From positions 1-38,291 of the IMG/VR virus record IMGVR_UViG_3300044712_000427: a stretch of DNA of 38,291 bases. One strand, 5' to 3'. This document shows positions 1 to 38,291 of this stretch, piece by piece. The notes under the pieces were generated by a model that was given only the letters and a program-made list of their open reading frames with translations, was not told the origin of the DNA and ran no database searches. Position numbers and translations under genes: made by a program. The DNA is from a virus. Numbering within the stretch: the first letter of the stretch is position 1; each line of letters opens with the position of its first letter.

Positions 1-127
1 CAAGCGGTCATAAAACATTGGGGTTTAATTTGTTATTCAAACTTTGTACCCCGTGCAAAGTTCGGTTTCGGCTGATAGGTTCGTGGCTCGAAATTCCCAA
101 CGATTTTATACCGCCAGCCGTTAGCAA
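1..127. repeat. 127-bp contig-end copy of 32209-32335
   Basis: Identical over exactly 127 bases to 32209-32335 and then diverging (ATAT here, CAAG there). Together with the 127-bp match at the other contig end it indicates a k=127 assembly overlap at a repeat, not a natural short terminal repeat: the two contig ends match internal sequence, not each other. Confidence 0.9.
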
Positions 128-129
128 AT
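1..129 (-). other. attC-like recombination site (5' part cut by contig start)
   Basis: Read on the minus strand, a core box GCTAAC (120-129 on plus as GTTAGCAAAT) follows the stop of the 132-467 gene. A hairpin arm GGCGGTATAAAATCGTTGGG follows, then a spacer of about 75 nt, then the opposing arm near 3-24. Bases 1-127 are identical to 32209-32335, where the complete site ends in the second core GTTATATACC. The core GTTAGCAAAT is the inverted copy of ATTTGCTAAC at 476-485, so the two bracket the gene between them. Seen in sequence: arms and cores. Inferred: integron-type attC. Confidence 0.6.
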
Positions 130-131
130 AT

Positions 132-467
132 TTAAGAGCCAATAATATCGTCAAGTTGTTTATGAAATTTTAAAGTAGCCTCTAAAAATTGCATAACTTC
201 TAAATTTTTATTATTATCAATAATATCAACTATTAAAATTTTTGAGGCTTCGAGTTGACCTGAAATATTCGTTATTTTGTTTTTAAGTTTTTTAAAATCG
301 TTCATTGTTAATAAAGGGCATTTGGTATGAACTCCTAAAACAATACCTCTATTATCTAATTCGCAATTAAGCCTACTACACCATAATTTTCCGTTTTTGT
401 CTTCGTTGTAATTAGTGTAAAATTCTGGACATTGCTTACAATAATTTATCTCTGCTAATCTTTTCAT
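132..467 (-). CDS. small Cys-rich protein in a cassette
   Basis: 111 aa, ATG start at 467. The N-terminal 55 residues hold a cysteine cluster: CKQCPEF, then WC, then CEL and KCPLL. This could bind a metal, but no family name can be given. The C-terminal half is predicted helical and Lys/Leu-rich. The CxxCP...WC...C pattern resembles the 64-aa product of 34099-34293, so the two may be diverged relatives. The gene is bracketed by a 10-bp inverted pair (ATTTGCTAAC 476-485, GTTAGCAAAT 120-129), the arrangement of a gene cassette with its own attC. Function unknown. Confidence 0.75.
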   Translation of the reverse strand: MKRLAEINYCKQCPEFYTNYNEDKNGKLWCSRLNCELDNRGIVLGVHTKCPLLTMNDFKKLKNKITNISGQLEASKILIVDIIDNNKNLEVMQFLEATLKFHKQLDDIIGS

Positions 468-475
468 AATAAAAC

Positions 476-607
476 ATTTGCTAACACATTACAGAAGCAA
501 AGCGGGGCAATGTGGTTTGTTAATATTTGTGTTCTTTGTTACTTTTCATCGGTTGATACATTCGCAACTTCTAAACCCGCTCTGCTCCTGTAATCACCGT
601 TACCTGC
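476..607 (-). other. attC-like site between the 607-897 and 132-467 cassettes
   Basis: A long imperfect hairpin fills the gap. The arm ATTACAGAAGCAAAGCGGG (488-506) opposes CCCGCTCTGCTCCTGTAAT (576-594), matching 16 of 19 when reverse complemented. The cores on the minus strand are GCAGGTAAC just after the TAG stop of the 607-897 gene and GTTAGCAAAT just before the 132-467 gene. Size and layout fit attC. The strand-specific core pair argues against a simple terminator, and no U-run follows the hairpin. Confidence 0.65.
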
Positions 608-897
608 TATTTTAAATAACGTACTTTGACAATTGACCCGTTAGGCATAAATGCTGGCACAGGTACATAGGTTATTGAATTGCCGTGATACCCACATTCA
701 TAACATCCACCGCCATCACATCCAGTGCAAGTGTGCGAATATTTATATGGATACGATAATTCACCATTCCACTCTTCCCATTTATGTCTTCTATCTAATT
801 TTAGTGTTTTTACGGCATGTTCAACAGAATCAAAAACATCAGGTAGCACAGTATTAGCGTTATTGCCGTTTTCGTGGTTATTTGAAGTATTTTCCAT
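607..897 (-). CDS. small zinc-finger-like protein with cassette leader peptide
   Basis: 96 aa, ATG at 897. Residues 1-18 are a hydrophilic leader ending NNANTVL; the body carries CTGCDGGGCYECGYHG, a DnaJ-type CxxCxGxG-like cysteine cluster that could bind zinc. The leader DNA is similar (21 of 25 nt) to the leader of the 28198-28770 gene. The cassette core lies inside the gene at the V-L codons (GTGCTACC, 842-849 on plus), and its partner core GTTACCTGC follows the stop at 599-607. The start codon therefore lies within the upstream attC-like hairpin (849-961). Molecular role unknown. Confidence 0.7.
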   Translation of the reverse strand: MENTSNNHENGNNANTVLPDVFDSVEHAVKTLKLDRRHKWEEWNGELSYPYKYSHTCTGCDGGGCYECGYHGNSITYVPVPAFMPNGSIVKVRYLK

Positions 898-974
898 TTT
901 ATTAAATGTTTAGTAAATTGATAATTAAGTGGTTTCTAATCGGCAACAAACGCCAATACTCAAACGTTGCCATA
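842..974 (-). other. attC-like site containing the start codon of the 607-897 gene
   Basis: Minus-strand arm GAGTATTGGCGTTTGTTGCCG (941-961) opposes CGGCAATAACGCTAATACTG (849-868). They pair over about 20 positions with two mismatches and one bulge. The 72-nt spacer (869-940) contains the ATG at 895-897, and the 3' arm encodes residues 10-16 of that gene. Cores are GGCAAC near 966-971 and GTGCTACC at 842-849; the second is a degenerate GTT core. Same layout as the sites at 32573-32716 and 33372-33507. Confidence 0.55.
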
Positions 975-981
975 ATTGCCA

Positions 982-1019
982 GATTTATAACACAGGTCAA
1001 CCGACGACCGTTATAAATC
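982..1019. repeat. 10-bp perfect inverted repeat
   Basis: GATTTATAAC (982-991) and GTTATAAATC (1010-1019) flank 18 nt that contain a smaller GGTC/GACC pairing. The TAA stop of the 1011-1172 gene lies in the right arm, as expected of an attC R'' box. It may be a degenerate or minimal attC or a weak transcript-end hairpin. Confidence 0.5.
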
Positions 1020-1172
1020 AGTTATAAAATAAATAAATATTTCTTTACAATCATTACATTTCAACTCAACGATACCAGACGATTCTACACCTGTATCTGT
1101 TGTAATTGTTTTAAAATCATAACCATAATCAAAAAAACGAGTATTAAACGATTGACAGTTCGGACACTTCAT
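1011..1172 (-). CDS. 53-aa zinc-ribbon protein
   Basis: Begins MKCPNCQSFNTRFFDYGYDF and ends near CNDCKEIFIYFITDL. The two CxxC knuckles, about 35 residues apart, are a zinc-ribbon pattern. The ATG at 1170-1172 overlaps the 3' end of the 1144-1398 gene by 29 bp, typical of coupled phage genes. The TAA stop sits in the 1010-1019 inverted repeat. Specific function unknown; such proteins often bind nucleic acid or act as adaptors. Confidence 0.65.
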   Translation of the reverse strand: MKCPNCQSFNTRFFDYGYDFKTITTDTGVESSGIVELKCNDCKEIFIYFITDL

Positions 1173-1398
1173 TTTCTGTAATATTTATGTTCATTAAATA
1201 ATGCTGTTGAGTTGCATTTAAACTAATTGTAAATAGCCTGTGTTTTTCATAATTCAAACTTAAATTATGTATTAAAGTGCCAGGTTCTATTTTTTCTAAA
1301 AGCAATAATCTTGCTTCAATCCATTCTATTGCATCTGTCCAACTCATACGAGTTGACTCAGCAAAAAGAACTAAATTAATATCGTGTTTTACTCTCAT
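1144..1398 (-). CDS. hypothetical small protein
   Basis: 84 aa from the ATG at 1396-1398 (MRVKHDINLVLFAESTRMSW). A longer in-frame start at 1413 would use TTG and overlap the upstream stop, so I prefer 1398. N-terminal half predicted helical (DAIEWIEARLLLLEKI). Its stop overlaps the zinc-ribbon gene downstream. No recognised domain. Confidence 0.6.
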   Translation of the reverse strand: MRVKHDINLVLFAESTRMSWTDAIEWIEARLLLLEKIEPGTLIHNLSLNYEKHRLFTISLNATQQHYLMNINITENEVSELSIV

Positions 1399-1402
1399 AA
1401 TA

Positions 1403-1624
1403 TTAAATATCAAAATTATTATATATTATCCTATACTGATTCGAACCTAAATAACTAAGTTCTAATCCAACAGCGCACTTAAATTCGTGCGTAAATTCTT
1501 TAACACCTTTTACTAGATACTCATCTCTAAGCATTTCGTCTAAATCTGGCATTCTAATGTTTTGGGCATTAACCAGCATATCGACTAATTCTTGCTTCGA
1601 AAATATTTGTGATACTGTTTTCAT
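1403..1624 (-). CDS. hypothetical small protein
   Basis: 73 aa from the ATG at 1622-1624 (MKTVSQIFSKQELVDMLV). The open frame continues upstream only through a hairpin terminator region with a TTG start, so the longer version is unlikely. Residues 1-35 are predicted helical and the C-terminal part (GLELSYLGSNQYRIIYNNF) looks like beta strands. It starts 18 nt downstream of a terminator-like hairpin, so it depends on readthrough or on a promoter I cannot identify. Confidence 0.6.
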   Translation of the reverse strand: MKTVSQIFSKQELVDMLVNAQNIRMPDLDEMLRDEYLVKGVKEFTHEFKCAVGLELSYLGSNQYRIIYNNFDI

Positions 1625-1641
1625 GATTATTTGTTTTAAAA

Positions 1642-1657
1642 GCCCCCTTTCGGGGGC
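1642..1657 (-). terminator. Rho-independent terminator-like hairpin
   Basis: Stem GCCCCC/GGGGGC with a 4-nt GAAA loop on the minus strand, followed by TTTTAAAA. A second hairpin (CCCGC/GCGGG, 1660-1679) precedes it. It lies between the 1692-1901 and 1403-1624 genes, so it probably attenuates transcription entering the small-gene cluster. Confidence 0.65.
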
Positions 1658-1691
1658 GACCCGCTCAGAACTTTGCGGGAAACTAAACGGG

Positions 1692-1901
1692 TTAATATTC
1701 TTGTGTTGAAATATAATTATAACACCTATTATCAATAATAAAATACCATCTATAATAAATATTATCAGATGTGGTAAATGCTGTACCTCTTTTTCTGCTT
1801 TCTGTAGGGTATTCGCCTTTAAATTTATTATCTGTTAATTTGTAAAAGTTTTCAATAACAAATTCTTTTTTACCCTTAATTGTTGTTGCTATAGTTTTCA
1901 T
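1692..1901 (-). CDS. hypothetical small protein
   Basis: 69 aa, ATG at 1899-1901 (MKTIATTIKGKKEFVIENFY). Contains KFKGEYPTESRKRGTAFTTSDN and an aromatic-rich C-terminus (YYRWYFIIDNRCYNY). No family recognised. It is the first gene after the putative promoter at 1946-1976 and ends before the hairpin at 1642-1657. Confidence 0.6.
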   Translation of the reverse strand: MKTIATTIKGKKEFVIENFYKLTDNKFKGEYPTESRKRGTAFTTSDNIYYRWYFIIDNRCYNYISTQEY

Positions 1902-1945
1902 TTTGCAAAGTTTTTAATTAATAATTTTTGTTTGTTTTGATGAAG

Positions 1946-1976
1946 TAAAGATAAGCACAAAACCAAGACTGTGCAA
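1946..1976 (-). promoter_or_regulatory. putative Bacteroidetes-type promoter
   Basis: Minus strand: -33 TTG (1976-1974), 20-nt spacer, -7 TATCTTTA (1953-1946), matching TAnnTTTG at 7 of 8. It lies 45 nt upstream of the 1692-1901 start and directly downstream of the 22-bp tandem repeats, which would occupy about -45 to -95. Confidence 0.5.
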
Positions 1977-1984
1977 GAAAATCA

Positions 1985-2044
1985 CTATGAGTGTTATCAT
2001 GAAAAACTATGAGTGTTATCATGAAAAACTATGATATTTATCAG
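1985..2044. repeat. 22-bp tandem repeats (2.5 copies)
   Basis: CTATGAGTGTTATCATGAAA begins two perfect 22-bp copies (1985-2006, 2007-2028), followed by a degenerate third (CTATGATATTTATCAGTG, 2029-2046). The period is about two helical turns, so a bound protein would sit on one face. Placed just upstream of a predicted promoter, it could be an operator array or iterons. Confidence 0.7.
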
Positions 2045-2048
2045 TGTT

Positions 2049-2210
2049 TTACATAATATATATATCTATTTTAATCCACTCAGAACCTTTGAAATAAGTA
2101 TGATTATGTAAGTCGTAAACAACCATACCACATATGTAATTATCTTTTTCGAACCAATTTGTAAAAAAAGGCTCAAAGTCTGTAAGTGTTACTAAATATC
2201 TTATTTTTAT
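2049..2210 (-). CDS. small conserved phage-type protein, apparent AUA start
   Basis: 53 aa, reading MKIRYLVTLTDFEPFFTNWF if the first codon is read as Met, then EKDNYICGMVVYDLHNHTYF and KGSEWIKID. It resembles a small protein common in Bacteroidetes phages (pattern YLVT...FFT.WF...N...MVVYDL..H....W..I), recalled from general knowledge. The frame is closed by TAA immediately upstream of ATA. No ATG, GTG or TTG occurs in the first 28 codons, so it either starts at AUA or has lost its start codon. Confidence 0.55.
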   Translation of the reverse strand: MKIRYLVTLTDFEPFFTNWFEKDNYICGMVVYDLHNHTYFKGSEWIKIDIYIM

Positions 2211-2510
2211 TTATTATTTTTAGTTTGTTTACACCTACTCTATTACCTGCATATCCTATAAACCTTTGAAACAAATTTAATAAGATATTTAGATTTGACA
2301 TTTTTTATTTAAACCTAAAATGCCCAGCCCTATTAAACCCATTGCATCCCTGCCCGTACTCCGGTTTATATGCATAAATTAGCTGAGTTCGATTTGTTAT
2401 GCAGTTGCACGTTGTTAGTAGTTAAACATTGCGTGACTTATTCTCAACTAAAATAGTAGTCTCATCTTTTTATTTGCCAGGATTTTGGCTTTCGGTAAGA
2501 TGTTAACAAC
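2211..2510. other. 300-bp stretch without a supported gene
   Basis: No convincing ORF. Contains CTAAATATCTTAT (2192-2204) and its perfect inverse ATAAGATATTTAG (2280-2292), 75 nt apart. The segment 2300-2440 has a 28-codon minus-strand frame (MHINRSTGRDAMGLIGLGIL) without a visible initiation context; it may be a decayed interspersed repeat. This is the main intergenic gap in the genome outside the arrays. Confidence 0.4.
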
Positions 2511-2627
2511 CGAAAAAAGAAATACCCAATAGGAATCGGCTATTGGGTTTCTCAATCTTTCGATTGTTTTAGGCAGCTTCCGCCGCTTATATTTTTACCG
2601 ATGTCCGATTCACATCTGTGTTTTTCT
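2511..2627 (-). ncRNA. putative small RNA with kissing-loop architecture
   Basis: About 115 nt, bounded by the promoter at 2633-2663 and the terminator at 2524-2548. On the minus strand it forms hairpin 1 GATGT-GAATCGG-ACATC (2616-2600), hairpin 2 GCGGC-GGAA-GCTGC, hairpin 3 CAATC-GAAA-GATTG, then the terminator ACCCAATAG-CCGATTC-CTATTGGGT. The 7-nt loops of hairpin 1 (GAATCGG) and the terminator (CCGATTC) are perfect complements, so an intramolecular kissing complex is possible; hairpins 2 and 3 have GNRA-type tetraloops. No ORF of note. I do not recognise the family. Confidence 0.65.
2524..2548 (-). terminator. Rho-independent terminator of the small RNA
   Basis: 9-bp perfect stem ACCCAATAG/CTATTGGGT with 7-nt loop CCGATTC on the minus strand, followed by a U-rich tail (ATTTCTTTTTT). 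It ends the transcript from the 2633-2663 promoter and backs up the late-operon terminator at 2675-2692. Confidence 0.8.
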
Positions 2628-2632
2628 TAATG

Positions 2633-2663
2633 CAAATATACTACTATTTTTTAATTATGCAAA
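2633..2663 (-). promoter_or_regulatory. promoter of the small RNA
   Basis: Minus strand: -33 TTTG (2663-2660), 19-nt spacer, -7 TATATTTG (2640-2633). This is an excellent match to the Bacteroidetes primary sigma consensus. It sits immediately downstream of the late-operon terminator with no coding gene following, which points to an RNA product. Confidence 0.8.
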
Positions 2664-2674
2664 TAAAAATAAAA

Positions 2675-2692
2675 GCTCGACCGAAATCGAGC
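2675..2692 (-). terminator. late-operon terminator
   Basis: Perfect stem GCTCGA/TCGAGC with loop TTTCGG on the minus strand, followed by TTTTATTTTTATTT. It lies 38 nt after the stop of the last late gene (2730-2966), closing the 23-kb late transcription unit. Confidence 0.85.
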
Positions 2693-2729
2693 CTTTACCA
2701 CCAAAAACTATATTCACCCACAAAAAAAA

Positions 2730-2966
2730 CTATTCCTTTTCTATTTTTTCAAACGCATCGAATAAAGCGTCAATTATCTCATAAGCTATTTGCACGGCTT
2801 CAGGATGAACGGCTGCAAGCTTGTTTTTTAATCTCTCTAACCCTTGATTGTCAATTAGCTGAATAGCTAACCCATCAACACTTTCAGCAAGTTTGTTATT
2901 AAATTTGATTAACCCTTCTAAGGTTTTTTCTTGTTCAGGGGTCAAAAACCCTTTTCTTTCTTCCAT
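2730..2966 (-). CDS. hypothetical helical protein at end of lysis module
   Basis: 78 aa beginning MEERKGFLTPEQEKTLEGLI; predicted all-helical and rich in Glu, Lys and Leu, with no membrane segment. Proteins of this style (N-terminal GFLTPEQE) recur near lysis genes of Bacteroidetes phages, from general recall. Last gene of the late operon, 4 nt after the small membrane protein gene. Function unknown. Confidence 0.7.
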   Translation of the reverse strand: MEERKGFLTPEQEKTLEGLIKFNNKLAESVDGLAIQLIDNQGLERLKNKLAAVHPEAVQIAYEIIDALFDAFEKIEKE

Positions 2967-2969
2967 AAT

Positions 2970-3155
2970 TTATGTATTAAAATTTGTAATTATTTTTCCT
3001 AATCTGCCTAAAATAACGGCTGCAACAGGAACCCAGGGAGCGGCTGTAAACGCTGCCACAGATCCAACTACGATACCTATATCTTGAATTACATCACCTA
3101 TTACCCTCCACTTAACGGGAGTTGGTTGATAGTATTTTTTTGCTAAATCTTTCAT
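2970..3155 (-). CDS. small membrane protein, candidate holin
   Basis: 61 aa. After a polar N-terminus (MKDLAKKYYQPTPVKWRVIG) comes a hydrophobic, Ala/Val-rich stretch at about residues 25-53 (GIVVGSVAAFTAAPWVPVAA) that can form one long or two short membrane segments. The start overlaps the stop of the amidase gene by 4 bp. Size, context and hydrophobicity fit a holin or spanin-like lysis helper; no sequence family is certain. Confidence 0.6.
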   Translation of the reverse strand: MKDLAKKYYQPTPVKWRVIGDVIQDIGIVVGSVAAFTAAPWVPVAAVILGRLGKIITNFNT

Positions 3156-3649
3156 AATGCTGTTAAGTCAATTAAACCAGTTTTTTTAACTAAGTCATTC
3201 CAAGGGAAAGAATCAATTCCTTCACCTTTTCTAACATCTATTTTACGTCCAGGACTAATAAATGAGTGATCGCAAATATATCGCACATGTCCGTTTGATT
3301 TTTTTATTTCGTTTATTGTTTCGATACATGCGTTTATTTGCTCGTCATTCCAAGTATCACCAACTATTGAAGGTGGCCCAACTAATTCTATGCCATAAGA
3401 ATAATTGTTCGCATACGATCCAAATTTTTTAGTAAAGCTTTGTCCGGCGTGCCACGCTCTATCGGTAAGCTCTACCATTTTAACAGTTTCTCCATTTGTA
3501 TTAATGATGTAGTGTGCGCTTGCCTGGGCTTTTTTATCAAGCATCCAATTTAAAGAAGGCTCGAATTTGCCAGCCGTCCAATGTATTACCACTAGCTGAG
3601 GTGCAATATTCCAACCTTTTGAAAAATTTGGGCTTAGTTTTTTTATCAT
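3152..3649 (-). CDS. N-acetylmuramoyl-L-alanine amidase (endolysin)
   Basis: 165 aa, an Amidase_2/PGRP-type zinc amidase that cuts the MurNAc-L-Ala bond of peptidoglycan at lysis. Visible landmarks: VVIHWTAGKFE (first zinc His), HYIINTNGETVKM, AWHAGQS and the C-terminal HSFISPGRKID, where His and Asp/Lys complete the site. The length fits a single catalytic domain without a wall-binding module. No signal peptide, so export needs a holin; membrane-protein genes overlap it on both sides (3646-3885, 2970-3155). Confidence 0.92.
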   Translation of the reverse strand: MIKKLSPNFSKGWNIAPQLVVIHWTAGKFEPSLNWMLDKKAQASAHYIINTNGETVKMVELTDRAWHAGQSFTKKFGSYANNYSYGIELVGPPSIVGDTWNDEQINACIETINEIKKSNGHVRYICDHSFISPGRKIDVRKGEGIDSFPWNDLVKKTGLIDLTAL

Positions 3650-3885
3650 GATTTATAAATTGCTAAAAAAATACTTATAATAAACGTCACTACTGCCACA
3701 CCTCCCGCAATCATCCATTTTTGTCGTTTGTCTGTTTCAATATATCTATCGTGTTTGCATACTTTTGATACTAATCCTTCAACACCTATCTTATCAGAGC
3801 CGCACACAGCCATTTTTAACTCAGTAACTGCCTCTAAAATAGTATTTTGTGTTTCTTCAATTTTTTTTAATTTATCTGATTCCAT
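3646..3885 (-). CDS. XhlA-like membrane protein, candidate holin partner
   Basis: 79 aa with an N-terminal coiled coil (MESDKLKKIEETQNTILEAV), a middle region with two Cys (AVCGSD, KVCKHD) and one C-terminal transmembrane segment (KWMIAGGVAVVTFIISIFLA) ending in YKS. This N-out coiled coil plus C-terminal anchor is the layout of XhlA-type hemolysin/holin accessory proteins. Overlaps the amidase start by 4 bp and the head adaptor stop by 1 bp. Role inferred from topology and position. Confidence 0.65.
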   Translation of the reverse strand: MESDKLKKIEETQNTILEAVTELKMAVCGSDKIGVEGLVSKVCKHDRYIETDKRQKWMIAGGVAVVTFIISIFLAIYKS

Positions 3886-4406
3886 TACAAACGAAAACTT
3901 ATAAAATTAGACCGATTTACTTCAGATTGCGAATTTGACCATAACGGGTAACTCGATGAATTTGCATTTAGGAATTCAATTAAATCATTTGCATATCCTT
4001 GCGCTGTTGAGGTATACCCGGCTGATATTGTTTGTTTTTCTTTAGCACTTTCAAAACTTTGTTGTTGATTATTTACAAACTGAATTGCGCCAATTGTGCC
4101 TAAAAATAAATCACCTTCGCGAGTTGCCAGCGATAACCACCAATAACAAAGAATAGGTTTAATACCGTAAAAATGAACTAATTCGCCATTCACTACATAA
4201 TCTTTACCGTTGAGTAAATCGTAGTAAATACCAGTTGCTCTATCACTTGCCATAAAAGCTTTATACAAAGCACCACCAAGTAAATTGCGTAAATTAGTGC
4301 GCTGTATTTCCATGCAAAAAGCATCAAACCTAATCTCATTAAACTTCGAGTCTATTTGACGATATTCTCGTACATCCGATATTGATATGAGTGATATTTC
4401 AGCCAT
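3885..4406 (-). CDS. head-tail connector/adaptor-like protein
   Basis: 173 aa, MAEISLISISDVREYRQIDS. Pattern of a DUF6712-type Bacteroidetes phage adaptor: N-terminal helix pair with NLRNLLGGALYKAF, a central KPILCYWWLSLATREGD helix and a polar C-terminus ending FRL. Directly follows the portal gene with no gap, the usual place for a connector on the portal ring. Assignment rests on position and overall pattern. Confidence 0.55.
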   Translation of the reverse strand: MAEISLISISDVREYRQIDSKFNEIRFDAFCMEIQRTNLRNLLGGALYKAFMASDRATGIYYDLLNGKDYVVNGELVHFYGIKPILCYWWLSLATREGDLFLGTIGAIQFVNNQQQSFESAKEKQTISAGYTSTAQGYANDLIEFLNANSSSYPLWSNSQSEVNRSNFISFRL

Positions 4407-5747
4407 TTATTCATCATCATTAACTAACCATATATTTATTTGCTCATCTGAAAAACCAAACCCATCTTTTAATAGAGTTGCCGCCTGGTCTTGTGTTAAT
4501 TCGCCTTTTTTAAATTTTCTTGTTATTCTGAAAACGCCCTGCAACTGTCTACCTGTAAGATTTGTTAGTGTGTCGTTTACTGATGATTGAATTGGCGTTG
4601 CTGTTGATTGTAAAGCCTCGCCGCGCATCTCAAATTTTTTAGGTTCAATTTTTATTGTACCTATATTTGCCCAAATTGATATTGAAATGATTTTATTTAA
4701 TTCTCTTTCAATTTCAATTCTTTCAGTTTGAGTCGCTGAATTGTAGTAATGAAAGGCATCGGCGAAAGACTCTTGGTTAAACATGCCGGAAGTGGCCACT
4801 CCGTTTAATATTGGCGGTTGCCTGAAAGCTGCATAAATATTAAACTTAGCGTCTTCTTTTTGATTTTTGTGTAATGCATCAATATTGTTTCGGCTCATCG
4901 GTGTGAACCATTTCCAATTGGTCATGCCTTCATTTGGCATGGCTCCTATTACTCTTACACCTCCGGCATTCGCTGAACCCTGGTCATTTTGAAGGTCTTC
5001 TTTAATATCTTGAATTTCTTTCGAGTCTGAAATATTTTTAGGATAAGTAATTAAGCCGCTTAGTGAATAATCATTTTGAATACTCGAAAGCCCGTACAGT
5101 TTGGCCTCAGCTTCAAACTGGGCATCATCTAAAACAGAATCCCAATTACATACAGTATAATAGTCAGCTAAATTAGGTATCCAGTAAAGAAGTTGCCCGT
5201 TATAATTATCAATGCCTCTGCATTCTTTTATTTCTTCTAAAACATTTGCAGGATTAAAAGGACTATATTCTATTTCTTCTTTTCTTCTGTTGCGCCTAAA
5301 CCAATCAGGATTAACTATAAATGAGTTGAGGTTTTTTGACCAGCGCACAAATTCGAAATTAATAGGATTAATCTCTGTAATTTGACCTAGCATATTGTAA
5401 TTAAAGTGCAATGCAAATCCTTTAAACATAGCCCGACTATCGGAAATATGTCGTAAAATATCCCAAAGTGTTTGATTTTCAGAATTGACAATTGTTGTCA
5501 TTTGCGCGAAACCTTCACCGCTTAAAAAAGCTGAAAGAGTGCCAATTGAGCTCATTGTAGTGCCTGAACGTTGAGCAATTGCTTTTACTTTATTGGGATA
5601 TAGATTATCTCGGTCATAAGGGATAATGCGATCGGCTGGGTAAGCTATATTAACATATAAACGTTCAACATGTAAAGTGCGCTGAATCGAATTTACCGCT
5701 ACTTTTAACCCGGTTTCTTTGGCTTCTATGGTAGAGCCGTTATTCAT
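4407..5747 (-). CDS. portal protein
   Basis: 446 aa. Recognisable portal features: an early IIPYDRDNLYPNKVKAIAQR segment, a long middle with LWDILRHISDSRAMFKGFAL and SRNNIDALHKNQKEDAKFNI, and the wing/clip-like AFRQPPILNGVATSGMFNQE followed by an ERIEIERELNKI helix. It forms the dodecameric DNA-entry ring. Overlaps the upstream gene by 8 bp and abuts the adaptor gene. Unusually it lies near the end of the late operon, far from the terminase. Confidence 0.75.
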   Translation of the reverse strand: MNNGSTIEAKETGLKVAVNSIQRTLHVERLYVNIAYPADRIIPYDRDNLYPNKVKAIAQRSGTTMSSIGTLSAFLSGEGFAQMTTIVNSENQTLWDILRHISDSRAMFKGFALHFNYNMLGQITEINPINFEFVRWSKNLNSFIVNPDWFRRNRRKEEIEYSPFNPANVLEEIKECRGIDNYNGQLLYWIPNLADYYTVCNWDSVLDDAQFEAEAKLYGLSSIQNDYSLSGLITYPKNISDSKEIQDIKEDLQNDQGSANAGGVRVIGAMPNEGMTNWKWFTPMSRNNIDALHKNQKEDAKFNIYAAFRQPPILNGVATSGMFNQESFADAFHYYNSATQTERIEIERELNKIISISIWANIGTIKIEPKKFEMRGEALQSTATPIQSSVNDTLTNLTGRQLQGVFRITRKFKKGELTQDQAATLLKDGFGFSDEQINIWLVNDDE

Positions 5748-6099
5748 TAACTATATAATAATCAGGATTGATACTCTTTACGATAATATCGAAATATTCA
5801 TCAGGAATAGGCATTCCCTCAACTAGTAATACTTGTTCGTTTGCTATTGCCGCACGAACTGTTTTTTTTGCTTTGTATCCATCGCATTTTTTAAGCTCGT
5901 TTTCAAGCTCTTTTATTTCTTTAAGAGCTTCATCTTTTAGCTTTGCTCCGGAAAGCTGAATAAATTTTAACGACGTATATTTATCGTAAAGTGCTTTATT
6001 TACGCTGTTTTTTGGCTCGTCCTGAATTAGAGATACTTCCTGTATTTGTTCCTGATTCGTTTCCTGTGTTTTCTGAATTTGAGGTGATTTCTTTGCCAT
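5740..6099 (-). CDS. hypothetical structural-region protein
   Basis: 119 aa. Gln/Glu-rich N-terminus (QIQKTQETNQEQIQEVSLIQ), then a helical, Lys-rich middle (LKEIKELENELKKCDGYKAK) and a compact C-terminus (EGMPIPDEYFDIIVKSINPD). It overlaps the 63-aa ORF upstream by 104 bp in the +1 frame, and the portal start by 8 bp. No slippery site is obvious, so it is probably initiated from its own ATG. Function unknown; head assembly is possible from position. Confidence 0.6.
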   Translation of the reverse strand: MAKKSPQIQKTQETNQEQIQEVSLIQDEPKNSVNKALYDKYTSLKFIQLSGAKLKDEALKEIKELENELKKCDGYKAKKTVRAAIANEQVLLVEGMPIPDEYFDIIVKSINPDYYIVNE

Positions 6100-6187
6100 A
6101 GTTGTTTAGTTTTAATTTTAAAGACAAAGGTAGCGAATCAAATTCGACTCGCATACCTTTGTGATAATAAATTTTTAATTCACTCAT
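5996..6187 (-). CDS. small hypothetical protein overlapping the next gene
   Basis: 63 aa, MSELKIYYHKGMRVEFDSLP followed by a Ser/Asn/Gly-rich low-complexity tail (TSNSENTGNESGTNTGSISN) and a basic end RAKKQRK. It starts 2 nt after the tail-tube-like gene. The low-complexity tail lies entirely in the overlap with the next gene, so one frame may constrain the other. The N-terminal half looks genuinely coding. Confidence 0.5.
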   Translation of the reverse strand: MSELKIYYHKGMRVEFDSLPLSLKLKLNNYGKEITSNSENTGNESGTNTGSISNSGRAKKQRK

Positions 6188-6189
6188 TA

Positions 6190-6741
6190 CTAAGCTGTTA
6201 AAGTGAGAGGGTTAAATGTTGACTCGATTAAATGAGGTGCCGATATTTCGGGAGGGTCATTGGCCGGAGTTGTCAACACAAGTTGAATAGTACCGCCTGT
6301 ATCTGCATCGCCTGGCATCTCTTGAAAATCAGATATTCTCATTCCCACATTTCTCCCATATAAAGCATATTTTCCGGATGCTAAAGGCACGATTGCGCAC
6401 ACCTTTTGAAATCTCATTCGAGATATGTTTTCGCGGCTTAACTGAGACACGTCAAGTATTCTCACATCTATACCGTGATCGAAACCATCTATTGCAGTAA
6501 CAGCGCGAAGCTTGCACGAAGGGATGATTTGAGCCGAGCCCTTTGAGCTTTCAATTTGATAAGCCAAAGTTCCATTTGCTAAAGTGATTGTTTCGATTTC
6601 GTGACTCACAGCATCTTGTGTAATCACGCCACCATCCAAATCATCTTTATTTATAAGCAGTATCCAGTTTCCGATACCACCTTGTAAGATTGCCGCCCCG
6701 TCAAAGGCAACACCTCTATCTATTTTAACGTTTGTTGCCAT
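6190..6741 (-). CDS. tail tube-like structural protein
   Basis: 183 aa from the ATG at 6739-6741 (MATNVKIDRGVAFDGAAILQ); an upstream in-frame GTG would extend into the previous gene, so I reject it. Predicted beta-rich with a C-terminal LTTPANDPPEISAPHLIEST. Size and beta content fit a major tail tube protein or a capsid-associated protein. It follows the capsid and two secreted-type proteins. Identity is inferred from position. Confidence 0.5.
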   Translation of the reverse strand: MATNVKIDRGVAFDGAAILQGGIGNWILLINKDDLDGGVITQDAVSHEIETITLANGTLAYQIESSKGSAQIIPSCKLRAVTAIDGFDHGIDVRILDVSQLSRENISRMRFQKVCAIVPLASGKYALYGRNVGMRISDFQEMPGDADTGGTIQLVLTTPANDPPEISAPHLIESTFNPLTLTA

Positions 6742-6743
6742 TT

Positions 6744-7127
6744 TTAATATTTTAAAATGTATCGAATATTTGCAATATAACACGTATCACCACCATTCCC
6801 TACTACTCTTAATCTGTAATATTTATATTTCGGAGGTGCCTGAAACATGAATCTACTAACTAGAGTTGAGCCAGTGACAGATAGAGTATCAATAGGCTGC
6901 CAGTTATTAGCTGTATAGCAACCATCTAAATAAAAAGTAGCATTATCATGAGCCGTTGTAAAAACAAAACCAGCTATTCCCTGATAATTACCACTTTCTT
7001 TAGCGCCTATAAAATACTTTGTTTGCGAACCCTTGGTAGTGTCGTTTGCGAAAACTTGATTTGCAGCTTGTCCGCTAATATTAAAGCAGACAAGCACAAA
7101 GCAAAATATAATAAAAAGGGTTTTCAT
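6744..7127 (-). CDS. secreted-type beta-sandwich protein, Q-rule signal peptide
   Basis: 127 aa. N-terminus MKTLFIIFCFVLVCFNISGQ is a Sec signal peptide whose predicted mature protein starts at Gln, as in the Bacteroidetes Q-rule. The body is beta-rich (QTKYFIGAKESGNYQGIAGF; YKYYRLRVVGNGGDTCYIAN), suggesting an Ig- or fibronectin-like fold. Related in layout to the 7130-7549 product (both have DTxKGxxTxY after the signal). It may decorate virions, be displayed on the infected cell or be a secreted effector; which one cannot be told here. Confidence 0.65.
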   Translation of the reverse strand: MKTLFIIFCFVLVCFNISGQAANQVFANDTTKGSQTKYFIGAKESGNYQGIAGFVFTTAHDNATFYLDGCYTANNWQPIDTLSVTGSTLVSRFMFQAPPKYKYYRLRVVGNGGDTCYIANIRYILKY

Positions 7128-7129
7128 TG

Positions 7130-7549
7130 CTAATTATTTTTAATCAATAAAGTCGCGTTTGTAATCTTAACCGTATCGCCAGCCGCAGTATGCAAGGCTA
7201 CTCTATACTTCTTATGTAGTATTGGAGTAGTTGTATAAAGCACGCTCTGACCATCGGTTGTTGTCAATGTCAATGCTGCGGTTCCTGTTAAAGCTACCCA
7301 CGATGCACTAGCATTATTCAGAAATTCAATACGCGCATAGTTCAACGAATCGGTCTTATCGGTATGTGTGAACGTAAAATTTATCACACCTGTACCTATG
7401 CCAGCACAATCATATCCTGCACTTGAAGGATAATATCTTGTAACATTTCCTTTCAAAGTATCGGCTGTCGTCCAATCTGCAACATATTTCTGAGCGTTTA
7501 CCGCGATACCTAGTACAGCAAGTAAACTAATTAATAATAATTTTCTCAT
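7130..7549 (-). CDS. secreted-type beta-sandwich protein, Q-rule signal peptide
   Basis: 139 aa with signal peptide MRKLLLISLLAVLGIAVNAQ, cleavage expected before or at Gln. Mature part is Thr-rich and beta-rich (DTLKGNVTRYYPSSAGYDCA; VALTGTAALTLTTTDGQSV; KKYRVALHTAAGDTVKITNA). Probably a paralogue of the next gene. It sits 2 nt after the major capsid gene, where decoration proteins are often encoded, but a signal peptide on a virion protein would be unusual. Confidence 0.65.
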   Translation of the reverse strand: MRKLLLISLLAVLGIAVNAQKYVADWTTADTLKGNVTRYYPSSAGYDCAGIGTGVINFTFTHTDKTDSLNYARIEFLNNASASWVALTGTAALTLTTTDGQSVLYTTTPILHKKYRVALHTAAGDTVKITNATLLIKNN

Positions 7550-7550
7550 T

Positions 7551-8492
7551 TTATACTGGTGTATAAAGTACTAATTCTTCGCTGCAACGATAGTTTGCAT
7601 CGGCTTTGAAATCTAAGCGTAAAAACCATTCGCGGCTATTGTTTGCAACTTTGTCAACTACAACGCTTTCGGAATCTGGGTCAACCCAAACACCCAAGTT
7701 TAAATTACTATCTTCGCCATTGGTAACCTTAGCGCCTACGATATGGTGACGAGTTAAGCCTTGGAAGTGTTTAATGCGTTTCATTTGATACATATCCTCC
7801 ATTGACATGCCGAAAACACCTACGAAAGCTTGTTTAAGCTTAGTATTTCCAGATTGCATTGTTTTCCAATCTGTTGTATTGACGTGCAAGACAAAGTTAG
7901 GATCGTCAATAAATTTGTCAGGTATTGCAGACCAGCAAGCGGATAAAATATCCATAAAATTTTGGTCGGTTATATTACCTGCCGGAGTAGGCTTAATAAC
8001 GTTTGCATCTAAAATGCCTCTGGTTATAACACCATTAAATTTATTTAATGGATTGTTTGCGCCTAAATTTTTATCACCTTGCCAAAATAGTTTAGACATT
8101 TGTGTTCCAATACCTGGTTTGTAGACTTCTAAAATAGCGTTGAGTAATTGCGCGTTTAATTCGAGATTTGTAAAATCTCCAACCGATTTCCAGATTTGCC
8201 AAATATTATGAAATGTAGTAGGTAAAAATGTTTCGTATACAGTCATTGGCTCAACCTCTAATTCGCGTTCTGCGTATGTAGTTGTTGCTGTTACTCCTGC
8301 TGGTACGCCTGCCTGATAGTCGCCAATTGGGTCGGCTGTTTGGCTTAAACGTGGTAGAGCTTTCTTTGTTGATATATCAGTAATGACTTTTGCAGCACCT
8401 TTGGTAACGACTTCGTTACCAACGCCTGTAACAAGGTATAAGTTCTCTAAAACTTCACCGTTGTAATTTGTATTTGATAGAGTTAGTGCCAT
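7551..8492 (-). CDS. major capsid protein
   Basis: 313 aa, MALTLSNTNYNGEVLENLYL. Follows the ClpP-like prohead protease/scaffold gene by 3 nt, the usual order. Features: YAERELEVEPMTVYETFLPT, long FWQGDKNLGANNPLNKFNGV segment and a C-terminal VDPDSESVVVDKVANNSREW strand pair ending LVLYTPV, like capsid P-domains that finish on a beta strand. It forms the icosahedral shell. HK97 fold is inferred from partner genes and length. Confidence 0.75.
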   Translation of the reverse strand: MALTLSNTNYNGEVLENLYLVTGVGNEVVTKGAAKVITDISTKKALPRLSQTADPIGDYQAGVPAGVTATTTYAERELEVEPMTVYETFLPTTFHNIWQIWKSVGDFTNLELNAQLLNAILEVYKPGIGTQMSKLFWQGDKNLGANNPLNKFNGVITRGILDANVIKPTPAGNITDQNFMDILSACWSAIPDKFIDDPNFVLHVNTTDWKTMQSGNTKLKQAFVGVFGMSMEDMYQMKRIKHFQGLTRHHIVGAKVTNGEDSNLNLGVWVDPDSESVVVDKVANNSREWFLRLDFKADANYRCSEELVLYTPV

Positions 8493-8495
8493 ATC

Positions 8496-9539
8496 TTAAG
8501 CTTGACGAGATTTTTGTATTTCTTCAAAAATGCCTGCTGTAATTTCTTCAATTTTTGAAGTAACAGGTTTAACCATTGCATTGCCAGCGTTTGGTTGTGT
8601 TCCTTTAGCTGGTTTGTGAGAGCTTGAAATGCTTGCCAATGAAGCTTTCAATGCATCAACTTCGGCCATTACTGGTTTAATTAATGCGCTTACAGCAGCC
8701 ACTATTTCTTCGGTTGTAGCTTGCATTTCAACAGGAGCAACTTCAACGGGTTTTAATTCTGTAATTGTATCACCTACAACTACTATTTTACGCCCATCTG
8801 CTAATTCGTATTCGCCGTCTTCAAGCTTCATGGCTCCAAGAGGCGCGACCTCAACACCTACAGCTGGCAATTCTGCATTGATAAGCAAATTACCTTCTTT
8901 AAGTGCGAGAACATTCATGACCAAGGGTTCGGGTTTTCCGGCCTTGGCAAAAGGATTTTTTAACATTTTCTGTTCTAGTTTAGTTAATAATATATTATTT
9001 ATTTTGCCTTGTGCCTCTTGTATGTAAGCACTTGCAGCGATTTTCATGTTTGATTGTGAAATTGAATCAATAAATTTATAATTTAAGGCTTCGTCCGGAC
9101 TCATCCAGTCTGAGGCTTTCATTATATTTTTTATGTCTTCGTCTTTTAATCCGGTCTTTTCGCGGTAAATCTTTACCATAATAGCATCGGTTTTTGCCAA
9201 ATCAGAAGCCGCTTTTTGCATGTCATACACATTCCCAGTCACTTCTTTCCAACCATTATGTATAAGGAATAAAGCATTATCTGACATAGTAACTTCGTCG
9301 CAACCTAAAGCTATTACTGTACCTGCACTAGCTGTAAGACCGACAATATTTGCAACGCATTTTTTAGGATGAAGTTTGATTAAATCGTGAATGAGCAACC
9401 CGGTGGCTAAATCACCGCCAAGAGTGGCAATATCAAATTGAATTTCGTTTTCTTTGTTTTGATTGAGAAACGACCTTACCGAGTCAACAGTTATCCCTCC
9501 TTCTTCACCAACGCCGTTAAATAGTTGAAATTTTACCAT
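8496..9539 (-). CDS. ClpP-type prohead protease fused to scaffold-like tail
   Basis: 347 aa from the ATG at 9537-9539; an in-frame TTG at 9557 falls in a terminator U-tract and is rejected. Residues 1-165 are a ClpP/S49 serine protease: ATLGGDLATG, catalytic Ser71 in GLTASAGTVIALG, His94 in FLIHNGW, then KASDWMSPDEALNYKFID. Residues from about 190 are Ala/Val/Glu-rich with a coiled-coil segment (EIVAAVSALIKPVMAEVDAL), as in protease-scaffold fusions that guide capsid assembly and are then removed. Confidence 0.88.
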   Translation of the reverse strand: MVKFQLFNGVGEEGGITVDSVRSFLNQNKENEIQFDIATLGGDLATGLLIHDLIKLHPKKCVANIVGLTASAGTVIALGCDEVTMSDNALFLIHNGWKEVTGNVYDMQKAASDLAKTDAIMVKIYREKTGLKDEDIKNIMKASDWMSPDEALNYKFIDSISQSNMKIAASAYIQEAQGKINNILLTKLEQKMLKNPFAKAGKPEPLVMNVLALKEGNLLINAELPAVGVEVAPLGAMKLEDGEYELADGRKIVVVGDTITELKPVEVAPVEMQATTEEIVAAVSALIKPVMAEVDALKASLASISSSHKPAKGTQPNAGNAMVKPVTSKIEEITAGIFEEIQKSRQA

Positions 9540-9563
9540 GATGTAAAATTGTTTCAAAAAAAA

Positions 9564-9585
9564 AGCCTAAACAAATATTTAGGCT
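9564..9585 (-). terminator. Rho-independent terminator between tail and head blocks
   Basis: Stem AGCCTAAA/TTTAGGCT, loop TATTTG on the minus strand, followed by eight T. It lies between the 9606-9803 stop and the protease start. It would lower expression of head genes relative to tail genes unless read through; no obvious promoter follows it. Confidence 0.8.
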
Positions 9586-9605
9586 GTGCGTTGTAGTCAT
9601 TGCAG

Positions 9606-9803
9606 TTATTTTACTAAATCATTAAAAATTGTTCTTTCTGAAACTGCAAATATTTGGCAAAGAGCATTAATAGTATCAGATGTATTTCTACAATTTTCTA
9701 ATCCTGTCGCCAAATCTCTCAACTGAATAGCAGCGGCCTTTTGGTTTGTAAAAGCTAATTTGCAGAATTGCGATCGTATCTTTATGTTTTTATCTCTTTT
9801 CAT
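9606..9803 (-). CDS. small helix-turn-helix-like protein
   Basis: 65 aa, basic N-terminus (MKRDKNIKIRSQFCKLAFTN), ending with a plausible HTH: DTINALCQIFAVSERTIFND resembles the turn and recognition helix of small phage DNA-binding proteins. The start overlaps the tape measure stop by 4 bp. In this position it may regulate late genes, but a structural or chaperone role is not excluded. Confidence 0.55.
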   Translation of the reverse strand: MKRDKNIKIRSQFCKLAFTNQKAAAIQLRDLATGLENCRNTSDTINALCQIFAVSERTIFNDLVK

Positions 9804-12259
9804 ATTACAGCGGCCTCTTTTACTTTATTATAATTTGTCAAACCTGTTTCGATGCTTTCCACGCCAACAACTATATTAACGCCTTTCATGCCATTTTTAA
9901 TTGCTTGTTCAATATTTACACCAGACACTTCACCGCCTTCTGCAAGATGAGAGCTACCAGAAGTAAATGAACGCCCTCCTTTGCTTTCGTTGAGTTGAGA
10001 TAATGCAGCTATTTCGGCAGTAGCATCTTTTTTCAAAACAAACATAGCCTCGCCACGTTCAGCTTCAAACATACTGCCGTCTTCGCCATAAAACTTAGTA
10101 CCCCCCTGCGAATGAGATTTACCGCCAATTATACCACCTTTCGCGTATGTGTTAAAGTTTGGAATTGGTTTAGAAAGTATTGCCGCTTCCTGAATCAAAC
10201 CCATCCCTGCAATGACGGCACTCCAAGGCAAACCTAGAGTCAAAGGGCTTTCAGCTATTGATTTGGTAACGGCAATGGCCGTTGCAAAAAATACATCTAA
10301 AGCCGTTTTGTTTCTTTCATCCTCAGCTTGTTTTGTCTTTAATTCGGCTGTTTTTTGTGCGTACTTTTTATTTATCTTGTCTTGTTCTTCTTTATTATCA
10401 CCTACAAGCGACAATTCATAAGCTTTTTGTTGTTCTAAGTCGCTTAGTTCTTTGTCGTGATTTGCCACAATTAAATTAGTCAACCCAGAAGCTGCTTGTC
10501 CAATCTGAACAAAACCATCCGCTGCACTTTTAACCTCTTTAAAATTTATTGTTGAAATCTTTGAAAAAGCATCATTCAAAATAGTTACTCGTCTATCACC
10601 CATATCCTGTGTAGCAGCGATAATATTTTGCATCGAATCAAAAGCCTGTTGATATAGTTGTTCCTGATATGTAGCATCTATTTCAGCTAGTCTTTGCTTA
10701 TGTTCGTAATCAAGCAATTCGAGCTCTTCATCAGTAAGCTGCTTATTTAATAAAGCCATTTCATATTCTTGTGTAGCAGCTTCGGCTTTTATGTTTCTAA
10801 GTTCTTCTATTGATGAGGCATTTATTTCTAATTCCTTTTGTTTTTCTTCGGCAAGTTTCATTATTGCTTCGCCTCGCCTGGCCAATTCGTCCTGAGAAGC
10901 TTTTAAAGATGCTTCGCTTTCCTGTTGAATCATTTCTAAATCAGCTTTCATCCGGTCTTCATCGGCCTTTTGAGAAACCTTATCTTGTTCTATAGTTTGC
11001 TTGAAAATTTCATCTCTTAATTTTATTTCATTTTGAATCAAAGCTTCTTGTTCGCGTCTTAACGAGTTGAGGTTTGCTAGTTGTTCGCTTTCTTGACCTG
11101 TTATTCTTTCCTGAATATCAGATATTTTATTTAAGGCTTCGGCTCTTTTATCCAAGTTTTCCGAGCTCGCCCCTTCAAGTTTAATTCTTTTTTCAGCTAC
11201 ATCTAAGGCAGTTTTCGCAACTCCCAATTCAACCGCCATTTGTTCCTTTAATACAGTACCAAGTTTTGCATTTGCCTGAATCCTTTCTTCGATTGACTTG
11301 CTTTCGTCATCTCTTATCTGTCTAAGTTTTTCAGCTTGTTTTTGATAATCAAGCATAGTTTTTTCGCCAACTCTCTGTTCATTTCTTAACTTAGCTTCTG
11401 CATCTGCAAGCTCTTTAGCGAGTTGTATATTTTCTTTAACTTTTGAATTAAAATTATCCAGGGCTTTTGCAGCTTTGTCGAAACCTAATAAATTTAATCC
11501 TTTCGAAACAAGCTTAACCGCCATGTCGGCTTGTTCACCTAAAAACTTAAATGCAGCACCTATCTTATCAAATATAAATTCAGCCACTGGTCTTAAAACG
11601 TTCATCAATGTATTAAAAATACCAGAAAGTACAGCTAATCCCTTTGATACTTTATTTTGATTTTCTTCTGTACCCATGAAGGCTTTTTTCAATAGCATCA
11701 AAGCTGCTACTATGGCAGCAATAACAGCACCTACAGGCGTTGCAATAAAAGCTAATCCAGCTTTTGTCATTGCGCCAATTGAAGAAACTACCCCTCCGGC
11801 TGGCCCTGGTAAATCAGAAAGGCTATCTTTTAATGAAGCAAAAGCCCCTCCTGTCTTACCTGTTTCAGACTGAGCACCTTTTAAGGCCGATTTTAAGTCG
11901 TTTATTTTTGTGTTATAGTCTTGAATTCCTTTTTTGCCATCGGATGTAGTTCGGTCGAGTTTGTTTCTTTCCGATGTGAGTCGCTTTACTTCTGCGCTTA
12001 ATTCGTTGATACTACCTTTTTCTGAACCCAATAATTTAATAGTATTGCCTCTTTCAGCATTGGTTTTTTTTTCCTCTTCTTTTAATTCAGCTATACCCTG
12101 AGAATACTGTTCGGCAGTTATAGTACCATCTTTATAAGCTTTATTCATTGCAGCCTGTTGCTCTTTATTGGCTACAATACTATCTGTAAGATTATTCAAG
12201 CTATTAATAGCTGTATTTGTATCGTATTGAATTTCAACTATTACGGTTTTATCAGCCAT
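9800..12259 (-). CDS. tail tape measure protein
   Basis: 819 aa, the scaffold that sets tail length. N-terminal coiled coils (LNNLTDSIVANKEQQAAMNK onwards), a hydrophobic segment at about residues 170-195 (AGLAFIATPVGAVIAAIVAA), then nearly 300 residues of charged coiled coil (KLRQIRDDESKSIEERIQAN; REQEALIQNEIKLRDEIFKQ). The C-terminus has FNTYAKGGIIGGKSHSQGGT and MFEAERGEAMFVLKK, typical of Bacteroidetes phage tape measures. ATG at 12257-12259 overlaps a 24-codon ORF. Confidence 0.92.
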   Translation of the reverse strand: MADKTVIVEIQYDTNTAINSLNNLTDSIVANKEQQAAMNKAYKDGTITAEQYSQGIAELKEEEKKTNAERGNTIKLLGSEKGSINELSAEVKRLTSERNKLDRTTSDGKKGIQDYNTKINDLKSALKGAQSETGKTGGAFASLKDSLSDLPGPAGGVVSSIGAMTKAGLAFIATPVGAVIAAIVAALMLLKKAFMGTEENQNKVSKGLAVLSGIFNTLMNVLRPVAEFIFDKIGAAFKFLGEQADMAVKLVSKGLNLLGFDKAAKALDNFNSKVKENIQLAKELADAEAKLRNEQRVGEKTMLDYQKQAEKLRQIRDDESKSIEERIQANAKLGTVLKEQMAVELGVAKTALDVAEKRIKLEGASSENLDKRAEALNKISDIQERITGQESEQLANLNSLRREQEALIQNEIKLRDEIFKQTIEQDKVSQKADEDRMKADLEMIQQESEASLKASQDELARRGEAIMKLAEEKQKELEINASSIEELRNIKAEAATQEYEMALLNKQLTDEELELLDYEHKQRLAEIDATYQEQLYQQAFDSMQNIIAATQDMGDRRVTILNDAFSKISTINFKEVKSAADGFVQIGQAASGLTNLIVANHDKELSDLEQQKAYELSLVGDNKEEQDKINKKYAQKTAELKTKQAEDERNKTALDVFFATAIAVTKSIAESPLTLGLPWSAVIAGMGLIQEAAILSKPIPNFNTYAKGGIIGGKSHSQGGTKFYGEDGSMFEAERGEAMFVLKKDATAEIAALSQLNESKGGRSFTSGSSHLAEGGEVSGVNIEQAIKNGMKGVNIVVGVESIETGLTNYNKVKEAAVI

Positions 12260-12326
12260 TTTCTTTTTGTATTAAAATGATACAATCTTTTTCAAAGTCG
12301 TAAACACAAATCAACTCAGCGGCCAT
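12252..12326 (-). CDS. 24-codon micro-ORF bridging hub and tape measure genes
   Basis: ATG at 12324-12326 lies inside the 3' end of the hub-like gene and the TGA overlaps the tape measure start (ATGGCTGA). Product MAAELICVYDFEKDCIILIQ plus KENG. It fills an otherwise empty 57-nt gap exactly and its codon use looks coding, so it could couple translation of the two large tail genes. It could also be chance. Confidence 0.35.
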   Translation of the reverse strand: MAAELICVYDFEKDCIILIQKENG

Positions 12327-14061
12327 ATGCTAATAATTTTACTCTTGTTAATTTGCCTGGAATAAAATTTGAAATTTCTAAAACACGAAAAGTAGTTTTG
12401 AAATAATCAACATAAACCAATTGTTTTTCATTCCACGAAAGTACGTCAAGCTTATTCAAATTCATAAGGCAATCAATTGCTCGAATTCTGAAAAGAGAAT
12501 TGAAGTAATTATCATAGTAATTACTCGCCAGGTTTTCCCAATTCAAATTGACGAATTGAAGTTTATCGCTATTTATTTCGAACAGTCTTTTATTTATAGT
12601 TTGGTCTGGGATGCGAGTCGTATCATTATAAATGCTTACTTGTGCTACTTCGTTATTATTTATTACCACATCTTTTGAGGCCCCGAAAGCCAAAACAATA
12701 TAATCGCTTTCAGGTTTTAGTTTTTCGTTGTCAGATAAAAAGCTTGACCATCCTGTGTCGAAAGTAACCGTTTTGTCGTTTTCGTATTTCAACCAGTTTT
12801 TTTGCCCTATGTTTTTAAAGTCTGAGGTGATATTTTCGGAACCTATTATAAATTTATCGGACCAATCTTTTGAATTTATTTTACTTATATTAGCCATTGT
12901 TTCAAAACGCATGGTCTTTAAATAGGTATCAACAACAGGATATTTATTGTATACAACGCAAATCAGTTTAACTAAATCCAAATAAGTTAAATCTGGCAGC
13001 ATGCAATAAGCCTTTATCTTTGCTGTTAAGAAAGGATTTGTTGATAAATCTAAATTTTTCTCGTCAATCATCGAATAAGCTAAAACATTGACAAATTCAA
13101 CATCACCAGTACCAATCAGTTGCGCACTTACTGTCATTCCTGTTGGGCCATCATAAATTTCTGTTGAGGTAAAATCGACAGTAGCATCGGTCGGTAAATC
13201 AAAAACATTATCTATTATTTTATTGCCCGATTGGTCTACAGCATGTATTTTCAATTGCATATTTGGGTCTGCAATAATATGCCCGCGAATCCTAACATAG
13301 AATTTCTTTAGTCCTTTTACTGTTGTATTTGTCACATCAACAACCGACATTTTAAAGTCATATGTGTCAAACCCGGTTATATTAGCAGTTTCAGTTACAG
13401 TATAAGTTTCGTTTATAGTTTTTTGATAGCTTGTAAAACAAAACAAATCGTGATTACTGCTAATAGCAAGCTTTTCATTTGGCTCAGTAAAAATATAGCC
13501 TAAATTTGAAACAGCTCTATTAATAAGAGCATTTACGTTAAAAGCTGGTCGACTATATTTGCATCTGTCGTTACCTGTTGTTTGGTCTGTATTTATTTGA
13601 AGAGCTTGCGCGTGATAACAAGCTTTACCCCAATACCATAAATTATTTATGTCATGCGAATCCAACGCGTCAATAGCAGTAGTGGTTAGCTCTGTATCTT
13701 TATCATCCCAACTTATCTGATTTAGTTTAATATCTAATGACTTAAAAAAATCTTTGCTCGAATCAACTATTTGAAACCCTAAAGTATTTTTATTCGATTT
13801 GCTTAAAAAACCGTGCCCCTTCATTAATTGAAACACATCAAAAAGAATAGCATTATATTGTTTATCGTGGCTTCTGTTATCAGATCCGACAGCCGAAGGA
13901 CTTCCAAATATTTTTTTATTTGTGTTAGTAAAAGGCAATTGGAAGCTATTTGTTATATCAACAAACCTCGCAGAAGGGTTGTTAATATCAATGCTCTTTC
14001 TGGTTATAGCTGGTTCGCTATCGCCTAACTCTGCTTGTATGCCGTCTACTATTAATTGCAT
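12316..14061 (-). CDS. large tail hub/distal tail-like protein
   Basis: 581 aa, MQLIVDGIQAELGDSEPAIT. The N-terminal 120 residues (SARFVDITNSFQLPFTNTNK; GFLSKSNKNTLGFQIVDSSK) are followed by beta-rich domains. Next to the tape measure gene, it is most likely a distal tail or baseplate hub component at the tail tip. No enzymatic motif seen. It overlaps its upstream neighbour by 1 nt. Confidence 0.55.
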   Translation of the reverse strand: MQLIVDGIQAELGDSEPAITRKSIDINNPSARFVDITNSFQLPFTNTNKKIFGSPSAVGSDNRSHDKQYNAILFDVFQLMKGHGFLSKSNKNTLGFQIVDSSKDFFKSLDIKLNQISWDDKDTELTTTAIDALDSHDINNLWYWGKACYHAQALQINTDQTTGNDRCKYSRPAFNVNALINRAVSNLGYIFTEPNEKLAISSNHDLFCFTSYQKTINETYTVTETANITGFDTYDFKMSVVDVTNTTVKGLKKFYVRIRGHIIADPNMQLKIHAVDQSGNKIIDNVFDLPTDATVDFTSTEIYDGPTGMTVSAQLIGTGDVEFVNVLAYSMIDEKNLDLSTNPFLTAKIKAYCMLPDLTYLDLVKLICVVYNKYPVVDTYLKTMRFETMANISKINSKDWSDKFIIGSENITSDFKNIGQKNWLKYENDKTVTFDTGWSSFLSDNEKLKPESDYIVLAFGASKDVVINNNEVAQVSIYNDTTRIPDQTINKRLFEINSDKLQFVNLNWENLASNYYDNYFNSLFRIRAIDCLMNLNKLDVLSWNEKQLVYVDYFKTTFRVLEISNFIPGKLTRVKLLAYGR

Positions 14062-14480
14062 TATCTTATTACCGCCATGTCTGGCATTATTAAATCAAAA
14101 TCAATTTCATATTTTAAATCCATAAGCCTATATCTAAAGCTATTTGCATCAGGCGCATACCTTTCCACATTGCTAGATTTCAAAATCCTATAAACAAAAT
14201 CATTAGAGAACATTTCTCCAATAACTTGCAACTCTATTTTAGTCAAATCATTTGCGGTTAATGATATTCTACGACTTTCCGAATCAATAAGAGCTTTTAT
14301 GTTAGTTTCGGAATCGCTATTTACGACTTCGTTTTTTACGTTGTGCCTTATTTCTGCATCGTAAAACATCCAAAGATACTCGGAACCGTCACGCCCAATC
14401 CAACGAATAAGATATTCAAATTCTTCATAAGCCGAATCTATAAGGCTCATTGGTCTTACAAGTTCGTAAATCTTGCTCAT
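14061..14480 (-). CDS. tail-region structural protein
   Basis: 139 aa, MSKIYELVRPMSLIDSAYEE. Mixed alpha/beta, with EYLIRWIGRDGSEYLWMFYD and YRLMDLKYEIDFDLIMPDMA. It sits between a fibre-like protein and the hub with 1-nt overlaps, so it is co-translated with tail genes. Probable baseplate component; no family recognised. Confidence 0.5.
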   Translation of the reverse strand: MSKIYELVRPMSLIDSAYEEFEYLIRWIGRDGSEYLWMFYDAEIRHNVKNEVVNSDSETNIKALIDSESRRISLTANDLTKIELQVIGEMFSNDFVYRILKSSNVERYAPDANSFRYRLMDLKYEIDFDLIMPDMAVIR

Positions 14481-15514
14481 TAGATGTTAGTTTTGAAAAT
14501 CATTATGTCTAATAGCATATCAGCACTTGCGAAAATATCAAAGAAACCTGTGTCTTTCATAACTCCATTAATGTGACCAACGCCATAGCTTGCAGGCATT
14601 ACAGTTACAAAGTAATTTGCTGTTGTTAATTGTGTGGCTAAAACAAATTGCCAATGTCCGGCTCCAAAATCTGAACCAAAAGTCAAAGTACTACTGCCAG
14701 CTAATTTAGTCAATACATTTCCAGAAAAATTAAATTGCCCCATCCACAATAAATTAACACCAACAGCCTCGTATTTGCGTTTTAATTCAGAAGGCTGCAC
14801 GACATATTGAGTCCCAGACCCCGTATTTGTTCCTGCGTCTATTTCCCCACTAGTAGCTACCTCAACCAAACCTCTTTGAGTTGTTGAAGAAATAGGCAAA
14901 TTAAAAGGTGTTACAGCAAGCGTTTCACTTTGCATCAATTGCACTTCTGCACTTGTAGCTACTTCGATTAATCCTTTTTGGCTATAACTAGCTAATGGCT
15001 GCCTGCCAGGTGTCAACATTAAATCGGTTCTAGATAATGCGTTACTTTCGGCTTGGGTTGCTAGTCTAGCTATTCCTGGAATAATTGTAGTTGCTTGCTT
15101 GACAGTCTCAACCCATGCCCGTGCAAAATAATAAGTGCCCTTGCGAACTATCTCATAAAGCACAGTTTCAAGGCTTGAAACATTTTCTATTACTGGTGTC
15201 ACATCGGTAACGCCAGTAAATGTAATAGCGTATCCTTCTGTTTTGCGTATAAGCAAATATACTGTTTCACCGTCACCAATATTCGCCACCGATATATTAA
15301 GTGTTCCGCCTGTTCTGGTTAAGTCAATTCTATCTTTGCCTGCAAAGTCGCAAGTTATATTACTTAATCCCGAATTCTGAACAACTGCCACATCCTCTCT
15401 AAATTTAAGGTTATCAGCTAGTTCAGCATTTAGCATGTCGGTCATTATCGCATTAGTAACCGATGGGACGTTTTTGGTTATTATATTACTTTTTACTGTA
15501 GTTCTGTTTGCCAT
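14480..15514 (-). CDS. tail fibre-like protein with fibre repeats
   Basis: 344 aa. Residues 155-225 contain three copies of a phage fibre repeat: IARLATQAE, QKGLIEVATSAEVQLMQ and QRGLVEVATSGEIDAG, the Phage_fiber_2-like motif found in short tail fibres. The N-terminus (VTNAIMTDMLNAELADNLKF) may be an attachment region and the C-terminus (about 245-344) a beta-rich receptor-binding head. Expected at the tail tip for host recognition. Confidence 0.7.
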   Translation of the reverse strand: MANRTTVKSNIITKNVPSVTNAIMTDMLNAELADNLKFREDVAVVQNSGLSNITCDFAGKDRIDLTRTGGTLNISVANIGDGETVYLLIRKTEGYAITFTGVTDVTPVIENVSSLETVLYEIVRKGTYYFARAWVETVKQATTIIPGIARLATQAESNALSRTDLMLTPGRQPLASYSQKGLIEVATSAEVQLMQSETLAVTPFNLPISSTTQRGLVEVATSGEIDAGTNTGSGTQYVVQPSELKRKYEAVGVNLLWMGQFNFSGNVLTKLAGSSTLTFGSDFGAGHWQFVLATQLTTANYFVTVMPASYGVGHINGVMKDTGFFDIFASADMLLDIMIFKTNI

Positions 15515-15524
15515 ATCATTATTT

Positions 15525-16451
15525 TTAAGTAGTTACAAAATCGGGTGATGCAAAATCGGGTGATACAAAATCGGCAGCACCAACTGCCATATTTTCAAAT
15601 TGAATGTACATTGTTTTATCGTTTACCGACACGTTGCTATGCCATTCCCAAATGCAAAATCCATTTAAGCCTGCATCTAAATTTCCTAGTGTTGAATTTG
15701 CTATTGATATTTGATTTATGTCTAATTCGTTATATTTCATTTCTACGCTTTCGCCTGTCGTGCCACCTTTACGAGCTATAGCAACGGCTCCCTGATAACC
15801 TAAAAACAATTTAGGCAACGTTAATTTATTCAATATAACATCTGTTTCAGGCGTTTCTGTCGCAAAAACAACAACTAATATTTTATCCGAAATAACTGTA
15901 AAGCTCTCATTACTACCTGTGTAAACCTGTCTGTATTTTACTTTAAATGACTTAGAGCTTTCAGTTGCTAATCCCTTAGCTATAACGCCTCGTTTAATAT
16001 TGATGTCATTCATTATTGATACATCAATACTTATATTCCCTGCTGCGTCACCATCGGATTGAAGGCTAAAAGGCAATAAGTTCACGCTGTCAAAAGCAGT
16101 TGAAATGCATTGTAATTCAACAAAATAATTTTTAAGATAATTGATATACCCACCTGTTGCGCTCTGTATGTAAGGTATGTCCAAAGTTATTTCGTTTGAA
16201 GTTATCGATAAAATAGAGCCTATACCATCATAAGTATAATCTTGTCCTTCGGAATAAACATAAATCGAATCACCTTCGGATAAGTAAGTAGTTAAATCTG
16301 TTGTGACGTTTATTTTTATACCTCCGGTACCCGACTCAATATCAATTATAGCTAAATCTTCGCGTTTGAAAATAAATTCAATAGGCTTAAATCCCGCAAA
16401 TATTTTGCTTGCAGCCGAACCGACAGGATTAGTTACTAATGTTAAAGCCAT
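15525..16451 (-). CDS. tail-region structural protein with repeated C-terminus
   Basis: 308 aa, beta-rich throughout. The C-terminus has a short repeat ADFVSPDFASPDFVTT, encoded by tandem 15-bp units (AAAATCGGGTGATGC type) at about 15538-15573. No catalytic motif. Neighbours are tail completion-like and fibre-like genes, so it is probably a baseplate or adhesin subunit. Its start overlaps the previous gene by 10 bp. Confidence 0.5.
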   Translation of the reverse strand: MALTLVTNPVGSAASKIFAGFKPIEFIFKREDLAIIDIESGTGGIKINVTTDLTTYLSEGDSIYVYSEGQDYTYDGIGSILSITSNEITLDIPYIQSATGGYINYLKNYFVELQCISTAFDSVNLLPFSLQSDGDAAGNISIDVSIMNDINIKRGVIAKGLATESSKSFKVKYRQVYTGSNESFTVISDKILVVVFATETPETDVILNKLTLPKLFLGYQGAVAIARKGGTTGESVEMKYNELDINQISIANSTLGNLDAGLNGFCIWEWHSNVSVNDKTMYIQFENMAVGAADFVSPDFASPDFVTT

Positions 16452-16846
16452 TTTAAAGCCTCCACAGCCGCCTCATCTGGTAGCTCTTTTATTAATTCGT
16501 CCAACATATTATCTACTAACATATCTAATTCAATACCTTTTGAATTGTTTTGAAATATTTGAGAACCTTTATGCGCTATAGCCCATGCCGCTGCGTAAGG
16601 ATTTATTTTAGCCCATCCATTTTTGGTTAATATATAACCCAATGCTTTATAATTGCCAGGATTTGACCAGGGCGCGGAACCTTTATCAAGATAATATATA
16701 TAGTGATTACCTAATAGCTTATTGTCCACAACTTCAAGAGATTCAGACGCTTGACCAGAATTATAAATATTCTTAGAGGCCATTACCGATTGAATATTGG
16801 CCTTTAGATTATTTAAATGCTTCTGTGTCAATGCTTCAAAGTTCAT
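16442..16846 (-). CDS. tail completion (HK97 gp10-like) protein, tentative
   Basis: 134 aa from the ATG at 16844-16846 (MNFEALTQKHLNNLKANIQS); the TTG ten codons upstream is less likely. Contains NIYNSGQASESLEVVDNKLL and a YYLDKGSAPWSNPGNYKALG segment, a layout seen in neck and tail-completion proteins that use a buried loop plus a helical end. Overlaps its neighbours on both sides. Confidence 0.45.
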   Translation of the reverse strand: MNFEALTQKHLNNLKANIQSVMASKNIYNSGQASESLEVVDNKLLGNHYIYYLDKGSAPWSNPGNYKALGYILTKNGWAKINPYAAAWAIAHKGSQIFQNNSKGIELDMLVDNMLDELIKELPDEAAVEALKWL

Positions 16847-17357
16847 AGTCAAAGCTGTATATTTCTGAATCAAAAGTCAAAAGTTCAGTGTCAAATCTAT
16901 AAACAGGAATACCTGAAACGCCTGCCGTGTAATTTAAATGAGTTTTAAATGTTGGTACAGTAGTTTCTAATGTTACCGAGTAACTCATTTCGTCATGAGG
17001 CTTAATTTTATTTGCTCTACAAACTACTGGTACGTTGTAAAACAAAAACTCACCCGAGTAAAGCTCGACTAAAAAACACCACCCATAAATCGAATTTGCA
17101 AGCTGTTCAATTAAATTTATGTTATCAGTCAATAAACCGTATAAGATAAAATCAATTTTGTAACTATTAGCCAAACGGCCCGAATTGGTAAACTTTGAGT
17201 TTATCTCATATTTGGGCCTGTTAATATTTTCGAGCAATATTACATCACCAAGCGTAACGAGTTCGGTTATTTGTGACGAGTCGAACAAATCGTAATAACG
17301 AAAGCTAATGCCTTTGTTTTCGTAAAGGGTTATATTTTTTACACCAGCCTGGTACAT
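16836..17357 (-). CDS. tail-region structural protein
   Basis: 173 aa, beta-rich (YENKGISFRYYDLFDSSQIT; CFLVELYSGEFLFYNVPVVC). The start overlaps the upstream stop as TAATG. The sequence suggests a small beta-sandwich such as a distal-tail or baseplate component. No family recognised. Confidence 0.5.
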   Translation of the reverse strand: MYQAGVKNITLYENKGISFRYYDLFDSSQITELVTLGDVILLENINRPKYEINSKFTNSGRLANSYKIDFILYGLLTDNINLIEQLANSIYGWCFLVELYSGEFLFYNVPVVCRANKIKPHDEMSYSVTLETTVPTFKTHLNYTAGVSGIPVYRFDTELLTFDSEIYSFDYEL

Positions 17358-17653
17358 TAATAAATAGCTTTAAGGCCCGTAGCGGTTGTGTTTAGTTTAT
17401 AAACCTTCGACAATAGAACAGGTTTTTCTTTAAACGTGTCGCCTAATACTATTGTTTGCGCTGTTGCGCCCTGCCAATAATCAACAACTACATTGCCGGC
17501 GGCTGTTTCAGCCAAAACTATAAAAGGTGTTAATCCTGAATTGATAGTAAAATCTGTTGCAGCTATATCTACAGATACTTCTCCAACTCCAATTCCTGCA
17601 CGCCTCAATTGATATTCATTTATACTGCTTATTGTTTTGTTTACGTTTGCCAT
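17357..17653 (-). CDS. small structural protein
   Basis: 98 aa, MANVNKTISSINEYQLRRAG. After a short helix the chain is beta-strand and Val/Thr/Ala-rich (FIVLAETAAGNVVVDYWQGA), suggesting a compact beta barrel. Lies between the EEP tail protein and other tail genes; possibly a tail decoration or tube-like subunit. Confidence 0.5.
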   Translation of the reverse strand: MANVNKTISSINEYQLRRAGIGVGEVSVDIAATDFTINSGLTPFIVLAETAAGNVVVDYWQGATAQTIVLGDTFKEKPVLLSKVYKLNTTATGLKAIY

Positions 17654-17663
17654 ATTTTTAAAT

Positions 17664-19688
17664 TTAAATTATTTCAAAATCACTAAAAACTAATCTATGG
17701 TCACTTGCTATCCTAGACAAATTACTTGCTAGCGGACTTCCTACTTTTGTCAATCCTGTATTTGCATCATCTTCGCTAAATAAAATTTCGTTACCTAATA
17801 AATTTAATTTATCGGCATTATACGCATGGAAATCAATACGAACTTCACTTGTTATAGATGCATTAGGTGAGTTCGCATTTACAGTATTCCTATTGCCAGA
17901 TAATGTAGTTCCTTCGGCAATTGTAAAGCCTAACTCATACATAGCGTAATATGGATTTGTAGCATATTGAACTGGGTATCCAAAATCTTCAACTACAGTA
18001 ACTGGTACACCTGATGGTTTACTATCGAAATGGTCTGTTTGTGGTATTAAATCATCCTGATTATAATCACCCTGTATTACAAATGCAGCATTCTTATATA
18101 CTGCTTTTTTTGCTAAAATATCTTCTTTAATTCTTTTATGCTGAATTGCTCTCGTATATTCAAATGCCGGGATAGGGGTATTAGGAGTCCAAGATGAAAC
18201 AGCTATAGGATATAAATGTATACTATATATAAATAAAATTTTATTTTTAATTTTTACAACTGTAACTGGTATAGGGAACATAAATTCTGAATTTGTTAAC
18301 ACATAGTTTCGATAAATAGGATACTTACTACCTAACATAATTATGTAAAATGCTGTAAAATCAATACCTGTGTTTTTATAGCTCAAACCATTATCAGCAC
18401 ATATTGCAGTAAAAGCATCACTATTTGTATTACTTATTTCAGTAAATGTAACCAAATCAGCATTTACTCTTTTCAAATGCGCATTTATCGCGTTATATTT
18501 ATTGCTTCCAATAGCATCTAATCCTAAATATACATTGAAAGATGCTGTTCTAAATTGTTCACCAGAAGCTAAACCAAGATAATAAATATTTAATTCTTCC
18601 GAAAATGAACTTATTTCGCTATCCGTCAACGCTCTATTCCAAATATAAATAGCAGCCAAATCGCCATTAAAATAAGATGATTTTGAACCATTTGTACCTA
18701 ATCTATAAGCATCTGTTTTAACGAATGAGCCTGATGTAGATGTATTTGCGTTTAATATACCATCAATATAACCTTTTATTGATGTGCCTCTATTAAATAT
18801 ACATGCTTGGCAATAAAATTGGTCAATATTTAGTTTATGTGTTCCGGTTGCGTTATATGTTGTAGGTACTGAATTCGTCATTAAACCAATAATAGGAACA
18901 CTACCAGCTACATATGCTCTTGTGTCTATAATCATCTGAATTCTCCCACTTGAAACTGAGGCTTTATCACTAGTAAATAATGAAGGAGCTAAGTTATCGA
19001 CTGTTGATTTTGCAAATACTATCGCTGTTATACTATCTCCATTCAAACCCATAGATTCAATTGAATCCATATAATCATCCGTAGTAAACCTAATAACCGA
19101 ATTACCATTTAATATGTTTGTTTTTAAAATTGGTTTATTGCCAGCCGTTTCTTGCCTAAATCTTTTACCGCTAAATATATCTGTAATTTGTTGTACAGTC
19201 TGTCCATCTGTTGCTAATGTAACTCCGTTATCTGTATATACATTATTGTCGGCTTTTATTCCAATTAAAGCAGTTGATGTAGCAATAGATAAAGCATTTA
19301 TGGTTACTCTTTTTGCTATTGTATTAAATGGTTTTAAGTCACTTGTGTAAATGCTATTTTGTTTTGCTTTTATAACAATTTGCGCAAGCCCATCTTGTCT
19401 ACCATATACTGTAATTAACATTTCTATACTTGTTTCACCACCAGTTAATGCGCCACCTCCTACTTTTTGAACAGAGTTTAAAACAACCGAATAAGCATTA
19501 TCTGAATTTTGGCTAAATAAAACATCGAAATATGTGTATAGTACTGGTGACGAGCCGTTACTTGCATACATTCCTTTTGATGAGCTTAATGTAATTACCG
19601 AATTAGTAGTATTTATAGATAATGCTGAAAATGGACTTTTTGCACTATCTTGGCCAACACCTATATCTATTTTTATTTTTAAACTCAT
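17664..19688 (-). CDS. tail protein with LamG-like domain and EEP hydrolase domain
   Basis: 674 aa. Residues 1-130: beta-rich attachment-like part. About 140-370: LamG/concanavalin-like carbohydrate-binding domain (FTTDDYMDSI, GTNGSKSSYFNGDLAAIYIW, NRALTDSEIS). About 380-674: endonuclease/exonuclease/phosphatase (EEP, DNase I-like) domain with Asn385 in ASFNV, Glu417 in VTFTE, His491 in YSIHLYP, Asp541-Asn543 in QGDYNQ, RIDF at 617-620 and Ser662-Asp663-His664. All main EEP catalytic positions are present. Lies among tail genes. Substrate unknown: nucleic acid, phospholipid or inositol phosphate are options. Confidence 0.78.
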   Translation of the reverse strand: MSLKIKIDIGVGQDSAKSPFSALSINTTNSVITLSSSKGMYASNGSSPVLYTYFDVLFSQNSDNAYSVVLNSVQKVGGGALTGGETSIEMLITVYGRQDGLAQIVIKAKQNSIYTSDLKPFNTIAKRVTINALSIATSTALIGIKADNNVYTDNGVTLATDGQTVQQITDIFSGKRFRQETAGNKPILKTNILNGNSVIRFTTDDYMDSIESMGLNGDSITAIVFAKSTVDNLAPSLFTSDKASVSSGRIQMIIDTRAYVAGSVPIIGLMTNSVPTTYNATGTHKLNIDQFYCQACIFNRGTSIKGYIDGILNANTSTSGSFVKTDAYRLGTNGSKSSYFNGDLAAIYIWNRALTDSEISSFSEELNIYYLGLASGEQFRTASFNVYLGLDAIGSNKYNAINAHLKRVNADLVTFTEISNTNSDAFTAICADNGLSYKNTGIDFTAFYIIMLGSKYPIYRNYVLTNSEFMFPIPVTVVKIKNKILFIYSIHLYPIAVSSWTPNTPIPAFEYTRAIQHKRIKEDILAKKAVYKNAAFVIQGDYNQDDLIPQTDHFDSKPSGVPVTVVEDFGYPVQYATNPYYAMYELGFTIAEGTTLSGNRNTVNANSPNASITSEVRIDFHAYNADKLNLLGNEILFSEDDANTGLTKVGSPLASNLSRIASDHRLVFSDFEII

Positions 19689-19689
19689 A

Positions 19690-20076
19690 TTATCTATTTA
19701 TTATAATATTTTCTAAAGTTGATTGTCCGTAATTAGTTGATTTAAATGGATATTTAACTATTCTCGTATCACTCACTATATCTAAATGGATAATATCGCA
19801 ATCTTTTTCTCCGCAATCTCTAAAAACATATTCAATTTTTGCCTCTGGGTTTATAATTTTTACCTCTTTAATAGTTGCATAATAATAGATTGGCTGCTTG
19901 CACGTATCGTTTACAAATGTATGTCCGTTTATTTCTATTTTACCTGAGATAATAAAATATAAATGTTCTTTTTTAAAATTTATATGAGTCTCTTTCATAG
20001 CCATTTTCTCATTCATTTGAGCCTGAATTTTTATGCTAAATAAAGCGACTAAAGAAATTAAAATTAGTTTTTTCAT
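19690..20076 (-). CDS. secreted-type protein with Q-rule signal peptide
   Basis: 128 aa. Signal peptide MKKLILISLVALFSIKIQAQ, mature start at Gln. Body: ETHINFKKEHLYFIISGKIE, then two Cys pairs (NDTCKQP; FRDCGEKDCDI) that could form disulphides outside the cytoplasm. Located between the EEP tail protein and a large signal-bearing fibre-like protein. Function unknown. Confidence 0.65.
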   Translation of the reverse strand: MKKLILISLVALFSIKIQAQMNEKMAMKETHINFKKEHLYFIISGKIEINGHTFVNDTCKQPIYYYATIKEVKIINPEAKIEYVFRDCGEKDCDIIHLDIVSDTRIVKYPFKSTNYGQSTLENIIINR

Positions 20077-20077
20077 A

Positions 20078-22600
20078 TTACAAATTTAAATGAATAGTGC
20101 TTACTATTATTGATATTCTCTTGAAAGTCGGGTCGTCATTATCAGTAGTATTACGCACCCTAAACGAAACCCAATCATCGCCGTCACTACTTATGTACAC
20201 AGGCATTGACATATTACCAACGTCTCCAGAACTTGTATATCTTAATTGGCTTGGTTCTTCTAATGCATTATTTTTAAAAACTGCAACCTCCCAGACCTCG
20301 TTATTTAATCCGCTGAACGAAGCTGTAAATGTTATTAAATAATGACCAGACTTATTTAATTGAATTGAATCACCTGTAAGTGTAATATAATCTGCATCTT
20401 TAGAAGTAAATCCCGTTAATTTATACCATACGTTTTGAGTTGCTGAAATTGTTAAATCTGTATTTCTATACAATGCAATATGTGGCGTTGCGCCGTGATA
20501 AATTCCTAACGTATCAACATACGCCTTATTACCTGAATTTGTACCTATTTTATCGAAATCAACTATATGACCGCTTTTAGACGTTGCTATCCAAGCTCCA
20601 GTATGATTAGTAGACATAAAGCCCCCCCCATACCAATCAACAGACGAACCTGCTACACCATAATTTCCTGAGCCTGTTACATTTGCGTCAACTCCGTCAT
20701 AAGTGCCTGTAACAGATAATCCAGGAGTTGAACCAGATGCTGTTGAAACTAATCCATTATATGTGCCTTTACCTACTGATGATATACTTGCCACCTCACT
20801 ACCATTAGAGCATATTAAAAATTTTTGCGAACTAGTTGCCGGAATTGTTAACGATAATGGCGAAGCTGAGTTATTAGCGGCAACGGCGGATAATACAGAC
20901 CCGGCTACACTTCTAAAATATCCACCATAACCATATCCTATTACCTCCCCAGCTTGAAATAAACCACCAAAATTTAAGATAGAATCTATTGAAGTCGGTG
21001 CTGTTGGCGTTGAGTAGAAAGCACCTAACTGAGCAACCCTACCAGTATATTTTATATATCCTGTTTTGTGTATCCCAGATAATAACCCAGCATTTCTTGC
21101 ATACCCCCTTGTAGCCACTGTACTGTCTAGAACTGCATTGTTAGTAGTTAAATCTGTAAATATGCCTTTTCCTGTATTATCAAATGTTATTCTTGCCACC
21201 CCAGCATTCATCCACTTTACTAAATTTGTCGTTCCACTCAATGATGTATGTGTATCCCAAACATAAGCTGTATTAGTCCCTGAATTTGCAATACGTGGAT
21301 ACATACTTATTCTTTCAGTTGTACCTATTGTTGCGGATAATACTGCACCTAATATAGTAGCATTAGATGTATTTGTTGGGTTATCTGTAATAGAAATAAA
21401 ATTACCATTTAAGACCCCATTGTTCGAAGTCATATCTGGCGTTCTATTTAATTCAATCAAGTTTTTACTGTTAGTAGTTTCTCCACCAAAAGCACCATCT
21501 AATGTTGCTTTAAAAAACCCTCCAGCATTTGACGATAAATTGATACCGTAGCTGTTTGAAAATGTTGGTGTGATTGTTATACCATCTGTAAGTGTTGGGA
21601 TATTGCTTACTGTTAATGCCCCTGAAAATAATCTAGTTGCATATAAATAACCGTTATAATTTAGTCTAAGTGTGCCTGTTGGGAATGTTCCGCTACCGTT
21701 AAAATAACCAGAAGTGGAAGTTAATCCTGTATAACCAACAACAGCAGGATTAATAACGCTCCCGGAAGGTACTATATTTATCGAACGAGATTGTGGCGCG
21801 TTAGCATATATGTGATTCCAGTTTGCAACCGTTTGACCAGCATTATCAACTTTTGCGATAATAACATCATTTGTATAAAAGCTGTCAGGTGTTATAAATA
21901 CCGTCCCATTTGTTATTGTATATTTGTCGCCTGTCAATACGCTTGTGCTTGGTAACGTACCACCTGCCACGCTCCAATTACCTTTACTTGTTAGCGTTCC
22001 ATTTAATTCATAATCAACCCATTTTTTTACTCCCTTTAAGGTGGCCAAATGAGAGTCGTATCCTGTCCCTGTTAAATTTTTATAACTCATGTATTCGGTA
22101 CTTGTCTTTGCGCCTGTCGTATCAACTGTTATAACTTGCGAATTACCATTTACGGTAACCCCTATTTGTGCTGATGGCGCATAACCTAAATAAGATGATA
22201 CTCCAATTAATGCAGTAGTATCGGTATGCTGTGTTGAATTAATATAAGTGTAATTCTCGTTTGTGTTATGAACTGTATAAAGCACATCACTATTATTCGC
22301 CGGGTGCTTTATTGTTGTGATACCTGTTTTGAACGATCCACCTATCTGAAATGTATCGTTATATATAATTCCATTTGAAGCTAATTTTTTTCCAAAAGTT
22401 TGAGCCGAATGATATTTTGTTTCAACTTTTGTAACCGTATCAATGATACTAGTTAGCCCTCGTACCTCGCTTGCGTTAAGAATCGTATCATTTCGAACGT
22501 GAAAATTTTGAGTTACGGTTACATTTCTTTTAGTTATATCAAGCTGTCCAAAAGATGATATACTAACAATTAAACCTAATATGATTAATATATTTTTCAT
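20078..22600 (-). CDS. large fibre-like surface protein with signal peptide
   Basis: 840 aa. N-terminus MKNILIILGLIVSISSFGQ is a Q-rule signal peptide. The rest is Thr/Ser/Gly-rich and repetitive (LTSKGNWSVAGGTLPSTSVL; GVLNGNFISITDNPTNTSNA), as in trimeric fibres, with a C-terminal TNF/C1q-like segment (YRNTDLTISATQNVWYKLTG ... WVSFRVRNTTDNDD). Gene position is that of a tail fibre; the signal peptide is unexpected for a virion part and suggests host-gene origin or export. Confidence 0.65.
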   Translation of the reverse strand: MKNILIILGLIVSISSFGQLDITKRNVTVTQNFHVRNDTILNASEVRGLTSIIDTVTKVETKYHSAQTFGKKLASNGIIYNDTFQIGGSFKTGITTIKHPANNSDVLYTVHNTNENYTYINSTQHTDTTALIGVSSYLGYAPSAQIGVTVNGNSQVITVDTTGAKTSTEYMSYKNLTGTGYDSHLATLKGVKKWVDYELNGTLTSKGNWSVAGGTLPSTSVLTGDKYTITNGTVFITPDSFYTNDVIIAKVDNAGQTVANWNHIYANAPQSRSINIVPSGSVINPAVVGYTGLTSTSGYFNGSGTFPTGTLRLNYNGYLYATRLFSGALTVSNIPTLTDGITITPTFSNSYGINLSSNAGGFFKATLDGAFGGETTNSKNLIELNRTPDMTSNNGVLNGNFISITDNPTNTSNATILGAVLSATIGTTERISMYPRIANSGTNTAYVWDTHTSLSGTTNLVKWMNAGVARITFDNTGKGIFTDLTTNNAVLDSTVATRGYARNAGLLSGIHKTGYIKYTGRVAQLGAFYSTPTAPTSIDSILNFGGLFQAGEVIGYGYGGYFRSVAGSVLSAVAANNSASPLSLTIPATSSQKFLICSNGSEVASISSVGKGTYNGLVSTASGSTPGLSVTGTYDGVDANVTGSGNYGVAGSSVDWYGGGFMSTNHTGAWIATSKSGHIVDFDKIGTNSGNKAYVDTLGIYHGATPHIALYRNTDLTISATQNVWYKLTGFTSKDADYITLTGDSIQLNKSGHYLITFTASFSGLNNEVWEVAVFKNNALEEPSQLRYTSSGDVGNMSMPVYISSDGDDWVSFRVRNTTDNDDPTFKRISIIVSTIHLNL

Positions 22601-22956
22601 TACACTTCAATTAAAGCTATATATCCAAATGTGCCAGCACTTAAACTAGTAATTGTAAAACCATCCTCATCGCTACTAGTTACAGTTATTCCTATACCTT
22701 CGTAATCGATTATTGTTATAGCATATACTGATGCAAATTGAGAGCTAAAACCAATTACTTGCCCAGCTTGTCCATTACATGCTACATTTGTTTTGCTTCG
22801 CACCAATGAAGCCGCTGTTATTAAATCTGCTTGCAATAATTCTACAGCGTCATAAAGCTCAGTAAAATTGTCATTTATTTTATCCCCGGCAATTCTTATT
22901 TTATCACCTGTGCCATCATTTGCCGCGTTACCTAATCCTATAACTTGTTTTGCCAT
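22600..22956 (-). CDS. small fibre-associated protein
   Basis: 118 aa. The N-terminus GNAANDGTGDKIRIAGDKIN DNF pattern, read as GxxANDGTGDxxRxAGxKINxNFxELY, is a motif found at the N-termini of many phage tail fibre and baseplate proteins. The short body is beta-rich. Probably a connector or short fibre at the tail tip. Overlaps the large fibre gene by 1 nt. Confidence 0.65.
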   Translation of the reverse strand: MAKQVIGLGNAANDGTGDKIRIAGDKINDNFTELYDAVELLQADLITAASLVRSKTNVACNGQAGQVIGFSSQFASVYAITIIDYEGIGITVTSSDEDGFTITSLSAGTFGYIALIEV

Positions 22957-23399
22957 TATTCAAAATTTATAATTGAATTATAATTTATTTGCATATCCAA
23001 TGCAACGCCTGTAAGCATTGTATTAAATACGCGATACATTGGGGTTATTTTATATTTCTGATTACCAACTGGACGCACTTCTAATTCTTGATATACTCTA
23101 ACAGCTACCAAATCAGCTAATGCTTCCATAGAATCGGTTAATGCTTGACTTTCAGAATCGGAATTATCTGTGCTATCTAAAACTAGAAATGTGATTAAAA
23201 TTCGAACATCTTTAATCACATTATTATTTTTCTTTATTTCTGAGGTGTTTGGAATCTCATTATTTAATATAATAAGTGGTAAATCAGAAGAATCGAAATT
23301 AAAACTTTGATAATTGGCGTTAAATTTAGAGGATAAAATACTAGTAGCCCCCGGTGCTATGGCTGTTATAATAGTTTGAATTTGAGATATTAAACTCAT
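22956..23399 (-). CDS. tail terminator/completion-like protein
   Basis: 147 aa, MSLISQIQTIITAIAPGATS. The helix followed by strands (DSSDLPLIILNNEIPNTSEI; VIKDVRILITFLVLDSTDNS) and a later helix (DSMEALADLVAVRVYQELEV) match small alpha/beta tail terminator folds that cap the tail tube. Overlaps its upstream partner by 4 bp. Confidence 0.45.
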   Translation of the reverse strand: MSLISQIQTIITAIAPGATSILSSKFNANYQSFNFDSSDLPLIILNNEIPNTSEIKKNNNVIKDVRILITFLVLDSTDNSDSESQALTDSMEALADLVAVRVYQELEVRPVGNQKYKITPMYRVFNTMLTGVALDMQINYNSIINFE

Positions 23400-23716
23400 T
23401 TTTTAGCCTTCTTACGCAATAGCTCGCTATAATTTTTTTCAAAAGTAGAACGTTCTAAATTAGAAAGCAAATGTTTTGTATAAAAAGTGTCGTCACCTTC
23501 AAGAATATTTTCTGGCGTTAAAGCGTGAAATAAACTGCTTATTGTTTGAAGCTCATATTCGTTGGCGTATTTATTAAGATTTTCTATTCCTGCATCTTTT
23601 TTTAGCTGGGCGTCTTTATCAAATTTAGTAGCCTCTTTAAAATGCTTTGCTCGGATTTGTTGCCACGACTGTAAATCTTGAAGAAAAAAAAACCTGCCGG
23701 AAAAATCTCTTGCCAC
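23396..23716 (-). CDS. -1 frame extension of the 23602-24117 gene
   Basis: Open frame whose only upstream start is a GTG inside the preceding gene; the coding look begins near FFFLQDLQSWQQIRAKHFKE. It overlaps the 23602-24117 frame by 115 bp and lies in the -1 frame relative to it. A run of nine T (23684-23692 on the minus strand) is an ideal X XXY YYZ slip site. The expected fusion is about 240 aa. The extension is helical and Lys-rich. Confidence 0.6.
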   Translation of the reverse strand: MARDFSGRFFFLQDLQSWQQIRAKHFKEATKFDKDAQLKKDAGIENLNKYANEYELQTISSLFHALTPENILEGDDTFYTKHLLSNLERSTFEKNYSELLRKKAKK

Positions 23717-24117
23717 GGCTCATCCATGTATATATCTCTTAATTGATGTACATCATCTATATTTACCGAATGGGCCTGAGCGACAGCCAAACAAAAAACT
23801 AATAATTCATAACCCGATAAACCGCAAGTCTCAACCTGGTGCCTTTGTCCAACTGTCGAGATAGTTTTATTATAATCAACATAACTCAATTTAAGTCTAG
23901 GCATGTGAATTATATCTGGAACATAGCCAATACCTACTTCAACAGCTTTATCGGTTACAGCAAAAAAACAATCATTCATTGATAGTTTTGTTTGCCAGCT
24001 TATATATTTGACATAATCTAAATTGTCAATCTTTGACAGTTCGATAAATTCTAATGTCGTGAGTTCAGATATTGATTTTATCTTGTATCGCTTATTGTTT
24101 ATGATTATTGGTATCAT
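23602..24117 (-). CDS. phage protein with programmed -1 frameshift (tail chaperone-like)
   Basis: 171 aa if translated in frame, MIPIIINNKRYKIKSISELT. Near residue 143 the codons GGT TTT TTT TTC form a slippery T9 run; slippage by -1 enters the 23396-23716 frame. Two products sharing an N-terminus, the longer made by a -1 shift, is the hallmark of siphovirus tail assembly chaperones (lambda G/GT). The position right after the terminase is not the usual one. A homopolymer sequencing error is the main alternative. Confidence 0.6.
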   Translation of the reverse strand: MIPIIINNKRYKIKSISELTTLEFIELSKIDNLDYVKYISWQTKLSMNDCFFAVTDKAVEVGIGYVPDIIHMPRLKLSYVDYNKTISTVGQRHQVETCGLSGYELLVFCLAVAQAHSVNIDDVHQLRDIYMDEPWQEIFPAGFFFFKIYSRGNKSEQSILKRLLNLIKTPS

Positions 24118-24120
24118 ATT

Positions 24121-24372
24121 TTATAAATATCTAAAGCTTCGCTCTGCTGGTGTGCAGTAAACGCAATTTTTTACTACTTCATTTCTGCTAAATTCTTTAA
24201 GACCTTGTTTTCTAGCTTGTTTATTATATTCTATCCTTACTTTTTCGTAAATAATAATATATTCGCCTCGAGTCCAATTTTCAACAGGCATAATAAAGCA
24301 TTGAATATTATGACGCTTCCAAAAATTATAAGCCTTACGTTTAAGTAACCAAAGTTTAAATTTTTTCTTCAT
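24121..24372 (-). CDS. hypothetical basic protein
   Basis: 83 aa, strongly basic N-terminus (MKKKFKLWLLKRKAYNFWKR) and a single C-terminal CVYC pair. Between the large terminase and the frameshifted gene, 2-3 nt gaps. May bind nucleic acid; no family recognised. Confidence 0.55.
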   Translation of the reverse strand: MKKKFKLWLLKRKAYNFWKRHNIQCFIMPVENWTRGEYIIIYEKVRIEYNKQARKQGLKEFSRNEVVKNCVYCTPAERSFRYL

Positions 24373-24374
24373 AG

Positions 24375-25571
24375 TTAAATAGGTTTAATATATTTTCGGT
24401 AATAACGAGCTCCATATCTAATTGAGTCAATTGCATGGTTATTCTTGTCTTCTGGTATATCTAAATATTTTCCAGTCACATCTTGCACTCTTTTATAGTT
24501 TTTGAACTCGTGCTTTATATTTTCAGAATCTTGATGCACAAATATAGTAAATTCTTGTAATCTTTCAATGCCGTCAATAATAGAGCCTTCACCCTTTGTT
24601 GCCCCGTATGCTTGTATCTGGGCCATTTGCAACTCAAATATTTTATCCTTTCGCGCACTGTCACAAATAACAGGGCATTCAGGTAATGAATGTATATATT
24701 CTATTAGTTTCGAATTTAGAATCTGAGGTTTATAAATATGCTCTATAACATATAAATGATTATTATTTCCGTCAAAATAAAGCTCTGTTAATGTTGTTGG
24801 GTCAAATCCTCCCCAGTCTATAACAAGCATTCTGAATAGTTCACAATCTGGCAATATTTCAAATTCCTGCCAATTTTGAAATATAACACCCTCTAATTGG
24901 CCCTTCAATCCCAATCCGTAAACTTGCCACCAGTTCCACCAGTAACCACGTTTCCCAGCTTTATCTTCTGCTTCTGCTTTACATTTTGCAAAATAAAATT
25001 CTTCTAATTGCCCTTTTGTTAAATTATTTATACCTGTCAAAGGGTTGTAATTTTCTAAAAAAGTAGAATGAATTGTTGTTGCATTATCTCTTTTTTCAAA
25101 ACCTTCATTTTCCCACCAAAATTCCTCAGAAGGGTTCCAATCAACAAATACTACTTCCTCGGTCCTTTGCATCAGTTGGTGACAAACATTAAATGGCATT
25201 TTGTTAGCTTCATTAATAAATAGTCTTTTTCTTGAAGCTCCCAATGCTTTACCTGGATTGTCAAATCCTATAAATTCTATAATGTTTGTATTTATTTTAA
25301 AATAACATGGTTTAACATGCTTTATATCTGATACGTTATAACCACTACTAGATAGTATATTTTCGAAATCACGAATTGCCCCACCTTCAAGATGAGGGAA
25401 AGAATGAGATACAACAGTATTTATACTATTTTTATCATTTTCGCAAATTGTCTTAATTACTTGAAGTTCTGAGAATGTTTTTGAAGAACGGCTGCTGCCT
25501 TTGTTGCCTATGTATCTAAAACCATCATTGTAAGCTTTTAAAGTCTTTCCAAATACAGGCGTGGTTATCAT
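24375..25571 (-). CDS. terL: terminase large subunit
   Basis: 398 aa, PBSX/Terminase_3-type packaging ATPase-nuclease. Walker A-like GNKGSSRSSKTFSELQVIKT near residue 25, Walker B RLFINEAN, motif III-like VDWNPSEEFWW, then the RNase H-like nuclease: MLVIDWGGFDPTTLTELYFD (first Asp), PVICDSARKDK (second acidic) and DIPEDKNNHAIDSIRYGARY (third Asp). Drives DNA into the prohead and cuts it. The start overlaps the small subunit by 4 bp. Confidence 0.93.
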   Translation of the reverse strand: MITTPVFGKTLKAYNDGFRYIGNKGSSRSSKTFSELQVIKTICENDKNSINTVVSHSFPHLEGGAIRDFENILSSSGYNVSDIKHVKPCYFKINTNIIEFIGFDNPGKALGASRKRLFINEANKMPFNVCHQLMQRTEEVVFVDWNPSEEFWWENEGFEKRDNATTIHSTFLENYNPLTGINNLTKGQLEEFYFAKCKAEAEDKAGKRGYWWNWWQVYGLGLKGQLEGVIFQNWQEFEILPDCELFRMLVIDWGGFDPTTLTELYFDGNNNHLYVIEHIYKPQILNSKLIEYIHSLPECPVICDSARKDKIFELQMAQIQAYGATKGEGSIIDGIERLQEFTIFVHQDSENIKHEFKNYKRVQDVTGKYLDIPEDKNNHAIDSIRYGARYYRKYIKPI

Positions 25572-26056
25572 TTGAATTTTTCTTTTAGCTTTTCTAATTC
25601 AAAAGCTACTTCTGGTGATGACACTATTATTTCTTGAGTACCATTTATTGTATGGTCAATCTCTGTTTTTTCTCTTAAACCTAATAATCTGGCCGTTATT
25701 GTAGGATTATACGCGTCAACTAAAGCTCCCTCTGTTTGATTTGTCTCTATTTTTCTACGCACACGCGATAAGACTTCGAAATATGTTTTATACTTTTCCT
25801 TCTTTTCGTAGTTGTAAAATGTTTGTATATCAATATCCAAAAATGTACATAGACCAATTATTGTATAAGGTCTTAGTGTAGGTATTTTAATTATAGCTCC
25901 TGCTCTATCACCACTTTTAATAACTTCATTTTTAAACCAGGGATTTTTATCGCACCAATCAAAATATTCATTTGCCTTTTTTTCAAAAGACTGAGGTGTA
26001 TATTTTTTAGGTTTTACACAATCATTATATTTTTTATGTCCTTTTGGTGCAGGCAT
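25568..26056 (-). CDS. terS: terminase small subunit
   Basis: 162 aa, MPAPKGHKKYNDCVKPKKYT. A basic N-terminus, HTH-like helices (YTIIGLCTFLDIDIQTFYNY), an oligomerisation helix (EVLSRVRRKIETNQTEGALV) and a C-terminal LLGLREKTEIDHTINGTQ, all typical of DNA-recognition subunits paired with Terminase_3. Its ATG overlaps the stop of the preceding mini-ORF (TAATG). Confidence 0.88.
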   Translation of the reverse strand: MPAPKGHKKYNDCVKPKKYTPQSFEKKANEYFDWCDKNPWFKNEVIKSGDRAGAIIKIPTLRPYTIIGLCTFLDIDIQTFYNYEKKEKYKTYFEVLSRVRRKIETNQTEGALVDAYNPTITARLLGLREKTEIDHTINGTQEIIVSSPEVAFELEKLKEKFK

Positions 26057-26193
26057 TAGTTTAGATTTAATTTAAAAAACTCATGCTTTATTTTTTCTTT
26101 GTTCGATACTTTAGATAGTTTGACCATCTCAGAAGCATTAAATGGCTTGTGAGAAGTGTTATGGACTTCTTTGTATATCGGACAAGTTTTCAA
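26056..26193 (-). CDS. small ORF at the head of the late operon
   Basis: About 45 aa from a TTG at 26193 (product contains CPIYKEVHNTSHKPFNASEM). An ATG at codon 23 or an ATA at 26217 are other possible starts. The stop overlaps the terS start as TAATG, a strong sign of translational coupling. It is the first coding frame after the late promoter. Function unknown. Confidence 0.45.
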   Translation of the reverse strand: MKTCPIYKEVHNTSHKPFNASEMVKLSKVSNKEKIKHEFFKLNLN

Positions 26194-26222
26194 GATTAAA
26201 CATAAGTTGTTAATTATTAGTG

Positions 26223-26251
26223 CAAATATAACTATTTTTATTTAAAAACAA
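26223..26251 (-). promoter_or_regulatory. late promoter
   Basis: Minus strand: -33 TTG (26251-26249), 18-nt spacer, -7 TATATTTG (26230-26223). It lies between the cassette array and the terminase genes and is the only strong promoter visible for the 23-kb structural operon. Confidence 0.75.
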
Positions 26252-26293
26252 CACTTCAATGAGTATTGTTCTACAATTATTCTTATTATCAAT

Positions 26294-26342
26294 CATTTAT
26301 AAAGATATGTTATACTTTTATGGCATTTAGCAACTAGTTATA
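26294..26342 (-). repeat. 49-bp conserved array 3' flank
   Basis: 44 of 49 bases identical to 31778-31826 (and to the copy at 38185-38233). On the minus strand it begins with the cassette core TATAAC, contains TTGCTAAA and GTATAACATAT, and ends at an ATG. It immediately follows the last cassette of each array, so it may be a half-attC or an array anchor. Confidence 0.65.
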
Positions 26343-26347
26343 GCCAA

Positions 26348-26698
26348 TTAAAGCACCGAATCATAATTAGTGCCTCTATCGTCATAATCCCATTTAGAAT
26401 CAAGCTCATAATATTCTTTTTTTGATTGGTGGTATTCGATTCCTTTTTGCAATTCTTTAATTTGAGAATTAAGTTTATCTATTTTATTTTGCCTTTGCTC
26501 TGAAATGTATTTTTGTGCATCATTAAGCGTTTCAAAATATCTATCTGAAGTCATAGATAAGCATACCCTCCAATTATACTCCGTACCAGCACTACGCAAA
26601 GCCCTAACAAATGCGTAACTATCAGTTAATTTAACGCAATCCCTTTCCCATATTCTAACTAAATCATCCTTTACAATATATACTTTAAAAAACTCCAT
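26348..26698 (-). CDS. cassette gene, coiled-coil hypothetical protein
   Basis: 116 aa, MEFFKVYIVKDDLVRIWERD. Small alpha/beta N-terminal half followed by a coiled coil (NKIDKLNSQIKELQKGIEYH) and an acidic C-terminus (WDYDDRGTNYDSVL). Bracketed by the best cassette core pair in the window: TTAACTGGCTATAAC (26709-26723) and GTTATAGCCAATTAA (26337-26351), 14 of 15 complementary. Function unknown. Confidence 0.7.
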   Translation of the reverse strand: MEFFKVYIVKDDLVRIWERDCVKLTDSYAFVRALRSAGTEYNWRVCLSMTSDRYFETLNDAQKYISEQRQNKIDKLNSQIKELQKGIEYHQSKKEYYELDSKWDYDDRGTNYDSVL

Positions 26699-26714
26699 AT
26701 CTATAAAATTAACT

Positions 26715-26806
26715 GGCTATAACACACGGTATAAAACATGCCGTGACAAGCCTGTATATAATCTGAAACATTCTACATCGGCACGTTTCATACCGCCAAC
26801 GTTAGC
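26715..26806 (-). other. attC-like site
   Basis: Minus-strand order: core GCAGCTAAC (the TAA stop of the 26802-27176 frame is inside it), arm CGGTATGAAACGTGCCG (26795-26779), spacer, arm CGGCATGTTTTATACCG (26743-26727), core GTTATAGCC. The 17-bp arms match at 15 positions. Total about 92 bp, in the attC size range. Confidence 0.68.
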
Positions 26807-26853
26807 TGCGATAACAAATAGCCTGCTTCAACGAATAGATTCTCATTGCTCCA
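26798..26853. repeat. shared cassette 3' end (copy 1)
   Basis: 51 identical bases with 28194-28244, then one mismatch and four more matches. It encodes the C-terminal MRIYSLKQAICYRS of two otherwise unrelated proteins and includes the attC core GCTAAC. Confidence 0.9.
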
Positions 26854-27176
26854 GTAAGTAAGCAGTAATCTTTAGCGTGTTTTTCAACTACTGTTAAATA
26901 ACCATAAGGCACTTCAACAACCTTTGCCCCATACTCAATACATTTTAGCGTGTTTTGGTGCATCTCTTTACGTTTTGCACAAAATATTGTAGCTTTTTTA
27001 TTTACGCTTTGGCAGTAAGCAGATAAGGCTATTTGAAAGCCACCATAAACAGGCGAAGCATAAACATATTCCAAATCATCCCCAATTATTGAAGGTATTA
27101 AAATTGACTTTGTGCCTCCAGTTAGTAAATCATCTCTCAATATATTCACTCCTTTGTGTTGCTCTATTGTTATCAT
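26802..27176 (-). pseudogene. truncated PLP-fold protein with a foreign C-terminal tail
   Basis: 124 aa. Residues 1-110 resemble the N-terminal third of a phage-borne PLP-dependent fold-type II enzyme (ACC deaminase/threonine dehydratase style): LRDDLLTGGTKSI with the expected lysine, YASPVYGGFQIALSAYC, KATIFCAKRKEMH, EYGAKVVEVPYGYL. Full-length relatives are about twice as long, from general recall. After CLLTGA the frame runs into MRIYSLKQAICYRS, identical to the nuclease gene's end at 28198. Best read as a 3'-truncated chimera; probably not an active enzyme. Confidence 0.65.
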
Positions 27177-27177
27177 C

Positions 27178-28041
27178 TTATTGTTTTTTAAATATTAATA
27201 CGTTTTCGTGAACTTTAGTTAATTTGCCACCAGCTTCAAATATTTTACCAGCCCTTAACATTGCAGTTCCTAAAGGTTGCAATAAAATAGCTTCATTGTA
27301 TAAACCAGCACCAGCATTTATAAAAGCCAGTTTTGTATGGCTTATAAAATCTCTATAAAAGCCCTTTTTATCCCTAATATCTCCAACCACAAAACAAGCA
27401 TAACCACCGCCTTTTAATTTAGCCACTGCCTTTTTTATTATTTCAGCATACACTTTTATAAATTCGTTGTATTCCATTGTGCTTAAATCTTCTTTCATTT
27501 CGCTGTAAACTTCCAAATCAGCATAAGGTGGGCAACTAAAAACTAAATCATACATAGGTATTAATTCCGTTAAAACAACATTACTATCCCCCACATAATA
27601 TTGTGGTTGCCTGTTTACTGGTAATAGTTTTATTGCTTGTTCTCTATTGCTATCTATTTGCTCCTGCCTTATATCTATTCCAGTATAATTATAGCCTAAA
27701 TAATTAGCTACAATTCCACGAACCGAGCCACCAGCAAAAGGGTCAAGTATCGTTCCATTTTCAGGACAATACCAATTATAAATAAGTTCACATAATGCAG
27801 GGTCAAATATTGACACTTCTGGCATTGATTTTCTGCCATATTTATCGCCATCAAATGAATTATTTATTACAACAACTCCTTCTCTACCTAAATGGCTTTC
27901 AATACCAAGTTGTTTCCATTGGCGTTTTCTTGTTTGCCAACTACCACTCTTTGTGTCTAATACGCTAAAAGGCGGCTCCATAAATTTGTCCCTTAACAGA
28001 ACATCTTTTACAATTTCGTTTCCGAATAAATCTACTTCCAT
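27178..28041 (-). CDS. DNA methyltransferase (N4-cytosine/N6-adenine type)
   Basis: 287 aa. AdoMet motif I ILDPFAGGSVRGIVANYLGY, followed by YTGIDIRQEQ, and catalytic motif IV FSCPPYADLEVYSE (CPPY), the signature of amino-methyltransferases. N-terminal EPPFSVLDTKSGSWQTRKRQ is typical of phage DNA modification methylases. No partner nuclease of a restriction system is adjacent, so it probably protects phage DNA. It is the first gene of a two-gene cassette; the second is broken. Confidence 0.85.
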   Translation of the reverse strand: MEVDLFGNEIVKDVLLRDKFMEPPFSVLDTKSGSWQTRKRQWKQLGIESHLGREGVVVINNSFDGDKYGRKSMPEVSIFDPALCELIYNWYCPENGTILDPFAGGSVRGIVANYLGYNYTGIDIRQEQIDSNREQAIKLLPVNRQPQYYVGDSNVVLTELIPMYDLVFSCPPYADLEVYSEMKEDLSTMEYNEFIKVYAEIIKKAVAKLKGGGYACFVVGDIRDKKGFYRDFISHTKLAFINAGAGLYNEAILLQPLGTAMLRAGKIFEAGGKLTKVHENVLIFKKQ

Positions 28042-28102
28042 ATTTTCTATTTTTTAATGATTTAATGATTAATTCCCACCGCACAAAAAATTAAAACAAA
28101 CA

Positions 28103-28202
28103 GCGTATAACACGGGTTTTGTGCAATTTGCCCTATTAACTTTCTGCTATAATTTGAGCGTTTGTGCAAGGGCAAACTGACACAAAGCCCGAAAACGTTA
28201 GC
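28103..28202 (-). other. attC-like site
   Basis: Minus strand: core GCAGCTAAC, arm CGGGCTTTGTGTCAGTTTGC (28191 downward), short spacer, arm GGGCAAATTGCACAAAACCC (28133-28114), core GTTATACGC (28111-28103). The arms pair over about 21 bp with two mismatches and a bulge. It separates the nuclease cassette from the methyltransferase cassette. Confidence 0.68.
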
Positions 28203-28249
28203 TGCGATAACAAATAGCCTGCTTCAACGAATAGATTCTCATTGTTCCA
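28194..28249. repeat. shared cassette 3' end (copy 2)
   Basis: 51 bases identical to 26798-26848. Here the encoded tail follows RYEIARLGT smoothly and looks native to the nuclease protein, so this copy, or a relative of it, is the likely donor. Confidence 0.9.
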
Positions 28250-28770
28250 AGTCTCGCTATTTCGTAGCGTTCTTTTTCTGACCATTTATAGTCAAATAAT
28301 TTTTTGGGTTTTTTTGCTTGATAAAATTTCCTTACTCCCGGATATTCATACTTAGCTAAAACCCATAATCCGCAAAAATCAGGAATTATTTCTAATGCGT
28401 ATTCTTTCAATTGTTCAGGCACGGCATAGTAGAAATATTTAAACTTACCATAATATCTTTCAAATCCAGTCTTACCGTTGTGCATTTGTTCAAACTTACA
28501 ATGTTGCGGTTTTTTAAAATCTGCTTTCAAATCTGATTTGCTTACTTTGATTTCAAAACCGTAAGCATAAAGGCTGTTTGTAAGTACAAGCATATCGGTT
28601 TCGAAAGGCAATAAACACATCATGTTTGTAATGTTTGGGACTATTAAGTTTTGCCTGAAATTAAATTCTTTCATAATAGCCAGTTCAATATCCAAACAAG
28701 TTACCGCAGCTAACACAGTATTTGCGTCATTGGCGGTTACGTTCTCGCTGGATAGGTTATCGGTTTTCAT
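28198..28770 (-). CDS. MmcB-like PD-(D/E)XK nuclease in a cassette
   Basis: 190 aa. Core ETDMLVLTNSLYAYGFEIKV SKSD gives the D...ExK catalytic pattern of PD-(D/E)XK nucleases; YYGKFKYFYYAVPEQLKEYA and IPDFCGLWVL match the MmcB/DNA-repair nuclease style. The leader (MKTDNLSSENVTANDANTVL) resembles that of the 607-897 gene. Cassette cores CGCAGCTAAC (28705-28714) and GTTAGCTGCG (28197-28206) are a perfect 10-bp pair, with the 5' one inside the ORF at codons VLAAV. Probable role in DNA repair or host DNA degradation. Confidence 0.7.
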   Translation of the reverse strand: MKTDNLSSENVTANDANTVLAAVTCLDIELAIMKEFNFRQNLIVPNITNMMCLLPFETDMLVLTNSLYAYGFEIKVSKSDLKADFKKPQHCKFEQMHNGKTGFERYYGKFKYFYYAVPEQLKEYALEIIPDFCGLWVLAKYEYPGVRKFYQAKKPKKLFDYKWSEKERYEIARLGTMRIYSLKQAICYRS

Positions 28771-28812
28771 ATATTCGTTTTTAAAATGGTGTTTCTTCTT
28801 TATTTGGTTGAA

Positions 28813-30600
28813 TTAAAATGGTTCTATTTCGTTTGTCGGCATGTAATCAAATTCTTTATTTGTCTCAATAGTTCTGTTAATATTAATTATTTCTTCAATA
28901 ATTGGCTCATTAAATTTTATTGGTATTTCATCTGCCGTTTCGAAATATTGGTTTTTTGAAACAGAATAATACATGTCAATTTCGCCAGGTATACCTACAA
29001 GTCTTTGCTTTTTTATTTTACCTATAATTATTCTAACCGTATTATCTGACGGGTTCGATTTTCTAAAAGGTCTCCAAACTGCAATTACATTATCTGATTT
29101 ATCCGAGAAAGTCCCGCCTCCTTTAATTTTGTAAGTGTCAGGTTGTGGGTAGTTTTCTTTTCCTGAGAACATTGGAGTTACTTGATGGGCCACAAGATGC
29201 ATCGAAATATCATTGTCAACAGCGAACCTTTTTAAAGTTGACATGAATCTGCTAATGTAAAGGTCCTCTCTCTCTCCACGCTCCATTAAATGCTCTATCT
29301 GATTGTAAGGGTCAATAATGCAAGAGTTAACGCCATACTTTCGAATTAACCAACGCATTTTTGAAAGTATTGTTTCTAAATGGTAGTTTTCATCCGGAAT
29401 TATTGCGTAAAAATGTTCGTGAATATAGCTTGCAGCCTCATTATATTCTTTTTCGGTCATAACATTGTTATATCTTTTATCTGTTGACTTTCCAACATAG
29501 CAATGTATTAGCTCGTCATAATATTCTCCGACAGGGTAATTTTCAGGACTAAAAACCGCAAACTTCCAATTCTCCGCCTTTGCCTTATTAATACATAAAT
29601 TTGCTAAAAAACAACTTTTGCCTTCGTTATTATACCCGGTCCATATGTTTACATCTCCACCCCTCCACTTCCAATGCTTGTCAAATTCTTTGAAGTAAGT
29701 CGTTGTTCCAAACTTCTTACCATTTCGAAATGTATTTATCATCGAGTCCCATGTTTGAGCTAAAAATATAATACCATCCATTGGTATTTCTTTTGCTTCA
29801 GATATGGTCCTGCCTAATTCTTCTTTACCAAATGACACAAGATATTCATTGGCATCTTTTTTGCCTTTAAAATCAATCAAAAGACATCTTTCAGCCCCTA
29901 TTCTACGAATCAACTCATCTCTCAATAACATACCAGGTTCATCGGTATCAACTGCTATATATACTTTCTCAATCCTTTCAAGTTCATCAAAACAATTATC
30001 TAAAAATTGAAAATTCTTAGCTCCGTTCGGAACAGATAAAACATTTCGTATACCTACTTCAAAATAGCTTAATGCGTCAATTTCTCCCTCAACTATTACA
30101 GCTTCTTTACTATCTTTAATCGAATCTATGTTGTAAAAAATTAACTCAGCATCCTTGTAAATCTTAAATGACTTTTGCGGACCGCGATATTTTATGTTAA
30201 TTAATTCGTCATTTCGAAAATAATTAAAATGAATAGTATCGACTTCTTTGTTAAATTGTGGCATCCAATCGAATCCGGTTGTTATTTTCATTTGTCTAAG
30301 AGTGAATTGACTTATTCCTCTATTTTCAAAATACTTTACAGCCTTATCTGATAGGTCCGTATTATTTTGCCATTCGGGCCTAATGTATTTCTTTTCTTCA
30401 ATCTTAACTTTCTGAATATAAAAAACAGCTCCGCAATTAAAACACATTCCAGTTTGTTTATCATGATTCCAAGAAAGGCATTTATCAGTTTTCTTTTTTC
30501 TGGTATGTGAACAAGCCGGACAAAGTATTTGTTCCTCACCTCTGAACTTTCTGAGGTCCACATTTATTTGTTCGCCAGTTTGCTTATTAGTTATTTTCAT
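28813..30600 (-). CDS. primase-helicase (DnaG-type zinc finger, TOPRIM, DnaB-like helicase)
   Basis: 595 aa, T7 gp4-style bifunctional replication enzyme. Zinc-binding: Cys27, Cys30, then Cys53 and Cys56 (CPAC...CFNC). TOPRIM: VIVEGEIDALSYF with Glu171 and AVDTDEPG with Asp218/Asp220. RecA-like helicase: Walker A GYNNEGKS (322-329), FSPENYP (H1a-like region), Walker B CIIDPYNQIEHL, VAHQVTP and a PQPDTYKIKGGGTFSDKSDN segment. Synthesises primers and unwinds DNA at the fork. Overlaps the replisome organiser gene by 4 bp. Confidence 0.93.
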   Translation of the reverse strand: MKITNKQTGEQINVDLRKFRGEEQILCPACSHTRKKKTDKCLSWNHDKQTGMCFNCGAVFYIQKVKIEEKKYIRPEWQNNTDLSDKAVKYFENRGISQFTLRQMKITTGFDWMPQFNKEVDTIHFNYFRNDELINIKYRGPQKSFKIYKDAELIFYNIDSIKDSKEAVIVEGEIDALSYFEVGIRNVLSVPNGAKNFQFLDNCFDELERIEKVYIAVDTDEPGMLLRDELIRRIGAERCLLIDFKGKKDANEYLVSFGKEELGRTISEAKEIPMDGIIFLAQTWDSMINTFRNGKKFGTTTYFKEFDKHWKWRGGDVNIWTGYNNEGKSCFLANLCINKAKAENWKFAVFSPENYPVGEYYDELIHCYVGKSTDKRYNNVMTEKEYNEAASYIHEHFYAIIPDENYHLETILSKMRWLIRKYGVNSCIIDPYNQIEHLMERGEREDLYISRFMSTLKRFAVDNDISMHLVAHQVTPMFSGKENYPQPDTYKIKGGGTFSDKSDNVIAVWRPFRKSNPSDNTVRIIIGKIKKQRLVGIPGEIDMYYSVSKNQYFETADEIPIKFNEPIIEEIININRTIETNKEFDYMPTNEIEPF

Positions 30601-31292
30601 CGGTATTCTTCTTTAAGTTCAGCTAGGTAATAATGAGTGGATAAATTTTGTTTTGATTGTTCTTTATTTTCATCTTTAAACCAAACAGATTGAGCTTTTT
30701 GCTTCCAATTTTTAACTATATTTCCTTTACTATCTTTCCATTCGGCAACTGAATAGTATTTAAAGAATTTTATAGAACTTTGCTCAGTATATCCGTTTTC
30801 TGTAAAATATAATCTTACTTCTTCAATTGTTGGATATACTATGTTCTTTTCTTTCTTTACCTTCTTAGGATTCTTAGTATTCTTTAGTTGTTGTTGTTCG
30901 TCTGTTAGCGGCGTGTTAGCGGCGTGTTGTTCGCCTGTTAGCGGCGTGTTGTTCGCCTGTTGGTTATCTTGGTATTTATCATAATTACAGACAGTTAACC
31001 GTGTTGAATATTGTAACCCTTCTACAATAATCATATTATCAGACTCAAGTAATTTAAAAAACGACCTTACATTTTGTAAGGACCAAACAAATTTATTTGC
31101 CCAACTTTGTAAAGATAAAAGACTTTGACCTCTTAAACAATCATATAACTGTCCTTTTATCAAAACTTTTTTATCTTCATAATTAACTGTAAATAAGATT
31201 GTTTCCCATGCCTCTCGTTTTGTTAATGGTCTATATTCATCACAAAGCCAATGGTCCAAGAAGGACCGATGTAATTTTATCCATCCTTCCAT
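30597..31292 (-). CDS. replisome organiser/DnaD-like replication initiation protein
   Basis: 231 aa. N-terminal winged-helix style region (GWIKLHRSFLDHWLCDEYRP LTKREAW; SLLSLQSWANKFVWSLQNVR) typical of phage replication initiators, then a linker with a duplicated unit (NTPLTGEQ, NTPLTDEQ), a Lys-rich stretch, and a C-terminal helical domain (YPTIEEVRLYFTENGYTEQS; WKQKAQSVWF). It probably binds the origin and loads the helicase encoded next to it. The linker repeat follows DNA tandem repeats at 30903-30962. Confidence 0.8.
   Translation of the reverse strand: MEGWIKLHRSFLDHWLCDEYRPLTKREAWETILFTVNYEDKKVLIKGQLYDCLRGQSLLSLQSWANKFVWSLQNVRSFFKLLESDNMIIVEGLQYSTRLTVCNYDKYQDNQQANNTPLTGEQHAANTPLTDEQQQLKNTKNPKKVKKEKNIVYPTIEEVRLYFTENGYTEQSSIKFFKYYSVAEWKDSKGNIVKNWKQKAQSVWFKDENKEQSKQNLSTHYYLAELKEEYR
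30903..30962. repeat. tandem repeat in replisome organiser linker
   Basis: TTAGCGGCGTGTT and GTTCGCCTGTTAGCGGCGTG units recur two to three times. They encode the Thr-Pro-Leu-Thr linker repeats. Such repeats in replication protein genes can act as origin iterons; here the linker function alone explains them. Confidence 0.6.
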
Positions 31293-31294
31293 AA

Positions 31295-31576
31295 CTAAGG
31301 TATCTGAGTTTTACCGAATAAAATATTCCAAGATATTAAACCTGCTAATTTTGGCATGTCGTAAGTAAGTTGATTATGATGTTTTAAGCAAACTGTTTTC
31401 ATTAGTTCATCATCGTATTCCCAAGCTAATAAATCAGGGAAATAACATAAATGATGAACTTGAATACGATGTGTTGAGTCTCCGCAAATTTTACAAGAAT
31501 GATTATCCCGTTTAAATATTTGCTCTCTTTTTGCAATCCATAAAGGATGTTGCATTTGTTCTGAATAACTTAACAT
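31295..31576 (-). CDS. HNH endonuclease
   Basis: 93 aa. CKICG, IQVHHLCYFPDLLAWEYDDE and TVCLKHHNQ form a zinc-bracketed HNH (beta-beta-alpha metal) core; His-His in the first strand and the final His-Asn are plausible catalytic residues. Small free-standing HNH enzymes of this size occur near replication genes. The start lies just after the terminator-like leader at 31593-31632. Confidence 0.8.
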   Translation of the reverse strand: MLSYSEQMQHPLWIAKREQIFKRDNHSCKICGDSTHRIQVHHLCYFPDLLAWEYDDELMKTVCLKHHNQLTYDMPKLAGLISWNILFGKTQIP

Positions 31577-31592
31577 ATAATTTGTATAAGAA

Positions 31593-31632
31593 AAAACCCC
31601 TTACAGGCTACGACACTCTGTTAAGGGGTTTT
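31593..31632 (-). terminator. terminator-like hairpin in the leader of the HNH gene
   Basis: Stem AAACCCCTTA/TAAGGGGTTT followed by TTTTTCTTATAC on the minus strand. The 18-nt loop contains GTCGTAG, complementary to CTACGAC at 31673-31667 near the 5' end of the same leader. It could end transcripts from the cassette array or act as an attenuator. Confidence 0.75.
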
Positions 31633-31777
31633 CAGGTTTTTTTAAAACCTTAATTTCTTAATGTTGGTCGTAGTCAACAATGCAAATATTGCTAAATTCA
31701 ATTAAATATTACACAATTTCATAAATAATTTATACAATATAATTTATTTTAACAATACTATATATTTGTATTTTAGG

Positions 31778-31826
31778 CATTTACAAAAATATGTTATACT
31801 TATATGGCGTTTAGCAATTAGTTATA
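31778..31826 (-). repeat. 49-bp conserved array 3' flank
   Basis: Second copy of the element at 26294-26342 (44 of 49 identical). On the minus strand it ends at ATG followed by CCTAAAATACAAATATATAG, the start of the 37969-38187 gene, which here breaks off after eight codons and stops soon after. Confidence 0.65.
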
Positions 31827-32169
31827 TACCACTTAAAGAAAGTTCCTCGCCTGTAAGTGCATAGTATAAATTTTGTAGTTGGTGAGCAAAATGAATTTCG
31901 GCAATCCATGTTTCAGTTTCACCAAAATAAACCTGACCTTCTACGCTAATTATAAATTCGCCAATATGATAATAACCTACAGTCCCTTCTTCTAAACCAA
32001 ATTTAATAAGCCAGCCTTCATTTAATTTAATCGGAACGGCTTGCCATGTAGTAAGGCATTCAAAGTCAAATACAATATTCCCTGACCTTAATAGCTCAAG
32101 TACCTTAATTACTTTATTTGAATATTTTTCTATAAAAACATTCCCTATTCTTAATTCATTTGCTTTCAT
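31822..32169 (-). CDS. cassette gene, conserved Bacteroidetes phage protein
   Basis: 115 aa, MKANELRIGNVFIEKYSNKV ... WLIKFGLEE ... FAHQLQNLYYALTGEELSL. This is a recurrent small protein of Bacteroidetes phages and mobile elements (N-terminal NELRIGN, C-terminal HQLQNLYxALTGEEL), function not established. The cassette boxes GTTATATACC (31821-31830) and GGTATATAAC (32200-32209) are a perfect 10-bp inverted pair, extending to 14 of 15. A second copy exists at the contig ends. Confidence 0.8.
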   Translation of the reverse strand: MKANELRIGNVFIEKYSNKVIKVLELLRSGNIVFDFECLTTWQAVPIKLNEGWLIKFGLEEGTVGYYHIGEFIISVEGQVYFGETETWIAEIHFAHQLQNLYYALTGEELSLSGI

Positions 32170-32199
32170 ATATTTTTGTTTAAATAATTAATAATAAGC

Positions 32200-32337
32200 G
32201 GTATATAACAAGCGGTCATAAAACATTGGGGTTTAATTTGTTATTCAAACTTTGTACCCCGTGCAAAGTTCGGTTTCGGCTGATAGGTTCGTGGCTCGAA
32301 ATTCCCAACGATTTTATACCGCCAGCCGTTAGCAACA
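32200..32337 (-). other. attC-like site (complete copy)
   Basis: Minus strand: core TGTTGCTAAC, arm GGCGGTATAAAATCGTTGGG, spacer of about 75 nt, arm CCCCAATGTTTTATGACCGC, core GTTATATACC. About 135 bp. Copy at 1-129. The arms match at 17 of 20 positions. Confidence 0.7.
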
Positions 32338-32341
32338 AGCA

Positions 32342-32623
32342 TTAAAACGGCGTTGGTACTTCTGGACAATCTGGAAGCTCTTGCCATGCGTAAATATATT
32401 CAGGAATTTTTAAATCTGAATCATTTGCATAGCAATCTTTCATATAATCTCTTGTTTCAAGTGAGCCAATCCATTTTTTGCCGTTCCAAAATCCCTGAAT
32501 TGGCTTCTTGTCGTATTTATATGCAATTAACACTTCTTTATTAACTTCTGGCAGTTCAGGTAAAAAATGCCAGTTGCTAACAACAGGTATATTCAATTGC
32601 GGTTTTTGTGTTTCTTTTGCCAT
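32342..32623 (-). CDS. cassette gene, DUF551-like protein
   Basis: 93 aa. WHFLPELPEVNKEVLIAYKY, GFWNGKKWIGS and YIYAWQELPDCP match the WxxLPxxxxxVLV...W...VxxWxxLP pattern of DUF551-type phage proteins, function unknown. The first 15 residues (MAKETQKPQLNIPV) are encoded inside the upstream attC-like hairpin. Core GTTGCTAAC (32573-32581) lies in the ORF and pairs with GTTAGCAAC (32328-32336), 9 of 9. Confidence 0.75.
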   Translation of the reverse strand: MAKETQKPQLNIPVVSNWHFLPELPEVNKEVLIAYKYDKKPIQGFWNGKKWIGSLETRDYMKDCYANDSDLKIPEYIYAWQELPDCPEVPTPF

Positions 32624-32716
32624 TTGTTCTCGTATTTAAGTTATTACTAATTTGATAATTCCGTGCTTCGTAGTCCGCAACTGAAATATACCTGCGGACG
32701 TTGTGTGCAATTTTGC
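32573..32716 (-). other. attC-like site containing a start codon
   Basis: Minus-strand arm CAGGTATATTTCAGTTGCGG (32696-32677 region) opposes CCGCAATTGAATATACCTG (near 32602-32584): 17 of 19 pairs with one bulge. Between the arms lie the ATG at 32621-32623 and the first codons of the DUF551-like gene. Cores: CACAAC (32705-32700) and GTTAGCAAC (32581-32573). Confidence 0.65.
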
Positions 32717-32717
32717 C

Positions 32718-32978
32718 CTAAGCATACCACACGCATTCACAGTCTGTGCATTTATCGGCATCTGGCCCCCATGCAATAATATTTCTACTATAACAATTAG
32801 GGCAAAACTGTCCGCTTCGCCACACAACATGCGGTATACGCAATTTTTTTAACTCCGCTTCTGCAAAATCACTAAGTTTCTGCTTACCAAATATTGGGGC
32901 CACTTGTCCATGTATCTCTTTATACCAATGGTCTGCTATCTTATTAGCTATCAACCTTTCTATTTCTTTTGTTTTCAT
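32718..32978 (-). CDS. two-part protein: helical N-terminus plus cassette-borne zinc ribbon
   Basis: 86 aa. Residues 1-50 (MKTKEIERLIANKIADHWYK ... KKLRIPH) are helical; residues 51-86 are a zinc ribbon, CPNC...CTDC. The cassette core CACACAAC (32821-32828) falls exactly between the parts and pairs with GTTGTGTG (32700-32707). The mobile unit would therefore be about 120 bp and encode only the zinc ribbon, with the N-terminal domain inside the upstream attC-like site. Confidence 0.7.
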   Translation of the reverse strand: MKTKEIERLIANKIADHWYKEIHGQVAPIFGKQKLSDFAEAELKKLRIPHVVWRSGQFCPNCYSRNIIAWGPDADKCTDCECVWYA

Positions 32979-33035
32979 ATTCGTTCTATTTATCCGTTAA
33001 AAAAACATGACGCATACCGCCGTCCGTTAGCGGGC
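32821..33035 (-). other. long attC-like site enclosing 50 codons
   Basis: Minus-strand arm GGCGGTATGCGTCA (33021-33008) opposes TTGCGTATACCGCA (32843-32830): 11 or so pairs. The spacer holds the ATG and first 47 codons of the 32718-32978 gene. Cores: GCCCGCTAAC (33035-33026) and GTTGTGTG (32828-32821). The weakest hairpin of the set but with matching cores at both ends. Confidence 0.45.
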
Positions 33036-33434
33036 ATTTAAAATCACCGCCTGATAGTTTTGTACAGCTTGATACTTTTTTACTGCCTTATAAAATTTCT
33101 TCCAGTTAGAAACCTGTCCATTAGTTGTTATATTTTGCAATATTTCTTCTGCTGCATATAAGGCATCTGATTTAGTCTGTAATTGTTTTAAAATATACAA
33201 TATTGCTTTTATCGTATCTCCTTCAATTGTCAAATACTTAGGTTTATAAATTTGCTTTACTGTATCGGAATTTGTCGAATATGGAGCATGTAAAATCAAT
33301 TGAAATTCTGGTTTTGGTAAAGAATCGGCATTTATAAATTGAATTTTTTGACCAAATGAAAATGAATAAACGCCCGCTAACAATGCACATAAGCAAAGCC
33401 TGGTTAAATACGTATTTAAAGTTTTGTTTTTCAT
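33027..33434 (-). CDS. cassette gene, secreted-type protein
   Basis: 135 aa from the ATG at 33432-33434; a longer frame uses TTG and runs through the attC. The N-terminus (TYLTRLCLCALLAGVYSFSF then GQK) is a Sec signal peptide with Q-rule end. The mature part is predicted helical (ILYILKQLQTKSDALYAAEE; NWKKFYKAVKKYQAV). Cassette core GCCCGCTAAC (33372-33381) lies inside the signal sequence at LLAGV and pairs perfectly over 10 bp with GTTAGCGGGC (33026-33035), where the stop codon also lies. Confidence 0.65.
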   Translation of the reverse strand: MKNKTLNTYLTRLCLCALLAGVYSFSFGQKIQFINADSLPKPEFQLILHAPYSTNSDTVKQIYKPKYLTIEGDTIKAILYILKQLQTKSDALYAAEEILQNITTNGQVSNWKKFYKAVKKYQAVQNYQAVILNAR

Positions 33435-33507
33435 ATTATTGTTATTTATAAATTGATAAAATAGTTCTTTGAAATCCGGCTCAGCGCATGTGCTGGACGT
33501 TATACGC
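33372..33507 (-). other. attC-like site containing a start codon
   Basis: Minus-strand arm AGCACATGCGCTGAGCCGG (33494-33476) opposes CCAGGCTTTGCTTATGTGCA (33403-33384). The ATG at 33432-33434 and 11 codons lie between the arms. Cores: GCGTATAAC (33507-33499) and GTTAGCGGGC (33381-33372). Confidence 0.6.
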
Positions 33508-33509
33508 AA

Positions 33510-33896
33510 TTAAAATGGCAAGTCATCGCCACTTAAAAGCATATTGATTTGAGATTTAATTTCATAAATCTGAATATCCATTACCTTTTTAGCTTGATTG
33601 CAATATAAATCCTTTTGCCTGTGCGTAAATCCAGTTTTATTTAAATCAAAAAGCATTTTAGCCGCTTCCAATTGAGCTATATTTTTTGAAATAAATTCTT
33701 TGAAATTTTTTCTCAGTTCAGCGAGTTTGTTTTTTTCTTCATTTAACAATCTATTTAAGTTGTTTTCTTTTTCAGTCCAGTCCTCTTTAAATTGTTGATG
33801 ACATGCCATTCTAAGTATATTTACTATTTTTTCGGCTTTTTCTCCTTCTACTCCATTATCGAGTAAAATATCTAAAACAGGTTCTTTTTTTAACAT
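33510..33896 (-). CDS. cassette gene, coiled-coil protein with SSB-like C-terminal tip
   Basis: 128 aa. Helical throughout, with a long coiled coil (KENNLNRLLNEEKNKLAELR) and a C-terminus LLSGDDLPF. The acidic DDLPF end is the interaction peptide of bacterial SSB proteins, bound by primase, RecO, PriA and others. Without an OB-fold this may be an SSB-tip mimic that recruits or blocks those partners (inference). Bracketed by GCGTATAAC (33926-33934) and GTTATACGC (33499-33507), 9 of 9. Confidence 0.7.
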   Translation of the reverse strand: MLKKEPVLDILLDNGVEGEKAEKIVNILRMACHQQFKEDWTEKENNLNRLLNEEKNKLAELRKNFKEFISKNIAQLEAAKMLFDLNKTGFTHRQKDLYCNQAKKVMDIQIYEIKSQINMLLSGDDLPF

Positions 33897-33925
33897 TGTA
33901 TTTATTTTAAAAATTAATAATAAAA

Positions 33926-34062
33926 GCGTATAACAACGGCTTATAAAACATAGGCGGTTCAGTGCGTTGCCAACTGTATCGCTCGTATCAAGTTCGGTGA
34001 CGTATGATAGTTTCGCGGCTTCGTATCGCCTACGATTTTATAGCCGCGTCCGTTAGCAAACA
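33926..34062 (-). other. attC-like site
   Basis: Minus strand: core TTTGCTAAC, arm CGGCTATAAAATCGTAGGCG (34046-34027), spacer of about 70 nt with its own small hairpins, arm CGCCTATGTTTTATAAGCCG (33956-33937), core GTTATACGC. The arms pair at 17 of 20. About 137 bp, close to the upper usual attC size. Confidence 0.72.
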
Positions 34063-34098
34063 TATTAAGACTCTTCGCCAGATTTCAATATAAATTAC

Positions 34099-34293
34099 TC
34101 AATTGTTTTCATAATCTTTTAACTTACAAAATTTAGGAAATTTACCGGCATACATTAAATCTAAATTATCGCCTTTTAGAATTTTTTCTTTAAATCCAGG
34201 CTTATTATAAAAAAACCAACGACAATACCAATTATCTTCGAATAAGTTAAGATAAGGGCACAATTGGCACATTTCTACTTTAATTATTTTCAT
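34099..34293 (-). CDS. small Cys-rich protein
   Basis: 64 aa. MCQLCPYL, WYCRWFFYN and FPKFCKLKDYEN: four Cys in a CxxC...C...C pattern that may bind zinc; similar layout to the 132-467 product. It overlaps the DnaA-like gene by 4 bp, so it belongs to the early operon, yet its 3' end abuts an attC-like site. It has no matching 5' core, so it marks the upstream edge of the array. Confidence 0.65.
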   Translation of the reverse strand: MKIIKVEMCQLCPYLNLFEDNWYCRWFFYNKPGFKEKILKGDNLDLMYAGKFPKFCKLKDYENN

Positions 34294-34670
34294 TTCAATA
34301 AAAGTTTTTCAATTTCTTCAATTTGATATTTAATATATGAATCGGTTTCAATTAAATTTTTTATAGTCTTGTGAGAATGAATAACCGTTGTTCTATCTCT
34401 ATTTCCAATTGATTTGCCAATCACTCTGTCGGAACCTAAATGCATTTCCTTTGCAAAATAATGACATATTTGACGGGGTAAGACATATTTTCTTGACCTT
34501 GTTTTAAAGTTTATTTTCCAAAAATCAATATTAAAATAATTAAAAACTACTTTAATAATATAATCAAATGATATCATCCTCCCATTGTATTTTTTAATAC
34601 CATTTATCTCAAATGCTATAGATGAGATATTATAAATATTTGGCTCGGGTTGTTTAAAATAATCAATCAT
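34290..34670 (-). CDS. stand-alone DnaA domain IV-like protein
   Basis: 126 aa. RKYVLPRQICHYFAKEMH followed by IGKSIGNRDRTTVIHSHKTI reproduces the DnaA C-terminal signature (RQIAMYL..., GGRDHTTVIHA...), with Arg, Asp and Thr-Thr-Val at the DNA-contact positions. The AAA+ domain is absent. It probably binds DnaA-box-like sites to start or regulate phage replication, or competes with host DnaA. Confidence 0.82.
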   Translation of the reverse strand: MIDYFKQPEPNIYNISSIAFEINGIKKYNGRMISFDYIIKVVFNYFNIDFWKINFKTRSRKYVLPRQICHYFAKEMHLGSDRVIGKSIGNRDRTTVIHSHKTIKNLIETDSYIKYQIEEIEKLLLK

Positions 34671-34879
34671 AATCCTCTTATAAATATTAATAAATCAATC
34701 AATAAACATTTAAATTCATCCTTTTCATCATCATTAAAACAATCGCATAACGAACTGTTTATTGTTTCGTTTATATCACTGGCATGAGTTGGACTATTAA
34801 TATCATTTGTGCTTTCGAAAAATAAAGCTTGTAATTTAATTATATTACTTGCTGTTATTTGTTTTTGGTTTGGGCTCAT
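34667..34879 (-). CDS. hypothetical small acidic protein
   Basis: 70 aa from the ATG at 34877-34879 (MSPNQKQITASNIIKLQALF); a start 14 codons upstream would overlap the preceding small gene. Acidic C-terminus (CFNDDEKDEFKCLLIDLLIF). Overlaps the DnaA-like gene by 4 bp. Function unknown. Confidence 0.55.
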   Translation of the reverse strand: MSPNQKQITASNIIKLQALFFESTNDINSPTHASDINETINSSLCDCFNDDEKDEFKCLLIDLLIFIRGL

Positions 34880-34892
34880 ATCAAAATGGTAG

Positions 34893-35054
34893 TTAAAAAG
34901 GTAGCATAATACATACTTCATAAAATAATTGTGGCGAATATCCTAACTCAAAATATCGGTACATGTGCGCAATATTGTAATCAGATATATCGTGTAATTT
35001 TGATAATTCAAAACGCCACAATTGAAAAAATAAATCGAGTTCTATTATTTGCAT
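34893..35054 (-). CDS. hypothetical 53-aa protein
   Basis: ATG at 35052-35054; MQIIELDLFFQLWRFELSKL then HDISDYNIAHMYRYFELGYS. Aromatic-rich and helical. It fits exactly between neighbours in the early operon, leaving 13 nt before the next start. No family recognised. Confidence 0.55.
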   Translation of the reverse strand: MQIIELDLFFQLWRFELSKLHDISDYNIAHMYRYFELGYSPQLFYEVCIMLPF

Positions 35055-35116
35055 TTCAAATCTTTTGTTAATTCTATTCTCACTTCCTTATCCGATTTCT
35101 GGAATGGTATCTTTAT
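35045..35116 (-). CDS. possible 23-aa ORF with AUA start
   Basis: The frame MKIPFQKSDKEVRIELTKDL plus KCK begins at an ATA that overlaps the ninG stop as ATAA, in the way coupled genes overlap as ATGA, and ends overlapping the next ATG. Codon use looks coding. No standard start codon is present. Low confidence; listed because it parallels the 2049-2210 case. Confidence 0.25.
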   Translation of the reverse strand: MKIPFQKSDKEVRIELTKDLKCK

Positions 35117-35496
35117 TGCTTTGCTTTTAATTCGTTTACGAGTTTTCGATAATGGTTGCATAGTGCATCTATTTCAAATTGTGAGTATTTAACTGTTTTC
35201 TGTTTCTGGGCGTGAAGTATTTCTATTATATCTTTGCCATATTTTTTTATTAGCGATAACGTGTATCCGCTCATATTACCTTCGGAAAACCTGTTGCATG
35301 AACGACATTGGCTATGCACGTTTTTTTCGCTCCAACGTGTTGACTTGTGTTTTCTATTAACGTAGTGGCCTGCGTCCATTTCTTTCCAGTCTTGAATTTT
35401 TCCGCATGAAATACATTTGCATTTTTGGGTTCCTGTAATACGGTCTCGAAGTCGAATATATTCTGAAAAAATGCGGTCAAGTGTTTCGGTTGTCAT
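35113..35496 (-). CDS. ninG: NinG/Rap-like recombination nuclease
   Basis: 127 aa. CKCISCGKIQDWKEMDAGHY, then HSQCRSCNRFSEGN, and a helical C-terminus match the lambda NinG (Rap) family, a zinc-containing HNH-like Holliday-junction/D-loop endonuclease that aids phage recombination. Key features: CxxC, GHY with catalytic-type His, CxxCN. Sits with a Rad52-like annealing protein and an SSB-like protein, a plausible recombination module. Confidence 0.85.
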   Translation of the reverse strand: MTTETLDRIFSEYIRLRDRITGTQKCKCISCGKIQDWKEMDAGHYVNRKHKSTRWSEKNVHSQCRSCNRFSEGNMSGYTLSLIKKYGKDIIEILHAQKQKTVKYSQFEIDALCNHYRKLVNELKAKQ

Positions 35497-35876
35497 TTTA
35501 TTTGCATATTACTTAATCTCATTTCTTCCTTACCTTTACTTATGAGAGTGCGAACCCAATCAAGCTGATGAGTTGCGGTTCTGTTTAATCGTTCAATCAA
35601 ATCAACTATGTAGTTTTCTCGGGTGCATTCTGTTTCAACTAATGCCTTTAAAACTGAAGGGCTCAACTTTTCGATTTTATGTTTGTCAATACCCATTTTA
35701 ATAGCGCAATTTTGATAGTACTTTGCATCGGCTAACATCTTTCCAGTTCGTGCAACTAATACACTTAATTCGCTTCCTATTTCAGGTAATACGCTCATGT
35801 CGTCTGGAATAGTCGATGTAACGAATCCGTATATTTCAACGGACTCTATTTCTATTTCTTCAAGTTTCTGTATCAC
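35493..35876 (-). CDS. hypothetical early protein
   Basis: 127 aa, GTG start at 35876 overlapping the previous stop as GTGA. Middle region ELSVLVARTGKMLADAKYYQ is helical, with a C-terminal ATHQLDWVRTLISKGKEEMR. Within the recombination operon; overlaps ninG by 4 bp. Similar uncharacterised proteins accompany annealing proteins in Bacteroidetes phages (general recall). Function unknown. Confidence 0.65.
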   Translation of the reverse strand: MIQKLEEIEIESVEIYGFVTSTIPDDMSVLPEIGSELSVLVARTGKMLADAKYYQNCAIKMGIDKHKIEKLSPSVLKALVETECTRENYIVDLIERLNRTATHQLDWVRTLISKGKEEMRLSNMQIK

Positions 35877-36250
35877 GCTTTCCGAATTTTAACATAATAA
35901 CTATACTTTGCAGTAGCAGGTTCAATTACATCACCTGTCTCAGAATTGGCATCTAATTTAAACTTCATTGCAGCTTTAGCCTTATCCTCAATATCAGATA
36001 AAGACTTTTTTACTTCACTCCATGCTTTAATGTGATTAAAATCGTAAGTTGTTTTAATTTGGCAATTATAAACAAAACCATTTTTCTTATAATCTTTTTC
36101 GCCAGTTGCTTCAACTTCATCATATGCTAATTTTTTAACAGCATTAATAGCATTTTCAATAATTTCTGACTGTAGTTTAAATTGTGTATAAGCGTCTATT
36201 GCGCTCATTTGACCATCATTTACTTTCTGTAAAATCTCTAATATATTCAT
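35873..36250 (-). CDS. hypothetical early protein
   Basis: 125 aa from the ATG at 36248-36250 (MNILEILQKVNDGQMSAIDA); a TTG 14 codons upstream is less likely. Helical N-terminal part, then YKKNGFVYNCQIKTTYDFNH and IEDKAKAAMKFKLDANSETG, ending YYVKIRKA. Located between the SSB-like and NinG genes, so a replication or recombination accessory role is likely. Confidence 0.65.
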   Translation of the reverse strand: MNILEILQKVNDGQMSAIDAYTQFKLQSEIIENAINAVKKLAYDEVEATGEKDYKKNGFVYNCQIKTTYDFNHIKAWSEVKKSLSDIEDKAKAAMKFKLDANSETGDVIEPATAKYSYYVKIRKA

Positions 36251-36332
36251 AATTTTTATGTATTTGTTTACTGTCTTTTTTATTAGCTTCAATAGCTCTT
36301 AATTGATTAAAAAAGTCTTTACTTGATTCCAT
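36216..36332 (-). CDS. hypothetical 38-aa protein
   Basis: ATG at 36330-36332; MESSKDFFNQLRAIEANKKD then SKQIHKNYEYIRDFTESK. Charged and helical. It fills the gap before the next gene and overlaps its start by 35 bp. Plausible small early gene; no known family. Confidence 0.45.
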   Translation of the reverse strand: MESSKDFFNQLRAIEANKKDSKQIHKNYEYIRDFTESK

Positions 36333-36356
36333 AATATACTTATTATCAGTTATTTA

Positions 36357-36638
36357 TCAGAATGGTAGTTCTCCGTCTACTTCAATATCTTGCGCGATAC
36401 TTGTTGGAGATGTAAACTTATTTTCATTTTTCTTTTCGGGCTTGAAAGTGTCAACTTCTACATAATGAGTATTTCCCCACTGGTCAGGCTCTTTACTTTT
36501 TTGCACTTTAATTTTAATATACTTTTGTCCTTTAGACTCAGTAATAAACTCTTTTGGTAATTTAGATAAGCACAATGAAACTTCAATTAAGTTACCATTA
36601 AACTTCTCTTTACCTTTTCCGCAATAAATCTTTTCCAT
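36357..36638 (-). CDS. SSB-like single-strand DNA-binding protein
   Basis: 93 aa, shorter than a full SSB. The N-terminal 60 residues could form a small OB-like barrel (NLIEVSLCLSKLPKEFITES; KYIKIKVQKSKEPDQWGNTH), followed by a low-complexity linker and the C-terminal tip EVDGELPF, the acidic Asp/Glu-Leu-Pro-Phe end of SSB. It lies 2 nt after the Rad52-like annealing gene, the usual partner. Confidence 0.65.
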   Translation of the reverse strand: MEKIYCGKGKEKFNGNLIEVSLCLSKLPKEFITESKGQKYIKIKVQKSKEPDQWGNTHYVEVDTFKPEKKNENKFTSPTSIAQDIEVDGELPF

Positions 36639-36640
36639 AA

Positions 36641-37168
36641 TTATTTTTTGTTAAAATGTCCCCATTTGAAACGAACTTTGTCATTATTATCTTTACAGGC
36701 TAATCCAGTTAACTTACCTTCTGTAAATTCTGAAATCCACTTCCAGTCTTTTAGTTTTAAAAGATAAGTAGTTTTGCCTGTTGTTTTATCAAATTCTTCA
36801 TCTGTTAATTGAACTTTAATGACAGGATAATCATAAAGCTCGCGACCTATACCCCAATTAAAACAAGCACGTTTAAATGAATCGCTAGCAAGTCCTTTCT
36901 CTTTTTCTGTATTACTTTCGGTTCCGGTGTCCTCTTTTGAAACCCATTGTTTTTTAATATCGTCCCAAATAGAAACGATACAGTTTTGGTTTTCTCTAGT
37001 ATGTTCGCGCTTCCAGTTTAATCGCCCGCAAACTTCATCTAATCTATTCATGTCAGCTCTGGCATCTTTATAGGCCAAAATTGTAGCGAATCCACCTTTA
37101 TTGACTGATTGTATTCTAAAATCTATTTCGTCAATTTTTAAAGGCTCTGATAATTTTTTTAGTTCCAT
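36641..37168 (-). CDS. Rad52/Sak-like single-strand annealing protein
   Basis: 175 aa. GGFATILAYKDARADMNRLD, NWKREHTREN and especially KGLASDSFKRACFNWGIGRE LYDYP match the Rad52/Rad22 (Sak) annealase core, where the helix with SxxFKRAxxxxGIG is diagnostic. It promotes annealing of complementary strands in phage recombination. Preceded by a promoter and an RNA element (37185-37262), so its expression may be controlled in its leader. Confidence 0.82.
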   Translation of the reverse strand: MELKKLSEPLKIDEIDFRIQSVNKGGFATILAYKDARADMNRLDEVCGRLNWKREHTRENQNCIVSIWDDIKKQWVSKEDTGTESNTEKEKGLASDSFKRACFNWGIGRELYDYPVIKVQLTDEEFDKTTGKTTYLLKLKDWKWISEFTEGKLTGLACKDNNDKVRFKWGHFNKK

Positions 37169-37184
37169 TTTGTTTTAAATTTAA

Positions 37185-37262
37185 AAGCCCCTTAAAAGTA
37201 CTTACCGGGTACAATTAAAGGGCTTCGAGGTTTATAACCAATATTTTAGCACTACCCGGTAA
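37185..37262 (-). promoter_or_regulatory. structured 5' leader: terminator-like stem with pseudoknot
   Basis: Minus-strand order: TTACCGGGTA (37262-37253), 27 nt, AAGCCCTTTAA (37225-37215), 3 nt, TACCCGGTAA (37211-37202), 6 nt, TTAAGGGGCTT (37195-37185), TTTAAATTTAAAA. The outer 10-mer pairs perfectly with the loop of the 11-bp, U-rich-tailed stem, giving an H-type pseudoknot or alternative folds. Sits between a promoter and the annealase start: a candidate attenuator, protein operator or ligand-sensing element. Confidence 0.65.
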
Positions 37263-37271
37263 ATAGTAATT

Positions 37272-37301
37272 CAAAGATACAAAATAAAATGAACTTTGCA
37301 A
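37272..37301 (-). promoter_or_regulatory. promoter of the annealase operon
   Basis: Minus strand: -33 TTG (37301-37299), 19-nt spacer, -7 TATCTTTG (37279-37272), full TAnnTTTG match. The transcript would start close to 37266, a few bases before the pseudoknot leader. Confidence 0.75.
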
Positions 37302-37643
37302 CTAATCTTTTCTTTTTAATGATTCTAAATAACTTTGAATTGTACCAATATTATACTTTGCTCTTTCTTCATCAGTCAACTCTCTTTTATAATCACACAT
37401 TGTACAGCGCATTTTTGATAGTTCTTTAGGCGCTGTATGTGTTAATCTATAATCGTGTTTTCCGTCGTTTAAACAATCAGCTTTTTCCGATTCGTAGTGA
37501 AATGATATTGAAGTTGTAAATACAAATGATTTTCCACAGCGATCGCATTCCATTTGATGTTTAACACCTTCTTCGTATCCAAAACCTTCATCGTGATTTA
37601 TATCAAGTTCTTTTTCACAATATGGACATTCCAAATCTTTCAT
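37302..37643 (-). CDS. zinc-ribbon protein
   Basis: 113 aa with three Cys pairs: CPYCEKEL near the start, CDRCGKSF at about 34 and MRCTMCDYKREL at about 79. The first two probably form one zinc ribbon; the third may form another with His/Cys in CLNDGKHDYRLTH. Possible transcription or host-interaction factor. Its C-terminal end overlaps the downstream promoter by 1 base. Confidence 0.7.
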   Translation of the reverse strand: MKDLECPYCEKELDINHDEGFGYEEGVKHQMECDRCGKSFVFTTSISFHYESEKADCLNDGKHDYRLTHTAPKELSKMRCTMCDYKRELTDEERAKYNIGTIQSYLESLKRKD

Positions 37644-37645
37644 TT

Positions 37646-37957
37646 TTAATCTTTTTTATGTTTGTAAAAAATAATAATCGAATCCCTGGTTCTCTGTACT
37701 TCCATTTTAGCATGGATAGCAAATATTTGCCTTCTGCTTAGGGTTTTTCTAAAATCATTTATAGTTGTAACAGCCGATAATTGACCCTGACAATACCCGT
37801 AATACATTGCCCTTCGATTTGCTTCTTTTAATTCTTGAATTTCATTTTTGTTATTTGAACCGCGATAAGCCCATCCCATAGCGAAAACTAAGCATAAAGT
37901 TAAGCAAGTCATCGCAAATAAAAAAGCTACTTGTGAAGTAAATTTGTTGTTTTTCAT
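37646..37957 (-). CDS. single-pass membrane protein
   Basis: 103 aa. Transmembrane segment at about residues 9-29 (QVAFLFAMTCLTLCLVFAMG), then a basic, helical cytoplasmic or periplasmic part (NEIQELKEANRRAMYYGYCQ) ending HKKD. Early-gene location. Function unknown; superinfection exclusion or takeover are possible but not shown. Confidence 0.65.
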   Translation of the reverse strand: MKNNKFTSQVAFLFAMTCLTLCLVFAMGWAYRGSNNKNEIQELKEANRRAMYYGYCQGQLSAVTTINDFRKTLSRRQIFAIHAKMEVQRTRDSIIIFYKHKKD

Positions 37958-37968
37958 GTTTTTTTGTT

Positions 37969-38187
37969 TTAATCAAATAACCAATCTGGATAGTTTGGAT
38001 ATTCTTTGTTTGTTTTTTCTTTATAATAAAAATCGTTTGCTTTATTTATAACTGCTATTTCTCCGCCTTCTCGTAACAAATTAACAGCGTTTACTTTATG
38101 TAATATTAAATAGTTCCAAGCTTTTTCGCAACGTAATGATATTTTTATTGCATAAACTTTTTTGCTATATATTTGTATTTTAGGCAT
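37969..38187 (-). CDS. hypothetical small protein at the duplication edge
   Basis: 72 aa, MPKIQIYSKKVYAIKISLRC ... NYPDWLFD. Its first eight codons lie inside the duplicated segment; the copy at 31758-31780 keeps only these before running out. The ATG is the one that ends the 49-bp conserved flank. This copy is intact and probably ancestral. Confidence 0.65.
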   Translation of the reverse strand: MPKIQIYSKKVYAIKISLRCEKAWNYLILHKVNAVNLLREGGEIAVINKANDFYYKEKTNKEYPNYPDWLFD

Positions 38188-38291
38188 TTACAAAAATATG
38201 TTATACTTATATGGCGTTTAGCAATTAGTTATATACCACTTAAAGAAAGTTCCTCGCCTGTAAGTGCATAGTATAAATTTTGTAGTTGGTG
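38165..38291. repeat. 127-bp contig-end copy of 31758-31884
   Basis: Identical to 31758-31884; the preceding base differs (G here, A there). Marks entry into the 578-bp duplicated segment at the contig end. Includes a third copy of the 49-bp flank (38185-38233). Confidence 0.9.
38229..38291 (-). CDS. partial second copy of the 31822-32169 gene
   Basis: Only the last 20 codons (HQLQNLYYALTGEELSLSGI) and the stop are in the window; the rest is expected across the contig junction, followed by the attC-like site at 1-129. Identical to 31822-31884 over the visible part. Confidence 0.8.
   Translation of the reverse strand, partial: HQLQNLYYALTGEELSLSGI

Follow-up and report, generated by a model that had tools for sequence, protein, structure and literature searches.

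Clusters of attC sites that lack an integron integrase gene (CALINs) are already known from phages (Qi et al., 2023; PMC9892861). In that work, phage attC sites recombined with IntI1 in E. coli; five of six were functional with IntI1, including one of the two from Polaribacter phage P12002L. In a separate study, LMO9 phages that plate poorly on LMO6 were reported to lack a specific methyltransferase, and morran9-1 and lillamy9-1 are the two phages that were re-grown on LMO6 (Nilsson et al., 2020; PMC7077304). The main text of that paper nowhere mentions integron, cassette, or attC.

Here, we analyzed a viral DNA stretch of 38,291 nucleotides (IMG/VR record IMGVR_UViG_3300044712_000427, positions 1 to 38,291), hereafter called the window. 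The window contains clustered attC sites (at least two) and no integron integrase gene, as in a CALIN, and the sites have R''/R' boxes, internal L arms, and an unpaired loop. We consider it probable that its three integron-type arrays (A, B, and C) form a platform for phage cassettes on which an integrase supplied in trans acts. The carrier is a tailed phage, probably of Bacteroidota.

A cassette array at the contig start

A preliminary description of this DNA had placed a cassette array at the contig start. The array is real, with integron-type R boxes and an attC-like site at 476–607, and comprises the following features:

1–131, plus strand: 3' portion of the attC belonging to cassette 31822–32169 (second copy), with core GTTAGC at 120
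120–599, plus strand: cassette with ORF 132–467 (minus strand, reversed), closed by its own start and R''
476–607, plus strand: attC of the 132–467 cassette, with 19-nt arms
599–897, minus strand: terminal cassette of array C, ORF 607–897, with an R''-like box (839–847) within the ORF
982–1019, no strand assigned: perfect 10-nt inverted repeat GATTTATAAC/GTTATAAATC with an 18-nt loop

ORF 132–467 does lie between fully matching boxes, as had been proposed, given that the cassette's own start GTTAGCAAAT (120–129) pairs with the R'' ATTTGCTAAC (476–485) at 10 of 10 positions. A 10-of-10 R-box pair of that kind was present in 47 of 5000 dinucleotide shuffles of 1–1019; across the whole window, five pairs with at least three G/C were found compared to a shuffle mean of 0.98 and maximum of four (300 shuffles), placing the closures above shuffled sequence. 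The 19-bp arms reported for site 476–607 were confirmed at 488–506 and 576–594, with 89% complementarity. This site gave z = −2.5 when folded as single-stranded DNA and is oriented on the plus strand by the AACA/AACG rule; its position-weight score of −0.6 gave no call.

The description of the 607–897 gene held only in part. The boxes GTTACCTGC (599–607) and TCAGGTAGC (839–847) match at 7 of 9 bases as claimed, or 8 of 10 over ten, but the second box is internal to the ORF and the pair therefore does not enclose the gene. The proteins of 132–467 and 607–897 had no significant matches in Pfam or PHROGs. The inverted repeat at 982–1019 may be a mini attC-like right end of array C, though this assignment is uncertain. 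A half-site, ACAGTATTWGCGTYATTG, is common to the right ends of arrays A (28705–28770) and C (839–897), and encodes a similar N-terminal peptide, NANTVL, at both.

Array C had also been said to continue, in a circular genome, into a second copy of the 31822–32169 cassette. Both contig ends are exact repeats of exactly 127 nt: positions 1–127 are identical to 32209–32335, where the corresponding attC spans 32207–32330, and the other end is as follows:

38165–38291, plus strand: contig end and start of the second copy of cassette 31822–32169, identical to 31758–31884

Such repeats would fit a de Bruijn assembly (k = 127) whose contig was interrupted within another copy of 31758–32335. If circular, the contig misses at most about 324 bp, and the closed circle would measure 38,615 bp. 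Continuation into the second copy is the likeliest assembly reading, with the exact end repeats standing and the circular join remaining presumptive. A mixture of two strains, with one copy each at different arrays, would also give exact 127-nt overlaps of both ends with one internal segment, in which case the second copy would be an assembly effect. However, a single linear contig with both ends in one repeat fits a 38,615-bp circle with two copies; moreover, the landing sites of arrays B and C sit in different contexts, and hence both sites exist. We regard a strain mixture as rather unlikely.

Cassette closure in arrays A and B

The other two arrays comprise the following features:

26294–26342, plus strand: array A landing site, with 90% identity to those of arrays B and C
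26337–28770, plus strand: array A cassettes, with ORFs 26348–26698; 26802–27176 plus 27178–28041; and 28198–28770
26721–26803 and 28109–28199, plus strand: attC sites of array A
31778–31826, plus strand: landing site of array B, followed by a truncated start of the small gene that adjoins the array C landing site
31821–32328, plus strand: array B cassette with ORF 31822–32169 (phrog_10066), closure 10 of 10, attC at 32207–32330
32328–34054, plus strand: further array B cassettes, starting at 32328, 32700, 33026, and 33499
32579–32702, 32826–33028, about 33379–33501, and 33932–34054, plus strand: further attC sites of array B

Our attC detector, which like the ORF assignment is a heuristic of our own rather than IntegronFinder, with ORFs picked by length, identified window sites at 26721, 28109, 32207, 32579, 32826, 33932, and 483; it gave no hits in 396 kb of shuffled sequence. 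Nine of the ten window cassettes (counting the weak terminal one) had a start matching their own R'' at 8 or more of 10 positions. The exception is start 26801, which is unpaired with R'' 28111 (6 of 10), and array A therefore looks chimeric. Two neighboring cassettes of this array (26793–26853, 28189–28249) have their first 53 nt in common, and genes 26802–27176 and 28198–28770 thereby end in the same C-terminus, MRIYSLKQAICYRS. ORF 27178–28041 is a DNA methyltransferase, and ORF 26802–27176 looks like part of a threonine dehydratase/PLP-dependent enzyme (phrog_7093, 9e-12), which is unusual for a cassette in a phage and may be a remnant.

The TAA stop codon of the other strand is often supplied by the core GTTA. 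Several cassettes have R'' within the ORF and a start codon in the attC loop, among them 33027–33509 in the window, 372–665 in contig L077, and several in contig L133. Within 33372–33508, ORF 33027–33509 begins inside an attC, which would encode an N-terminus resembling a signal peptide.

Cassette genes are reversed relative to attC

Each site is laid out on the plus strand as R''(..TAACA), arm, loop, arm, and (CG)TTA. In Vibrio and Shewanella prophages and Bacteroidota intI loci, which served as controls because their gene direction is annotated, the top strand of attC shows an identical asymmetry. A contig of an uncultured Bacteroidetes bacterium (L075) contains an attC that is 83% identical to 32201–32333 and in the same orientation, with an alignment score of 173 compared to a shuffle maximum of 72; its ORFs run with attC, whereas those of the window run against it. 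Among four genome matches to the attC pattern, this one is real and those in L073, L074, and L076 were rejected as chance-like, falling within coding sequence.

All sites are intergenic on one strand of the phage genome, where terminators are expected, and they might in principle be attC-resembling hairpins of that kind or linkers for modular exchange rather than integron sites. Their long central loops, the pairing of starts with a distant R'', and the conserved asymmetry are not features of terminators; both readings were dropped on these grounds and are almost certainly wrong.

Canonical cassettes carry their ORF along attC; those of the window and related phages are reversed. Across 14 phage records, 42 cassettes were reversed, with one canonical and one tied, compared to a mostly canonical 16:6 (plus one tie) in bacterial Bacteroidota intI arrays (Fisher 1.7e-9), a small control of 23 cassettes in six loci in which five of the six reversed cassettes come from one array. 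That intI-linked bacterial array (L210, 5939–9253) may have traded cassettes with phages. A position-weight test trained on annotated arrays, with a leave-one-array-out agreement of 26/30, placed 53 phage sites opposite to the ORF and seven on the same strand; six window sites were opposite and 476–607 alone received no call.

A landing site and its neighboring gene

A 49-nt element flanks each of the three arrays on the attI side (26294–26342, 31778–31826, and 38185–38233). At array C, it adjoins a small gene:

37969–38187, minus strand: small gene adjoining the landing site, with related genes likewise placed in L133, Moomin phages, and other contigs
38185–38233, plus strand: attI-like landing site of array C, in ORF direction AACTAATTGCTAAACGCCATATAAGTATAACATATTTTTGTAAATG, ending at the start codon of 37969–38187

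The element is attI-like by position and by the differences between isolates, and bears no resemblance to the attI of the bacterial loci examined. In L133 and in Flavobacterium Moomin phages, this position beside the array is likewise occupied by small genes that begin similarly, with pairwise BLASTP values among the neighbor genes of 8e-4, 2e-3, and 2e-8. Since these genes were first found by looking beside arrays, the L133 gene was queried against viral contigs, yielding 47 loci (42 distinct), most with cassettes upstream. An automatic count placed the end of 28 arrays no more than 150 bp from the neighbor gene. Upstream of it were 71 cassettes (61 distinct, a sample selected by the neighbor gene itself), all reversed; none occurred downstream across the 47 viral loci. 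The leader, with GTATTAC or a near form, is kept in 18 aligned sequences including the window. A strict pattern for the window landing site matched no viral contig, and relatives surfaced through the neighbor gene alone.

The neighbor protein was not found in 296 Bacteroidota genomes, a search that lacked a positive control and shows little. Sub-threshold DUF6290/CcdA matches suggest a ribbon-helix-helix fold, which stays a suggestion given that nothing convincing was matched in the PDB by sequence. In the strongest form of the exchange-platform reading, the product of this gene would control insertion.

Related phages differ by whole cassettes

Long arrays also occur in related viral contigs. 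Six related contigs have one locus in common with differing content, and L048 has no cassette there. Relatives by terminase (about 65% identity) had no array in the stretches compared, save one isolated closure in L011. Twelve Flavobacterium isolates have in common a landing site consisting of CATGTAATATTGTA immediately before GTT. For nine of the 12, arrays were resolved by chaining from 23 units, and the longest ORF was opposite to attC in each; the mumin and mymlan arrays were not resolved in this way, and unit W of hemulen/stinky is probably several cassettes. Moomin phages L223 and L228–L239 have long arrays rich in different DNA methyltransferases, and no attC is marked in those of their deposited annotations that were examined.

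A single 342-bp cassette at the landing site separates isolate snork6-1 from snork6-2, between flanks with identities of 100% and 99.96%, and a single 439-bp cassette separates it from sniff9-1, between flanks with an identity of 100%; cassette differences between filifjonk9-1 and mumin9-1 fall at the boundary before GTT. Such differences could stem from homologous recombination alone, acting on relic arrays whose attC sites were acquired once with the cassettes. Cassettes and attC sequences are indeed common to many phages, which recombine readily; some junctions have core sequences of about 12 nt in common, and the 53-nt common start in array A is consistent with homologous exchange. Against this, single whole cassettes are gained or lost exactly before GTT, with short shared sequence and flanks that are 99.96–100% identical, and variation is prominent beside the landing site. 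We consider relic arrays very unlikely. Since related phages differ by whole cassettes at such sites, it appears that small genes, e.g., those for DNA-protecting enzymes, are traded among the viruses of this group through a recombinase that they do not themselves encode.

One variable cassette, termed T, encodes a methyltransferase. It is missing from morran9-1, lillamy9-1, stinky9-1, and hattifnatt9-1 and occurs in the five LMO6 isolates whose sequences were examined. We infer that cassette T is the methyltransferase of Nilsson et al. (2020); its absence fits the published plating defect.

The cassette-array reading of the preliminary description was right, and its support now goes beyond the boxes on account of the 83% identical bacterial attC, the closures between starts and R'', the viral contigs with long arrays, and the isolates that differ by cassettes. 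Its author had overlooked the reversed ORFs, the attI-like landing site of each array, and the location of the 607–897 box within the ORF.

Proposed recombination by an integrase in trans

No tyrosine recombinase was detected in the window, with no match to PF00589 or TIGR02249 where positive controls matched, and the intI gene of a complete integron is absent. IntI matches above cut-off were likewise absent from 25 phage records (the window, four Moomin phages, and 20 further, many of which may be fragments). Integron integrases were detected in 84 of 296 Bacteroidota genomes. In the L075 genome, the IntI matches fell below the family cut-off. Given the lack of IntI in the phage records tested, its occurrence in bacteria, and the activity of phage attC sites with IntI1, the simplest reading is that an integrase acting in trans recombines the phage cassettes. 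The putative link of phage cassettes to IntI draws on the form of attC and on the findings of Qi et al. (2023).

The same cassettes and landing site could instead be moved in trans by a host Xer-type enzyme or an unrecognized phage enzyme. Such a recombinase would be in keeping with the lack of intI in the phages tested, a landing site unlike the bacterial attI sites examined, and the virus-specific small gene adjoining it. However, attC form, R-box pairing, and asymmetry are of integron type, one attC of the window has 83% identity to that of a bacterium, and five of six phage attC sites worked with IntI1 (PMC9892861). We judge this explanation unlikely and favor an integron integrase in trans.

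The structure, closures, orientation, landing site with neighbor gene, integrase absence, and whole-cassette differences between isolates were all observed directly. Each array begins at a phage-borne attI-like landing site, with the core GTT as the insertion point. Most cassettes consist of one reversed gene, with its stop at or near the core GTTA and its start beside R'' or inside attC. Transcription is directed toward the landing site, which would place inserted cassettes last in a phage operon, at its 3' end. In the mechanism that we propose, recombination would be performed by an integron integrase that the host or a co-resident element supplies, and cargo such as methyltransferases may aid against host restriction. 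More broadly, we lean slightly toward a widespread integrase-less platform of Bacteroidota phages, made up of an attI-like landing site, a virus-specific small gene, and reversed cassettes, that exploits integrases in trans, swapping small genes such as anti-restriction methyltransferases during infection.

Integron sites had been known from phages, seemingly as rare and incidental features. In the present data, they make up a platform that recurs, with a dedicated landing site, a reversed-orientation gene pool, and turnover between isolates on two hosts sharing >99% ANI. Virulent phages would thereby gain a site-specific means of altering their accessory genes and would need no recombinase gene of their own. 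The platform also offers a possible mechanism for the difference in plating reported by Nilsson et al. (2020) and renders the use of bacterial integrases by phages open to direct testing.

Comparison with known systems

The CALINs described in phages by Qi et al. (2023; PMC9892861) resemble the window in having attC arrays, no intI, virulent phage carriers, and methyltransferase cargo. In Polaribacter phage P12002L, which carries such a CALIN, the cassettes were also reversed in our analysis; divergent attC directions were described for this phage by those authors. The accessible text of that study makes no mention of general ORF reversal, a conserved landing site, a recurring neighbor gene, or turnover between isolates. 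Reversed ORFs, the landing site, and the neighbor gene were not found described in the open-access literature, and their novelty is provisional.

Chromosomal integrons of Bacteroidota have the same attC family (83% identity) and the same pairing of start and R'' as the window. Their ORFs run mostly along attC, in arrays beside intI and attI; in contrast, the window has reversed ORFs, no intI, and three landing sites in one genome. The Flavobacterium (Moomin) phages from the Baltic Sea have a landing-site sequence that differs from that of the window, but their arrays are of the same type, with reversed cassettes, and a related gene adjoins the landing site.

Follow-up and report, generated by a model that had tools for sequence, protein, structure and literature searches.

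The window analysed here is the whole of an IMG/VR virus record, 38,291 bases long, whose phage genes lie on the minus strand and include those for a portal, a terminase, a tape measure, a DnaD-like loader, a primase/helicase and an Erf-like protein. Element A is found on the same strand. A preliminary description of this DNA, which gave no strand, had placed just past the late-operon terminator a TTTG-19-TATATTTG promoter and a terminator enclosing about 115 nt without a gene, with GAATCGG and CCGATTC as complete, exactly complementary 7-nt loops and two further hairpins carrying GGAA and GAAA tetraloops; sequence and fold agree with it in each of these features (Table 1). The promoter follows the Bacteroidota-type consensus given in excerpts of PMC7366714 and PMC9723704, and other Bacteroidota phages carry strings like it ahead of genes or of a tRNA array. 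In the available part of PMC9723704 the -7 box lies at -12 to -5 relative to the start, so that the start of A would fall near 2628. Element A folds at -29.1 kcal/mol, whereas its shuffles average -16.8 and none of 200 folds as well, and one pair of complete complementary 7-nt loops was counted in the window against a mean of 0.02 in 200 dinucleotide shuffles.

Table 1. Positions, in window coordinates, of elements A, B and C and of the genes and signals beside them
Feature	Position	Strand	Particulars	Basis
Late (lysis) operon terminator, just upstream of A	2668-2699	-		Sequence
Promoter of A	2633-2663	-	TTTG 2663-2660, 19 nt, TATATTTG 2640-2633	Sequence and published consensus
Element A, predicted RNA of ~115 nt, no gene	2513-2628	-	Fold z -4.2	Fold; start placed from the -7 box
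H1 of A	2597-2619	-	Loop GAATCGG 2611-2605	Fold
GGAA tetraloop hairpin, linker of A	2573-2586	-		Fold
GAAA tetraloop hairpin, linker of A	2553-2566	-		Fold
Terminator hairpin of A	2524-2548	-	Loop CCGATTC 2539-2533, U-run to ~2513	Sequence and fold
Element B, leader	31588-31679	-	H1 loop CTACGAC 31673-31667, AT-rich middle hairpin, terminator loop GTCGTAG 31614-31608	
HNH-endonuclease-like gene behind B	31295-31576	-		PHROGs
DnaD-like gene, after HNH-like gene	30597-31292	-		PHROGs
Primase/helicase (DnaB-like) gene, after DnaD-like gene	28813-30600	-		PHROGs
Promoter of C	37272-37301	-	TTG, 19 nt, TATCTTTG	
Element C	37185-37267	-	H1 loop TTACCGG 37262-37256; terminator hairpin 37225-37185, loop CCGGTAA 37208-37202	
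Erf/Rad52-like ssDNA-annealing gene, start codon just after C	36641-37168	-		PHROGs and Pfam PF04098

Two more putative kissing units in the window, B (31679-31588) and C (37267-37185), had been overlooked in the preliminary description. Element B (fold z -5.1) directly precedes an HNH-DnaD-DnaB operon, the start codon of the next gene being at 31576. Both have weak points, namely an imperfect -7 box in B (AATATTTG) and a weak U-run in C (CTTTTAAATTT).

Behind A, on the minus strand, an open frame of about 53 residues (RYLVTLTDFEPFFTNWFEKDNYICGMVVYDLHNHTYFKG..., 2210-2049) has no nearby ATG, GTG or TTG start and is possibly a gene that lost its start. Two 22-nt direct repeats (1984-2027 and about 1975-1944), possible operators, lie just upstream of TTG-N20-TATCTTTA, a promoter-like site preceding the gene at 1901-1692. 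Elsewhere on the minus strand, large imperfect hairpins (28197-28042, 26801-26699, 32341-32170, 34098-33897 and 606-468) adjoin single small genes, and several of them are bounded by motifs such as GCTAACG and CGTTGTTATACGC; we take these hairpins to resemble integron attC sites. The contig ends share exact 127-nt overlaps with an internal stretch (1-127 with 32209-32335, and 38165-38291 with 31758-31884). A circular genome is probable, in which the assembler merged two copies of a repeat of about 578 bp (31758-32335) that comprises the gene at 31822-32169 and its hairpin. A 61-nt repeat, 95% identical, is found at 26793-26853 and 28189-28249, each copy overlapping the 3' end of a minus-strand ORF, and there is a short 11-nt tandem repeat within the DnaD-like gene (30892-30957).

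Searches for relatives of element A

Nucleotide searches with blastn gave no match for a query of 1.5 kb and, for one of 153 bases, a match to the promoter alone, the plasmid matches being due to chance. Two loop-plus-promoter patterns of A yielded 0 and 0 loci in viral contigs, and its terminator-stem pattern yielded 10 loci, in none of which complementary loops lay upstream. The loop pattern was found at 51 loci in 84,980 genomes, none with the two-hairpin unit; on reading, 18 of the 51 were tRNA genes in which GAATCGG/CCGATTC forms the acceptor stem, which is the acceptor stem of Balneolales tRNAs. ARAGORN found 0 tRNA genes, and a tRNA-like identity was rejected. A covariance model built from A as its one sequence matched, in 33 sources, the window itself and its own opposite strand only; it found nothing in 15 whole records and gave three weak hits in 7 loci, the best of which (21.8 bits in L050) is a reverse-strand terminator. 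In seven relative contigs, the slot of A behind the lysis-end gene holds terminators and no kissing RNA, and in two of the seven (L045 and L047) it holds a promoter for an early gene. A protein search with the early gene at 1692-1901 found no kin, and alignment of the portal against genome contigs found none.

Two other leaders deserve mention. In Riemerella phage vB_RanS_PT03 (L041, 601-790), a promoter very like that of A is followed by a long leader before antirepressor genes, with inverted repeats and a U-run. In a relative (L015, 4336-4530, plus strand), a strong TAnnTTTG promoter and an apparently structured leader of about 160 nt, with no Rfam match, precede a small gene and sit between structural genes.

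Loop-matched leaders before early genes in other phages

The scans looked for a hairpin whose loop has its match in the loop of a terminator hairpin further on, with the reversed, the complemented and the same word as controls. Anchored on promoters and set to 7 nt, the scan covered 42 sources, made up of the window and 41 loci, and gave four hits, A, B, C and L032, against 0, 1 and 0 in the reverse, complement and same-word controls. Locus L032, from a distant relative, carries TTAGGCC/GGCCTAA directly before a DUF1376/DnaD-like gene, which is followed by a DnaB-like helicase gene. An independent set of 47 viral contigs (L123-L169) was fetched by the DUF1376-like protein of L032 alone; 46 of these are new with respect to the observation that raised the idea, the exception, L123, being the contig of L032. 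The promoter-anchored scan of this set gave 22 hits, against 0, 0 and 0 in the controls.

Two loci that begin at a contig edge (L162 and L169) were dropped, and the other 45 loci hold 33 distinct leaders. Immediately ahead of the gene, loop matches loop exactly over 7 nt in 18 of the 33 (27 of the 45 loci), compared with 0 of 33 in each control. Word search found a 7-nt match, loop to loop on reading, in L126, L127, L128, L157 and L161, with one additional 6-nt match elsewhere in L127. At L124 and L163 the gene lies inside an operon that is headed by a kissing leader (L172 and L193). With scan, word search and operon heads together, a 7-nt kissing leader is predicted for 25 of the 33 distinct leaders, or 34 of the 45 loci, and no clear one is found at the gene in 11 of the 45. 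Left out of the positives were L168, with an 8-nt match in loops read by eye, and L130, with an 8-nt match and an unclear H1; L159 has no loop match, and on reading no terminator lies immediately ahead of the gene in L136, L138, L152, L153, L154, L165, L166 and L167. The 7-nt length was relied on because at 6 nt the complement control reached 11 of 33, one lineage's word (ATGGTAC) being nearly self-matching. Scan variants differ in their thresholds, one missing A and finding B and C and another counting only 2 in the window, and a whole-record scan with no promoter requirement was near background (14 against 11, 6 and 8 in the controls). Six named-phage sequences gave one chance-like hit against 0, 1 and 0 and so do not tie the class to phages known from isolates. 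Among 395 Bacteroidota genomes (one and the same draw on two occasions) a single one had the DUF1376-like family, and its leader there (L170) is uncertainly placed and was not counted.

The preliminary description had held that loop changes should be compensated in homologues. Among leaders of the class this is what is seen, A itself having no homologue. The loop table had 18 leaders entered and 16 parsed (L161 and L168 were left unparsed), and the 16 carry 15 different loop words, every one complementary. When the terminator loops were dealt at random among the leaders (2000 deals), a mean of 1.1 and at most 6 were complementary. In an alignment of 12 related leaders, from which L129 was left out because MAFFT had shifted its H1, the kissing helix is 100% paired and two of its pairs are changed on both sides (GC to CG and UA to GC, in three sequences that belong to a single lineage); doubly changed pairs number 3 in H1 and 5 in the terminator, and 0 when partners are slid by 1 to 3 columns. 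As few lineages enter this alignment, the evidence draws its strength from the variety of loop words among dissimilar leaders. Complementarity gives good support for kissing within the class, and it is from the class that the earlier suggestion of a kissing interaction in A takes its backing, A having no sequence homologue of its own. Computation shows the promoter-like sites, the folds, loops that are exactly complementary and whose changes are compensated, and the position before early genes.

A candidate antitermination mechanism and its alternatives

From the promoter, the leaders continue with H1, which has a loop of 7-8 nt, then a linker, the terminator carrying the matching loop, a U-run and the start codon; the terminator hairpin comes about 45-70 nt after H1 and the two loops are exact reverse complements. 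The class is found ahead of replication and recombination genes, in their 5' leaders, and the terminator sits immediately in front of the start codon, an arrangement suggestive of transcriptional control in cis. We consider it moderately probable that A, B and C are members of one class of 5' leader RNAs, in phages using Bacteroidota-type promoters, that act by antitermination through kissing of H1 with the terminator. H1 would fold first and capture the terminator loop as it leaves RNA polymerase, the two loops forming a 7-bp kissing helix. The linker would be too short for a stacked rod of H1, kissing helix and terminator, so that the basal terminator stem could not close and polymerase would read into the operon; opening or blocking the contact would restore termination. 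Transcription of the leaders, kissing in vivo, the direction of the switch and its trigger we infer.

The opposite sense, an attenuator in which kissing stabilises or speeds the terminator hairpin and silences the replication operon until the contact is opened by a factor from phage or host, is unlikely. It would fit the strong terminator hairpins with U-runs directly before start codons, and kissing helices can stack on stems. By a crude geometry with assumed rises of 2.8 Å per base pair and 6 Å per linker nucleotide, a rough ruler, short linkers would strain kissing together with a full terminator stem in 14 of 17 operon leaders, which need at least the full reach of the linker, whereas A needs 0.55 of it. 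The fit is poor for C (0.90), L164 (0.54) and L161 (0.36, its stem mis-parsed). The geometry sets A apart from most operon leaders, for which it favours antitermination, and the precedent of the guanidine-IV riboswitch, in the portions of PMC7736828 and PMC11611296 available, also runs against an attenuator. Against antitermination itself, the 7-bp contact may always be formed, in which case there would be no switch.

Less probable still is a post-transcriptional element, with the kissing fold shielding the mRNA 5' end or controlling how the ribosome reaches the start codon. The start codon lies 24-36 nt from the terminator loop in 15 of the 16 tabulated leaders and 48 nt from it in L193 (the figure of 33 for A is the distance to the segment end, as no gene follows it), and this spacing would suit such an element. 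The U-rich tracts behind the hairpins, however, resemble those of intrinsic terminators, and A ends in a U-run with no gene behind.

Because A alone has no gene directly behind it, it could be a stand-alone small RNA acting in trans through pairing of its loops with other RNAs, a reading we rate as slightly more doubtful again. Its own promoter and terminator would suit this role, and the window holds GAATCGG 8 times where 2.0 occurrences are expected. Ordered by dinucleotide expectation, however, that word comes only 65th among 6835, and under a higher-order model 4.5 occurrences would be expected, on which grounds a seed common to A and phage mRNAs was rejected; moreover, the loops of A, B and C differ and show no common target word. 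Among the functions offered in the preliminary description, a regulatory role is favoured by the class, and an RNA decoy or packaging-related RNA found nothing in its support and was rejected. That the complementary loops arose by chance is very improbable: for A alone at least one such pair appears in 4 of 200 shuffles (with stems as strong in 0 of 200), but 15 loop words in 16 leaders are all complementary with 7-nt controls at 0 of 33, and for the class chance is refuted by the sequences.

Under the antitermination reading, A would be an orphaned leader or a stand-alone copy, whose long linker with two hairpins would make kissing and termination compatible and yield a compact terminated RNA. 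Against its membership stand the lack of a sequence homologue, a slot empty of kissing RNA in relatives and the lack of a gene behind; A is assigned to the class by architecture, not homology. More tentatively, these leaders may constitute a class of phage RNA switch conserved only in its loop-to-loop match, a kissing antiterminator in which contact and linker strain gate a replication operon, with a private loop code in each phage and with relaxed-linker copies like A released as separate kissing RNAs.

Comparison with known regulatory RNAs

Kissing loops of about 7 nt control replication in the pT181 attenuator and in ColE1 RNA I/II. The partners there are two RNAs from opposite strands, whereas here both loops lie in one strand of one leader. 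Suppression of termination by a cis-acting nascent phage RNA in early phage transcription is described for HK022 put in the abstract of PMC9378689. The early-gene position is similar in the present leaders; put acts by binding RNA polymerase, and that abstract makes no mention of a loop match with a terminator.

The closest likeness is to the guanidine-IV (GGAM-1, mepA) riboswitch, in which, according to the accessible text of PMC7736828 and PMC11611296, the leader immediately ahead of the start codon has a first hairpin whose loop pairs with that of the terminator in a kissing contact. Those excerpts propose that the contact stretches the linker and blocks the outer terminator pairs, giving antitermination. 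An upstream hairpin loop complementary to the terminator loop is likewise found in the present leaders. Guanidine-IV, as described there, needs guanidine and highly conserved loop nucleotides, whereas the present loops share only the 7-nt match: 15 words in 16 leaders, and no invariant column in the 17-leader alignment that could represent conserved ligand contacts. The known switch sits before guanidine exporters or related genes, and the present leaders precede primosomal, HNH or Erf-like genes.

No Rfam 15 family reaches the gathering score in the window, nor does any in seven relatives and eight loci (L032, L125, L131, L144, L158, L163, L154 and L127), and weaker scans of the A region and the L131 leader gave chance-level hits only. 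Profile tools that score sequence and nested pairs are blind to a class whose only conserved feature is a pseudoknot-type loop match, which may explain the missing family. No title or abstract found in the literature on kissing loops, phage leaders and terminators describes such a class, within a scope that excluded most subscription papers and all preprints. The available part of PMC8040213 describes numerous structured RNA candidates of terminator-like form in Bacteroidetes, some of them close to phage genes. A leader that kisses its terminator loop is already known from guanidine-IV, as far as those sources extend; leaving aside the Bacteroidetes candidates, what is new lies in loops that keep no letters in common, in the kind of genes controlled and in an apparently missing ligand site. 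The class makes it testable whether loop contact alone can open an intrinsic terminator. If the strain model is true, these leaders would be a ligand-free analogue of the guanidine-IV switch, a means by which phages gate their replication genes and a ready-made stock of numerous orthogonal kissing switches.

Follow-up and report, generated by a model that had tools for sequence, protein, structure and literature searches.

The window, that is, the whole 38,291-base virus record analysed here, carries on its minus strand a primase/helicase gene (28813-30600), followed by the interval 26294-28770 and then by the terminase genes (Table 1). The host group of the phage is most likely Bacteroidota. 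As the sequence-only reading had placed it, the interval follows the primase/helicase gene, and a Bacteroidota-type promoter separates it from the terminase genes. The loose motif of this promoter recurs at 17 places in the window, so that the argument for the promoter is its position. The cargo of the interval comprises an orphan DNA methyltransferase (MTase), a nuclease-like protein and small proteins without assigned function. Elsewhere, the phage encodes a Rad52/22-family annealing protein (36641-37168). Its DnaD-like helicase-loader gene contains a short tandem repeat (30892-30957) of TGTTAGCGGCG / TGTTGTTCGCC units, which reuses the core-like word GTTAGC.

Table 1. Features of the interval between the primase and terminase genes and of the other attC arrays of the window (CM, covariance model)
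Feature	Position	Strand	Basis or remark
Third-array attC sites	1-123, 482-602, 844-969		CM matches
Terminase large subunit	24375-25571	minus	profile match
Terminase small subunit	25568-26056	minus	profile match
Bacteroidota-type promoter TTG-N18-TATATTTG, late operon, preceding the terminase small subunit	26223-26251	minus	motif scan
Fixed boundary (attI-like) site with G|TT crossover 26337|26338	26294-26342	+	repeated at low edge of arrays
Cassette A: o116 body and attC1	26338-26801		own R'/R'' ends complementary over 10 nt
o116, 116 aa, function not assigned	26348-26698	minus	weak profile matches only
attC1	26720-26804	+	scanner 36; CM 23.6 bits, E 0.017; DNA fold z -3.8 on minus strand
Chimeric unit B, made up of a nuclease tail (53 bp), the truncated PLP gene, the MTase and attC2	26802-28197		ends complementary over 4 nt
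o124, truncated PLP-dependent enzyme fused to nuclease tail MRIYSLKQAICYRS	26802-27176	minus	phrog_7093 positions 15-128 of 279
Orphan N6/N4 DNA methyltransferase, 287 aa	27178-28041	minus	PF01555 E 8.5e-15
attC2	28108-28200	+	CM 70 bits, E 7.6e-12
Cassette C body: nuclease-like gene	28198-28714		own ends complementary over 10 nt
Nuclease-like ORF, 190 aa	28198-28770	minus	phrog_2776, phrog_5429
Surviving arm of broken attC, right array edge	28711-28733	+	sequence reading: TAAC and arm resembling attC 844-969
Primase/helicase	28813-30600	minus	profile match
Second array: attI-like site and attC 32206-32331, 32578-32703, 33378-33502, 33931-34055	31778-34055		repeat, scan, CM
Third array start, running on across contig ends into 1-969	38185-38291		end repeats, CM

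attC-like hairpins and boundary sites

Two inverted core pairs and two hairpins had been noticed in the interval from the letters alone, and both kinds of feature were recovered. The pair of the o116 gene (26337-26351 / 26709-26723) and that of the nuclease gene (28197-28211 / 28700-28714, with a perfect 10 bp inside) are each complementary at 14 of 15 positions. The hairpins, attC1 and attC2, are attC-like according to their fold, a structural scan and a covariance model. Both consist of an R''-like TATAAC, an imperfect hairpin and an R'-like GTTAGC. Compared with dinucleotide shuffles, the single-strand fold of attC1 has z values of -2.1 and, on the minus strand, -3.8; those of attC2 are -3.2 and -3.1 on its two strands. 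A scan for TAAC-arm...arm-GTTA gave 5 strong sites in the window, attC1 and attC2 included, and no equally strong one in 10 dinucleotide shuffles.

The covariance model was built here, in place of IntegronFinder's own model, from 26 distinct attC sites of isolated Flavobacterium phages and zero window sequence. The search of the window used no filters. In the alignment of the 26 sites, 16 of the 17 stem pairs show compensatory double changes. The top scores in the window are those of attC2 (70 bits; less independent than the other scores, because close attC2 relatives sit in the training set), 32578-32703 (62.5), 844-969 (54.3) and 33378-33502 (51.8), followed by 32206-32331 (34.2), 33931-34055 (33.4), 482-602 (25.9), attC1 (23.6) and 1-123 (21.9). 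These matches are all on the plus strand and the next one has an E-value of 0.43. All above-chance matches in the window fall within the three arrays. In 37 Flavobacterium phage records (Muminvirus/Lillamyvirus/Hattifnattvirus group), there is a site with 80-82% identity to the attC2 hairpin. attC1 is the weakest case; its fold, its boundaries and cassette A also speak for it. The idea that many of the Flavobacterium sites are half-sites was ruled out; they are full attC with long loops. Exact 20-22-nt patterns taken from the attC tail and the boundary site had no match in viral or genome contigs.

attC1 and attC2 are 1.3 kb apart, and eight or nine sites form three clusters in the window; a CALIN is defined by at least two close attC. 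Search for the integron integrase TIGR02249 gave no match in the window, which corresponds to a CALIN and not to a complete integron. We conclude that the interval is very probably an integron-type cassette array without integrase (CALIN), one of three in this phage.

The 49-bp boundary sequence at 26294-26342 recurs at 31778-31826 and 38185-38233 with 90% identity, always at the low-coordinate edge of an array. Folding of the site at 26294-26342 revealed no hairpin. Its position suggests an attI-like role, and in the related Flavobacterium phages a fixed boundary site received a relocated cassette. The contig ends are exact 127-bp internal copies (1-127 = 32209-32335; 38165-38291 = 31758-31884), which diverge at the next base. 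Assemblers leave such exact end copies when a longer repeat is present twice, a typical break of the assembly graph. A second copy of 31885-32208 (the o115 cassette) probably closes the genome into a circle of 38,615 bp. That chance or an assembly artefact accounts for the arrays, as these terminal repeats might suggest, is practically negligible: the interval lies far from the contig ends, and the scan and covariance-model matches, the covariation and the cross-contig sharing go far beyond chance. A possible minimal attC remnant was also seen at 967-1013 (GATTTATAAC ... GTTATAAATC, a 10-bp inverted pair, 18 nt apart).

Cassette units and their relatives in viral contigs

Own ends are complementary over 9-10 nt in seven of the eight window units tested, the exception being the MTase/o124 unit with 4 nt. 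A protein 93% identical in amino acids to o116 was found within another attC array. In o124, the PLP gene breaks off after LLTGA (about residue 110-113) and reads on into the tail MRIYSLKQAICYRS. This ORF amounts to about half of a PLP-dependent enzyme gene plus a tail of 14 residues, which the nuclease gene has in identical form. A 61-bp duplicate that starts around the core links the o124 end (26793-26853) and the nuclease ORF end (28189-28249), which are 95% identical. Only half of an attC is left in the nuclease unit. For the arm that survives at 28711-28733, reading by eye, outside model scoring, found no complementary arm before the primase gene.

Cargo had been proposed to change at the GTTA/TAAC cores. 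Comparison with viral contigs bears this out for the o116 and nuclease bodies, which are shared exactly core to core. Over 395 bp, the o116 body (26338-26732) matches a locus (L180) of a 429,198-bp viral contig with 93.7% identity. The homology stops exactly at 26338, the crossover, and at the other end just past R''. The nuclease body (28195-28715) is 74% identical, core to core, to a locus (L179) of a 60-kb viral contig. The contigs sharing these two bodies are otherwise different from this phage. The MTase-PLP segment (26848-28054) is 86.9% identical to the viral locus L104, where no attC sites flank the pair and the PLP homologue has 230 aa. On a 40-kb viral contig (L132) there are 13 attC sites, and a relative of the window MTase is one of the cassettes between them. 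In the 429,198-bp contig, several attC-like sites (2550-5044) surround the cassette that is 94% identical to that of the phage. Neither a tyrosine recombinase nor a PF03237 terminase was found in this contig, which IMG/VR classes as viral.

Cassette turnover in related Flavobacterium phages

The sequence-only reading had called for a comparison of the primase-terminase interval across related phages. Variation bounded by the cores was found in distant Flavobacterium relatives; no close relative with the same interval was found. In TerL relatives (63-66% identity), the interval is not kept in comparable form, and in two of the closest ones no attC is present in the 10 kb upstream of TerL.

Near-identical isolates exactly gained, lost or relocated units. 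Comparison of lillamy9-1 and 9-3 shows that a 439-bp cassette was cut out at 5641, inside the array, and inserted again at the fixed site 2037. The joined sites share about 5 bp, and at three junctions the flanking sequence shows no net change. The same 439-bp unit is lost between sniff9-1 and 9-2, 506 bp are lost between mumin6-1 and 6-3, 343 bp are lost between snork6-1 and 6-2, 794 bp are gained between morran and lillamy, and snusmum6-1 and 9-1 differ by an 858-bp MTase unit at the fixed site, gain and loss being unpolarised in these pairs. In the lillamy, sniff, mumin and snork events, each break is at G|TTA and the shared sequence spans about 5-13 bp. When all pairs of 21 phages are compared, the GTT core is at the break in 88 of the 110 distinct breakpoint contexts, which count junction contexts and not fully independent events; for random positions the fraction is at most 0.35. 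In distant comparisons, some breakpoints are located at the R'' box or inside the conserved attC arms. Recombination at G|TT is conservative in the related isolates; in the window, it is seen only through the shared core-to-core bodies.

A relocation of 439 bp at about 5 bp of shared sequence, with three junctions free of net flanking change, is difficult to reconcile with phage annealing recombination that would shuffle genes at short cores and hairpins without a site-specific recombinase. The units also keep mutually complementary ends, which such recombination does not need. We consider this explanation improbable, even though the window encodes a Rad52/22-family protein (the Rad52-like product of 36641-37168), not every breakpoint is at G|TTA (some fall at the R'' box or within conserved attC arms), and unit B resembles an illegitimate fusion.

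Site-specific exchange of cassettes could also belong to the past. The cassettes would then have been captured from an integron long ago, with only ordinary mosaicism acting on them now. The right-edge attC is broken, the middle unit (MTase and truncated PLP gene) is a chimera and not a clean cassette, and no close relatives were found that would reveal turnover at this locus. Frozen relics nevertheless seem unlikely to us. Copies of a boundary site plus cassette are apparently identical in two window arrays (the outer 127 bp at each end were read directly), and isolates with the same attC class show fresh exact events.

Polarity, recombinase and relation to known integrons

In the moved or lost cassettes, the attC travelling with the gene sits at the start codon. 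In a classic cassette the ORF runs along the attC, which follows the stop codon; this arrangement is not found in the relocated and lost cassettes, and their crossover polarity relative to the ORF is the reverse of the classic one. The single bulged base is on the other arm than class 1 sites predict for the crossover seen. Polarity is lost in attC sites without extrahelical bases, and recombination can then take place at R'' (Bouvier 2009, PMC2727003). The start of the ORF lies within the attC loop at 10 of 40 sites, and its first residues are then attC-encoded; the remaining ORFs start beside the attC. The notion that every ORF starts inside an attC was ruled out, as about a quarter do. In the nuclease ORF (28198-28770), the first ~20 aa are an attC-encoded leader. 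The window nuclease and its L179 homologue are shared from the core onward and have unrelated leaders up to the same core.

A PF00589 search (E 0.1) of the window and eight related isolates gave no match. In 11 records (the window, the eight isolates and two further contigs), no Y1 transposase (PF01797), the mark of an IS200/IS605-type system, and no resolvase/serine recombinase was found. With no recombinase gene found in the phages searched, the enzyme must come from elsewhere or be unrecognised. In the 60-kb contig that shares the nuclease body, a weak tyrosine-recombinase match was seen in a 447-aa frame (L181, 20152-20688), a candidate for the enzyme; this contig has the same attC class. 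In E. coli, an attC from Polaribacter phage P12002L served as a substrate for IntI1 (PMC9892861). We located a P12002L attC at 30008-30056, with the same layout and beside the start of an MTase ORF; it may differ from the attC tested in that study. A genome search with the MTase as query retrieved only four distant loci, none from Bacteroidota.

A recombinase of another type, either a single-strand transposase or a new enzyme, might use the hairpins, the likeness to integrons being due to convergence only. However, the R'/R'' pairing, the type of crossover (G|TT) and the boundary site are all consistent with integrons, IntI1 accepted an attC from another flavobacterial phage (PMC9892861), and the 11 records are devoid of Y1 transposase and serine recombinase. 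Weighing these points against the lack of a tyrosine recombinase in the window and the eight isolates searched, a polarity relative to the ORF unlike that of classic cassettes, and the rarity of integrons in Bacteroidetes, where complete ones are hardly known (PMC9024848), we regard convergence as rather unlikely.

In the integron-type mechanism that we favour, each of the three arrays would begin at a fixed boundary site behaving like attI. An intact cassette would be a unit capable of forming a circle, composed of a gene and a palindromic attC whose R' and R'' boxes pair, and would pass through a circular intermediate. Single-stranded attC would fold into a hairpin and a site-specific recombinase would join the G|TT cores; cassettes could then be excised, moved and inserted without net change of the flanking sequence. 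Cassette ORFs run antiparallel to the commonest crossover direction, with the start codon beside or inside the attC, and some genes draw their first ~20 codons from whichever attC is upstream. The enzyme would be supplied in trans; our best inference is that a host or co-resident integron integrase is the most likely source.

Clusters of attC sites in phages have been described before (Qi et al. 2023, PMC9892861). The CALINs described there, with P12002L, are likewise attC clusters without intI in lytic phages, with MTase cargo and a G|TTRRRY core. In contrast, the present phage has three arrays in its genome with repeated boundary sites, leader peptides are swapped, and turnover was demonstrated between related isolates. 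The Flavobacterium phages are not mentioned in that work. The Muminvirus, Lillamyvirus and Hattifnattvirus arrays (MN812206-MN812237; PMC7077304) have the same attC class, reverse ORFs, a fixed boundary site and MTase cargo, but their core genome differs from that of the window and they form one large array at 1.4-8 kb. Nilsson 2020 (PMC7077304) mentions neither integrons nor cassettes. Chromosomal and mobile integrons (class 1, Vibrio superintegron) have in common with the phage arrays attC hairpins, complementary R'/R'', conservative G|TT exchange and insertion beside a boundary site. The phage arrays differ from them in lacking intI, in having ORFs antiparallel to the commonest crossover, and in that starts and leaders can be inside attC. 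Three features were not met with in the literature searched: movement of cassettes from one lytic-phage isolate to another, ORFs that begin next to or within attC and have exchanged leader peptides, and a genome with more than one fixed boundary site.

The cargo plausibly serves host takeover and restriction evasion. Four phages, lillamy, morran, hattifnatt9-1 and snusmum9-1, lack the MTase cassette of mumin6-1 (L077, 5426-6268). Every LMO6-isolated phage examined carries a mumin6-1-type or snusmum MTase cassette; lillamy9-1 and morran9-1 have neither. Among Flavobacterium phages, the presence of these cassettes (L077 5426-6268, L078 2039-2836) tracks isolation on strain LMO6. According to Nilsson 2020 (PMC7077304), a specific MTase is missing from LMO9 phages that plate poorly on LMO6, and for lillamy9-1 and morran9-1 regrown on LMO6, poor LMO6 plating depends on the last host. 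The link between cassette presence and LMO6 plating in PMC7077304 is an association only, and the MTase meant there may differ.

Taken further, Bacteroidota phages may have a cassette economy of their own, with attC of reverse polarity that carry starts or leaders, several landing sites, cargo flow between ~38-kb lytic phages and a 429-kb viral contig, an enzyme acting in trans, and turnover that separates isolates. We put this forward tentatively, as a serious possibility falling somewhat short of even. Integron cassettes are stores of bacterial adaptation. If lytic phages routinely swap counter-defence genes such as MTases as integron-type cassettes, this would provide a specific, testable mechanism for the mosaicism of Bacteroidota phages, and natural cassette differences exist among cultured Flavobacterium phage-host pairs.

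Follow-up and report, generated by a model that had tools for sequence, protein, structure and literature searches.

The window analysed here (all 38,291 nt of the IMG/VR virus record IMGVR_UViG_3300044712_000427, positions 1 to 38,291) is a recombinase-less carrier of Bacteroidota integron-like cassettes on a contig with terminase and tail genes. It probably derives from a Bacteroidota phage, its cassettes belonging to an integron-like system that is at home in both the chromosomes and the phages of Bacteroidota. This reading rests on matches of a covariance model (R1) to the window, on chromosomal arrays lying 3' of a XerA-like recombinase and on whole-cassette differences among the Freya phages.

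Cassettes and attC-like sites of the window

The window contains 10 attC-like sites, all on the minus strand and grouped in three clusters: an array at 31,758-34,062, a second cluster at 26.3-28.7 kb and a third that starts at 38.2 kb, spans the contig ends and stops at 1.0 kb. A preliminary description had recognized the first as a single five-gene array, which is correct as an array, yet represents only one of the three clusters. Its features are as follows:

31821..32209, minus strand: cassette, gene 1 (31822-32169); private pair GTTATATACC / GGTATATAAC
32200..32337, minus strand: attC-like site S5; scanner 15.4; R1 E=1.4e-19
32328..32581, minus strand: cassette, gene 2 (ORF 32342-32623); private pair GTTAGCAAC / GTTGCTAAC, 9 nt match
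32572..32709, minus strand: attC-like site S4, contains gene 2 start codon; scanner 18.4; R1 E=1.6e-23
32700..32828, minus strand: short cassette, zinc-ribbon-like C-terminal part of gene 3; private pair GTTGTGTG / CACACAAC, 8 nt match
32819..33035, minus strand: attC-like site S3, long loop, contains N-terminal part of gene 3; scanner 15.8; absent from R1 list; weakest of the five
33026..33381, minus strand: cassette, gene 4 (ORF 33027-33434); private pair GTTAGCGGGC / GCCCGCTAAC, 10 nt match
33372..33508, minus strand: attC-like site S2, contains gene 4 start codon; scanner 13.7; R1 E=1.2e-17
33499..33934, minus strand: cassette, gene 5 (33510-33896); private pair GTTATACGC / GCGTATAAC, 9 nt match
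33925..34061, minus strand: attC-like site S1, upstream of gene 5; scanner 16.7; R1 E=1.8e-14

The inverted box pairs previously described (GTTATATACC, GTTAGCAAC, GTTGTGTG, GTTAGCGGGC, GTTATACGC) are present, the sites all point the same way, and, as also claimed, no IntI-type enzyme is encoded: the 38,291-nt window contains no tyrosine recombinase (no PF00589 match). The proposal that each gene is enclosed by its own pair holds for the pairs, but not for the enclosure of genes 2, 3 and 4, since their 5' boxes fall inside the annotated ORFs (32572-32581, 32819-32828 and 33372-33381, respectively). The start codons of these three genes sit between the arms of the preceding site. Likewise, the hairpin arms reported between genes exist, but those of the three sites of genes 2, 3 and 4 had been overlooked because they extend into the ORFs. 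Gene 1 is a member of a family common among Bacteroidota phages; beyond its last box lies no complete site, but a tail that is conserved at three places of the phage genome.

In a dedicated scan, the five sites of the array scored 13.7 to 18.4, against 0.08 matches of at least 13.5 per window, and none of at least 15, in 60 shuffled windows; when box partners were shuffled, the observed total was reached in 0 of 20,000 trials. Some single sites have one extra base in one arm. Folding energy was only mildly better than that of shuffles (z -0.2 to -3.7) and, discriminating weakly, was dropped as a site test in favor of a covariance model. An Rfam search of the array region returned only two chance-level snoRNA matches. 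Trained solely on 35 chromosomal sites from other Bacteroidota, R1 matched nine of the 10 window sites, S3 not being listed, all on the minus strand and with E from 1.6e-23 to 5.8e-9, and also found sites in Polaribacter phage P12002L. The absence of any model match, named beforehand as an outcome that would count against the array, was thus not what we observed.

The two other clusters, together with three candidate platforms (insertion sites), comprise:

1..129, minus strand: site S5, second copy, truncated at contig start; 1-127 exactly equal to 32209-32335; R1 E=2.2e-16
120..485, minus strand: cassette, gene 132-467; private pair GTTAGCAAAT / ATTTGCTAAC, 10 nt match
476..608, minus strand: attC-like site between genes 607-897 and 132-467; scanner 19.7; R1 E=9e-13
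841..972, minus strand: attC-like site before gene 607-897, damaged GTT box reading GTGCTACCTG; R1 E=7.2e-20
26294..26336, minus strand: candidate platform copy 3; 90% identity with copies 1 and 2
26337..26723, minus strand: cassette, gene 26348-26698; private pair GTTATAGCCA / TGGCTATAAC, 10 nt match
26714..26810, minus strand: attC-like site before gene 26348-26698; scanner 17.7; R1 E=5.8e-9
28102..28206, minus strand: attC-like site before methyltransferase-like gene 27178-28041; scanner 18.0; R1 E=3.8e-12
28197..28714, minus strand: cassette, most of gene 28198-28770; private pair GTTAGCTGCG / CGCAGCTAAC; no recognizable site upstream
31758..31820, minus strand: candidate platform copy 1, conserved tail after last box; identical copy at 38165-38227
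38165..38291, minus strand: candidate platform copy 2 and start of second g1 cassette, off contig end; exactly equal to 31758-31884

A length of 8-10 nt is still retained by eight private pairs. The g1 unit exists as two identical 578-bp copies at different loci of the window, indicating a recent event, although homologous recombination could also copy this unit. Conversely, the boxes at 28111, 841 and upstream of 28714 are damaged or partnerless, and the array may thus be fossil in part.

Chromosomal arrays and their recombinase

The recombinase found beside chromosomal arrays is a XerA-like tyrosine recombinase with NF040815 as best profile match, and homologues occur in 81 of the 247 Bacteroidota genomes sampled. 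An array adjoined the recombinase at 27 of 41 loci, and the gene also stands beside an array in genomes G005 and G007. Sites lie 3' of the recombinase in a nearly exclusive polarity (90 vs 1), the first box being located 69-125 nt past the stop codon in 21 of 26 loci, and genomes with the recombinase carry 8-33 sites (n=10) against 0-6 in ten genomes without it. The consensus of the 35 chromosomal sites has 19 pairs and one internal mismatch, with no conserved one-sided bulge or extrahelical base in its stem, these sites having been picked by a scanner tuned on the window, so that their pairing statistics are partly built in.

The array-side recombinase is ~42 residues shorter than VchIntIA at the IntI-specific insertion, the spacing at this position being 60-70 in 43 relatives vs 107. 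Its TIGR02249 score is below cut-off, and in three Bacteroidota genomes tested with this profile, among them Pelobium, no match exceeded the cut-off. TIGR02249 matches in two Bacteroidetes MAGs (G009 and G011) were dropped as candidate integrases for want of an adjoining array. In the recombinase tree, phage enzymes sit on long branches, and in three genomes checked the Xer-like genes of a more typical kind fall on a branch of their own. Taking the 5-nt-spacer orientation as canonical, with the platform upstream, was abandoned, the Pelobium array and the Freya junctions placing the platform on the opposite side. Cassette genes read away from the platform in hosts and toward it in phages, so that phages may maintain their own cassette pool.

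Cassette gain in related phages and alternative readings

Polaribacter phages Freya_1, 2, 5, 6, 8 and 9, which encode a related recombinase of this broad type, differ by blocks of 842, 902, 472, 2891 and 307 bp. Every block junction falls at AAC|, the box beside a constant platform sequence that itself adjoins the recombinase gene. Breakpoints lying off the boxes would have contradicted the preliminary description; they lie exactly on them. Genome comparison shows that whole cassettes were gained in Freya exactly at the box next to the platform. Among these isolates, all of a single phage and from the same sea region, genes were gained one cassette or block at a time and at a fixed place. With respect to the last box, the window tails lie where the Freya platform does; their likeness to chromosomal platforms is confined to the AG|TT end, and a pattern search of IMG/VR for the tail sequence found none. 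The closest relative has cassettes at another locus; as the insertion there exceeds the two cassettes in length, it yields no exact breakpoints. Using the helicase as bait recovered only one distant relative, and the terminase 69 loci.

Each cassette is a small gene flanked by its own complementary box pair, adjacent cassettes being joined by an attC-like site whose arms can fold as a hairpin on a single strand. Taken together, the observations suggest a mechanism in which a recombinase of the XerA-like family would cut at G|TT, on the strand reading from the platform, and add or remove cassettes there. With three platform-like tails and no recombinase of its own, the window phage would rely on its host or on a co-infecting phage to provide the enzyme in trans, through which it may have acquired its small accessory genes. 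The latter would then be swappable cassettes at three places of the genome, and the phage's own cassettes would be mobile.

Several other readings were weighed. The hairpins could be intergenic regulatory or terminator elements with no role in recombination, as their positions between short genes of one operon and their modest folding advantage might suggest. However, the private pairs join one end of a gene to its other end, not the opposite sides of a single hairpin, many genomes have the same sites next to a recombinase with a single polarity, and the Freya breakpoints coincide with the boxes, making this explanation highly implausible. It is also improbable that the phage took ordinary integron cassettes, as a CALIN, from a host integron with a standard IntI integrase. 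The box and arm layout is attC-like and IntI1 recombined a site of Polaribacter phage P12002L (Qi et al., PMC9892861), where R1 finds sites, but the TIGR02249 results, the missing IntI insertion of the array-side recombinase and the lack of a conserved extrahelical base in the consensus stem argue against it, as does the report of complete integrons in Bacteroidetes only from Salinibacter ruber M1 (PMC9024848).

A less remote, though still rather unlikely, alternative is that the cassettes entered an ancestor through the system and are now immobile in the phage lineage, kept as ordinary genes. The lack of a recombinase in the window, the three damaged or unpaired boxes and the ORFs starting within sites are consistent with such fossil arrays, whereas the identical g1 units (which homologous recombination could also have copied) and the eight private pairs still measuring 8-10 nt speak against it.

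Relation to known integrons and implications

IntI is the defining feature of integrons, and when its specific domain is required, a search reports almost none in Bacteroidetes (PMC9024848). In the window, tandem cassettes are separated by attC with R''/L''/L'/R' boxes, and ten attC-type sites, detected by the dedicated scanner and R1, stand on a virus contig devoid of integrase, as in CALIN. An IntI-domain integrase is lacking in the window and in the chromosomal-array recombinase alike, and the consensus lacks extrahelical bases on the R''-L'' arm. A platform that may correspond to attI is indicated by position in chromosomes and by breakpoints in Freya, the window having only similarly placed tails without a recombinase. 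For single-strand, structure-dependent recombination by the recombinase, the natural gain in Freya is an indirect hint. The earlier label of a CALIN-like phage array was therefore right about integron-type cassettes without recombinase, but its filing with ordinary integrons needs to change given the XerA-like recombinase, the bulge-free stem and the opposite gene directions of hosts and phages.

Vibrio VCR-type IntI integrons share with this system tandem one-gene cassettes and private pairs, and probably also a platform beside a tyrosine recombinase and G|TT crossover, and Freya resembles them in that its newest cassette adjoins the platform. By contrast, the Bacteroidota recombinase lacks the ~42-residue insertion, the stem lacks conserved extrahelical bases, spacers are 5 nt instead of 1-3 nt, and in hosts the recombinase gene reads toward the array. 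Inverted integrons occur in other phyla. Xer proteins act at dif sites, where they resolve chromosome dimers, whereas the Bacteroidota recombinase gene adjoins hairpin cassette arrays. Its best profile match and domain layout nevertheless liken it to XerA / simple Xer (NF040815), among which an 'integron-like' subgroup is known (PMC8138268).

Clusters of attC on phages have already been published as CALIN in virulent phages including Polaribacter phage P12002L (Qi et al. 2023, PMC9892861), sharing with the window attC-type cassettes, a lytic-type phage, the absence of recombinase, methyltransferase cargo and, in one case, a Bacteroidota host. That study treated the sites as classical attC, whereas the window sites belong to the family of chromosomal arrays with a non-IntI recombinase, and the window has three loci with a conserved tail. 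Freya_1 to Freya_9 (PMC8776804) share the site geometry of the window and genes directed toward the platform, but encode a recombinase beside the array, which was read as a sign of temperate life style, integrons being unmentioned (PMC8776804). The open-licence literature searched appears to hold no precedent for the recombinase without IntI domain, for the platform or for the flipped gene direction.

We consider it reasonably likely that Bacteroidota chromosomes and phages share a second kind of integron, with XerA-like recombinases devoid of the IntI domain, attC-like sites without conserved extrahelical bases, two polarities, a cassette pool proper to phages, and some phages with several platforms borrowing a recombinase. 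Folded DNA sites being alike in both, phages and bacteria appear to have in common an overlooked gene-capture system. This raises the question of how attC-like hairpins are recognized when both the IntI domain and extrahelical bases are missing. If the recombinase works as proposed, a large, unsurveyed pool of mobile genes would exist in a phylum dominant in soil, water and gut.

Sites and cassettes of the window phage

Almost all genes of this 38,291-base virus record lie on the minus strand, and they include a terminase, tail genes, a DnaB-like helicase and a DnaD-like loader. Read on that strand, the array region contains the five inverted box pairs of the preliminary description. The pairs themselves are confirmed. 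Three of the five 5' boxes, however, fall inside ORFs; arms overlooked at that stage sit immediately upstream of these three boxes. The attC-like sites of the main array are as follows.

S1, 33925 to 34061, minus strand
S2, 33372 to 33508, minus strand
S3, 32819 to 33035, minus strand
S4, 32572 to 32709, minus strand: CACACAAC GTCCG CAGGTATATTTCAGTTGCGG ... CCGCAATTGAATATACCTG TT GTTAGCAAC; gene 2 has its start codon within the loop of this site
S5, 32200 to 32337, minus strand

Private pairs measure 8 to 10 nt in eight cassettes, and none of 20,000 trials with permuted partners attained the total that was observed. A first scanner, requiring AAC, an arm at most 9 nt away, a complementary arm and GTT, and nothing else, returned the attC-like sites as its top minus-strand matches, those of the plus strand being mostly mirror images of the same. 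With fixed spacers (3-7 nt after AAC, 0-4 nt before GTT), a stricter scanner gave the real sites 13.7 to 19.7 and found no score above 10.6 on the plus strand of the window; 60 dinucleotide-shuffled windows yielded 0.08 matches per window at 13.5 or more and none at 15 or more.

Further cassettes were found beyond the main array, one group spanning 26.3-28.7 kb and another lying at the two contig ends. The window opens with 127 bases identical to 32209-32335 and closes with 127 bases identical to 31758-31884. Repeated 127-base ends of this kind are the expected product of an assembler using 127-base words that cuts a circle at a repeat, and the 578-bp unit 31758-32335, made of site S5, gene 1 of the array (31822-32169), the last box and the tail (the conserved sequence after that box, a candidate insertion site), therefore appears, from the contig ends, to be present at two places. 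The tail recurs, 90% alike, at 26294-26336 behind an unrelated cassette.

Several observations accompany these loci. A 61-nt stretch at the 3' ends of genes 26802-27176 and 28198-28770 (26793-26853 and 28189-28249) is 95% identical between them and contains the same box CGCAGCTAAC, while the rest of both genes looks unrelated. Downstream of a site of this second cluster, 27178-28041 is a DNA methyltransferase-like gene (N6_N4_Mtase), which fits the methyltransferases reported among phage cassettes by Qi et al. (PMC9892861). The small proteins encoded at 34099-34293 and 132-467 both contain cysteines and begin alike (CxxCP motif). A TTTGCTAAC-type box comes after each gene, and for 34099-34293 no 5' partner box is recognisable. 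Tandem 11-bp repeats (TGTTAGCGGCG, TGTTGTTCGCC) at 30892-30957, within the DnaD-like gene 30597-31292, happen to include the R' box-like GTTAGCGGC.

Chromosomal arrays and their recombinase

A pattern combining S1 and S5 pointed to Pelobium manganitolerans, in which nine sites, all of the same polarity, lie beyond the 3' end of a tyrosine recombinase gene. Of 247 sampled Bacteroidota genomes, 81 contain homologues of this recombinase (E at or below 1e-50). At 41 loci, 90 sites of one polarity lie on the 3' side of the gene against one of the opposite polarity, and five lie on the 5' side. R1, a covariance model trained on 35 of the chromosomal sites, gave nine matches in the window, every one of them on the minus strand (rough E-values of 1.6e-23 to 5.8e-9), adding the earlier unrecognised site 841-972. 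Among twelve other phage loci it matched only Freya_9 and P12002L; other array-bearing viral contigs gave 45 matches. With at most 150 candidates scored per genome, ten recombinase-bearing genomes held 8 to 33 sites each and ten without it 0 to 6. Since the scanner, tuned on the window, was later used to choose the chromosomal sites, their 94.7% pairing and covariation score are partly built in; strand bias, gene side, co-occurrence and the window E-values of R1 suffer less from this.

The best profile of the recombinase is NF040815 (XerA), slightly below cut-off, and the integron integrase profile TIGR02249 gives a two-piece match, also below cut-off. Against VchIntIA (2A3V) two blocks align with about 42 fewer residues between them, and the KGxKDR-to-HxLRH spacing is 60-70 residues in 43 proteins versus 107 in VchIntIA; the insertion that defines integron integrases is therefore absent. 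Phage recombinases stand on long branches of the tree. The window itself, stated earlier to hold no IntI-type tyrosine recombinase, indeed gave no match to PF00589 or to the array-associated recombinase.

The first cassette box begins 69-125 nt past the stop codon of the recombinase gene in 21 of 26 chromosomal loci, and a TATA-containing stretch ending AG/TT, regarded as the platform, precedes it. Of 58 chromosomal cassette genes of at least 80 aa, 53 point away from the recombinase; those of phage arrays are oriented oppositely, toward the platform end.

Among the aligned chromosomal sites, the inter-box distance varies little (72 of 90 sites have 117-121 nt), with recurrent loop motifs such as GATTTCGAAGCAC and ACTGTCA. 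Three genomes (G010, G017, G070) also show R1-recognised sites grouped at a distance from the recombinase, either on separate contigs or at another chromosomal position. Several contigs (L247, L251, L256) end about 100-240 nt past the recombinase, as expected if array repeats interrupt assembly. A few recombinase relatives (L257, L259, L268), which may be prophages, have sites on the 5' side in a phage-like arrangement.

Cassette gain among Freya phages, and the nearest relative of the window phage

Six Polaribacter phages from one host strain, Freya_1, 2, 5, 6, 8 and 9, differ in the number of small genes directly before the integrase gene.

Array content of the Freya phages
Freya_1: junction of TGTTTACAAC with ACCCCTATAACAAC
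Freya_2: 842 bp more at the Freya_1 junction
Freya_5: an additional 902 bp beyond Freya_2
Freya_6: an additional 472 bp beyond Freya_5
Freya_9: Freya_5 plus 2891 bp
Freya_8: Freya_2 plus the same 2891 bp as Freya_9, plus 307 bp

Shared stretches of the compared array are identical, and the blocks adjoin a constant platform; the 902-bp block is present or absent independently of the others. The expectation that gain and loss breakpoints in other phages fall on core boxes is borne out here, every junction lying directly after AAC. In the Freya paper (PMC8776804) the integrase is read as pointing to a temperate life style, and integrons go unmentioned.

The nearest relative of the window phage, IMGVR_UViG_3300020045_005277, is colinear with it across window genes 17357 to 2970 (terminase identity 64%). 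It carries two cassettes with private pairs of 9-10 nt, flanked by homologues of window genes 9606-9803 and 8496-9557; in the window itself a 48-nt gap separates these two genes. Its inserted stretch exceeds the two cassettes, so this relative reveals different array loci, not exact breakpoints.

Proposed mechanism and implications

Integrase-less attC clusters in virulent phages, including Polaribacter phage P12002L, were reported by Qi et al. (PMC9892861), who found that IntI1 recombined 5 of 6 phage sites; with the R1 sites in P12002L, the "phage CALIN" is therefore already known. Our search of the open-licence literature found neither a Bacteroidota recombinase without the IntI domain adjoining such arrays nor its platform, nor the reversal of gene direction between hosts and phages, nor isolate-level cassette gain in Freya.

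In integrons, the private pair consists of the two halves of a cassette's own box, and our analysis suggests the same origin here. The recombinase probably binds the platform together with a folded single-stranded site and joins both at G/TT, so that, we propose, a circular cassette would enter beside the platform. Genes inserted in chromosomes would then read away from it. Phage platforms lie at an operon's 3' end, so only cassette genes directed toward them would be in line with phage transcription. This constraint on direction would separate the cassette pools of phages and hosts, and the window phage would borrow its recombinase from its host or from another phage.
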